From positions 1 through 36,934 of the forward strand of contig CAMAWF010000026.1 in NCBI GenBank assembly GCA_945861895.1: a stretch of 36,934 nt of DNA. The letters run 5' to 3'. Positions 1-36,934 of this stretch are shown here, piece after piece. Within the stretch, counting starts at the first letter, position 1. Every line of letters begins with the position of its first letter. The notes beneath the pieces are model-generated. The model made no database searches. It was given only the letters and a program-made list of their open reading frames with translations, and had not been told where the DNA came from. Source of the stretch: Rhizobium sp. Q54 (GTDB lineage Bacteria; Pseudomonadota; Alphaproteobacteria; Rhizobiales; Xanthobacteraceae). The position numbers were made by a program, and so were the translations under genes.

Positions 1-197
1 TCATTCGGCACCCCATGACCGGTGATGACGAAGAAACCGACATGCTCGCACGCGTGCTTCACCGCCTCGAAGACGATTTGGCGTCCCGCTGTCCCGCCAT
101 TCGAGAACGGTGCAATGTCGATGACGGGGACCGCCGCGTCCGAGTCAGCGACGCGATCGCGATCCGGCGTGAAATCTGACGTCGTTTCGTGAGACAT
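1..197 (-). CDS. Isopenicillin N synthase-like 2-oxoglutarate/Fe(II) oxygenase, N-terminal part (cut by window edge)
   Basis: Reading leftwards from an ATG at 197, 65 codons stay open to the window edge. The protein starts MSHETTSDF and then shows PVIDIAPF followed by ACEHVGFFVITGHGVP. This is the typical N-terminal signature (DIOX_N) of the isopenicillin N synthase / non-haem 2-oxoglutarate-dependent dioxygenase family. The iron-binding HxD...H core would lie beyond the left edge, so activity and substrate cannot be judged. The gene is divergent from the binding-protein gene at 392 and shares its upstream region. The family assignment is fairly safe; the exact function is unknown. Confidence 0.72.
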   Translation of the reverse strand, partial: MSHETTSDFTPDRDRVADSDAAVPVIDIAPFSNGGTAGRQIVFEAVKHACEHVGFFVITGHGVPN

Positions 198-278
198 GAT
201 GCCTCTCGCCACAATTCGCTGACGCAGAACCCGAAAGCATTCGCCTACGGCAGGGTGTGCGCCTTGTCACGGGTTCCT

Positions 279-295
279 ATTTTGTATACTAAAAT
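279..295. promoter_or_regulatory. AT-rich GTATAC-centred inverted repeat, candidate operator
   Basis: ATTTT-GTATAC-T-AAAAT forms a near-palindrome in the intergenic region between the divergent oxygenase (start 197) and binding protein (start 392). GTATAC cores with flanking T/A arms are commonly bound by GntR-family (FCD) repressors; that link is inference. No regulator is encoded next to it inside the window. Confidence 0.35.
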
Positions 296-391
296 GGGGT
301 CAATTCAATAGGCAGTTTGCAGTCGCATCGACGATGTGGGAACTGCCGAAGTGAAGAAGTAAAGATGTCGGGACAACGAGAGGAGATAGAG

Positions 392-1378
392 ATGAATCGC
401 AGCAGCATCAAATCTGGACTACTGATCCTGGCGACCATCTGCGCAATCGGTTTCGGTCCGCGCCTTGCTGTGGCGGCCGACAAGGTCACCTTCGTAACCG
501 ATTTCGGTTACAACGGTCGCCACGCCTACTATTTCGTCGCGCTGGAAAATGGCTACTACGCCAAGCAAAATCTCGACGTCGAAATCGTTCGCGGGCAAGG
601 ATCGGCGGATGCGGTCAAGCAGGTCGCGGCCGGCACCGCGCAGCTCGGGTTCGCCGATACCGCCGCAGTCATTCTCGGGCGCGGCAATGACCAGATTCCG
701 ACGAAGCTCGTCGCTATCGTCTACGCCAAGCCGCCGCACGCGATCTACGTGCTCAAGGATTCGGGCATCACCAAGCCGAAGGACCTCGAGGGAAAGAAGC
801 TGGCGGACACGGCCTTCAGCGCTGTGCCGAAACTGTTCGCCGCCTACGCCAAGGCCGCGAACATCGATGCGAGCAAGGTCACTTGGCTCGTTGCGTCGGT
901 CGATACGCTTCCGGCTCTGCTGACGACGGGCCGTGCCGACGGCATCGGCCAGTTCACAGTGGGCGAGCCGCTGCTCGCCAAGGCGGCGGCGCCCAAGCAG
1001 ATCTATGCATTGACTTACGCGGACGCCGGTCTCGATCTCTATGGCAACGGCATCATCGCATCCGACAACATCATCAAGTCGAACCCGGACCTCGTCCGCC
1101 GGTTTGTCGCCGCGACAATGCAGGGTCTTAAGGACGCCATCGCCAATCCGAAGGAAGCCGGCGAAATTATGCACAAGTATCATCGTCAGGTTGATGCCGA
1201 CATCGCGACCGGCGAGACAAAGATCGTCGGCACGCTGATCGGGCAGGCGGGACTGCCGCTTGGCGCCATCGATCCGGCTCGCGTGCAGAAAGCCCTCGAT
1301 ATCGTCGGCAGCGCCTATACGCTCAAGAATCCCGTGAAGCCGGAGGATATCTACGCGCCGGGATTCGTGGCGAAATGA
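392..1378 (+). CDS. ABC transporter solute-binding protein, NMT1/THI5 (SsuA-like) family
   Basis: A 328-residue secreted binding protein for an ABC importer. The ATG at 392 is preferred over upstream starts at 317 and 365 because AGGAG at 381-385 lies six bases before it and the protein then begins with a clean signal peptide (MNRSSIK, hydrophobic core, cleavage after AVA). The mature part begins KVTFVTDFGYNGRHAYYFVA and continues with the family's typical pattern: GYYAKQNLDVEIVRGQGSAD, then an AAGTAQLGFAD hinge segment. NMT1/THI5 relatives carry pyrimidine-like thiamine precursors, riboflavin, sulfonates or nitriles, so the ligand is open. No ATPase or permease adjoins it, so it must use a transporter elsewhere. 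It resembles the binding protein at 32981 in layout. The next gene is convergent. Confidence 0.85.
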   Translation: MNRSSIKSGLLILATICAIGFGPRLAVAADKVTFVTDFGYNGRHAYYFVALENGYYAKQNLDVEIVRGQGSADAVKQVAAGTAQLGFADTAAVILGRGNDQIPTKLVAIVYAKPPHAIYVLKDSGITKPKDLEGKKLADTAFSAVPKLFAAYAKAANIDASKVTWLVASVDTLPALLTTGRADGIGQFTVGEPLLAKAAAPKQIYALTYADAGLDLYGNGIIASDNIIKSNPDLVRRFVAATMQGLKDAIANPKEAGEIMHKYHRQVDADIATGETKIVGTLIGQAGLPLGAIDPARVQKALDIVGSAYTLKNPVKPEDIYAPGFVAK

Positions 1379-1440
1379 GCGTTGTCCCTTGTGTGTACCA
1401 AAACCTCATCCGGCGGTGATTTCGGCTTTGGCAGGTGAAA

Positions 1441-1458
1441 TTCCCTGTTAGCAGGGAA
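1441..1458 (-). terminator. Hairpin between convergent genes
   Basis: TTCCCTG-TTAG-CAGGGAA is a perfect 7-bp stem with a 4-base loop in the 129-base gap between two convergent genes. Read on the minus strand it is followed by TTT, so it better suits termination of the DUF1116 gene. The T-run is short, so this is a moderate call. Confidence 0.45.
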
Positions 1459-1507
1459 CGCGGGTAGAGCAGGGGACCATCTGCACTGCGTGCGGTTGAG
1501 ATGAAAC

Positions 1508-2755
1508 TTAACGGACTTGTCCATACCGCCGCTCGAAAGCAGCGGCTGCGCGTGCGAAGCAGCCCATATGAGCGCGGACCAAGCCCGCGCCGATCTGGCC
1601 GCCGTTTCGGCCGGCAATGCCAATATCCATGATCGGCGTGATTCCGGTTTCAATCACTTTGAACACATCGATGCCGGTGGGAGTGCCGCGGTAGCTGAAA
1701 AAGGGAATTTTGAAATCCGGATGCTCGCCTACGACGATCTCGTACATCTTCAGATTGTTGGCGATCATCGCCTCGGGAGATCCGCCTTGATAGCTCTGCA
1801 GGGGGAAGGAAGCGGCCTGGGCGAGGCCACCGAGGCCAATAGTTTCGATGATGATGCTTTCGCCGCCCATCCAGGCAATTTCGTCGTGCGTGTGGCCCTT
1901 GAACAATTTAGCCTCCACGATCGGATGCGGGCCGGTGAACCATTCATCTCCGAGGCCGCTGACGCGGATCGCGAATTCACGGCAGTTGAAGCTCATCGCA
2001 CTGACTACCGAAGAATGTTCGATGCCGTGGGCCGCGTCCGCCGTCGCCTTTGCGGCGGCCATGGATAAACGCAAGAAAAAGTAATGATCGGCCGTCAATG
2101 CCTGGACGGCGGCTTCGACGCGGTCGCGGCCGGTTTCCGCGATATGCAACAGATAGGGAAACAGCTCGCGCGTGAAAAGCAGCGATGCTGCCGTATTGCG
2201 GCTGTGCAACTCGTCGCCCATGTGTAGCGCGCGCTGCATCAGCGGCTTGAGTGAAATCCCGCCGGCGGCTCGCACGGCCTCGCCGATTACAGGCGCCACC
2301 ACGTCCTGGACATGGAGCAGGCGTTCCCTGACGCCGTTGTCGTATACGCCGTAATTAAGTCGCCGCGGGTTGCTGCCTTCGTAGAAGTTGCAGAAAGCAA
2401 TATTACCGCGGTCTGCATTTTTGACCACCAGCACCGGCATCGATGCGGTGTAGATTCCCGCGATCGAGCCCACGCAGTTAAATTGATGACATGGCTCGAT
2501 CTCGATTTCGCCGTTCCGAATCCGGGCTTCGGCATGCGCCTCGTCTTCGGCCAATCCTTCGAAAAGAATGCCCCCGATGATGGCGGCGCGTTGGCCCCCG
2601 TCATATTGTTCCCAGGATAGTCGCGGACCTGAGGTCAAAATCGTCGTGGGCCGGAAGCCAGGCATCGCCTCGCCAGCCGGCAGCACGTCGACAAGCACAG
2701 GATCGGCGGCACAGAGTCTGCGATAGGCTTCTGCATTGCTTTCAATGACAATCAT
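1508..2755 (-). CDS. DUF1116 family protein (AllG/YlbE-like)
   Basis: A 415-residue cytoplasmic protein starting MIVIESNAEAYRRL. Length and conserved patches (CHQFNCVGSIAGIYTASMPV, GVYDNGVRERLLHVQDVVAP, HMGDELHSRNTAA, NNLKMYEIVVGEHPDFKIPF, GQIGAGLVRAHMGCFARAAA) fit DUF1116. Known members are E. coli YlbE/AllG, which works with FdrA/AllF and a DUF2877 protein (AllH) as an oxamate carbamoyltransferase in allantoin breakdown. No FdrA or DUF2877 gene is visible here, so either the partners lie outside the window or this member acts differently. It is divergent from the glutamine-synthetase-like gene across a short AT-rich region, suggesting shared control. The family call is confident; a role in carbamoyl or oxamate chemistry is inference. 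Confidence 0.75.
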   Translation of the reverse strand: MIVIESNAEAYRRLCAADPVLVDVLPAGEAMPGFRPTTILTSGPRLSWEQYDGGQRAAIIGGILFEGLAEDEAHAEARIRNGEIEIEPCHQFNCVGSIAGIYTASMPVLVVKNADRGNIAFCNFYEGSNPRRLNYGVYDNGVRERLLHVQDVVAPVIGEAVRAAGGISLKPLMQRALHMGDELHSRNTAASLLFTRELFPYLLHIAETGRDRVEAAVQALTADHYFFLRLSMAAAKATADAAHGIEHSSVVSAMSFNCREFAIRVSGLGDEWFTGPHPIVEAKLFKGHTHDEIAWMGGESIIIETIGLGGLAQAASFPLQSYQGGSPEAMIANNLKMYEIVVGEHPDFKIPFFSYRGTPTGIDVFKVIETGITPIMDIGIAGRNGGQIGAGLVRAHMGCFARAAAAFERRYGQVR

Positions 2756-2780
2756 TAGCTTGCCCTTTGCGTATTCTCTT

Positions 2781-2805
2781 TTTAATTGACTAATTAATTA
2801 ATATC
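2781..2805. promoter_or_regulatory. AT-rich divergent promoter region with TAATTAATTA palindrome
   Basis: The 96-base gap between the divergent DUF1116 and glutamine-synthetase-like genes contains TTAATTGACTAATTAATTAA, including the perfect palindrome TAATTAATTA at 2791-2800. It stands out against the GC-rich surroundings. It probably combines -10 elements with an operator. The regulator is unknown; the TetR protein at 6783 is one candidate. Confidence 0.35.
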
Positions 2806-2851
2806 CATCAGGTTTATCGCTCGCTGGCGGCATCGTGGCGCCGAGGACTGC

Positions 2852-4318
2852 ATGCAAGAAACACGCAAGGTCGGTTCCGGCCCAAAACACGATCCGGCAC
2901 GCTCGAAGTCTGCCGCTGCAGTCTCTCCGATCGACGCGGCGGCGATCAAGGCCGACCTGCAAGCCAAAGGCGTCAAGTATTGTCTGCCGGCCTACGTCGA
3001 TGTGCACGGCATTGCAAAGAGCAAAAGCGTTCCCATAGCCCATTTCGAGCGCGCCTTACGCGGCTCCGAACTCTTTACCGGCGCCGCGTTGGAGGGGTTG
3101 GGCCAGGACACGCATGAAGACGAGCTCGCGCTCCATCCGGATCCGTCGGCGATCACCCAATTGCCGTGGCGGCCGACGATCGCGTGGATGCCCGGAAACT
3201 TGAAGTTTCATGACGAGCCTTGGCCGATGTGTTCGCGCACTGTGCTGCAGCGGCAGCTCGATCGTGCCGCGAAGCTAGGCTTCCGCTTTAATCTCGGCAT
3301 CGAGTGCGAATTCTATCTGGTGCGCAGGGACGGTACGCGGGTCGTTCCGGTCAATCCCCGCGATACTTTGGCTAAGGCGGCCTACGATGTAACCGGATTG
3401 CTTGAAGAGATGGCGTGGCTGGACGAGGTGATCGGCTATATGAATCAGCTTGGTTGGAACGTGCATTGCTTCGACCACGAAGACGCCAACAGCCAGTTTG
3501 AGATTGATTTTGAATATTCGGACGCGTTGACCACGGCGGACCGCTACACGTTGTTTCGCCTCATGACCAAGGACATTGCGCGCAAGCATGGCTGCGAAGT
3601 GACCTTCATGGCCAAGCCATTTGCCGACCGCACCGGCAGTGCCGCGCACTTCAATATGTCTCTGGCCTCGTTGAAGACCGGCGAGAATCTGTTCGGTGAC
3701 GGGTCCGATCGTCGCGGTATCGGAATTTCCAAACTCGCTTATCAATTCATCGCCGGTATTCTTAATCATGGCGAGGCGGTGGTCGCGACCGCCTGCTCGA
3801 CGGTGAACTCCTATAAACGGTTGATCAAGACCGGCTCGCGGACAGGCTCGACCTGGGCGCCGGTATATATCTCTTACGGCAACAACAACCGGACTCACAT
3901 GATACGCGTTCCGCGTGTTAACCCGAAGGTCGAGGGCGACGATCCGGAACGGATCAAATCGCTCTCCAGCATGCGCGTCGAATGCCGTGCGGTCGATCCG
4001 ACCATGAATCCCTATCTCACCGCGGCCATGATGCTGGGGGCGGGACTCGATGGGATCGAAAAGAATCACGATCCCGGCGATCCGATCGGCATGAACATGT
4101 ACAACCTCACCGATGCCGAACTTAACGAGCGCGGCGTGCGCACGCTTCCCAGAACGCTGAGTGAGGCAATCGAGGCCTTCGCCGCTGACGATTTGTCGCG
4201 TCAGGTTATGGGTGACGATCTGTTTCGATCCTTCGTCGATCTCAAGCGTCAGGAATGGTGGGACTACCACACGAATGTTTCCGAGTGGGAAATCGAAAAA
4301 TATTTGACCAAGTTTTGA
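2852..4318 (+). CDS. Glutamine synthetase family protein, type III/GlnT-like (gamma-glutamyl ligase)
   Basis: A 488-residue ATP-dependent ligase that joins ammonia or an amine to glutamate. Visible family marks are the metal-binding GIECEFYLV, HEDANSQFEIDFEY (second metal region), FMAKPF then GSAAHFNMSL (catalytic His loop), VNSYKRLIKTGS, NNNRTHMIRVPR (substrate Arg) and VECRAVDPTMNPYL. The extra N-terminal ~40 residues are basic and low-complexity. The family includes rhizobial GlnT and amine-activating gamma-glutamyl ligases (gamma-glutamylputrescine, gamma-glutamylanilide). Nearby oxidative genes (hydroxyacid dehydrogenase, Rieske oxygenase) make a catabolic amine-activating role as plausible as nitrogen assimilation. 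The start ATG has GAGG eight bases upstream. It is probably the first gene of a plus-strand operon. Confidence 0.85.
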   Translation: MQETRKVGSGPKHDPARSKSAAAVSPIDAAAIKADLQAKGVKYCLPAYVDVHGIAKSKSVPIAHFERALRGSELFTGAALEGLGQDTHEDELALHPDPSAITQLPWRPTIAWMPGNLKFHDEPWPMCSRTVLQRQLDRAAKLGFRFNLGIECEFYLVRRDGTRVVPVNPRDTLAKAAYDVTGLLEEMAWLDEVIGYMNQLGWNVHCFDHEDANSQFEIDFEYSDALTTADRYTLFRLMTKDIARKHGCEVTFMAKPFADRTGSAAHFNMSLASLKTGENLFGDGSDRRGIGISKLAYQFIAGILNHGEAVVATACSTVNSYKRLIKTGSRTGSTWAPVYISYGNNNRTHMIRVPRVNPKVEGDDPERIKSLSSMRVECRAVDPTMNPYLTAAMMLGAGLDGIEKNHDPGDPIGMNMYNLTDAELNERGVRTLPRTLSEAIEAFAADDLSRQVMGDDLFRSFVDLKRQEWWDYHTNVSEWEIEKYLTKF

Positions 4319-4410
4319 GTGCGTGGATCGAAAAGCTACTGAGTATAGGCGGCGGGTGGTGAACTTGCCTGCCGCAGTCCAATGGTCGAATTCATGAAGA
4401 AGCTCGAGAA

Positions 4411-5457
4411 ATGAGCACGGCAAGAAAATCCGGACGTGCGGGGGGTGGCCGCCGCGCAGCACGCAGGGAGCCCGCCCGCGTCCATCTTCACATCGAAAAT
4501 ACCGGGAGCCTGGGGCCGATCTTTCAGGTCACAAAGAAGCGGCTTCGGGACGCGTTGAGCCGTCATCCGGGTGTCGCCGGCAAAGTGAAGATCACGCTCG
4601 GTACCGACGGCGATATCTACGATCGGGCGATAAAAACCGCCGATGCGTTGTTCGGCTGGAGTTTCGACCGCAAAGGATTGGCACAGCGCGCGCCGCGATT
4701 GCGATGGGTCCACGCGCACGGAGCCGGCGTGAACCATCTTTTCCCGCTTGATTGGCTTCCGAAGGGCGCCGTTCTCACCAATAGCCGCGGCGTTCACAGC
4801 GACCGCGCGAGCGAATACGCTATGATGGCGATCCTGGCTCTCAACAACAGGCTGCCGGAGATCGTAACAAATCAAATGAAGGCGCGCTGGGAGCAACTGT
4901 ACAACACCGGGATCTGCGGAAAGACTTTACTGATCGTTGGCGTCGGGTCGGTGGGTGGCGGAACGGCAACGTTCGCGAAGAAATTCGGTATCCACGTCAT
5001 CGGCGTGCGTCGCTCCGGAAAGGCGCATCCGGCCGTCGACGCGATGTTCCGGCCGCGTGATTTGATGCGGCTGATTCCAAAAGCGGACTTCATTCTGATC
5101 ACGGCGCCGTACACCAAGGACACGCATTACCTCATGGGCGCACAGCAGCTTCGCCTGATGAAAAAAGGCGCGGGTCTGATCAATTACAGCAGAGCCAACC
5201 TGGTCGACTACGACGCGCTGCGGAAAAAGCTGAAGCGTGGTGAAATCACGGCAATTCTGGACGTTTTCGATCCCGAACCTTTGCCTTCGTCGTCGCCTCT
5301 GTGGCGTACGCCCAATCTGCTCATCACGCCGCATTCCTCATCCGACGATACAGAGCGATACACACCCGATACGCTCGATCTTGTGTTTCGCAACATGGCG
5401 CGGTTCATGAAGGGACAATCGCTTCTCAATCGAGTCCATGCCGATCTCGGATATTAG
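4411..5457 (+). CDS. D-isomer-specific 2-hydroxyacid dehydrogenase
   Basis: A 348-residue NAD(P)-dependent oxidoreductase of the D-2-hydroxyacid dehydrogenase family. The Rossmann fingerprint is LLIVGVGSVGGGTATFAKKF (about residue 170). The catalytic residues are the Arg in NYSRANLVDYDAL, the Glu in DVFDPEPLP and the His in LLITPHSSS. The first 25 residues are very basic, and an internal later start cannot be excluded. It interconverts a 2-oxoacid and a D-2-hydroxyacid, or reduces a glyoxylate/hydroxypyruvate-like compound; the substrate is not readable. It lies 92 bases after the glutamine-synthetase-like gene and 53 bases before the Rieske oxygenase, on the same strand, which suggests one transcript. 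Confidence 0.85.
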   Translation: MSTARKSGRAGGGRRAARREPARVHLHIENTGSLGPIFQVTKKRLRDALSRHPGVAGKVKITLGTDGDIYDRAIKTADALFGWSFDRKGLAQRAPRLRWVHAHGAGVNHLFPLDWLPKGAVLTNSRGVHSDRASEYAMMAILALNNRLPEIVTNQMKARWEQLYNTGICGKTLLIVGVGSVGGGTATFAKKFGIHVIGVRRSGKAHPAVDAMFRPRDLMRLIPKADFILITAPYTKDTHYLMGAQQLRLMKKGAGLINYSRANLVDYDALRKKLKRGEITAILDVFDPEPLPSSSPLWRTPNLLITPHSSSDDTERYTPDTLDLVFRNMARFMKGQSLLNRVHADLGY

Positions 5458-5510
5458 GCGGTGCGTTCAGGGAACCGGTCGAAACGGAATGCGTGAGCAA
5501 GGGGGTACAC

Positions 5511-6674
5511 ATGACGTTTAACATTCTCGAGCCAAGCCTCTACGAAAAGGCGCGACTGCCTCTGGCCCAAGCCGAAACGCTTCCGCGCTGGTGCTACACA
5601 TCGGCGGAATTTGCGGACGCGGAAGTGCGGGAAATCTTTCGCAAAACCTGGAATTTCGTCGGGCGGGTTGATGAGGTTCCCTCCAGTGGAGCCTATTTCA
5701 CGGTCGATCTGTTTGGCGAATCCATCATCGTTGTCCGCGACCGCGCCAATGGCATCCACGCGTTCGCCAATACGTGCCGTCATCGCGGCACGCGGCTTGT
5801 GAATGGAACCGGACGCTGCAGTGCCTTCGCGTGCCCATATCATAGTTGGACATATGCCCTGAGCGGCGAACTGATCGGTGCGCCGGGCATGGAGGGCGTC
5901 GCGGGCTTTGCCAAGGCGGATTACGGCCTGATCCCGGTGCGCCTGGAGACCTGGGGCGGATTCATGTTCGTCAATCTTGATCGCAACGGCAAGCCGCTGC
6001 TTGAGCACCTCGGTAATGCCGTCGATACGTTTGCGCCGTACAACTTCGAAAACATGGTCGTCACGCGCAAGAAGGAATACGACCTCGCGTGCAATTGGAA
6101 AATTTACGTCGAGAACGCAATGGAAGACTACCATACGGCAACGGTCCATCGTGTTTCCATCGGGACTCAGGTTTGCACACGCGAAGAGAGCATCGGAGAA
6201 TGGGATGCGGTCCACATGCTTGCCGCCACGACAGTGGCGATTCTGCCCGGGGAGGTTTCTCCGTTTCCGTATATCCCGACCTTGAAAGGAAAGTCCGCCG
6301 GAGGGACGTATTTCTCGGTCGTCTATCCAAACTGGTTTTTTGCATCGACGCAGGACTGCATGTGGTGGCTGCACGTCGCGCCGCGCGGGCCGAAGCGATG
6401 TCTGGTGACTCAAGGCTCGGTCTTTTCTCGCGAGACCAGCGAACGTCCCGACTTCAAGCAAGTGGTCCAAAAATATTACCAGCGTTGGGACAAGTCGATT
6501 CCGGAAGACAATGCGATTGCAGAGATGCAGCAAGCGGGGCTGGAATCTTCATTCAGCCAGCCGGGCCGGTTATCGCTGCATGAGCCGGTCGTCCACGCCA
6601 TGGCGCAGTGGGTGCTGGATCGGGTTCTCAGTGGCAATGGGCGCAGGTTGACCAATGGACGCGGGACCAAATGA
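5511..6674 (+). CDS. Aromatic-ring-hydroxylating Rieske dioxygenase, alpha subunit-like
   Basis: A 387-residue oxygenase. The ATG at 5511 follows GGGGG by six bases; the longer open frame from 5301 overlaps the preceding gene and is rejected. The Rieske [2Fe-2S] motif CRHRGTR...CPYHSW (C-x-H...C-x2-H) is near residue 90. The mononuclear iron site is NWKIYVENAMEDYHTATVH (ED-x2-H-x4-H) near residue 200. Such proteins hydroxylate or demethylate aromatic rings, amines or quaternary ammonium compounds using electrons from a reductase. No ferredoxin or reductase gene is next to it; the only reductase trace in the window is the relic at 20601. A reductase must be supplied from elsewhere. The substrate is unknown. 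Confidence 0.88.
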   Translation: MTFNILEPSLYEKARLPLAQAETLPRWCYTSAEFADAEVREIFRKTWNFVGRVDEVPSSGAYFTVDLFGESIIVVRDRANGIHAFANTCRHRGTRLVNGTGRCSAFACPYHSWTYALSGELIGAPGMEGVAGFAKADYGLIPVRLETWGGFMFVNLDRNGKPLLEHLGNAVDTFAPYNFENMVVTRKKEYDLACNWKIYVENAMEDYHTATVHRVSIGTQVCTREESIGEWDAVHMLAATTVAILPGEVSPFPYIPTLKGKSAGGTYFSVVYPNWFFASTQDCMWWLHVAPRGPKRCLVTQGSVFSRETSERPDFKQVVQKYYQRWDKSIPEDNAIAEMQQAGLESSFSQPGRLSLHEPVVHAMAQWVLDRVLSGNGRRLTNGRGTK

Positions 6675-6782
6675 TGCAATAACGGTCGTTTGCTCATGCT
6701 CGGATACCCGGAAAAGCCTTTAGCGAGTGTCCGATGAATTCGAGAATAAACGGGCCTGGCGGCGACAATAAGAAAATCCGGG

Positions 6783-7460
6783 ATGGCCGTGATGAATAAC
6801 CAGCGTCTGAGGAAACGTGCGTCGGGCCAAGGCGCAAGAAAAGGCTCGGAGTATTCCGCCGAGAAATTAATGCGTGCGGCACTCGACTTATTTTCGCGCA
6901 GTGATTACAGCACTGTTACCATCAAAGATATTGCCAATGCATCCGCGGTAAACACGGCGCTGATCTATTATTATTACGACAGTAAGGAAGACCTTTTCAG
7001 GGCTGCCATCGAATTTCCAATCAACAGGGCGCTTGAGCGCTTTTCCGAGCTCCGCGAAAAACACACCGAACCGGTCTACCTGATCAACGAGTGGTTCCAC
7101 AGCAATCTAAAAAGCGCGAATCTGATTCGTCAGCTCGTGAAGATCATGTTGGACTATTCGGGTTCAGCAAACCGCATTGCTTCCGTCGAGAAACTGATCA
7201 AAAAATTCTATAAGGTCGAAGAGGAACACATTCTCGCAAACAGCATTGAACGGGGCATTGCACTTGGCGTATTCAAGAAAGTCGATCCGATAACTACGGC
7301 CCGCTTTGTGTCCGTGCATCTTGACGGCATCATGGTCGCCTCGATGATCCGCGCTAATTTCAATATCAAGACGGCAATCCTCGATCTACAGGAAATTCTC
7401 TGGTGTTATCTGGAATACGACGCCGCCAAGCATCTGGCTTCTCGCGCTCGTAAAAAATAA
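6783..7460 (+). CDS. TetR/AcrR family transcriptional regulator
   Basis: A 225-residue DNA-binding repressor-type protein. Residues about 20-65 form the TetR helix-turn-helix domain: KLMRAALDLFSRSDYSTVTI, then KDIANASAVNTALIYYYYDS and KEDLFRAAI. The remaining ~150 residues form the helical ligand-binding part. The N-terminus is basic (QRLRKRAS), and an alternative ATG lies three codons downstream. It sits between the Rieske oxygenase and the PhyH dioxygenase on the same strand, so it may control one or both. Its coding sequence is noticeably richer in A/T and Lys codons than its neighbours. The effector is not readable. Confidence 0.85.
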   Translation: MAVMNNQRLRKRASGQGARKGSEYSAEKLMRAALDLFSRSDYSTVTIKDIANASAVNTALIYYYYDSKEDLFRAAIEFPINRALERFSELREKHTEPVYLINEWFHSNLKSANLIRQLVKIMLDYSGSANRIASVEKLIKKFYKVEEEHILANSIERGIALGVFKKVDPITTARFVSVHLDGIMVASMIRANFNIKTAILDLQEILWCYLEYDAAKHLASRARKK

Positions 7461-7605
7461 GCAAATGCGAATGTTGCTGACGCCTTGCTTCAGTTTTTCG
7501 ACCGCTTCTCTGAGGGTGGATCAGGCCATGGGCTTGCTGTAAATCTTGCCCTCGAAATATATCAGTAATACATTAGAGCATATGGCCTGTGCGGGAGACT
7601 GGACA

Positions 7606-8439
7606 ATGCCCAAGAGCCTCTCAAATGCCGCAATAGAAGCCTATCGCCGGGATGGATATTACTTCCCAGTCCCCGCGCTTTCACCGGCAGAGGTCGGACA
7701 CTTCCGCAGTTGCCTCGAAGCGCACGAGGCCAAGACCGGCGAGCCGCTGCAAGGCAATTTTCGCCATAAGGCTCATCTTCTTTTCACCTGGGTCGATGAG
7801 CTTGTACACCACCCCAAGATTGTCGATGCAGCCGAAGACATACTCGGCCCGAATCTACTCTGCTGGACGACGAATTTTTTCATCAAGGAAGCGAACAGTC
7901 CGGGATATGTGTCCTGGCATCAGGACGCATTCTATTGGGGTCTCAGCAAAGATGACGTCGTGACCGCCTGGGTTGCGCTTTCACCCGCAAACCTTCAAAG
8001 CGGCTGCATGAAATTCGTGCCTGGCTCGCAGACACAGGACCACCTCCAGCACGTCGATACTTTTCATAAAGACAATCTCCTATCCCGTGGACAGGAAATC
8101 GCCGTCAAAGTCGATAATGAGAAGACGGTCGATTGCGTTCTCAATACGGGCGAGATGTCGCTTCATCACGTCAAATTGGTGCATGGCTCGGAACCGAACC
8201 GCTCTAACGACCGGCGCATCGGGCTCGCGATCCGCTACATTTCAACCGATGTGCGGCAGTTGAAGGTCCGCGACTCGGCAACTCTCGTGCGGGGTATCGA
8301 TCGCGACCAAAACTTTGACCACGAGCCGCGCCCGAAGAAGGATATGGACGAACGCGCGCTCGCTGCGCATGCGGATGCTGTGGGTCGACAGGTGAAAGCC
8401 CTCTATTCGGGCACCGAGAAACAGGAATTCAGGGCGTAA
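7606..8439 (+). CDS. Phytanoyl-CoA dioxygenase (PhyH) family 2-oxoglutarate/Fe(II) oxygenase
   Basis: A 277-residue non-haem iron oxygenase. The ATG at 7606 has GGGAG ten bases upstream; the open frame extends to 7546 but those residues lack homology. The N-terminus has AIEAYRRDGYYFPVPALSPA, typical of PhyH. The iron facial triad is HQD in VSWHQDAFYWGLS (about residue 106) plus the distal His in SLHHVKLVHGSEPN, followed by a conserved Arg region RRIGLAIRYI that binds 2-oxoglutarate. The family hydroxylates small molecules such as phytanoyl-CoA, ectoine or halogenated natural products; the substrate is not readable. It is a single gene after the TetR regulator. Confidence 0.85.
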   Translation: MPKSLSNAAIEAYRRDGYYFPVPALSPAEVGHFRSCLEAHEAKTGEPLQGNFRHKAHLLFTWVDELVHHPKIVDAAEDILGPNLLCWTTNFFIKEANSPGYVSWHQDAFYWGLSKDDVVTAWVALSPANLQSGCMKFVPGSQTQDHLQHVDTFHKDNLLSRGQEIAVKVDNEKTVDCVLNTGEMSLHHVKLVHGSEPNRSNDRRIGLAIRYISTDVRQLKVRDSATLVRGIDRDQNFDHEPRPKKDMDERALAAHADAVGRQVKALYSGTEKQEFRA

Positions 8440-8777
8440 GAATGCTTGTTGCTCCATGTGCCGCGTATATAGCGTTGCCGCAGGCACACCGCCGTCCCGC
8501 ATTCTCGATTGCGGATGGTCTCCGGGCTTGGCTTACGGCCGAAGAATTGAGCCTTGAGTACCCCTTTTCAACGGTGTTTTCGGTCAAATCGGGCCTATAG
8601 CGCGTACCCATGTACGAGGAACTGGTACTAGCGAACTTCCACGCTCTGGTTCTGTCGAGACATGGCGTAGGCTGGTATTAAAAGCAGAAGGAATTGGTTC
8701 TCAGCGGGCCGCTGTTTGCAGCATTCAAAGACGCGCGAAAGAAAAACGATCTTCCCCTATGCCGAGGAGACAGAGCG
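8440..8777. other. 338-base intergenic region, no gene seen
   Basis: No convincing coding frame is present. A small perfect inverted repeat CGTAC-CCAT-GTACG occupies 8603-8616. AGGAG at 8765-8769 is the ribosome-binding site of the following aldolase gene. A promoter for that gene should lie here, but no strong -35/-10 pair stands out. Confidence 0.4.
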
Positions 8778-9683
8778 ATGTTGAAGAAAAATGAGTTCTG
8801 GTCGCGGGTGTTTACCTTCGTACCCACCGCCACCAAGGCTGATGGCGAAGAGATCGACGAAAAGGCGTTTTGCAACGCGATCGACTATCAGATCGAAAAC
8901 GGCGTGGACGGCGTATGCATCTTCGGCAGCACCGGCGGGACTGGTTCCTTCAGCGACGACGAGATGAAGAAGGCAACCGCGATCGCCGCCAAGCACATCG
9001 ACGGGCGCATCTCGCTGGTGGCGGGAACCGGTGCGCGCACCACCTCGGCCTGTATCGCGTTATCGAAAAACGCCGAGGATGTCGGCTGCGACGGTGTGAT
9101 GGTCTTGCCGGTTTCCTATTGGCCGCTTTCGACCGACGAGGTGTTCGAGCATTACGAGCGCGTTTCGAAATCGATCAAGATTCCGATTTGCATCTACAAT
9201 AACCCGTGGACGACCGGCGTGGATATGAAGCCGGAATTCCTGGCGCGGCTGACCAAGCTCGACAATTGCAATTGCATTAAGGAAAGCACCGGCGACCTTA
9301 CCCGCATCACCGCTATCCGGCTGCTGACCAAGGATCAGGTCACGTTGATCGCGGGATGGGAATCGACCAGCCTGCAGGCTTTCATGGCCGGCGCCACCGG
9401 CTGGGCGCCGGTCTGCACGAACTTCCTGCCGCGCGATGCAATGAAATTTTTCGATGCGGCGGTAGAAAAGCGCGATGCGTCAACGGCACAAAGCATCTGG
9501 GACAAGCTGTTCCCGATCTGCGACATCATTTGCAGCAAGTCGCATATCCGCGTCGCACATACCGGACTCGACATTCTGCGGCGCCCGGTTGGTTCGCCGC
9601 GGCGGCCGCTGCGCATGCTCAATGCCGAGGATCGTGCGCGGCTCAAAACCGTGCTGACCGAAGCCGGCGCCGTGGCCGCCTGA
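8778..9683 (+). CDS. Dihydrodipicolinate synthase/N-acetylneuraminate lyase family protein (copy 1)
   Basis: A 301-residue TIM-barrel class I aldolase or dehydratase. The ATG at 8778 follows AGGAG by eight bases; the longer frame from 8694 has no family similarity. Key marks are FGSTGGTGSFSDDE (substrate loop), the Tyr in ICIYNNPWTTGVD and the Schiff-base Lys in CIKESTGDLTRI. Members condense or cleave pyruvate-containing compounds, and catabolic relatives act on keto-sugar acids. A lysine-biosynthetic role is unlikely because it sits beside catabolic transporters and has a close paralogue at 14477. It is convergent with the livF gene, 39 bases away, so the two paralogues bracket the ABC operon. 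Confidence 0.85.
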   Translation: MLKKNEFWSRVFTFVPTATKADGEEIDEKAFCNAIDYQIENGVDGVCIFGSTGGTGSFSDDEMKKATAIAAKHIDGRISLVAGTGARTTSACIALSKNAEDVGCDGVMVLPVSYWPLSTDEVFEHYERVSKSIKIPICIYNNPWTTGVDMKPEFLARLTKLDNCNCIKESTGDLTRITAIRLLTKDQVTLIAGWESTSLQAFMAGATGWAPVCTNFLPRDAMKFFDAAVEKRDASTAQSIWDKLFPICDIICSKSHIRVAHTGLDILRRPVGSPRRPLRMLNAEDRARLKTVLTEAGAVAA

Positions 9684-9722
9684 CCGGCGGCTCACGGGCG
9701 ATCAGAACGAAGCCGCTGCGAG

Positions 9723-10430
9723 CTAAAGCGTTTCGCCGATAATTTGGCGGACGGTGGTGTCGCGGCGCGCTTCGTCAAGGCTTCCGCCAAAGACGATTTC
9801 ACCGCGCTCCATCACGTAAATGCGATCGGCGTATTCCGGCACGTGCTGTAATTCGGATTCGGCAATCAGCACCGTCAGGCCAAGACGCACGATCTCATGG
9901 ATCGAATTCCGGATTCCCGGAATGATTGACGGCGACAAACCTTCGAACGGCTCGTCCAGCAACAGCAAGTCGGCATCGAGCGCGAGGGTTCGCGCAATCG
10001 ATAGCATTTTGCGCTCGCCGCCCGACAAGTGCGTTCCGGGTCGCGCTTCGTAACGGCGAAGATTGGGAAAAAACCGGTAAGCCAGATCGATTCGCTCGGC
10101 GGGCGATTTTTCAGTTTGGCGAGTCCAGGTCGGCAAGGCGATATTTTCGGCAACCGTCAACTCGCCGAAGACTTCGCTGGCTTCCGGCGAATAGCCGATG
10201 CCGAGGCGCGCGCGTTCGAGCGTCGATTTCCCGATCAAATCCATATCGGCAAGCCGGATCGTACCGCTGCGCGGTGTGATATAGCCCATCACGGTACGCA
10301 ACGTCGTGGTCTTACCGGCGCCGTTACGCCCGACCAGGCAAACCAGTTCGCCGGCGGCAACCTTAAAGCCGACGTTGCGGAGAATTTCGCTGTTTTGAAT
10401 TTCCACGGCGAGTGCTGCAACTTCGAGCAT
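9723..10430 (-). CDS. livF: Branched-chain amino acid-type ABC transporter ATPase (LivF-like)
   Basis: A 235-residue nucleotide-binding subunit of an HAAT-type importer. Start at MLEVAALAVEI (10430), four bases after the livG stop; the longer frame reaching 10568 overlaps livG and is rejected. Walker A is GRNGAGKTT, the signature is LSGGERKML, Walker B is DLLLLDEPFEGLSP and the H-loop region is TVLIAESELQ. The short length and C-terminus are typical of LivF. It is the last gene of the minus-strand operon. The ligand cannot be inferred from the ATPase; the flanking DHDPS paralogues suggest a sugar-acid or amino-acid derivative rather than leucine. Confidence 0.9.
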   Translation of the reverse strand: MLEVAALAVEIQNSEILRNVGFKVAAGELVCLVGRNGAGKTTTLRTVMGYITPRSGTIRLADMDLIGKSTLERARLGIGYSPEASEVFGELTVAENIALPTWTRQTEKSPAERIDLAYRFFPNLRRYEARPGTHLSGGERKMLSIARTLALDADLLLLDEPFEGLSPSIIPGIRNSIHEIVRLGLTVLIAESELQHVPEYADRIYVMERGEIVFGGSLDEARRDTTVRQIIGETL

Positions 10431-10434
10431 GTTG

Positions 10435-11184
10435 TCACTGTCTCCCGACGACCGTAGCCATGACATCGGTTTGCGCGCGGATCGCTTCAGGGCTGCCATC
10501 GGCGAGGATGCGCCCATTATGGACCGCGATAATCCGGCTCGAATAGCCGAACACGATATCCATGTCATGCTCGACCTGGATAATTGCCTTGATTCCAGTT
10601 TGCTTGGCGGCCTGTACCAGCACCTGCATGATCGTCGATTTTTCCGTGGTGCTCACCCCGCTGGTCGGCTCGTCGAGCAGAATGATTTCCGGCTTGAGCG
10701 CGAAGGCGCTCGCGACGTCGAGCAGTTTCTTGTCGCCTTGCGACAAGCTTTTCGCCGGCTGATCAAGCTTGCCGGAGAATCCAAACAGACTGCCCACCCG
10801 TTCGACGATTTCCCAGACTGCGCGGTTTTTGCGCAAGCCCGCAAACATGCGTCCGCCGATACCGAGATGAGAGATCGCCGCGACCGCAATGGTCTCTCTA
10901 ACGCTGAGTTGCGGAAAGATGTTGACCAGCTGGAACGAGCGCGCCATTCCAAGCCGTGACAGCCGCAGCGGATCCAGACGGCCAACATCATGCCCCTTGA
11001 AAGAGACCGTGCCGGCGCTCGGCGGCACCAGGCCGGTAAGCACGTTGACCAGTGTGGTCTTGCCGGCGCCGTTCGGGCCAATAATCGAAACGTGCTCACC
11101 CTCGCCGATCGCGAGGCTCACGTCATCGAGCGCGCAAAACGCCCCGTAGAATTTTCGTACGCCGACAGCCTGCAGGATCGTCAT
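10435..11184 (-). CDS. livG: Branched-chain amino acid-type ABC transporter ATPase (LivG-like)
   Basis: A 249-residue ATPase partner of LivF. The ATG at 11184 overlaps the livM stop codon in an ATGA arrangement, favouring this start over one four codons earlier. Walker A is GPNGAGKTT, the Q-loop region is ARSFQLVNIFPQLSVRE, Walker B is EIILLDEPTSGVS and the switch His is QVEHDMD. The ABC signature reads LSQGDKKLLDV instead of the usual LSGGQ or LSYGQ. LivG proteins of HAAT systems often vary here, so loss of function is not implied. Translation is probably coupled to livM. Confidence 0.9.
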   Translation of the reverse strand: MTILQAVGVRKFYGAFCALDDVSLAIGEGEHVSIIGPNGAGKTTLVNVLTGLVPPSAGTVSFKGHDVGRLDPLRLSRLGMARSFQLVNIFPQLSVRETIAVAAISHLGIGGRMFAGLRKNRAVWEIVERVGSLFGFSGKLDQPAKSLSQGDKKLLDVASAFALKPEIILLDEPTSGVSTTEKSTIMQVLVQAAKQTGIKAIIQVEHDMDIVFGYSSRIIAVHNGRILADGSPEAIRAQTDVMATVVGRQ

Positions 11185-12179
11185 GTTGACCACCACCGCC
11201 GCGGATCGATGATGCCCATGAGGCCGTTAGGGAAAAAGATGACGATGACCGCGAGCAAAACGCCGAAGGTCAGTCGCCAGTATTCGGTGTAGGACATCAA
11301 CTGATCCTGGAAGAAAATGAACACGATTGATCCGAGGATCGGGCCGAAAAAACTGGTGTAGCCGCCGAGCAGCAGCATAAAAATCAGATTGCCGGATTGT
11401 ACCCAGTAAGCCAGGCTCGGATCGGCTAGACCGACCGGAATCCCGACGATGACGCCACCGAGCGCGCCATAGACGGCCGCGATGACAAATCCAATGAGCC
11501 GGTAGCGCTGGACGTTGACACCGAGATATTGCGCTTTCTGTTCGTTCTCGCGGATCGCGCGCAGGCCAAGACCGAACGTCGAGGCGGTGATGCGCCACAT
11601 CAAAAACGTGAGCACGATCAACATGCCGAAGACATAATAATACATCGGGCCGGTGAGAGCCGCGAGCGTACCGAGATTGGACATGTCGAACAGCAATGGC
11701 GACGGCAGTTTGATGCGTATGCCCTCGTCGCCGCCGGTGATCAGATAAAATTTGAACAAAAACGAATACAGCAGCATGCTGAACGCCAGCGTCAGCATGC
11801 TGAAATAGATTTTGACATAACGAATGCACAGCAGGCCGATTGGAAGCGCAACCACGATCGCGACCGCCACCGAGGTCAGCAGGATCAATTCGAGTGTCAT
11901 GATCTTCGCGGACGTCAAATAGGCCGCGGTATAAGCGCCAATCGCCAGAAACATTGCGTGTCCGAGACTCAACAAGCCGGTGTAGCCGAGCAGCAGATTG
12001 AGTCCAAGCAACGCGATGGCAAACCCCATCGCCGAGAACATCAGGATCGTGTAGTGCGGCCCGGCGGCATAGGGGAACGCCGCGATCACGATAAAGCCGA
12101 TGACCGGCGCCAAATAGGCCAGTTTCACAAAACTTCTGGTCGAATCTACGCGAACAGTCGTTGGGTTGGCGGTGGTCAT
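11181..12179 (-). CDS. livM: Branched-chain amino acid-type ABC transporter permease (LivM-like)
   Basis: A 332-residue inner-membrane permease with about nine to ten hydrophobic segments. The family segment LLGYTGLLSLGHAMFLAIGA is intact, as is LGLRAIRENEQKAQYLGVN (the cytoplasmic coupling loop) and ALGGVIVGIPVGLADPSL. The start overlaps the livH stop by four bases and the stop overlaps the livG start, so livH, livM and livG are translationally coupled. Together with LivH it forms the transmembrane channel of the importer. Confidence 0.9.
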   Translation of the reverse strand: MTTANPTTVRVDSTRSFVKLAYLAPVIGFIVIAAFPYAAGPHYTILMFSAMGFAIALLGLNLLLGYTGLLSLGHAMFLAIGAYTAAYLTSAKIMTLELILLTSVAVAIVVALPIGLLCIRYVKIYFSMLTLAFSMLLYSFLFKFYLITGGDEGIRIKLPSPLLFDMSNLGTLAALTGPMYYYVFGMLIVLTFLMWRITASTFGLGLRAIRENEQKAQYLGVNVQRYRLIGFVIAAVYGALGGVIVGIPVGLADPSLAYWVQSGNLIFMLLLGGYTSFFGPILGSIVFIFFQDQLMSYTEYWRLTFGVLLAVIVIFFPNGLMGIIDPRRWWST

Positions 12180-13060
12180 ATGGTCTTCCCGAGCAGGCCG
12201 CGTGGCCGAAAAATCAGCACCGCTATGACGATGACGTAGATCGCAAGCATTTCAAATTCGGGATAGAGCCAGATTGCCACAGCGCGGACGAGCCCGACCA
12301 CCAATGCGCCGACGAGCGCCCCGGGCATGCTGCCCAGTCCGCCGATGACTACAACTGCGAATGCATCGACGATCAATTCAACGCCCATGTCGAGCGAGGC
12401 CGCTGTTGCAGGCACCACGAGTGCGCCGCCCATGGTTCCAAGAGCGACGCCGAGCGTGAATACGGCCACGTAGACTTTCGAGATGTCAATGCAAAGCGCT
12501 TCACACATGGCCGCGTTTTCGGCCGTGGCGCGAATGATCTTGCCGAACCGCGTAGTTTGCAGGAACCAGCCGAGACCCAGGCTGAGCGCGATCGCTACTG
12601 CGATGACAATAAGATTATACGCCGGGATGGTGATGCTTGGTGTGAGTTGAAACTGGCCGAAGGCGAGGTAGACGTTTCCGGTCTGGAGCGGCGATGCCCC
12701 CCAAAATATCCGGATAATATCCTCGAATATCAAGACGAACGCGAAGGTGAGCAGAATCTGAAAGTGCTCGTCGCGATGGTATATGAACCTCAGCAGCCGC
12801 TCGACCACCGGGCCGAGCACGAGCGCCAGCAGCAATCCACTGCCAAGCAGGATCGGAATGAACGCGACGACCGGCAATTGAAGTTTGAACGCCAACGCCA
12901 GCGCGGTGATGCCGAAATAGGCGCCGATGGCGTAGAACGAGCCGCAAGCCAGGTTGACGATTTTCTGGACGCCGAACACGATTTGTAAACCGGCGGCGAC
13001 CAGAAAAAGGACGGCGGCGTGAAATACGCCGCCGACCAGAATGTTGACGCTGGATAGCAA
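12176..13060 (-). CDS. livH: Branched-chain amino acid-type ABC transporter permease (LivH-like)
   Basis: A 294-residue integral membrane permease. Recognisable parts are LQIVFGVQKIVNLACGSFYA, the coupling loop TTRFGKIIRATAENAAMCEA and VVVIGGLGSMPGALVGALVV. The start is a TTG at 13060 with GAGGG seven bases upstream; no ATG is available nearby. It begins 20 bases after the binding-protein gene ends and is coupled to livM by a 4-bp overlap. Confidence 0.88.
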   Translation of the reverse strand: MLSSVNILVGGVFHAAVLFLVAAGLQIVFGVQKIVNLACGSFYAIGAYFGITALALAFKLQLPVVAFIPILLGSGLLLALVLGPVVERLLRFIYHRDEHFQILLTFAFVLIFEDIIRIFWGASPLQTGNVYLAFGQFQLTPSITIPAYNLIVIAVAIALSLGLGWFLQTTRFGKIIRATAENAAMCEALCIDISKVYVAVFTLGVALGTMGGALVVPATAASLDMGVELIVDAFAVVVIGGLGSMPGALVGALVVGLVRAVAIWLYPEFEMLAIYVIVIAVLIFRPRGLLGKTI

Positions 13061-13080
13061 CCTTGGACCCTCGATGCGCG

Positions 13081-14358
13081 CTAGAGATCTTTAAACTTCT
13101 TGGTTTCGATCCACTTGTAAAAGTCGGCGCCGGCCGGCTTTTGATATTCGCGCGTATCGAGTGTTTCGACCGGATTGATGGTCACAATGTCGTAGGGATT
13201 TTTGTGCGTCGTAAGTCCCATGTAAAAGTTGCAATCCGGGATATGGTCGGCCCGCCAGGAGAAATATCCGCCAAGCGACTGGATGGTGATGCCTACCATA
13301 GATTTGGCGACCTGTTCCTTCGATGGCCATTTGCCGCCGTTCTGTTTCGCCGCCTTCTCGACGCCGGCTTTCCATGATTCGGCGGCCGAGTAAGCGCGCT
13401 CCGCCTCGAAATGCGGGAACAGTTTTGTCTTCTCGCGATAGAACTTCACGAACTCCTTCAGCAGCGGCGAGGCATTGGGCTGCTCGAAATACATCGAGTT
13501 GTGGCCGAGGATCATGCCTTCCGGGGTGAACTCCTTCTTGAGTTCGTTGAGCTGGAATCCGGCGGCCGGCATCACGAATTTCGAGCTCTTGGTGAGGCCC
13601 GCCGCGTGCGCCTGTTTCATGAAGATGAAGGCGTCGGTGAACAGCAGCGACGCCATGATCAAGTCCGGCTTGGCTTGCTGGAGCGAGGCCACAAATGGCG
13701 TGAGATCCGTGGTGCCGACCTTGACCCAGAGATCGGCCACTGGCGTGACGTTCATGTCGTATTTCTTCATCATGGCCATGAACGTGTCCCACATGTTCCG
13801 GCCATAGGAGTAGTCAGTCCCAAGGTTGGCGACGGTTTTGATCTTGCCCTTGAAATGCTTGACCGTCAGCAGCGAGGCCATCAAACCCTCGATCTCGTTA
13901 TCGGTACTGCGGAACGAGTAGATCGGGTTTGGCAGCGTCTCCGTCACGTCCTTCTGAGTAGTCGCATCCCAAGATGTCCAGATCATCTTGAGTTCCTCGG
14001 CGATCGGGCCAATCGACAGGCCGTTGCCGGTGGAAATCAAACCGGTGATCATTTCCACATTGTCGCGCAGCGCGAGCTTGCGGAATCGCTCGACCGTGTC
14101 TTTCGCATTACCCTCTTCTTCAACGACAAGCTCAACCTTACGGCCGAGAATGCCGCCGGACTTGTTGACGCGCTCCGCCCACCACTGAACGGTGGTCAAC
14201 GCGCATTCGCCGATGCTGGCGAGCACGCCCGACCGGGACGCAAGGACGCCGACCTTGATGGGCGCGGCCTGGGCAAATGACGGCACGCCCGCCAACGAAC
14301 TTGCCGCGAGCGCGCCGCCGGAGATCTTTAGAAAGTCTCTGCGGTTTCGCACTGACAT
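13081..14358 (-). CDS. ABC transporter substrate-binding protein, Leu/Ile/Val (Peripla_BP_6) family, Tat-exported
   Basis: A 425-residue periplasmic binding protein. The N-terminus NRRDFLKISGGALAASSLAG is a twin-arginine signal and is followed by a FAQA cleavage region. The mature part starts APIKVGVLASRSGVLASIGE and has the two-lobe type I fold (ILGRKVELVVEEEGNAKDTV, then NLGTDYSYGRNMWDTFMAMM). GGGAGGAAT lies two bases before the ATG. It is longer than classical LivK and resembles urea/amide-type (FmdD/UrtA-like) members, so amides or organic acids are possible ligands. It belongs with livHMGF downstream; the DHDPS-family gene 118 bases upstream may be cotranscribed. Confidence 0.88.
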   Translation of the reverse strand: MSVRNRRDFLKISGGALAASSLAGVPSFAQAAPIKVGVLASRSGVLASIGECALTTVQWWAERVNKSGGILGRKVELVVEEEGNAKDTVERFRKLALRDNVEMITGLISTGNGLSIGPIAEELKMIWTSWDATTQKDVTETLPNPIYSFRSTDNEIEGLMASLLTVKHFKGKIKTVANLGTDYSYGRNMWDTFMAMMKKYDMNVTPVADLWVKVGTTDLTPFVASLQQAKPDLIMASLLFTDAFIFMKQAHAAGLTKSSKFVMPAAGFQLNELKKEFTPEGMILGHNSMYFEQPNASPLLKEFVKFYREKTKLFPHFEAERAYSAAESWKAGVEKAAKQNGGKWPSKEQVAKSMVGITIQSLGGYFSWRADHIPDCNFYMGLTTHKNPYDIVTINPVETLDTREYQKPAGADFYKWIETKKFKDL

Positions 14359-14476
14359 GTATTCCTCCCTTTCGCATTTGTCGCTGTTGTTTTGAGTATC
14401 GTACAGTTCTTACGTTCCCATCGCGACGTCAAAATGACGCATGCAGTCCATCGGATCAGGCGGCTACCTCCGCTTA

Positions 14477-15400
14477 TTATTCCGCCGCATGTTGACGCCC
14501 CGAACCATTGAGCACACCCAAGTCTTGCAGAATTGTCACAAGTTTCGCCCGTTGCTCGGCGTCGAGCATGCGGATCGGCCGGCGCGGAAGCCCAATCGAG
14601 CGCCCCATGAGTTCGAGCGCTGAATGGACGACGCGGATATAACCGGTATCGCCCATCAGCTTGCAGATCGGGAATATGCGGTCGAATAGCTCCTGTCCTC
14701 CACGCAAATCCTTCTTCTCGACGCACAGATCGAACAATTGGACGCATTCGCGCGGCAGAATGTTCGGCAGGCCCGGGCACCAACCTTCAGCGCCGGCGCA
14801 GAACCCTTGCAGAGTGATCGGCTCCCATCCGTGGAAGACCGTCATCTTGCCTTTTGTGAGCATTCGAATCTGCGTAATCCGCGACAGATCGCCGGAGCTT
14901 TCCTTGACGCCCCGGATATTGTCGATCTCGGCGAGCCGTGCGAGCAGCGGCGGTTTGATGTCCACCCCGGTGGTGCCCGGATTGTTGTAGATCACAACCG
15001 GAATTTTGATCGCCTTGGCGATCCGGCTGTAGTGCTCGTAGACCTCGTTGTCGGTCAACGGCCAATAGGTGATCGGAACCACGATCACCGCGTCGGCGCC
15101 CACGTCTTCGGCAAACCGCGACATGCGAACGGCTTCGTCGGTTGTCATCGAGCCGGTACCGGCCATGACCGGAACGCGGCCGTTGATGTGCTTGGTCGCG
15201 ACCTTGATGAGTTCTTCGCGCTCTTTCTCGGTGAAGGAACCGTTCGCGCCAGTGCTGCCGAGCACGGCGATTCCGTGCACGCCGTTTTCGATCTGCCAAT
15301 CCAGATGCGGACGCATGCGGTCGAGATCGATCGTAGCGCCGTCATCGCGTGTCGGGGTCGCGGTGAAGGAGAAAACTCCCCTCAGTCGCTTCTTTTGCAT
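14477..15400 (-). CDS. Dihydrodipicolinate synthase/N-acetylneuraminate lyase family protein (copy 2)
   Basis: A 307-residue paralogue of the protein at 8778. The ATG at 15400 has GGAGGAG three bases upstream; the longer frame to 15640 runs into the divergent regulator. Shared marks are LGSTGANGSFTEKE, the Tyr in VVIYNNPGTTGVD and the Schiff-base Lys in GVKESSGDLSRI. The two copies match closely in the active-site strand (IKIPxxIYNNPxTTGVDxKP), so they probably act on related compounds. It appears to be the first gene of the minus-strand transporter operon and is divergent from the MocR regulator, its likely controller. Confidence 0.87.
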   Translation of the reverse strand: MQKKRLRGVFSFTATPTRDDGATIDLDRMRPHLDWQIENGVHGIAVLGSTGANGSFTEKEREELIKVATKHINGRVPVMAGTGSMTTDEAVRMSRFAEDVGADAVIVVPITYWPLTDNEVYEHYSRIAKAIKIPVVIYNNPGTTGVDIKPPLLARLAEIDNIRGVKESSGDLSRITQIRMLTKGKMTVFHGWEPITLQGFCAGAEGWCPGLPNILPRECVQLFDLCVEKKDLRGGQELFDRIFPICKLMGDTGYIRVVHSALELMGRSIGLPRRPIRMLDAEQRAKLVTILQDLGVLNGSGRQHAAE

Positions 15401-15472
15401 CGGCTCCTCCTTGCAGCTCGCCAAACCGGCACCCTGGAACCAGCAGCCTTCCGTGCCATCGCAGCGGGCAGG

Positions 15473-15489
15473 CCAGTTGGGACCAGTTG
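15473..15489. promoter_or_regulatory. CCAGTTG direct repeat in the divergent promoter, candidate MocR operator
   Basis: CCAGTTG occurs at 15473-15479 and again at 15483-15489, ten bases apart, in the 197-base region between the DHDPS-family gene and the MocR gene. A related ACCAGTCG follows at 15560. MocR-type regulators are known to bind direct repeats in their own divergent promoters; applying this here is inference. Confidence 0.4.
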
Positions 15490-15597
15490 CCATGCATGAT
15501 ATCAAGCAGATAAGAATTACAGGAGTGCGGAAAGCACCGGAGGTCGAAAAAACGACGGTACCAGTCGGGGGAGGCAGCGCAGTTGCTGCAATGCAAG

Positions 15598-17154
15598 ATG
15601 AGTGATGTAAAAGTCGTTCCGGAAGTCCAATCGCCGCCAATCAGTCAAGCCGCCGACATTACCGCCCCAGCCGCAATCCGCGGCCCGTCCGCAGTTCAAA
15701 TACCCCTCCAGCTTGAAGCAGGCCGCGACCGCCCGCTGCACGAGCAGATCAGCGAACAAATCCGCCTGCTGATTGCCGATGGAAGATTGCGGCCCGGCAG
15801 CTACATTCCAAGTTCACGGCAACTGGCCGACCAGCTCGGCGTCTCCCGGAATACCGTTTTGCTCGCATTCAACCGGCTGACGAGCGAAGGTTATATCGAA
15901 GCCGCCAAGGGCTCGCACACCTTCGTCAGCCAGGCCTACGCAAAATCGTCGCCGCCGCGCGGCAACGTGCGCGCAACGGTGGAACCGGCCAAATCAATTC
16001 GCCGCCCGCCCGTCCTGTTTCGTGGCGAGGCGCAGCAATTGGTGCGCCCCGGCCGAAAACCGATATTCAATTTTTTCGTCGGCCGTCCCTGCCCGCGCTG
16101 CTTTCCGCATCGAATCTGGCGCAGGCTTTTGCTCAAACGTCTTGCGTCCGCCGGTTCGTCGCTGTCCGAGTATCCGCCCCCGGCGGGGCTCTTGGAATTG
16201 CGCCACGCCGTTGCCGACCACCTCGGTGCGGCACGCGGCATGAACGTGCGCGCGGCGCAGATTCTCATCGTCAACGGTATTCAGGAGGCGCTTAACATCA
16301 TCGCGAGGCTGTTCGTGCGCCCCGGCACCCCGGTCGCCATCGAAGACCCCTGCTATCGCGGCGCGTTATCCACATTCGAAAGTTACGGCGCGGAGATGGT
16401 GCCGGTCCCGGTCGATAAGGACGGCATTTGTGTCGACCGGCTTCCGGAACGGGCAGTGAGCCTCGTCTATGTTACGCCCTCGCACCAATTTCCAACCGGA
16501 GAAACGCTGCCCACCGAACGGCGCGTGGAACTTCTGAAATGGGCGAACCGTGTCGGCGCCTATGTGGTCGAAGACGATTATGACAGCGACTTCCGCTTCG
16601 ACGGCCCGCCGCTGACCGCGCTGGCCGGCCTGGATAATTCGGCAAGCGTAATCTATCTCGGTACGTTTTCGAAATCGATCGGCGCCGGGCTGCGCGTCGG
16701 CTATCTTGCCGTGCCGATGGAACTGGCCGAGACCGCCATCACCGTCAAATCCATCCTCAATGCCGGCCAAAGCTGGATCGACCAGGCGGTGCTCGCCGAT
16801 TTCATTACCAGCGGGTCGTTTGCGCGCCACCTCAATCAGGTGCGAATGGTCTATCGTGCGCGCCGGAATTGTCTGTTGAGCACACTGCGCGAACACTTTG
16901 GCGAGGTGAATGTCTCCGGCCATCAGGGCGGAATGCATGTGATGTGGCATCTGCCCGATTCATTGCCCGACGCCTTGGTCGTCGAGGCAACCGCGCTCAA
17001 TCACGGCGTCGGGGTCTATTCACTGCGCTCTGCCGTTGCGTTCGATTTCACGCAAACGCCCTATAGCAACCGTGCGCTGGTACTGGGCTATCCGGCCTTG
17101 TCTGAAGAGCAGATACGTGAAGGCATCGTGCGCGTCGCCCGCGCGCTGGCTTAG
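15598..17154 (+). CDS. MocR-type transcriptional regulator (GntR winged helix fused to class I aminotransferase domain)
   Basis: A 518-residue PLP-binding regulator. Residues about 45-115 form the GntR winged helix: LHEQISEQIRLLIADGRLRP, then IPSSRQLADQLGVSRNTVLL and AFNRLTSEGYIEAAKGS. The C-terminal ~360 residues are a fold-type I aminotransferase domain with VVEDDYDSDFRFDG (PLP Asp) and GTFSKSIGAGLRVGYL (PLP Lys). MocR proteins sense PLP adducts of amino compounds (PdxR, GabR, EhuR). Being divergent from the DHDPS-liv operon, it most likely controls that operon. The ATG at 15598 is chosen over a TTG at 15583; no strong Shine-Dalgarno is visible for either. Confidence 0.88.
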   Translation: MSDVKVVPEVQSPPISQAADITAPAAIRGPSAVQIPLQLEAGRDRPLHEQISEQIRLLIADGRLRPGSYIPSSRQLADQLGVSRNTVLLAFNRLTSEGYIEAAKGSHTFVSQAYAKSSPPRGNVRATVEPAKSIRRPPVLFRGEAQQLVRPGRKPIFNFFVGRPCPRCFPHRIWRRLLLKRLASAGSSLSEYPPPAGLLELRHAVADHLGAARGMNVRAAQILIVNGIQEALNIIARLFVRPGTPVAIEDPCYRGALSTFESYGAEMVPVPVDKDGICVDRLPERAVSLVYVTPSHQFPTGETLPTERRVELLKWANRVGAYVVEDDYDSDFRFDGPPLTALAGLDNSASVIYLGTFSKSIGAGLRVGYLAVPMELAETAITVKSILNAGQSWIDQAVLADFITSGSFARHLNQVRMVYRARRNCLLSTLREHFGEVNVSGHQGGMHVMWHLPDSLPDALVVEATALNHGVGVYSLRSAVAFDFTQTPYSNRALVLGYPALSEEQIREGIVRVARALA

Positions 17155-17176
17155 AGCATGATCCCGAATAAGCCTG

Positions 17177-17249
17177 CCCCGGACATGATCCGGGGTGGGA
17201 ACTTGTGTCCCGTCGGAGCCTGTGCTCGGGCCGGCCAAAGGCCGGACCC
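17177..17249. repeat. Two GC-rich hairpins in the intergenic region after the MocR gene
   Basis: CCCCGGA-CATGA-TCCGGGG (17177-17195) is a perfect 7-bp stem. A second hairpin, GGGCCGGCC-AAA-GGCCGG-A-CCC (17228-17249), follows. They are preceded by GAGCATGATCC (17156-17166), a string common in dispersed intergenic repeats of Bradyrhizobium-like genomes. There is no T-run, so they may be a copy of such a repeat rather than a classical terminator. Confidence 0.4.
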
Positions 17250-17299
17250 GCGTGCGAAGCCGGTTTCGGCGGGCGAAGGACGACCGGAAAAATTCCTGC

Positions 17300-17316
17300 T
17301 CAGACAAAGAGTCTGA
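17300..17316. terminator. Likely bidirectional terminator hairpin between convergent genes
   Basis: TCAGAC-AAAGA-GTCTGA is a perfect 6-bp stem with T-rich sequence on the plus side (TTTATCGTTTTTT) and ATTTTT on the minus side. It lies just outside the stop codon of the small membrane gene at 17318 and after the MocR gene, which are convergent. Confidence 0.5.
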
Positions 17317-17317
17317 T

Positions 17318-17509
17318 TTATCGTTTTTTGATAATGCCTTTTTTCACTCCCGCCTCGGGGAAAATCCACATCGCCACGATAAAAAATACAGCGATGAACA
17401 GCACAAATTTGTCGAAGTCCGGCCGGATCGGTGACCCGCTCCAGTAGACAAAGCCGAGCGCCACCAGGAGCACCACCACCGAAACGATCGCTTTAACGTC
17501 GGTCGGCAT
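17318..17509 (-). CDS. Small two-helix membrane protein, unknown function
   Basis: A 63-residue protein starting MPTDVKAIV with GGAGA six bases before the ATG. It has two hydrophobic stretches (IVSVVVLLVALGFVYWSG and FVLFIAVFFIVAMWIF) separated by a short polar loop (SPIRPDFDK), and a Lys-rich tail (KKGIIKKR). It is therefore a small inner-membrane hairpin protein. No family is recognised. It lies 29 bases behind the fatty-acid-hydroxylase-type gene on the same strand and is probably cotranscribed with it. Confidence 0.6.
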   Translation of the reverse strand: MPTDVKAIVSVVVLLVALGFVYWSGSPIRPDFDKFVLFIAVFFIVAMWIFPEAGVKKGIIKKR

Positions 17510-17538
17510 GTCCAATCTCCGCCTGTCGCATCAGCCGT

Positions 17539-18309
17539 TCAATTGGTGACGACAGGTTGTGCCGCCGCCTCCACCGGACCCTTCGGCTGGGCGCGCAAAT
17601 TGCGCTTGAGGTAGCGCGTGTCGTAGCCGTTGAACAGCTGGCCAAGCAGGCCGCGGTCGAGATCGGACGTGCCAAACAGCCAGTCGGCGATTGGGAATGT
17701 CAGGTTCATGTTCACTTCCATCATCAGCCGCGCATTGTGGTGGGCCGTGTGATGGCGCCGCAGCGTATTCACCAGCGGGCAATATTTGACGAACCAGCCC
17801 TCGTCCACGTGGCAGCAGAAGTGCATGAATTCATATACCAGGTACATGCCGGTGGTCACGCACATGAAAAGCCAGCCGACATTCGGCGAAAACATCAGGC
17901 CGAGAATGGCGGCGAACGGGATCGACATCAGCGTGAAAGCAACCAGTGCATAGGGCGGAAACACCGTCACGCGCCAATCCTTGTCGTCCCGGAAGCGCAT
18001 TTCCTCATCGCTGAAAAATTGATGGTGGTTGAGCGTGTGGCGCTCATAGACCGCACGCAGGCCCTTAATATTCACCGGCCGGTGCATGACGAATTTATGC
18101 ACCGCCCATTCGAAGATATTGGTGAAGATGAAAGTGAGCGGGACCGTGAGCCATTCAAGCCATGTCACATAATTGATATGCGAGACGTAAACATAGAGAA
18201 CCGCCGCGCCCATCGCGTAAATCAGCGCGATATGGAAATAGCCGTTGTACCAGCCAATGATGCGGGACCGGTATTCGTTGCGGAAGTCGATCTGCCGTTG
18301 CGTGATCAT
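17539..18309 (-). CDS. Fatty acid hydroxylase/sterol desaturase family membrane di-iron protein
   Basis: A 256-residue integral membrane protein with four or more hydrophobic segments and the histidine clusters of this superfamily: HKFVMH, ERHTLNHHQF, FMHFCCH and RRHHTAHH. These eight or more histidines bind the di-iron centre that hydroxylates or desaturates a lipid. Length is normal for bacterial members. The lipid substrate is not readable (fatty acid, hopanoid or carotenoid are all possible). The ATG at 18309 is the first in frame. It is the promoter-proximal gene of a two-gene unit with the small membrane protein. Confidence 0.85.
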   Translation of the reverse strand: MITQRQIDFRNEYRSRIIGWYNGYFHIALIYAMGAAVLYVYVSHINYVTWLEWLTVPLTFIFTNIFEWAVHKFVMHRPVNIKGLRAVYERHTLNHHQFFSDEEMRFRDDKDWRVTVFPPYALVAFTLMSIPFAAILGLMFSPNVGWLFMCVTTGMYLVYEFMHFCCHVDEGWFVKYCPLVNTLRRHHTAHHNARLMMEVNMNLTFPIADWLFGTSDLDRGLLGQLFNGYDTRYLKRNLRAQPKGPVEAAAQPVVTN

Positions 18310-18369
18310 TGCCGACCCACCCTTTGATCCGTAGCGCCAGCGAACGCCCCCGCCGCGCCTTGGCTAATA

Positions 18370-18387
18370 TATCACAAGTTTATCACA
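18370..18387 (-). promoter_or_regulatory. TGTGATA direct repeat upstream of the fatty acid hydroxylase gene
   Basis: On the minus strand TGTGATA occurs twice, exactly eleven bases apart (one helical turn), 61-78 bases before the hydroxylase start, in an AT-rich patch. This phasing suits binding of a regulator or a promoter element. No matching regulator is identified. Confidence 0.3.
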
Positions 18388-18418
18388 CCCGGGCGGCGTT
18401 GCAAATCGCCCCGGCCGT

Positions 18419-18718
18419 TCACCTCGCCTCCAGACTGCGAACCGCCGCCTCGACCTCGGCGCCGTTGAGCCGCCAGTCGTTGTCAAAATTAGCCACGACC
18501 TTTGTCATGAACGGTTTCGAGAGCTCGATGGCCTTGCCGCTATCTCCCAGATAATCCATCAGAATCGCCAACGCGAGCTGCTGCGGGCTTTCGCCCTCAT
18601 AGGTCCATTCGAAGCCAAATTTGGTGAAGCGCTTGACCTCGTAATGTTCGCTGAGTTTCCGCCCATCCACGGTCACAACCAGACCGTCGATGGTGCGTTT
18701 GCCTTCATAGGTCTTCAT
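18419..18718 (-). CDS. DUF6166 family protein
   Basis: A 99-residue cytoplasmic protein beginning MKTYEGKRTIDGLVVTVDGR, with FGFEWTYEGESPQQLALAIL in the middle. This pattern matches small DUF6166 proteins, in which a short beta region is followed by a helix with QLALAIL. The biochemical role is unknown. It follows the GntR regulator by 37 bases on the same strand and may be read through from it. Confidence 0.65.
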   Translation of the reverse strand: MKTYEGKRTIDGLVVTVDGRKLSEHYEVKRFTKFGFEWTYEGESPQQLALAILMDYLGDSGKAIELSKPFMTKVVANFDNDWRLNGAEVEAAVRSLEAR

Positions 18719-18755
18719 AACGAACGTCCTCTTTCACAAGGAACTGCCCCTAAAC

Positions 18756-19484
18756 TTAGACCGATACCGTGGCGCGGGTGAAACTTTCCACATAGTCCAT
18801 CAGCTTGTCGGTCGCGGTGGCGGCCAGCATTGCATCGCCATTGGCGATTGCGCGCGACTGTTCGGCATGCAAGCGCGCGCACAAAGGAAGATCTGCCGCC
18901 TTGCGGTAGTGCATGTACCAGAACCGGCGCGAGAGTCCGCTCAACAGCCGCATCGAGCGTGCAGCGTAATCGTTGTGCGCGGCGCCGATCATCATATGGT
19001 TGAGTTCGCGGTCGAGCCGCATGAAGGCGATGTCGTTATTGTTGTTCGCCGCGTGCTCCATACCTTGTGCGATCTTGAGGAAATTCGTCTTCTGAGCTGC
19101 CGTTGCGCGCTCGGCGCTGGCACGGCCCAGCAATCTTTCGAGTTCGCGGCGCACTTCCAGCACCAGGAGTTGCTGGCGTGGATTTATATCGGACACCAGA
19201 ACGCCCTTGCGCGGTAAGATGATTACCAGGCCTTCGTTCGCCAACCTCTGCAGCGCCTCGCGCACCGGCGTGCGCCCTAGCTTAAATCGGTCGGCAAGCA
19301 GCTGCTCCGAAAGGACAGTGCCTGGCCGTAGCCGCAGCGTGACGATATCCTCCTCGATCTCGCGATATGCCTGCTCGGCGAGCGGCTCGACCGCTCGCTC
19401 TGCACGCGCATTGGATGCCGGCCGTCTTTTGGCGGCGCCGATAGTCCGGCGGTCGGCGCGCATTTTTCGTTTTTGCCTGGGCAT
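18756..19484 (-). CDS. GntR family transcriptional regulator, FCD-type
   Basis: A 242-residue regulator. The ATG at 19484 (MPRQKRKMRADRR) lies 19 bases after the PanB-like gene; the longer frame overlaps that gene. The winged helix spans roughly residues 38-100: AYREIEEDIVTLRLRPGTVL, then LADRFKLGRTPVREALQRLA and LVIILPRKGVLVSD. The C-terminal helical half carries an FCD-like pattern: LEVRRELERLLGRASAE, then MRLDRELNHMMIGAAHN (metal-site Asp/His) and RLHAEQSRAIANGD. Such proteins usually repress a neighbouring catabolic gene, here probably the PanB-like gene. The effector is unknown. Confidence 0.82.
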   Translation of the reverse strand: MPRQKRKMRADRRTIGAAKRRPASNARAERAVEPLAEQAYREIEEDIVTLRLRPGTVLSEQLLADRFKLGRTPVREALQRLANEGLVIILPRKGVLVSDINPRQQLLVLEVRRELERLLGRASAERATAAQKTNFLKIAQGMEHAANNNNDIAFMRLDRELNHMMIGAAHNDYAARSMRLLSGLSRRFWYMHYRKAADLPLCARLHAEQSRAIANGDAMLAATATDKLMDYVESFTRATVSV

Positions 19485-19503
19485 GATTGCCTGGCGCCGC
19501 CGC

Positions 19504-20427
19504 CTAGATCTGCCTGCGCTTGGCGACCATTGCCGAAAATTTTTCATATTCGGCGTCATTGACCGTGTAGGAATGATCGTCGTCAGGAAACTGACCGGCT
19601 TTGACCTCGGCGATATATTGCTTGATGCCGGCGACCGCCACTTCGGTCAGTTTGGAATAGCGCTTGGTGAATTTTGGCTTGAAATCGGTAAATACGCCCA
19701 GCAGATCGTAGCACAATAAAATCTGCCCATCGCAGCCAACTCCGGCGCCGATGCCGATTGTGGGAATGGTGAGCTGCTCGGATATGAGCTTGGCGATCTT
19801 GGCCGGCACCGCCTCGAATTCCAGCATAAAGCAACCGGCGTCCTCGATTGCCAGCGCGTCCTCGAGAATTTTCATTGCAGCATCGGCGGTGCGTCCTTGA
19901 ATCTTGAAGCCACCGAACATTGCTATTGTATGCGGGGTGAGCCCGATGTGCGAGGCGGTCGGGATGCCGGCATCCACCAGCGCGCGCAAGATCGCGGCCT
20001 GCGATTTTCCGCCTTGGGGCTTGACTGCATCGCAGAGCGCTTCTTGCATGAAGCGCGTGGCGTTGATGAGGGCGCGATCGACTGTGTTGTAGCTCTGATA
20101 GGGCATGCAGCCGAGGGTGAAAGTATTCGGCGCGCCGCGGCGAACCGCCTGCGAATGCATGATCATCATGTCCATGCTGGCCGGGATCGTGCTCGGGTGG
20201 CCGTGCGCGACCATGGCGAGGCTGTCGCCGATCACCGCGACATCGACACCAGCCATCTCCGCCCATTTGGCCGAGGTGTAGTCGGGGACCGACATGTAGA
20301 CCATCTTTTCCAGGGTCTTCTTGGAGTCCCGGATTTCGGTGATGGTGCGCTTTTCGCGTTTCGGCGCGGCTTTCGGCTCAGCGGGTGCCGCCTGCGCTGC
20401 TGCGCCGGGCATTTGTTCCTTTGACAT
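19504..20427 (-). CDS. PanB (ketopantoate hydroxymethyltransferase) family protein with altered metal ligands
   Basis: A 307-residue TIM-barrel protein homologous to PanB, which adds a hydroxymethyl group from methylene-THF to 2-oxoisovalerate. Preserved parts are VAVIGDSLAMVAHGH, HIGLTPHTIAMFGGFKIQGR, MLEFEAVP (catalytic Glu) and TIGIGAGVGCDGQILL. PanB's Mg2+ is held by three acidic residues: GDSL Asp is present here, but ADLP is GCMP (Asp to Cys) and KIEGG is KPQGG (Glu to Gln). A ~30-residue Ala/Pro-rich N-terminus is extra. It therefore probably acts on another 2-oxoacid or catalyses a different aldol/lyase reaction. GGAGGAG precedes the ATG. It heads a unit with an FCD GntR regulator; no panC is present. 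Confidence 0.78.
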   Translation of the reverse strand: MSKEQMPGAAAQAAPAEPKAAPKREKRTITEIRDSKKTLEKMVYMSVPDYTSAKWAEMAGVDVAVIGDSLAMVAHGHPSTIPASMDMMIMHSQAVRRGAPNTFTLGCMPYQSYNTVDRALINATRFMQEALCDAVKPQGGKSQAAILRALVDAGIPTASHIGLTPHTIAMFGGFKIQGRTADAAMKILEDALAIEDAGCFMLEFEAVPAKIAKLISEQLTIPTIGIGAGVGCDGQILLCYDLLGVFTDFKPKFTKRYSKLTEVAVAGIKQYIAEVKAGQFPDDDHSYTVNDAEYEKFSAMVAKRRQI

Positions 20428-20462
20428 CGATGGCTCCTCCGCGGCTGCCGGCCGCGCACCTG

Positions 20463-20479
20463 ATATATGACGAGTATAT
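20463..20479. promoter_or_regulatory. ATATA-7-TATAT inverted repeat upstream of the PanB-like gene
   Basis: ATATA and TATAT, separated by seven bases, lie 36-52 bases before the PanB-like start, in an AT-rich island inside GC-rich DNA. This could be the -10 region and/or the operator of the FCD GntR protein encoded next to it. Assignment is by position only. Confidence 0.3.
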
Positions 20480-20600
20480 TTGAGGACGCCCGCGCCGTGC
20501 GGTCAAGCGCCGGAACGCAATTCCGTTCAGAACAATTTGCGTTATTGAAAGAAGCCCGAACGATCGGCAAGCCTGTCGAAGAGCGGGAGGACTCGCGCAG

Positions 20601-21131
20601 AGCCGGCTGCAGGCAGCATTCCTTGACGATATCGCTGCGCTGAAGGGTGGAAAGATAGCGCTTCACTTCAACAACGAGCGGCGCGGCCGGCATCCGGATG
20701 TTCAGAGCGCTGTTCGCGGCCTGCAGCCGGACGAACGTATTTATTGCTGCGGGCCACCCGGCCTCATGGAAGCTGTCGCCAAGGCCTGCACTTCGGTGCC
20801 GGCCGGCAAGGTTCATTTCGAATCGTTCACGGCGCCCATCGCGCCACGCATGCCGGAAGCCGATTCGGATTTCGAGATATTTCTCGCGCAAAGCGGCCGC
20901 CATTTTCTGATCCCCGCGGGGCGGTCAATTCTTGAAATACTGGAAGAGAATGGGATTTCGGCGCCATTCGGGTGCCGAAGTGGATTTTGTGGATGTTGTG
21001 AAACGCGCCTGGTTGCCGGAGAGCCGGACCATCGCGACTATGTCTTGTCGGAATCCGCTCGTGCGGCCAATCAGTCAATCATGATTTGCGTGTCCAGGGC
21101 GCGCAGCCGTTCGTTGACACTGGACATTTGA
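20601..21131 (+). pseudogene. 5'-truncated oxygenase reductase (phthalate dioxygenase reductase/VanB family), C-terminal relic
   Basis: The frame from about 20601 (SRLQAAFLDDIAALKGGKIA) runs to a natural stop at 21129-21131. It covers the end of the NAD-binding domain (YCCGPPGLMEAVAKAC) and the whole plant-type [2Fe-2S] ferredoxin domain, with Cys residues in GCRSGFCGCCETR and a final MICVSRA. The complete family is about 315-330 residues; the flavin-binding domain and most of the NAD domain are absent. Upstream there is only the PanB-like promoter region, and no ATG precedes the homology. It is thus a relic, although a stand-alone ferredoxin product from the ATG at 20766 is conceivable. Such reductases feed Rieske oxygenases like the one at 5511. 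Confidence 0.75.
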
Positions 21132-21452
21132 GTGCCGCTCCCAGGCTTTTGTCCGATGGGGCTTGCCATAGTCATCGCGAACGATATCTTGGGCATCGAA
21201 AGCTTGGAATTGTGCATGCACGTAAATGGCGAGTTGCGGCAGCGCGCCAAGATCAGAGATATTAATTCCGATATCCCTGCGCTGATAGCGTCTATTTCGT
21301 GTGGCATAACCTTCATGCCGGGCGATGTCATCGCGACCGGCATACCAGCGGGCGTAGGGATCGGATTCAATCCGCCGAAATTCCTCCAACCAGGTGATAA
21401 CGTCGCGATCCAGATCGACGAAATCGGCGAGCTGAAAATCAAAGTTATGTAA
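21132..21452 (+). pseudogene. 5'-truncated fumarylacetoacetate hydrolase family protein, C-terminal relic
   Basis: Immediately after the reductase stop, in the same frame, 106 codons from a GTG encode the C-terminal third of an FAH-family hydrolase/isomerase: GFCPMGLAIVIANDILG, LELCMHVNGELRQRAKIRD, then MPGDVIATGIPAGVGIGFNP and FLQPGDNVAIQIDEIGEL. Complete members have about 280 residues with the metal-binding Glu-x-Glu in the missing part, so this fragment cannot be an active enzyme. The remaining codons show no stop. Together with the preceding relic it indicates deletions in an ancestral aromatic-degradation cluster. Confidence 0.75.
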
Positions 21453-21495
21453 TTCTTTCGACCACAAACATCAGCTACGCGGCAGGAGAAATGTC

Positions 21496-22386
21496 ATGAA
21501 ATATAAAGCGATCGAATGGTCCATCGTTTCATCGCCGCAGTGCCCCGGCGATAATGCCATCGGTATCATCACGCTTAACCGCCCCGAGCATTCAAACGCG
21601 CTCGGGCCTCGGATGGGCATGGAGCTGGACCAAGTCATGGATGAGGCCAAGCACTCACATGTTCGCGTCGTCATCATCACCGGGAAAGGCCATAATTTTT
21701 GCGCCGGCGGCGACCTGCAAGTCGAAACGGTTCCGATGGAGCGCCCTGAGGATGATTGGGGTCTCAAGGGCGAGTATGGTGAGATCGTCACTTGGTGGAT
21801 GAACGATTACTTTCATTGGATTTCGCAGCGCGCCTGCACCAAGCTCGAAAATCTCCCACAACCTGTCATCGCGGCCGTTGACGGCATTGCTGTCGGTGTC
21901 GGCCTCGAGCTTGCGATCTGCTGCGATCTTCGTATTGCGACGTCGCGTGTCCGATTTGCCGAGCTTGCTGTGCCGGCCGGTTTTATGAGCGAGTGGAGTG
22001 CGCCCCGGGTGCTGCCGCAACTCATCGGTCACAGCCGCGCATCGGAGATGATACTCACCGGTCGCATGGTGCATGCCGAAGAAGCGCTTACTTGGGGGCT
22101 CGTCAACAAGGTCGTGCCGCCGGAAAAGCTGATGGAAGAGGCGATGAGCATGGCTGGACGGATGGCGTCGTATCCGACCGTTGGGCTGAAATATGCAAAG
22201 GAGACGTTGCGTCTCTACCAGCATCTCAATCGCAGCGAAGCCAACACTCGGCTGGAGCTTGAACGAGTGCTGGAAATAACCCGCAACAAGGATTGCGCCG
22301 AGGGTTTGCTCGCTTTCATGGAAAAGCGCGCGCCGGTTTATCACCCTGGAAATCCGGTGCGGCGTCCGGGCAAAGACGCGAAGTGA
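21496..22386 (+). CDS. Enoyl-CoA hydratase/isomerase (crotonase) family protein
   Basis: A 296-residue crotonase-fold enzyme acting on an acyl-CoA. The oxyanion-hole segments are GHNFCAGGDLQ and GIAVGVGLELAICCDLRIA. The helix after RFAELAVPAGFMSEWSAPRV carries Glu residues near the usual catalytic positions, but the family's GxxP pattern is changed, so hydratase is less certain than general crotonase activity. The ATG has AGGAG seven bases upstream. The stop lies ten bases before the CoA-ligase start, so the two genes form an operon for activation and breakdown of an aromatic or unsaturated acid. Confidence 0.85.
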   Translation: MKYKAIEWSIVSSPQCPGDNAIGIITLNRPEHSNALGPRMGMELDQVMDEAKHSHVRVVIITGKGHNFCAGGDLQVETVPMERPEDDWGLKGEYGEIVTWWMNDYFHWISQRACTKLENLPQPVIAAVDGIAVGVGLELAICCDLRIATSRVRFAELAVPAGFMSEWSAPRVLPQLIGHSRASEMILTGRMVHAEEALTWGLVNKVVPPEKLMEEAMSMAGRMASYPTVGLKYAKETLRLYQHLNRSEANTRLELERVLEITRNKDCAEGLLAFMEKRAPVYHPGNPVRRPGKDAK

Positions 22387-22396
22387 GGGCTTTAAA

Positions 22397-23974
22397 ATGT
22401 CGAACTGGAGGGCCGGACCGGGCCATCGGGTTTTCCTCCCGAACACCAACATTGCGCGCGAGGTCGTCGACCGTCACATCAACGCGGGTGGTGGCGACCG
22501 GCCTGCGATCGTGTGGGATGGCGGCCAATGGACCTATGCTCAGTTGCGCAGCGAGGCGTTGCGCTTCGCCGCGGGGCTTCGGGCGTTGGGTGTGCTGCGT
22601 GGAGCCAAGATTGTCATCCGCAGCCGCAATGCGCCGCAGGCCTGCGTTGCCGTGCTCGCCGCCTACTATCTTGGCGCCGTGGCCGTCTGGGCCAATTCGC
22701 TGCTGACCGAGGATGAACTGTCTTACATCGTAGAGAACAGCGAAGCTCGTTTCGCCGTTACGACCTCCCATTTGAGCGAGACGTTGCTCAATCTGAAGCG
22801 GCGCGGTCTGCTGGACGAGGTGATTATTCTCGACAGCGGTGAGAGCGAGGCAGATCGCGGTTTCGAGTTCGTCAAAAAGCTGGGACAGGATTCATTTGAG
22901 CCGGTCGATACCTCCGCCGAAGATCCTGCCTTCATGCTCTATTCCTCCGGCACGACCGGGCGCCCGAAGGGCATTCTCCATGCTCATCGTTGGGTTGTCG
23001 CCGTTGGCGATCCGGTCAAGATCCAGATGGAATATCAGCCGGACCACGTTGTGTTCACGCCGGGTGAGTTCAGTTTCATGGGCACCTTCGGGCATGCATT
23101 CATGTTTCCGCTTTATGCCGGATGCACAATAGCGCTTTTTGGCGAGCGGCCTGTTCCGGAACAAGTCATTGCGGCAATCATGAAGCATCGAGTTTCCATC
23201 TTTATTTCGGTGCCGACGTTCTATCGCACGTTGCTGGCCAACCCTGGGCTTCGCGATTCCTTTATGGCTGCGAAGCTCCACAGAGTCATCAGTACCGGAG
23301 AGCCGCTTGGCGCTGCCGTCTATGAGAAATGGATGGCTGAATACGGAACGCCGCTGTTCGACGTCTATGGCGTGTCCGAGGTCGAGGTATTGATTGGCAA
23401 TGGCCCTGCAAATCCGGTCAAGCCGGGATCTATGGGCACAAAACTTGTCGGCATGAAAATTACGTTGTTGAACGATCGACTCGAAGAGGTCGCCGTGGGC
23501 GAGCCCGGCGTGCTGATGATCCATCGCTCCGATCCGGGTCTCTTTCTGGGTTACTACCGTCAGCCGGAGAAGTGGAAGAACCAGCATCGCGGTGATTGGT
23601 TCTACACCGGCGATGTCATGTACCGCGACAAAGACGGATACTATTGGGGCTCAGGCCGTGAGGACGATCTGTTCAAGAGCCGCGGTTATTTCCTGTCCCC
23701 GCAGGAGATCGAGGACGCCATCCTGAAACATCCGGTGGTCGCCGAGGCCGCCGTCGTCGGTCTTCCCGATGAAACGCTGGGCAACAAAGTAGCGGCGTAC
23801 GTTGTTTTGCGCGCCAATGCCAAGTATGAAAATTTCGAGCAGGAGTTGATCGAATTTCTGCGCCCAACGCTGGCGGCGTTCAAGCTGCCGAAAAGCGTAA
23901 CGATCATGCAGGCTCTTCCGAAGAACCCGGTCGGTAAAATCCTTCGCCGTGCGTTGCGCGAACCTAAATTGTGA
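22397..23974 (+). CDS. AMP-forming acyl/aryl-CoA synthetase (benzoate-CoA ligase-like)
   Basis: A 525-residue adenylate-forming ligase. Core motifs are the phosphate loop LYSSGTTGRPKGILHAH, the adenine segment DVYGVSEVEVLIGNG, the hinge WFYTGDVMYRDKDGYYWGSG and the catalytic Lys in PKNPVGKILRRAL. Length and C-terminus match benzoate/cyclohexanecarboxylate-CoA ligases and 2-aminobenzoate-CoA ligases. It converts a carboxylic acid, ATP and CoA into the acyl-CoA used by the preceding crotonase. The exact acid is not readable. No transporter is directly linked. Confidence 0.88.
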   Translation: MSNWRAGPGHRVFLPNTNIAREVVDRHINAGGGDRPAIVWDGGQWTYAQLRSEALRFAAGLRALGVLRGAKIVIRSRNAPQACVAVLAAYYLGAVAVWANSLLTEDELSYIVENSEARFAVTTSHLSETLLNLKRRGLLDEVIILDSGESEADRGFEFVKKLGQDSFEPVDTSAEDPAFMLYSSGTTGRPKGILHAHRWVVAVGDPVKIQMEYQPDHVVFTPGEFSFMGTFGHAFMFPLYAGCTIALFGERPVPEQVIAAIMKHRVSIFISVPTFYRTLLANPGLRDSFMAAKLHRVISTGEPLGAAVYEKWMAEYGTPLFDVYGVSEVEVLIGNGPANPVKPGSMGTKLVGMKITLLNDRLEEVAVGEPGVLMIHRSDPGLFLGYYRQPEKWKNQHRGDWFYTGDVMYRDKDGYYWGSGREDDLFKSRGYFLSPQEIEDAILKHPVVAEAAVVGLPDETLGNKVAAYVVLRANAKYENFEQELIEFLRPTLAAFKLPKSVTIMQALPKNPVGKILRRALREPKL

Positions 23975-24056
23975 ACAGCCAGGATGCCCGCAGCGTAGTT
24001 AAGATGGTGCCCAATAAATTTGCGGCATGTCCGGTTAGGATGAAAGCCAAAGGCGC

Positions 24057-24854
24057 CTAAGTCCGGGGCTTTGCTGCTTCGCTACGGCCCCAGAGGATAT
24101 TGTTGGCGAATTTTGCGATGGCGTCGAGTGTTTGCTTCGGGTTGCTTCTATGCGGCGAGTGATCGACGCCGGGGACAACGACTGTTTCGACTGGGCAACG
24201 GCATCTCGTTTCGGCCAAGTGGACTTGAGCCATCGTGCTGTATGGATCGTCTTTGCTCTTAACGATCAACATGGGAACACGAATCAAAGGGAGCTCGGGT
24301 GTAATGTCGAAGGATTCGAAGCGTGGGTCGAGCCACATCTGGCTCCAGGCCGAGAACATCGCGTCGACATTGGAATGATGACGCGCTAGTCGCGCACGCA
24401 AATCTGTCGATTCATAAGTTGCCACCATCTGCCGTATCGAGTTGAGATTTTTTTCCTCCACATTAAAATGCGGTTCAATCAGAACGATCCCGCTGATGCG
24501 GGCGTCCTGTACCCGTCCGGCAAATATTGTGACGATCGATGCGCCATCGCTATGGCCGAGGAGGATTCCTCGCCGGAATCCGATCTCGTTGAGAACCCGT
24601 GGCAGTACTTCCTGCGCCTCGCGATGCAGAGCATCGATTGGCCGCGGCAATGTAGCCAGGGAGGAATGGCCGTGCCCTGATCTCGAATAAGCGAACACGC
24701 CGGCACCTGTCGCTTCCGCCACCTGCGCCGGGAAATCACGCCACGTGGTCAGCGACCCTAGCCCTTCATGCAGCATCACGATCGTGGGTGCCACCGGTGG
24801 CTGTGGCCCGAACCATTTGCCTTCCAGCGTCATCGCATCAATTGTAATCTGCAT
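24057..24854 (-). CDS. Alpha/beta hydrolase
   Basis: A 265-residue hydrolase (start ATG at 24854; a GTG at 24866 is also possible, and neither has a clear ribosome-binding site). The oxyanion strand IVMLHEGLGSLTTW, the nucleophile elbow LLGHSDGASIV (Ser), the acid in VKSKDDPYST (Asp) and the catalytic His in VPGVDHSPHRSNP complete the triad. It is related to small-molecule esterases and meta-cleavage-product hydrolases; a role near the CoA-ligase operon, such as ester or lactone hydrolysis, is only positional inference. It is convergent with the CoA ligase. Confidence 0.82.
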   Translation of the reverse strand: MQITIDAMTLEGKWFGPQPPVAPTIVMLHEGLGSLTTWRDFPAQVAEATGAGVFAYSRSGHGHSSLATLPRPIDALHREAQEVLPRVLNEIGFRRGILLGHSDGASIVTIFAGRVQDARISGIVLIEPHFNVEEKNLNSIRQMVATYESTDLRARLARHHSNVDAMFSAWSQMWLDPRFESFDITPELPLIRVPMLIVKSKDDPYSTMAQVHLAETRCRCPVETVVVPGVDHSPHRSNPKQTLDAIAKFANNILWGRSEAAKPRT

Positions 24855-24866
24855 GGTGCAAGTCAC

Positions 24867-25357
24867 GTCACGGGGGGATATGAGCGGTGAATCGAAAGCC
24901 GAATCATCCTAGTCGGAAAGAAATTCCGCTGCCAGAAAATTGATCGATGAACCGGCTCCGCCACCAGCATTCCGATGTCCGACGAAATGAAACGTCGTAA
25001 GAATTCCTGGCGGCGGGTTGCGGGAACAGGACCAACCCTGGCCAAAACCGGAGAGATTTGGCGCCTCGGAACTGAAACTTTGCGGTCTTACGGAGCGGCC
25101 TGTCGCGATCCTGGCATCTCCCATCTCACTGGAGGCTTTACCGCGTCTGTAATTCGGCAACGTGACAAAGCCTTAAATATCAATTCTAATGAGCCGGCTA
25201 TATTCAGTTCTCTATCCCGCGCAAACCCACGGCCGTGTAGAGCATCGATGCGGAATCTGTGGAGATCGTGAAACTGCTTGTAATTTCGCGATCATATCTC
25301 TAGGTCAACGTTCTGCGGGTGCTTATTGCACGGGCTGATTTGGTGACGTCCTCGATT
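24867..25357. other. ~490-base intergenic region between divergent hydrolase and GntR genes
   Basis: No coding frame here shows recognisable protein features. A minus-strand frame (24909-25160) ends in a Gly/Ala-rich stretch, but I could not match it to a family. An AT-rich patch (25170-25210) and another near 25275-25300 may hold the promoter of the GntR gene. The TGTCTnAGACA motif found at three later promoters was not seen here. Confidence 0.4.
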
Positions 25358-26299
25358 ATGAAACGCCCACTCAAAAAGGCCCGTGTTCCCATTAATCCCC
25401 CCCTCAGCGCGCGCGATGTGGAAGAGGCGCTTGAGGAGCGTATAAGCACGGGCAAATATCCCTTAGGCCAGCGGCTGCCGCCGGTCCGCGACATTGCCGC
25501 GGAATTTGGCACCAGCCCTTCTACGGTCAGCCGCGCTCTGCAAGAGATGATGCGGAGTGGCTGGCTCGAGGTGTATGAGCGGCGTTTCGTGCGTGTCCGC
25601 GATCAGCTTCCGTCGAATGTCGTCCGCAGCGCCGATATTCAGAGATCTGCACGGGCAATTGCTCACAAGTGGAAGCTCAAAGGTGGATCGTATGATGAGC
25701 TGATTGCCACACTGAGTGAGATCGTCGCCGACGTCTTCAAATTGCAAACTGAATTCGTATTCACCGAATGCAACCCGAACGACCTGAACTTTATGGCCGC
25801 GCAACTGGCGCAGGAGTTACCCGACTCCACGCTGAATTGCCAGCTTATCAAGGAACTCGACAAGGATGAATTGGAGCGGGACGGATCCGTAATTCTCGTC
25901 CCTTATTTTCATTATGCCGAGGTCCGTAAACTCGTCGGCGACGCTCTATCAATTGTTCCGATTCACTTCAAACCTAGCGTCGAGACGCTCGACAAGCTGT
26001 TGACCATCAGACCTGGCAGCAACATTCTGGTTTTTGGCCGCGATCAGCGTTCGGTCCAGCGATTGTCTCTCATGGTAAGAGAATATGTCGATGCGAAAAT
26101 TACAGGAATAACTATCGATGAGCGAGAGAAGCTGCCAAAACTGGCAAAATCTGCGGACGCAGTCGTTACGGTTTCCACGGCACTGGAGACGGTGCCAAGA
26201 CTTCCTCCGATAAAGCAACTTATCGAGGTTCGTTTTGAACTTGAGACATCGTTAGGAAACAGGTTGAAGAACGGACCCGTCAAGTCCGCCGCCCCATGA
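25358..26299 (+). CDS. GntR family regulator with uncharacterised C-terminal ligand domain
   Basis: A 313-residue regulator. The winged helix occupies about residues 15-85: VEEALEERISTGKYPLGQRL, then VRDIAAEFGTSPSTVSRALQ and EMMRSGWLEVYERRFVRV. The next ~220 residues do not show the FCD or UTRA patterns I know; alternating hydrophobic strands (GSVILVPYFHYAEV, GSNILVFGRDQRSVQRL, AKITGITIDERE, ADAVVTVSTALETV) suggest an alpha/beta periplasmic-binding-like fold. It is the only regulator in the right 12 kb, so it is the prime candidate for the repressor acting on the palindromes at 27341, 31772 and 32935. The ATG at 25358 is used; a GTG at 25319 is possible. Confidence 0.75.
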   Translation: MKRPLKKARVPINPPLSARDVEEALEERISTGKYPLGQRLPPVRDIAAEFGTSPSTVSRALQEMMRSGWLEVYERRFVRVRDQLPSNVVRSADIQRSARAIAHKWKLKGGSYDELIATLSEIVADVFKLQTEFVFTECNPNDLNFMAAQLAQELPDSTLNCQLIKELDKDELERDGSVILVPYFHYAEVRKLVGDALSIVPIHFKPSVETLDKLLTIRPGSNILVFGRDQRSVQRLSLMVREYVDAKITGITIDEREKLPKLAKSADAVVTVSTALETVPRLPPIKQLIEVRFELETSLGNRLKNGPVKSAAP

Positions 26300-26332
26300 T
26301 GAAGTTAGTTCACCGCAAGGCGCGCTGCCGCG

Positions 26333-27304
26333 TCAGGATGCTTGGTCTTGACAGGCCGCACAACACGCCGAAATTCGCGTAGCCGGCACACCATGCATCA
26401 CCCCTCGCAAGACACCTGAGATCACATCGATTTCCGCGGGCCGCGTTGATAGCGGCGGTCTGATGACCAGGCCGTTTTGCTCGTCGGCTCCCACCAACAG
26501 TCCGCGTTCGCATAGTTTGCGCTTCAACTGTCCTGCCGACGTGCCTGGTTGGAAGCGGACATTCGCCGACAGCACACCGAACCGGATTGCCGCGATCTGC
26601 TGGCACGCCGCCTGCACAGCATTCATCCGCTCGCTAAAATATTTCGCGAGATCACGACCGTGCTCGATCAATTGCTGCCGCTCCACCGAAACGACGACAC
26701 CCTGAACGAGTGCCATGATCCCGGCAGGCACCGATGCCGCCCGAATTTGCAGATTGGACGAACCGCGCTCGACGGCGCGCCTGGACATAAGCAGGGCGCC
26801 AAAAGATTCGCCGGCGGCAAGAGTGCTGCCGAGCACGATCAGGTCCGGCTTGCTGCGCCAGGCCGGGCTGACGAGCCACGCGCCCGACCGTCCGATCGTT
26901 TCGTCCTCCAGGGCTATCGTAATACCGCCGATGAATTCAGGCTCGCCCGCCGCGGCATTGACAACGCGCGGGCCTTGCCCGTTGCCGCCTATCGTCGCCG
27001 CGATTTGCTTTGCGATCGGCACCATCGCCTCTGCGCCCGTATCGAGTGCCACGCACTTATATTCCCGATGCAGTTTCGACAGCGTTCGCATCAAGCCGCG
27101 CTTATCGATGGCTTCGGGTGCCGGCCTGTCGTAACCGAGCAGTGCAGTCGCGGGCGAGGCGAGAGCGTCGAGATAAAGAAACCCGTTTTGCATTTGCACG
27201 GTGCAGCGCCGCGCTTCAACAATTTGATCGGCGATACTGTGCGCAGCCATTCCGTCATTTAAGAAATGGCGTGTCGCGCTCTCGGTCGGCGCGGTGAAGT
27301 TCAT
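26333..27304 (-). CDS. Compact class III aminotransferase-like protein lacking the PLP lysine
   Basis: A 323-residue protein, about 100 residues shorter than normal class III aminotransferases. The fold is traceable: FLYLDALASPATALLGYDRP, VALDTGAEAMVPIAKQIAAT (cofactor phosphate region), LEDETIGRSGAW (PLP Asp region), PDLIVLGSTLAAGESFGALL, then LCERGLLVGADEQNGLVIRP and PLSTRPAEIDVISGVL. In active enzymes the fourth block reads LAKGLGGG with the Schiff-base Lys; here it is LGSTLAAG, so the Lys aligns with Ser. The frame is otherwise clean. It may be a non-enzymatic, sensory or subunit protein, or a decayed enzyme. It is divergent from the hydantoinase-like gene and shares its operator region. 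Confidence 0.72.
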   Translation of the reverse strand: MNFTAPTESATRHFLNDGMAAHSIADQIVEARRCTVQMQNGFLYLDALASPATALLGYDRPAPEAIDKRGLMRTLSKLHREYKCVALDTGAEAMVPIAKQIAATIGGNGQGPRVVNAAAGEPEFIGGITIALEDETIGRSGAWLVSPAWRSKPDLIVLGSTLAAGESFGALLMSRRAVERGSSNLQIRAASVPAGIMALVQGVVVSVERQQLIEHGRDLAKYFSERMNAVQAACQQIAAIRFGVLSANVRFQPGTSAGQLKRKLCERGLLVGADEQNGLVIRPPLSTRPAEIDVISGVLRGVMHGVPATRISACCAACQDQAS

Positions 27305-27313
27305 AACTTGCTA

Positions 27314-27341
27314 TTGCCTTGCGCTTGGAGTTTGTTATTCT
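27314..27341 (+). promoter_or_regulatory. Promoter of the hydantoinase operon (-35 TTGCCT, 16-bp spacer, -10 TATTCT)
   Basis: TTGCCT at 27314-27319 and TATTCT at 27336-27341 form a sigma70-type pair with a 16-base spacer. The operator palindrome begins at the last base of the -10. Promoters at 31738 and 32897 have the same layout. Confidence 0.45.
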
Positions 27342-27364
27342 GTCTCAGACAAGGTACAGAATAA
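27335..27364. promoter_or_regulatory. Operator A: nested palindromes TGTCTCAGACA within TTATTCTG...CAGAATAA
   Basis: TGTCT-C-AGACA (27341-27351) is a perfect 5-1-5 palindrome. Around it, TTATTCTG (27335-27342) and CAGAATAA (27357-27364) form perfect 8-base inverted arms. The site lies between the divergent aminotransferase-like and hydantoinase-like genes and recurs at 31772 and 32935, so it is a likely repressor site. Confidence 0.6.
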
Positions 27365-27399
27365 AAGCCGGTTGCTGCGGTTTGTCAATGGAGCCATGA

Positions 27400-29010
27400 A
27401 TGACCGAACGCCTGGATCTCACGATCAAGAACGGGACTGTCGTGCTGGGTACCGGTCAATACAAGGTGTCCGTCGGCATCAAAGGAGGCAAGATCGCGGC
27501 CCTGGCGCCGGATGAGTTTCTTCCTCCCGCAAAAGAGACCATCGATGCAAAGGGCCTGCATGTGCTTCCCGGCATTGTGGATAGCGAGAGTCATCCCGGC
27601 TGCTACGTCCCTTTTCGCTATGATATGACGACGGAATCGCGCGCGGCGGCCTGCGCGGGCATCACGACCTGGGGAATTCAGGCGCCTTCGACGCGTCTCG
27701 GCACAGAGCCGTTCCAGGAAGTGGTTTCGGCGAAGGACGTCGTATCCTTCAAGAACTGCTTCAATTCGGCGGTCGAAATCATCGAAAATGTCTCGATGGT
27801 CGATTGCTATCTCACCTACATGCTCGAGACCGACGAGCAGGCCAACGAGATTCCCTACTATGCGGAGGAGCATGGCGTAACGTCTTACAAGCTTTATCTG
27901 CAGACTCGCGGCATGAAGGGTATGCGGGCAGATGAGGACAGCAATTGGCCCTCGCGCCGCGCTGGCCTCGGCACCGGCATTGACGACGGCACGGTCTATC
28001 TCGTGATGGAGCACGTTGCCCATCTCGGGTATCCGGCCATCTGCCACATCCATCCGGAGAATTGGGAAATAGCGCGCATCTTCGAGGAGCGGTTGCGTAA
28101 GGCGGGGCGCACCGACTTTGGGGCCTGGACCGACCGCTCGCCGGACTTTCTCGAGGCCCAACACGTTCACGCGTACAGCTATCTTGCGCGTCAGACGCCC
28201 GGCCACGTGCGACTTTATCTGCAGCACGCAACGACCAAGCTGACCTTCGATGAAATCGCCAAGGCGCGCGCCGAGGGGCTTGAACTCTACGCGCAGACAG
28301 GCCCTGCGTGGCTCTGGCTTGAGCCGCAATTCGGCTGGCGCATCAATGTGCCGCTGCGCCGACGTGACAATATTGAGGCGCTCTGGGTGGCGCTTGCCGA
28401 TGGCACGGTTGATGTCGTTGGTTCCGACCATGTGGTCGGCTGGGAGCCGACTTCTTATGAAGAAATGTACAACCCGAACATCTGGTCCTGCCGCACCGGA
28501 TTTTCGCGCGTTGAGATGATGCTTCCGGCGCTGCTCTCGGAGGGCGTGAACAAGGGCCGGCTGTCGATCGAGCGCGTCGTGCAGGTCGCCTGCGAGAATC
28601 CGGCCAAGACCTCGGGCATCTGGGGCCGAAAAGGCTAGCTGCTGCCGGGCTTCGATGCCGACGTTGTCCTCGTAGACCTGGGCCGCGAAGTTAAAGTGAC
28701 CAAGGATCACATCAATACGCGATCCGGCTGGTCGCTGATGGAGGGCCACACATTCACGGGCTGGCCGGTCAAGACCATCCTGCGCGGTAAGGTCACGGCC
28801 GAATGGGCCGACAACAGCCCTGGCATGCGTCCGGTCGGCGAGCCCAGAGGTAAATATCTAAAACGTCAACTGGGTAAGCATAAACCCGGAAGCATGGAGG
28901 TCACGAGCCCGGTGCGCGTCAGCCGTACTGATCGCTGGCTCGCCGATCCTTATCAGCGGCCAGGCTTCTGTGCCGATACCCTGCGCTACACCAAGGCAAG
29001 AGGTGCGTGA
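27400..29010 (+). pseudogene. Hydantoinase/dihydropyrimidinase-like cyclic amidohydrolase with in-frame TAG
   Basis: A 536-codon frame interrupted by TAG at 28636-28638. Homology continues across it: GIWGRKG, stop, LLPGFDADVVLVDLGREVKV, as in the usual C-terminal beta-sandwich of hydantoinases (KG.I.PGADAD). The frame ends exactly at the start of the next gene, so the full frame is ancestral. CAG to TAG is the simplest cause. Metal-site residues: the carboxylated Lys in TSYKLYLQ, His in CHIHPEN, His in YLQHATTK and Asp in VGSDHVVG are present. The first motif reads DSESH instead of DxHxH. The family opens cyclic amides (hydantoins, dihydropyrimidines, allantoin). GGAG precedes the ATG. A truncated 412-residue product would retain the barrel but lose the C-terminal sandwich. 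Confidence 0.75.
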
Positions 29011-29012
29011 TC

Positions 29013-29786
29013 ATGCCGACGAAGACCGTTGCAAGAAACACCTATGTCTGGGACGACATTCTCCCGGAACGCGATCGCAAGGTATTCGAGGCTGCCGGCT
29101 GGGGTCAGCGCGCCGGCTACGGCAAGCGGCCGGCGATCTTTGTGATCGACATCAACTATAATTTTTGCGGTGACAAGCGCGAACCTATTCTCGAGTCGAT
29201 CAAGCGATGGCACTTCTCGTGTGGCGAGCGCGCATGGGATGGGATCGATGCGGTGCAGAAAATTCTCAAAGTCGCGCGCAGAAAGCGGCTGCCAATCATC
29301 TACACGACAAATCCGCGTCGAGAGGACGGGTTCGACCTTGGAATCTGGGGGCTGAAGGGATCGCGCTCCGAGGAGAAGGTTGATGTGCTTGGCCACAAGG
29401 GCAACGAGATTGTCGCCGAAGTGGCGCCTGAGCCCGACGATATCTTCATCGAAAAACGCAAGCCCTCGGCTTTCTTCGGCACGCCGCTGATGAGCTACCT
29501 CAACAATATGCAGGCGGACTCGCTGATACTTACCGGCACAACCACGAGTGGTTGCGTCCGGGCAACCGCGGTCGACGCTCTCAGCTACGATCTCAAAGTC
29601 ACGATTCCGGAGGAAGCGGTCTTCGATCGCGGCGAGCTGTCGCACAAGGCGACGCTGTTCGACCTCCACATGAAATACGTGGATGTGACGAATCTAGAGG
29701 ACGTGCTGACCTACCTCGAAAGACTTGAGGCCGGGCTATTCGACGAGACCTACCCGCCTGCGAGAGCGCGGTCGGTGACTCGCTGA
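29013..29786 (+). CDS. Isochorismatase-fold cysteine hydrolase (N-carbamoyl/ureido amidase-like)
   Basis: A 257-residue cysteine amidohydrolase. The catalytic triad is visible: Asp in FVIDINYNF, Lys in FIEKRKPSAFFGTPL and Cys in GTTTSGCVRATAVDAL. Relatives include N-carbamoylsarcosine amidase, RutB, biuret hydrolase and triuret hydrolase. Following a hydantoinase it most plausibly hydrolyses the ring-opened N-carbamoyl (ureido) product or releases ammonia and CO2 from it; this is inference from context. The ATG at 29013 starts two bases after the hydantoinase frame stop and has AGAGG upstream; a GTG at 29007 is less likely. The frame is intact. Confidence 0.85.
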   Translation: MPTKTVARNTYVWDDILPERDRKVFEAAGWGQRAGYGKRPAIFVIDINYNFCGDKREPILESIKRWHFSCGERAWDGIDAVQKILKVARRKRLPIIYTTNPRREDGFDLGIWGLKGSRSEEKVDVLGHKGNEIVAEVAPEPDDIFIEKRKPSAFFGTPLMSYLNNMQADSLILTGTTTSGCVRATAVDALSYDLKVTIPEEAVFDRGELSHKATLFDLHMKYVDVTNLEDVLTYLERLEAGLFDETYPPARARSVTR

Positions 29787-29805
29787 AACCAGGGGGGTGA
29801 GAGCC

Positions 29806-30408
29806 ATGGCGATCGTTCGGGAGATCGTTGTTCCCGCCAAGGAGGGGCGCGGCCTGCATATGAAAGCCGGCCAGCTTCTGGACATTGTAGACCTCGATGG
29901 TCAGCAGGTCGGCGATCTTGTTGCCTGGCGCCGTGACGATCCGAGCGAATACATGTCGCCGACACATACCGTGTCTTGCAACACCTCGATCATGCTGCGG
30001 AAGGGATCGCGACTCTTCACCAACCATCGCAATCCGATCTTTTCGATCGTGCGTGACGACGTCGAGCGGCACGACATTATCGTCCCGTGTTGCGATCATG
30101 AACGTTTCGCGCATGATTTCGGAATACACGATCATCCGCATTGCCTGGGCAATCTGATCCAGGCGCGCGATCTTCTCGGTGAAAAGGTCGAGCTTCACGG
30201 CGAGTGGGCCTGGAACGTGTTTATGCACAACCACGTTACGCCGGAAGGCAAGGTGGTTACCGACGCCGCAGTTCATCCGGCAGGCTCGACGATCACGCTA
30301 CGCGCGGAAATGGATGCGGTCGTGTTGCTGTCGGCTTGTCCGCAGGATCTAACGCCGTGCAACGCATTTAACCCAACGCCGATGAAGCTCGTTCTGCGAG
30401 ACGCCTAA
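29806..30408 (+). CDS. DUF1989 family protein (urea carboxylase-associated type)
   Basis: A 200-residue protein starting MAIVREIVVPAKEGRGLHM (ATG at 29806, AGGGGGG about nine bases upstream; a GTG at 29797 is possible). DUF1989 marks are AGQLLDIVDLDGQQVGDLVA, SCNTSIMLRKGSRLFTNHRN, IIVPCCDHERFAHDFG with its Cys/His cluster, and WAWNVFMHNHVTPEGKV. DUF1989 proteins accompany urea carboxylase/allophanate hydrolase genes, and a pair of them forms carboxyguanidine deiminase. Here there is one copy without urea carboxylase nearby, so a different deiminase or hydrolase step on a ureido compound is likely. It is in the operon with the amidase and DUF1185. Confidence 0.8.
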   Translation: MAIVREIVVPAKEGRGLHMKAGQLLDIVDLDGQQVGDLVAWRRDDPSEYMSPTHTVSCNTSIMLRKGSRLFTNHRNPIFSIVRDDVERHDIIVPCCDHERFAHDFGIHDHPHCLGNLIQARDLLGEKVELHGEWAWNVFMHNHVTPEGKVVTDAAVHPAGSTITLRAEMDAVVLLSACPQDLTPCNAFNPTPMKLVLRDA

Positions 30409-30442
30409 AACACTTTTCGAATCGCATGAATGGAGATTTTGT

Positions 30443-31015
30443 GTGGAAGTCCGAAAGATATACGCTCAGGTCGAGGAGACATTCAGCGAGGCGGGACAAA
30501 AATCTGACGAGCCGTTGCGGAAGGTGGCGGTTGTCGCGGTGCTGAAGAATCCCTTTGCCGGGCGCTATGTCGAGGATTTGAAGCCGCTGACCGACGCGAG
30601 CGAAGCGCTCGGCAAGCGGATTGCAGCACTCGCCGCGCAATATATGCATCCGCGTGAGGTAGAGAGTTACGGCAAGGCAGGTCTCGTCGGAACTTCCGGC
30701 GAGCAGGAACACGCGGTTGCGATGCTCACGACGGTTTTAGGCAATGTGATGCGCGATGCGGCGGGCGGCGGCAAGGCATGGATTTCCTCAATGACCAAGC
30801 GGGTGGCGCCCGGCGCCACGATCGATGTGCCGCTCGCGCACAAGGACGCGCTTTACGTGCGTTCTCATTATGACGGCATCAGCGTGACCCTGCATGATGC
30901 ACCGCTGCCGGACGAAATCGCGATCATTGTTGGCTATGCCAATCGCGGGCGTCTCAATCACCGTATCGGTGGTCTGGCAAAACAGGACATCAAGAAGCTC
31001 GACGGACTGACCTGA
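30443..31015 (+). CDS. DUF1185 (amino acid synthesis family, PF06684) protein
   Basis: A 190-residue protein with a GTG start at 30443, seven bases after GGAG. Typical segments are VAVVAVLKNPFAGRYVEDL, EVESYGKAGLVGTSGEQEHA, ISSMTKRVAPGATIDVPLAH, KDALYVRSHYDGISVTLHDA and ADEIAIIVGYAN-like PDEIAIIVGYANRGRLNHRIGG. The family is annotated as amino acid synthesis, but no reaction is firmly known to me. It ends the operon hydantoinase-amidase-DUF1989-DUF1185, and is convergent with the aldolase-like gene nine bases away. Its repeated linkage to amidohydrolases here suggests a role in N-heterocycle breakdown (inference). Confidence 0.8.
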   Translation: MEVRKIYAQVEETFSEAGQKSDEPLRKVAVVAVLKNPFAGRYVEDLKPLTDASEALGKRIAALAAQYMHPREVESYGKAGLVGTSGEQEHAVAMLTTVLGNVMRDAAGGGKAWISSMTKRVAPGATIDVPLAHKDALYVRSHYDGISVTLHDAPLPDEIAIIVGYANRGRLNHRIGGLAKQDIKKLDGLT

Positions 31016-31024
31016 AGCGGCAGC

Positions 31025-31693
31025 CTAAAAGGCGCCTACGTGCTGCAGCCATGCCCAAATACGATCTGACTCGGCGTCGTACCAGTGCTTGCGCGCTTCC
31101 AACTCTTTCCTGCTAAAGGAAATCTTCTTATCCGGCGTGAGCCTGTCGAATGTGCAGCGCTCTTCCAGACTCCACATACGCGCCGCGGCCTGACCGAGCG
31201 TGCTCCCGACCGTAAGGACTCCATTGCCGCGAAGAATGAGCGCGTCGGACGAGCCAAGGGATTCTCCAGCTCGCGTCCCCATCTCCGGCTTGTGAATCAG
31301 ATCCGTCTCGTCGAGGACAGCGATCGTTTCCGTGATGCCCCCAAAACCATGCCGGATCGGAGGAACGGACGCTATGCTCTGGATCGCCGATGAAGCCGGC
31401 GCGTGCGTGCGGCAGATCGCATGCACATCGCTGCGAGATTTGTATATGCCGAGATGGAGAAATACTTCGATCGGCCGATTTGAGGCTACGCCTGACTGCA
31501 CGGAGCCGCTGCTATTACAGTGCAATAAATCGGTTGGCTGCTGATGGAGAAAGTGTGGGCGCGTCGGCGTGATCAGCAAGCCGTCTTCGGTACGGACACT
31601 GACATGGCCGAAGCCATACATATAACCGAGCCGGGCGAACGCGCGGGCGGCGATCACGATCTCCTCGCGCTGTCGCAAATCGTGCTGACTCAT
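31025..31693 (-). CDS. Class II aldolase/adducin family protein with incomplete metal site
   Basis: A 222-residue protein (ATG at 31693, GAGG five bases upstream; the frame extends to a TTG at 31753). Family segments are ARAFARLGYMYGFGHVSVRT, GLLITPTRP, RPIEVFLHLGIYKSRSDVHA and ALILRGNGVLTVGSTLGQAA. Active class II aldolases bind zinc by HxH and a later His. Here the first motif is CRTHAP (one His lost to Arg) and the second is RGNG instead of (N/H)HG, leaving one of three His plus the Glu. It may be a decarboxylase- or lyase-like branch of the family or inactive. It is divergent from the DUF5591-like gene across operator B. Confidence 0.75.
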   Translation of the reverse strand: MSQHDLRQREEIVIAARAFARLGYMYGFGHVSVRTEDGLLITPTRPHFLHQQPTDLLHCNSSGSVQSGVASNRPIEVFLHLGIYKSRSDVHAICRTHAPASSAIQSIASVPPIRHGFGGITETIAVLDETDLIHKPEMGTRAGESLGSSDALILRGNGVLTVGSTLGQAAARMWSLEERCTFDRLTPDKKISFSRKELEARKHWYDAESDRIWAWLQHVGAF

Positions 31694-31737
31694 CGCATCC
31701 TCGCGAACGATGCGGCCCGCTTGGACCAGCTTGCCCC

Positions 31738-31765
31738 TTGTCAGGCAATGCAAAAATCATATAGT
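31738..31765 (+). promoter_or_regulatory. Promoter of the DUF5591-like gene (-35 TTGTCA, 16-bp spacer, -10 TATAGT)
   Basis: TTGTCA at 31738-31743 and TATAGT at 31760-31765 form a good sigma70-type pair with a 16-base spacer. Operator B begins six bases after the -10, matching the arrangement at the hydantoinase promoter. Confidence 0.5.
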
Positions 31766-31770
31766 GTTTT

Positions 31771-31785
31771 CTGACTGAGACAAGG
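31771..31785. promoter_or_regulatory. Operator B: CTGACTGAGACAAGG
   Basis: This matches operator A (CTGTCTCAGACAAGG) at 13 of 15 positions, including the AGACAAGG half. The left half-site has one mismatch (TGACT for TGTCT). It sits between the divergent aldolase-like and DUF5591-like genes, directly before the latter's ribosome-binding site AAGGGG. Confidence 0.55.
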
Positions 31786-31789
31786 GGCA

Positions 31790-32837
31790 ATGAGCATGGT
31801 CGCGGTTGTGGACAGGGCTCTTCGCATATCGGAGTCGAAGCAAAAAATTCTTCCGCCCTTCCAGTTGGATGAATCCCTGTGTCTTTATTCGCCGCAGGAC
31901 AATATCGACTCGCTCAAGCACAGGCGGGTTGCTCACTGGCTCAATTTCGTCACCAAACGTTATGTACCCCGGCTGCCTGCCCAAGGCGCCGGTGCGAATT
32001 CTGCTTCTGATGCCGTGTACCAAGACAAAACCTTATCCGTTCAGCACAGAGCACAAGCGCATCAATCAGCGTCTTCATGACACCGGATTCCGTCCGGTCG
32101 GACGCCATCCGCTGCCGAAAGAATTGATGGATAGGCTGGAGCCCAAATACACGCCGGAAGTTCTCGATCTTTCTCCACTGGGCAATCGTAAGGGCGTCGT
32201 CATCCATCGTGTGGTGATTTCCGAGCCGCTTGCTTTCGTGCCGTACGAGCATATCGCGACATACGAAGGCCGGCGTTCGCCGTCGGCCGCATACGACGAC
32301 CCCGGACTGTTCGAAAATCGCGGCAACGCTGTCTCGCCGTGGCGGTCCGATTTTACGGCGACACGTATCTCCGATACACGCTGGAAATGGGGGAAGTCGG
32401 AACTGAAAGCCTATGTGCAAATGCACAACGTGATGGCCGAGAAGCTCGCCGAGGCGATCAAGAATACCGCGAGGTATTATACCCACCGGATCGCCTGGGT
32501 CGCGCCCGGTCTCACGCACCGTAGTTTCGTTCTCGGGCGCGGCGAGAGGGCGGCGCATAATGTGAGGGCGACCCGCAAGGCCGGCGATGAAAAGCTCGCT
32601 TTCGTCGGCGCCAACGACCGGCTCCCAGATCCATTGAAGATCCAATGCCTACCAAGGCTCGAGGATTGCCAGAAAGCGATCGCGCGGTTGGCAAAGCGCC
32701 TGAACAAGCCGAAATCTCGCGTCGGCGGCATCTATTCGCGCGGCGGCGGTGATGCGACCCCGCTCGCGCTTCCAGAACTTCTGGATGTGCTTGTCAGGCA
32801 CATCCGCTCGTCAAAGAAGCCGAGCGCCAGGACATGA
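31790..32837 (+). pseudogene. DUF5591-like protein (related to the C-terminal domain of archaeal ArcS/TGT) with a frameshift
   Basis: The natural start is ATG 31790 with AAGGGG upstream. The first frame gives SLCLYSPQDNIDSLKHRR and AHWLNFVTKRYVPRLPA. At the C-run 31980-31982 homology jumps to the next frame, KAPVRILLLMPCTKTKPYPF, and stays open to 32837. Removing one C restores a protein of about 348 residues. The segments LLLMPCTKTKPYPFSTEHKR and VVIHRVVISEPLAFVPYEHI resemble the DUF5591 domain of archaeosine synthase (LLPCS..KPYS.S.SH... then VHEV..TSPLGVVPRE). The rest (KWGKSELKAYVQMHNVMAEK, THRIAWVAPG) is conserved-looking but unassigned. A tRNA-modification role in this catabolic setting would be surprising. 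The frameshift may be real or a sequencing error. Confidence 0.55.
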
Positions 32838-32896
32838 AGGGCAGCGCTGTGCTCTTGATGACTTCGAATTGAGCAATCGATGTCCGAAATAGAGCC

Positions 32897-32946
32897 TTGC
32901 AATGCCAAACTAGCTCTCATAGCCTACTGTCTCTTGTCTAAGACAG
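32897..32946 (+). promoter_or_regulatory. Promoter and operator C upstream of the NMT1-type importer
   Basis: TTGCAA (32897-32902) and a weak -10 around TAGCCT (32920-32925) are followed by TGTCT-A-AGACA (32935-32945), a perfect 5-1-5 palindrome. The wider string CTTGTCTAAGACAGAAAATAG aligns with the reverse complements of operators A and B. AGGAG of the binding-protein gene follows downstream. Confidence 0.55.
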
Positions 32947-32980
32947 AAAATAGTGCCGTCTAACGCAGGAGATCAGGCCC

Positions 32981-34009
32981 ATGTCAGGATTTCTGCAACG
33001 CTTATCACTCGCATTGTTCGCCGTTTTGGCGCTCTGCTCGGCCAGTTTCGCGCAAGCCAAGCCGCCGGTGCCCATCAAGTTCAGTTTGGACTGGAAGTTC
33101 GAAGGTCCGGCCGCCGGCTTCCTGTTCGCTGCCGAGCGCGGATATTTCAAATCGGAAGGTTTGGACGTGACAATCGACACCGGAAGCGGTTCGACGGGCG
33201 CCGTGACCCGCGCCGCCTCCGGCGCGTACGACATTGCATTCGCCGATGTGAATTCGATGATCGAGTTCAACGTCAAGAATCCGGACAAGGCGTTACAGGC
33301 TATCTTTATGCTCTACAACCGTCCGCCCTTCGCGTTGATCGCCCTGAAAAAGAGCGGCATCAATGATCCGAAGCAGGTTGTCGGTCGCACGCTCGGTGCC
33401 CCGATCTTTGACGCGCCGCGCAAGCTTTTCCCCGCGCTGGCGCAGGCCATCGGCATCGACCCTTCGCAGGTGAAATGGCAGACAATGGATCCGCCGCTGC
33501 GCGTTCCGATGCTGGTGCGTGGCGACGTCGATGCGATCACCGGTTTCGACTTCCTGCGGCTTACTCTTCGAGAACTGGGCGAAACACCGGACAAAATCAA
33601 CGTCTTCCATTATTATGATTATGGACTTGCGCTTTACGGCAATGCGCTGATGGTTTCGGAGAAAGTATCGAAAGAGAAACCCGAGGCGTTGAAGGGTTTC
33701 ATCCGCGCGGTGATCAAGGGATGGCAGGATGCGATTGCCGATCCGAAGGCCGGGGCTGCGCTTGTTAAGAAGTACGACGCGCTTGTCAACGAACAGGTCG
33801 AGCTTGATCGGTTAAACATGGTGCTAAACAATAATATCGTGACCGACGAAACGAAAACCAATGGCATCGGCGGCATTGATAACGCGCGCATGACAAAAGC
33901 AATCGATCAGGTCACGCTTGCTTTTGCTCTGCCGAAGAAACTGACGGTGAAGGAGGTGTTCAACGACGCATTTCTTCCGCCGGCAGCTCAGCGCAAAATC
34001 AAAAGATAA
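32981..34009 (+). CDS. ABC transporter solute-binding protein, NMT1/THI5 family
   Basis: A 342-residue secreted binding protein. The signal peptide spans about 25 residues (MSGFLQRLSLALFAVLALCS, cleavage near FAQA). The mature start KPPVPIKFSLDWKFEGPAAG is typical of pyrimidine/riboflavin-type NMT1 proteins, followed by GYFKSEGLDVTIDTGSGSTG, AFADVNSMIEFN and NVFHYYDYGLALYGNALMVS. AGGAG lies before the ATG. It is the first gene of an importer operon with an ATPase and a permease, under operator C. Members of this branch import aminopyrimidines, riboflavin or related rings, consistent with the amidohydrolases nearby. The ligand is inference. Confidence 0.87.
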   Translation: MSGFLQRLSLALFAVLALCSASFAQAKPPVPIKFSLDWKFEGPAAGFLFAAERGYFKSEGLDVTIDTGSGSTGAVTRAASGAYDIAFADVNSMIEFNVKNPDKALQAIFMLYNRPPFALIALKKSGINDPKQVVGRTLGAPIFDAPRKLFPALAQAIGIDPSQVKWQTMDPPLRVPMLVRGDVDAITGFDFLRLTLRELGETPDKINVFHYYDYGLALYGNALMVSEKVSKEKPEALKGFIRAVIKGWQDAIADPKAGAALVKKYDALVNEQVELDRLNMVLNNNIVTDETKTNGIGGIDNARMTKAIDQVTLAFALPKKLTVKEVFNDAFLPPAAQRKIKR

Positions 34010-34024
34010 ACCCGAGGAGAAGAT

Positions 34025-34810
34025 GTGCCGACGGTCTTCATCGAGGTCAATGAAGCCAGCTTGGCTTACGGAGAAGACGATCAGCTGGTGCTGGACAAGA
34101 CGACACTGTCGATCCAGAAAGGCGAATTCGTAGCGATCGTTGGCCCGAGCGGCTGCGGCAAGTCCTCGCTGCTCAAAATGGTCTCAGGTCTGATCTTACC
34201 TTCTTCCGGCACCGTCACGGTTGCCGGAGAGAAGGTGGACCGGCCGCTGTCCCAGGTCGGGATGGCATTCCAAAATTCGATCCTGTTGCCGTGGCGCACC
34301 GCGCTCGACAACGTCATGCTGCCGTTGGAGATCGTCGCCGGGCATCGGCATCGCGTTCGCGCGGAACGGCCCGCCTATGAACGCAAAGTCTCGGCGCTGC
34401 TTGCCGATGTCGGTCTGAAGGGGGTCGAGCATCTCTATCCCTGGCAGCTATCGGGCGGCATGCAACAAAGAGTGAGTCTTTGACGCGCCCTGATTCACTC
34501 GCCCGAATTGCTGCTGCTCGACGAGCCTTTCGCGGCTCTCGACGCCTTCACGCGGGAGGAACTGTGGGACAATCTCCAGCAACTCTGGCTCGACAACCGG
34601 TTCACCGCGATACTGGTAACCCACGACCTGCGCGAGGCCGCATATCTGGCCAATACGATCTATGTTATGAGCCGGCGCCCGGGACGGCTGATCGCCCGGC
34701 GGGAAAACCCGCTTCCACGGCCGCGCACGCAAGAGGCAAGCTTCTCCGCGCCCTTTGTTGAAATCGTCCACGAGCTTCGCGGGCGGATCGAGCGGACGAG
34801 AACCACATGA
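34025..34810 (+). pseudogene. NitT/TauT-type ABC transporter ATPase with in-frame TGA
   Basis: A 262-codon frame from a GTG at 34025 (GAGGAGA four bases upstream) to a stop that overlaps the permease start. TGA at 34481-34483 interrupts it directly after the signature: LSGGMQQRVSL, stop, RALIHSPELLLLDEPFAALD. Relatives usually have Cys or Ala there (VSICRALIH), so TGC or TGT to TGA is the likely change. Walker A GPSGCGKSS, Q-loop FQNSILLPWR, Walker B ELLLLDEPFAALDA and switch His in ILVTHDLREA are all otherwise intact. Without readthrough the 152-residue product lacks Walker B and the importer could not work unless another ATPase substitutes. Confidence 0.8.
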
Positions 34811-35592
34811 CTGCCAAACGCCGAAAGAAAACCGTCTGGCTCTCATCGAAGTTCATCTTGCCCTCGGTCACGACTGTCGCCTTTTTCATACTTTGGGAAA
34901 CGACCACCGCGGTATTCGAGATTCCATCATTTCTTGTGCCGGCACCGAGCGAGGTGCTGGTGACGACGTGGGTATACCGCGCCCCGATCTGGATGCATGC
35001 CTATCAAACTTTATTTACGACGCTGGTCGGGCTCGGCGTTGCGGTGGTCATCGGCATCATACTGGGCGTTGCGATCGGTTCCTCGCAGAAGATGTATGAG
35101 GCGCTCAATCCTTTGCTGGTGGGCTTTAACAGCATTCCCAAAGTGGCCTTCGTCCCGGTGTTCGTACTGTGGTTTGGCATCGGTACCGTTCCAGCTATTC
35201 TGACGGCGATCGTGATCTCGTTCTTCCCGATTGTCGTAAATGTTGCGGCCGGCCTAGCCACCGTCGAACCCGAATTGCGCGACGTTCTCCGTTCGCTTGG
35301 CGCCACCCGGCGCGATATCCTCCTCAAGGTCGGGTTCCCGCGCTCGCTGCCCTATTTCTTTGCGGCGCTGAAGATTTCCGTCACGCTCGCCTTTGTAGGC
35401 TCGGTTCTTTCAGAGACCGTCGCCTCCAACAAAGGTATCGGCTATCTCATGATGTCGGCGAGTACTAACCTGAACATGCAATTGGTGTTTGCCGGTTTAA
35501 TCGTCACCGCCGTGATGGGCATCGCACTATATTTTGCGATTGATTTGTTCGAGCGCCGGTTACTTCATTGGGCGTTGAGAGCAAATAAATAA
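34807..35592 (+). CDS. NitT/TauT-type ABC transporter permease
   Basis: A 261-residue inner-membrane protein with about six hydrophobic segments. The start ATG overlaps the ATPase stop (ATGA), so translation is coupled. Family marks are IPSFLVPAPSEVLVTTWVYR, VGFNSIPKVAFVPVFVLWFG and the EAA coupling loop ELRDVLRSLGATRRDILLKV, followed by GFPRSLPYFFAALKISVTLA. It is of normal length with no lesion. It forms the membrane channel for the binding protein at 32981. Confidence 0.9.
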   Translation: MTAKRRKKTVWLSSKFILPSVTTVAFFILWETTTAVFEIPSFLVPAPSEVLVTTWVYRAPIWMHAYQTLFTTLVGLGVAVVIGIILGVAIGSSQKMYEALNPLLVGFNSIPKVAFVPVFVLWFGIGTVPAILTAIVISFFPIVVNVAAGLATVEPELRDVLRSLGATRRDILLKVGFPRSLPYFFAALKISVTLAFVGSVLSETVASNKGIGYLMMSASTNLNMQLVFAGLIVTAVMGIALYFAIDLFERRLLHWALRANK

Positions 35593-35701
35593 GCCGAGCT
35601 TTAGCTGGGCATTGTCACGTCGATGGGTTTGCCGGCGGCGAGCTCTGGCCGTGAGCGTTAATGATGACCAAGACCAGCCAGCGCGGGCATGCTCCCCGTC
35701 C

Positions 35702-35815
35702 GTGATTGTCCCGCCGGCCATCTGGCGCTATGCCCGTTTCATCTTGAGCTTCCGCGATGTCGAGGATTGCCAGAACGCGGTCGCGACCATCGCGGCTTTA
35801 TCCGCTGCATAGAAT
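35702..35815 (+). mobile_element. Possible relic of an IS6-type transposase N-terminus
   Basis: In the 400-base gap after the permease, one frame reads VIVPPAIWRYARFILSFRDVED, which resembles the N-terminal segment of IS6-family transposases (vIxxAVWLYxRFxLSYRDVEDLLAERG). After VED the expected LAERGLD continues only in another frame (LPERGRD), and no helix-turn-helix or DDE part follows. Terminal inverted repeats were not seen. If correct, it is a short decayed fragment. The rest of 35593-35992 holds nothing else that I recognise except AAAGGAG before 35993. Confidence 0.42.
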
Positions 35816-35992
35816 TTCACCGTCAAATCTTGTGCGATTGCACAAAACCGCGCCGATGTATCCCGTCTGATCCAAATTCCTCCGTATAGCCAATGCCTTC
35901 ACGGTTGGCACGATCTTTGCTGCGATACAGCATAATCGGCCAGGGGCAAGCTACGCACGACCGCGCCTGGCCCAAGCAAAGGAGCTTTGGCG

Positions 35993-36934
35993 ATGGGCAT
36001 TTTGAAGCCCGCTCGCGGCACCGGCCGCAAGATTTCGCGGCGCGATATTCTTAAACACGGCGCTGCGACTGCCGGCGCGCTCGCCCTTACCGACGCCATC
36101 CGCGTCGCCTTTCCGGGCGGCGTTTCAATCGCCGAGGCGGCGACCGGAGGTTACCAAGGCATCGCTCGGCTTTATTGCGCTCACCGATGCGGCCCCGCTT
36201 TTTGTCGCCAAGGAAAAAGGCCTCTTCGCCAAATTCGGCATGCCCGATGTCGAGGTGCAGAAGCAGGCGTCATGGGGCACGACGCGCGACAATCTTGTGC
36301 TCGGCTCGGAGGGCAACGGCATCGACGGGGCGCATATCCTGACACCGATGCCTTATCTGATCTCGGCCGGCAAGGTGACGCAGAACAACGTGCCGACGCC
36401 GATGTACATCCTGGCGCGGCTCAATCTCGACAGCCAATGCATCTCGGTCGGCAAGGAGTACGCCGGTCTCAGGATCGGCCTCGACACCAGGCCCTTCAAG
36501 GAAGCGCTGGAAAAGAAGAAGAGGTCAGGCAAGGCCGTGAAAGCCGCGATGACCTTCCCGGGCGGCACGCACGATTTGTGGATTCGCTATTGGCTCGCCG
36601 CCGGCGGCATCGACCCCGACAAGGACATCGAGACCATCACCGTGCCGCCGCCGCAAATGGTGGCGAACATGAAGGTGGGAACGATGGATTGCTTCTGCGT
36701 GTGCGAACCGTGGAACCTGCAGCTTATCCATCAAGGCATCGGCTACACCGCGATCACCACCGGCGAGCTCTGGAACAAGCATCCGGAAAAGTCGCTCGGC
36801 ATGCGCGCCGCCTGGGTGGATAAGAATCCGAATGCGGCGAAGGCGCTGTTGATGGCCGTTATGGAGGCCCAGCAATGGTGTGACAAGCCAGAGAATCACG
36901 AAGAACTGGCCGTCATCATGGCCAAGCGGCAGTG
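35993..36934 (+). pseudogene. NrtA/CmpA-like (NitT/TauT) ABC substrate-binding protein, frameshifted, cut by right edge
   Basis: The ATG at 35993 follows AAAGGAG by eight bases. The N-terminus carries a twin-arginine signal (GRKISRRDILKHGAATAGAL). Near 36143-36147 the frame must shift: before it EAAT, after it EVTKASLGFIALTDAAPLFV in the next frame, which stays open to the window end. The second frame has clear nitrate/bicarbonate-binding-protein features: AKEKGLFAKFGMPDVEVQKQ, SWGTTRDNLVLGSEGNGIDG, TFPGGTHDLWIRYWLAAGGI and FCVCEPWNLQLIHQGIGYTA. A one-base insertion or two-base loss in ACCGGAGG explains it. The protein normally has about 430 residues, so roughly the last quarter is outside the window. 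Nitrate, nitrite or cyanate is the likely ligand class. Confidence 0.75.

What the first reader, a model, noticed from the sequence alone, without database searches (positions are those of the whole stretch)
25358..35592. Candidate undescribed regulon for breakdown and uptake of a cyclic ureide or pyrimidine-like compound
A single GntR-type regulator is followed by a PLP-lysine-free aminotransferase-like protein, a hydantoinase-like protein, an isochorismatase-fold amidase, DUF1989, DUF1185, an atypical class-II-aldolase-like protein, a DUF5591-like protein and an NMT1-type importer. Ring opening (hydantoinase), amide cleavage (amidase) and ureido processing (DUF1989) make a logical route. At least four members (Lys-free aminotransferase, DUF1185, metal-poor aldolase, DUF5591-like) have no known place in hydantoin, Rut or reductive pyrimidine pathways. 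The gene calls are seen in sequence; the pathway is inference.
Basis: partly seen in the sequence, partly recalled or inferred. Interest (0 to 1): 0.75.

Follow-up and report, generated by a model that had tools for sequence, protein, structure and literature searches.

The report
Decaying co-regulated heterocycle breakdown cluster
A bacterium carries a small, apparently jointly switched set of genes that looks built to import and break open a ring-shaped nitrogen compound, but several of its genes are damaged; one of them belongs to a little-known protein family that elsewhere sits in a conserved breakdown gene cluster of unknown substrate.

Summary
The gene calls hold, but three reading frames are broken: the hydantoinase-like gene has an in-frame TAG (28636-28638) and lacks a metal-ligand His, the DUF5591-like gene is frameshifted near 31960, and the importer ATPase has an in-frame TGA (34481-34483). 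The regulon idea gains support: TTCTGTCTNAGACAAG lies in three control regions of the cluster (0, 0, 1 mismatch), with no other site within one mismatch in the 3.77-Mb genome (the pattern was drawn from these sites). "One pathway" is partly supported: relatives of the hydantoinase and of the N-carbamoylsarcosine-amidase-like enzyme are adjacent in at least 12 of 49 plasmid records, and DUF5591 sits beside a similar importer in 2 of 18 loci; DUF1989, DUF1185 and the Lys-free aminotransferase had no match in the loci of either module that I tested. Unexpectedly, 17 of 18 DUF5591-like loci elsewhere carry a conserved catabolic cluster (HpaB and flavin monooxygenases, 8-oxoguanine-deaminase- and allantoinase-like enzymes, amidase). 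Ten of ten such proteins tested pass Pfam's DUF5591 cut-off (an archaeosine-synthase domain), matching its first third only. Best reading: a co-regulated, partly decayed cluster for import and hydrolytic opening of a pyrimidine/ureide-like ring.

The parts
25319..26299 (+). GntR-type regulator; no Pfam match outside the DNA-binding domain
   Evidence: PF00392 55.7 bits, residues 32-89; in plasmids one record matched, over residues 33-89 only
26333..27304 (-). class III aminotransferase-like protein, short, without the PLP lysine
   Evidence: PF00202 41.9 bits, profile 236-397 of 403; Lys to Ser; no plasmid match; 45 of 198 other genomes of the order give only weak hits, 22-31% identity
27338..27353 (+). 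operator-like site TTCTGTCTCAGACAAG in the aminotransferase/hydantoinase divergent gap
   Evidence: 0 mismatches
27400..29010 (+). hydantoinase-like gene, interrupted by in-frame TAG at 28636-28638
   Evidence: best solved relative L-hydantoinase 1gkr, 2e-37
29007..29786 (+). isochorismatase-fold amidase, nearest N-carbamoylsarcosine amidohydrolase
   Evidence: PF00857 97.9 bits; 26st 1.5e-33 and 1nba 1.4e-25
29797..30408 (+). DUF1989 protein
   Evidence: PF09347 148.7 bits; below the UAAP2 cut-off (128.6 against 284.7)
30443..31015 (+). DUF1185 / AA_synth protein
   Evidence: PF06684 227.7 bits; second copy, 66%, on contig C103
31025..31753 (-). class II aldolase-like protein
   Evidence: PF00596 100.3 bits; nearest solved 4xxf and 2z7b
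31769..31784 (+). operator-like site TTCTGACTGAGACAAG in the aldolase/DUF5591 divergent gap
   Evidence: 1 mismatch
31796..32837 (+). DUF5591-like gene, frameshifted between about 31955 and 31978
   Evidence: two tblastn pieces in different frames; conserved N-terminus of relatives; PF17884 25.7 bits, cut-off 26, 28.3 over the frame
32933..32948 (-). operator-like site TTCTGTCTTAGACAAG upstream of the importer
   Evidence: 0 mismatches
32981..34009 (+). NMT1-type substrate-binding protein
   Evidence: PF09084 133.6 bits; nearest solved 3ix1, formylaminopyrimidine-binding protein, 2.8e-16
34025..34804 (+). importer ATPase with in-frame TGA at 34481-34483
34807..35592 (+). importer permease
   Evidence: PF00528 98.4 bits

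Best explanation
The region is a locally co-regulated catabolic cluster made of two modules that occur separately elsewhere. Module A (hydantoinase-like plus N-carbamoylsarcosine-amidase-like enzyme) would open a cyclic ureide/imide and then split off the carbamoyl or amide group. Module B (NMT1-type importer plus DUF5591-like protein) would bring in a pyrimidine-like heterocycle and act on a side group. A repressor, most simply the neighbouring GntR protein, would bind the 16-bp motif in three control regions and release them when the substrate is present. In this genome the set is decaying: hydantoinase, DUF5591 protein and importer ATPase are interrupted, and the aminotransferase-like protein has lost its PLP lysine. 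Shown: genes, breaks, shared motif, recurrence of the module pairs. Inferred: binding by GntR, repression, substrate, order of steps.
For: Motif: 0, 0, 1 mismatch in three intergenic gaps, next best site in the whole genome 2 mismatches; shared-motif search in the three gaps gave 2 total mismatches, against a minimum of 7 in 300 shuffles. Module A adjacency in at least 12 of 49 plasmid records, including alpha- and betaproteobacteria and haloarchaea. Module B in Pseudooceanicola and Maritimibacter, DUF5591-SBP-ATPase-permease in the same order, 66/47/53/52-53%. A hydantoinase-like gene near a similar importer in Azospirillum (SBP 40, ATPase 53, permease 57%) and, with the isochorismatase, in Shinella (ATPase 46, permease 37%). 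Solved-structure neighbours. Breaks.
Against: No locus holds modules A and B together. The motif was derived from the three sites, so the genome scan is circular for them; at up to 3 mismatches the genome has 20 matches against 23 for the reversed control pattern, the window shuffles reach 3 matches in 2 of 100, and the shorter core TGTCTNAGACA at up to 2 mismatches is not enriched in the window (7, expected 7.8). No site lies upstream of gntR. An importer of equal similarity (46/51/53%) sits elsewhere in the same genome without DUF5591 shown there, so importer similarity near 50% is weak evidence. The breaks could be assembly errors.
Confidence: 0.55

Rival explanations
1. The set is intact in the living organism, and the TAG, TGA and frameshifts are assembly or sequencing errors.
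For: The genome is a 194-contig assembly and no second copy of the locus is at hand. Operator-like sites are sharp, and isochorismatase, DUF1989, DUF1185, SBP and permease frames are open.
Against: Four breaks lie within about 9 kb (27.4-36.2 kb). With a cut on downstream coding score that I chose after seeing the data (0.6), the coding scan gives 2 such in-frame stops in the 37-kb window, both here, and 3 in 301 kb of 16 other stretches of the genome. The hydantoinase has also lost a metal ligand and the aminotransferase-like protein its lysine, which read errors do not explain well.
Confidence: 0.25
2. One reading: one complete, undescribed regulon in which all members, including DUF1989, DUF1185, aldolase and Lys-free aminotransferase, serve one ureide/pyrimidine route.
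For: Shared motif in all three control regions.
Against: No linkage of DUF1989, DUF1185 or the aminotransferase-like protein to either module in 33 loci tested; elsewhere DUF1185 sits next to a different amidohydrolase in 4 of 5 loci viewed, and the one DUF1989 locus viewed is a urea-carboxylase-associated set. Broken genes.
Confidence: 0.12
3. Chance neighbours in a catabolic region; no shared function.
For: The whole contig is rich in unrelated catabolic genes; modules A and B are found apart elsewhere.
Against: Three control regions share a 16-bp motif.
Confidence: 0.15

Closest known systems
Archaeosine synthase ArcS (catalytic segment, PF17884/DUF5591)
   Same: Ten of ten DUF5591-like relatives tested score over the Pfam cut-off at profile positions 1-46; the segment PCTKTKPYPxSxEH is shared by 17 of 17 aligned rows, which resembles the PCxxxKPYxxSxxH motif that I recall for ArcS.
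   Different: Only about the first third of the domain matches; ArcS models score 19-27 bits against cut-offs of 440-600; bacterial, in a catabolic setting; no solved structure matches the profile or the model fold (0 of 85 matches at E<=0.001).
Hydantoinase / dihydropyrimidinase
   Same: Nearest solved proteins are hydantoinases; TIGR02033 142.6 bits.
   Different: Far below the family cut-off (393.25 bits); H-x-H is E-S-H; in-frame stop.
N-carbamoylsarcosine amidohydrolase
   Same: Nearest solved proteins; about half of the query length matched at 34-38% in annotated actinobacterial plasmid genes of that name.
   Different: Below BiuH and RutB cut-offs (48.3/370, 45.5/377.95); paired with a hydantoinase-like gene, not with creatinine enzymes as far as the viewed loci show.
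ThiXYZ-type NMT1 importers
   Same: SBP nearest to formylaminopyrimidine-binding protein 3ix1.
   Different: Ligand unknown; ATPase interrupted.
DUF5591 catabolic cluster of Alphaproteobacteria (described here)
   Same: Contains the DUF5591-like protein and, in two genomes, the same importer order.
   Different: Uses HpaB and flavin monooxygenases, deaminases, PuuE-like and amidase genes instead of hydantoinase and isochorismatase.

Membership tests
ArcS / PF17884 (DUF5591) | score above the Pfam gathering cut-off | tested here: met
   10 of 10 relatives 27.2-34.5 bits against 26; the window piece alone is borderline, 25.7 or 28.3
ArcS / PF17884 (DUF5591) | match over the whole 150-position domain | tested here: not met
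   profile positions 1-46 at most in all ten
ArcS / PF17884 (DUF5591) | archaeosine synthase equivalog model | tested here: not met
   26.2-26.6 bits (L017) and 19 bits (window) against 440-600
ArcS / PF17884 (DUF5591) | transfer of lysine to a preQ0 nitrile | not testable with these tools
   activity known for archaeal ArcS (PMC11298593, passages seen)
D-hydantoinase / dihydropyrimidinase | family model cut-off (TIGR02033, 393.25) | tested here: not met
   142.6 bits
D-hydantoinase / dihydropyrimidinase | H-x-H metal motif | tested here: not met
   E-S-H in the window, H-x-H in 10 of 10 relatives; K164, H218, H276 and D343 are invariant in the alignment
D-hydantoinase / dihydropyrimidinase | uninterrupted reading frame | tested here: not met
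   TAG at 28636-28638
N-carbamoylsarcosine amidohydrolase (isochorismatase superfamily) | superfamily domain | tested here: met
   PF00857 97.9 bits against 27
N-carbamoylsarcosine amidohydrolase (isochorismatase superfamily) | substrate | not testable with these tools
   nearest solved relatives only
Rut pathway (RutB) | TIGR03614 cut-off 377.95 | tested here: not met
   45.5 bits; the other Rut genes were not searched for
Class III aminotransferase | PLP lysine and full-length domain | tested here: not met
   Lys to Ser in 3 of 3 alignments; profile 236-397 of 403
Urea-amidolyase-associated DUF1989 (UAAP2) | TIGR03424 cut-off 284.7 | tested here: not met
   128.6 bits; PF09347 itself is met
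Class II aldolase | metal-binding histidines | tested here: inconclusive
   read by eye as changed in two of three places from recalled positions; no alignment was made
GntR regulon | shared operator in the controlled promoters | tested here: met
   three sites, 0/0/1 mismatch; binding by this GntR protein not tested

The most novel reading that the evidence does not exclude
The DUF5591-like proteins are a bacterial offshoot of archaeosine synthase that works in catabolism: with guanine/8-oxoguanine-deaminase-like, allantoinase-like, amidase, decarboxylase-like and two flavin monooxygenase genes they would form a pathway that degrades 7-deazaguanine-type bases (preQ0, archaeosine base, preQ1 or queuine) or other nitrile/amidine heterocycles. 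The window regulon would be a second version in which hydantoinase and N-carbamoyl amidase replace the oxygenase branch.
Probability: 0.15. Interest if true: 0.85.

Novelty: new variant of a known kind. Interest (0 to 1): 0.5.

Why it matters
If right, a domain known only from archaeal tRNA modification has a life in bacterial catabolism, and the conserved cluster around it makes the fate of its substrate testable in cultured strains (Kaistia, Martelella, Bradyrhizobium, Parvibaculum, Rhizobium). I found no catabolic route for 7-deazapurines in the library searched (searches; listings only). The window itself offers a compact operator that can be tested by binding, and a case of a regulon caught in decay.

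Tried and rejected
Same-system search by the DUF5591-like protein: relatives are found, but without module A. Search for the conserved cluster in the window's own genome: only an HpaB-like gene (53%, contig C27) and a flavin-monooxygenase-like gene (51%, C29), in other settings, so the cluster is not shown there. Same-genus copies: none for DUF5591 in 6 and 11 (Pfam model) other same-genus genomes, none for the hydantoinase at 1e-60 in the 6. Hydantoinase in 397 other genomes of the phylum: none at 1e-40, but at most 4 candidates per genome were scored. Phage relatives of DUF5591: none. Solved relatives of DUF5591: none by profile or fold (model pLDDT 87.8). The TAL-effector chains listed for the SBP I take as chance over a short stretch. 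The promoter and terminator scan was no better than chance (7 against 5.0, 7 against 10.4). The C5 copy of the core palindrome lies by housekeeping-type genes, lacks the outer bases of the motif and was not counted. I considered the motif a wider regulon and rejected it.
Full report
What is there. ORF and Pfam calls confirm the listed genes, in these units: gntR (+), aminotransferase-like (-), hydantoinase-like/isochorismatase/DUF1989/DUF1185 (+), aldolase-like (-), DUF5591-like (+), and SBP/ATPase/permease (+). The window is all of contig C26 of a 3.77-Mb, 194-contig genome.

Broken genes. The hydantoinase-like frame meets TAG at 28636-28638. With X at the stop, relatives align through it (query residues 4-463, 1-507 and 4-468 in three loci), and the coding score stays high on both sides (0.34 and 0.58). 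Its metal motif reads E-S-H where 10 of 10 relatives have H-x-H. The ATPase has TGA at 34481-34483 and aligns to two relatives through it at 53%. For the DUF5591-like gene, relatives share a conserved N-terminus; in the window this lies in one frame (31796-31978) and the remainder in another (31965-32831). The second NMT1-type gene after 35987 also changes frame. In 16 other stretches of the genome (301 kb) the same scan lists 18 stops with coding on both sides, most of which look like ordinary gene ends; with a downstream-score cut of 0.6, chosen after seeing the data, 3 remain, against 2 in the window. A third listed window stop, 34007, is the ordinary end of the SBP gene.

Operator. Reading the three gaps showed one motif, TTCTGTCTNAGACAAG: 27338-27353 (0 mismatches), 32933-32948 minus strand (0), 31769-31784 (1). 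In the whole genome the next best site has 2 mismatches; up to 3 mismatches there are 20 matches and 23 for the reversed control, so no wider regulon is shown. In shuffled windows 2 of 100 reach three matches at that tolerance. A search for any shared 16-mer in the three gaps gave 2 total mismatches; 300 shuffles had a minimum of 7. The inner palindrome TGTCTNAGACA occurs at three places in the genome, two of them here, close to the 2.3 expected from composition; at up to 2 mismatches it is not enriched in the window. It was absent from the 83 of 88 loci that were not stretches of this window. No site lies upstream of gntR. I take the local motif as real and its reader as probably, but not certainly, the GntR protein.

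Module A. Of 49 plasmid records with a hydantoinase-like match at 1e-30 (27-35% identity; all listed), 12 have an isochorismatase-like match directly beside it and 2 more within 5 kb. This is a lower bound, because only 60 of 447 isochorismatase records were listed, and near-identical records are counted (two Shinella, four Haloferax). Settings differ: haloarchaeal loci add CoA transferase, hydroxymethylglutaryl-CoA lyase and isopropylmalate-dehydratase-like genes; Shinella adds an NMT1-type importer and a class III aminotransferase. So the pair is a recurrent tool, not proof of a hydantoin substrate. Several viewed hydantoinase loci lack a clear neighbouring isochorismatase relative, and in Methylobacterium it is about 9 kb away.

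Module B and the conserved cluster. Sixteen loci came from the genome scan (16 of 40 pattern-bearing stretches), one from 148 other family genomes and one from plasmids (1 of 72,556 records); a class search added 2 strong hits in 384 other genomes and 2 marginal ones. With the Rhizobium ACO-34A genes as reference (50% identity or more), 17 of 18 loci hold at least 4 of 9 partner genes, L014 none: SBP-fold protein 17, flavin monooxygenase 16, amidase 16, PuuE-like 16, HpaB 15, amidohydrolase 15, 8-oxoguanine-deaminase-like 14, class III aminotransferase 10, aldehyde dehydrogenase 9 of 18. Flanks were cut at 10 kb or by contig ends, so absences are uncertain. The deaminase passes its NCBIfam cut-off (618.3 against 532); the HpaB and PuuE models are matched below theirs (348.4 against 480.2; 318.2 against 424.6). 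The SBP-fold protein resembles 4,5-dihydroxyphthalate decarboxylase as I recall it; no library call confirms this. Only Pseudooceanicola and Maritimibacter (L002, L003) share the window's DUF5591-importer order. None of these 18 loci gave a hydantoinase, DUF1989 or DUF1185 match, and the sole isochorismatase hit is weak, 26%; a more distant isochorismatase-family gene lies near the Rhizobium cluster.

DUF5591 relation. Ten of ten relatives pass PF17884, at profile positions 1-46 of 150 only. Archaeal control genomes ring for the family. A confident model has no significant PDB match. ArcS adds lysine to the nitrile of preQ0, down to the nucleoside (PMC11298593; passages). That chemistry next to deaminase- and allantoinase-like genes is the basis for the deazaguanine idea, which is inference.

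Orphans. DUF1185 elsewhere is next to an amidohydrolase gene in 4 of 5 loci, not the window's type; its structure paper suggests amino-acid metabolism from genome context (PMC2954203; passages). The aminotransferase-like protein and the C-terminal part of GntR have no close relatives in what was searched.

Literature. DUF5591 is in no paper of the library, DUF1185 in 3, DUF1989 in 3; no listing showed this cluster (listings only). Most subscription papers are not held.

Verdict. A real, locally co-regulated but partly broken catabolic cluster; the substrate class is plausible and unproven; the stronger lead is the conserved DUF5591 cluster outside the window.

Noticed in passing
L002-L013, L015-L017, L019, L021: Conserved alphaproteobacterial catabolic cluster around a DUF5591-like protein (HpaB, flavin reductase, amidase, PuuE-like, two amidohydrolases, flavin monooxygenase, SBP-fold protein, aminotransferase, aldehyde dehydrogenase).
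   Followed up: partly
window 1508-2755 (-): AllG-type protein (PF06545, oxamate carbamoyltransferase subunit, 254 bits), a ureide-pathway gene, near a type III glutamine synthetase-like gene and an NMT1-type SBP.
   Followed up: no
window 35987-36932 (+): Second NMT1-type (NMT1_2) protein with a Tat-like start, frame changes near 36160; cut by the contig end.
   Followed up: partly
window 4411-20427: Other catabolic genes: D-2-hydroxyacid dehydrogenase, Rieske oxygenase, PhyH, two DHDPS-like genes, a branched-chain-type importer, MocR-type regulator, ketopantoate hydroxymethyltransferase.
   Followed up: no
L053 (G000 contig C103) 9815-10384: Second DUF1185 copy, 66% identical, beside xanthine-dehydrogenase-type genes; a third, 42%, on C27 (L051 15750-16271).
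   Followed up: no
L023, L077, L106: Haloarchaeal plasmid operons with isochorismatase, hydantoinase-like, CoA transferase, HMG-CoA-lyase-like and isopropylmalate-dehydratase-like genes: a recurrent pathway of unknown substrate.
   Followed up: no
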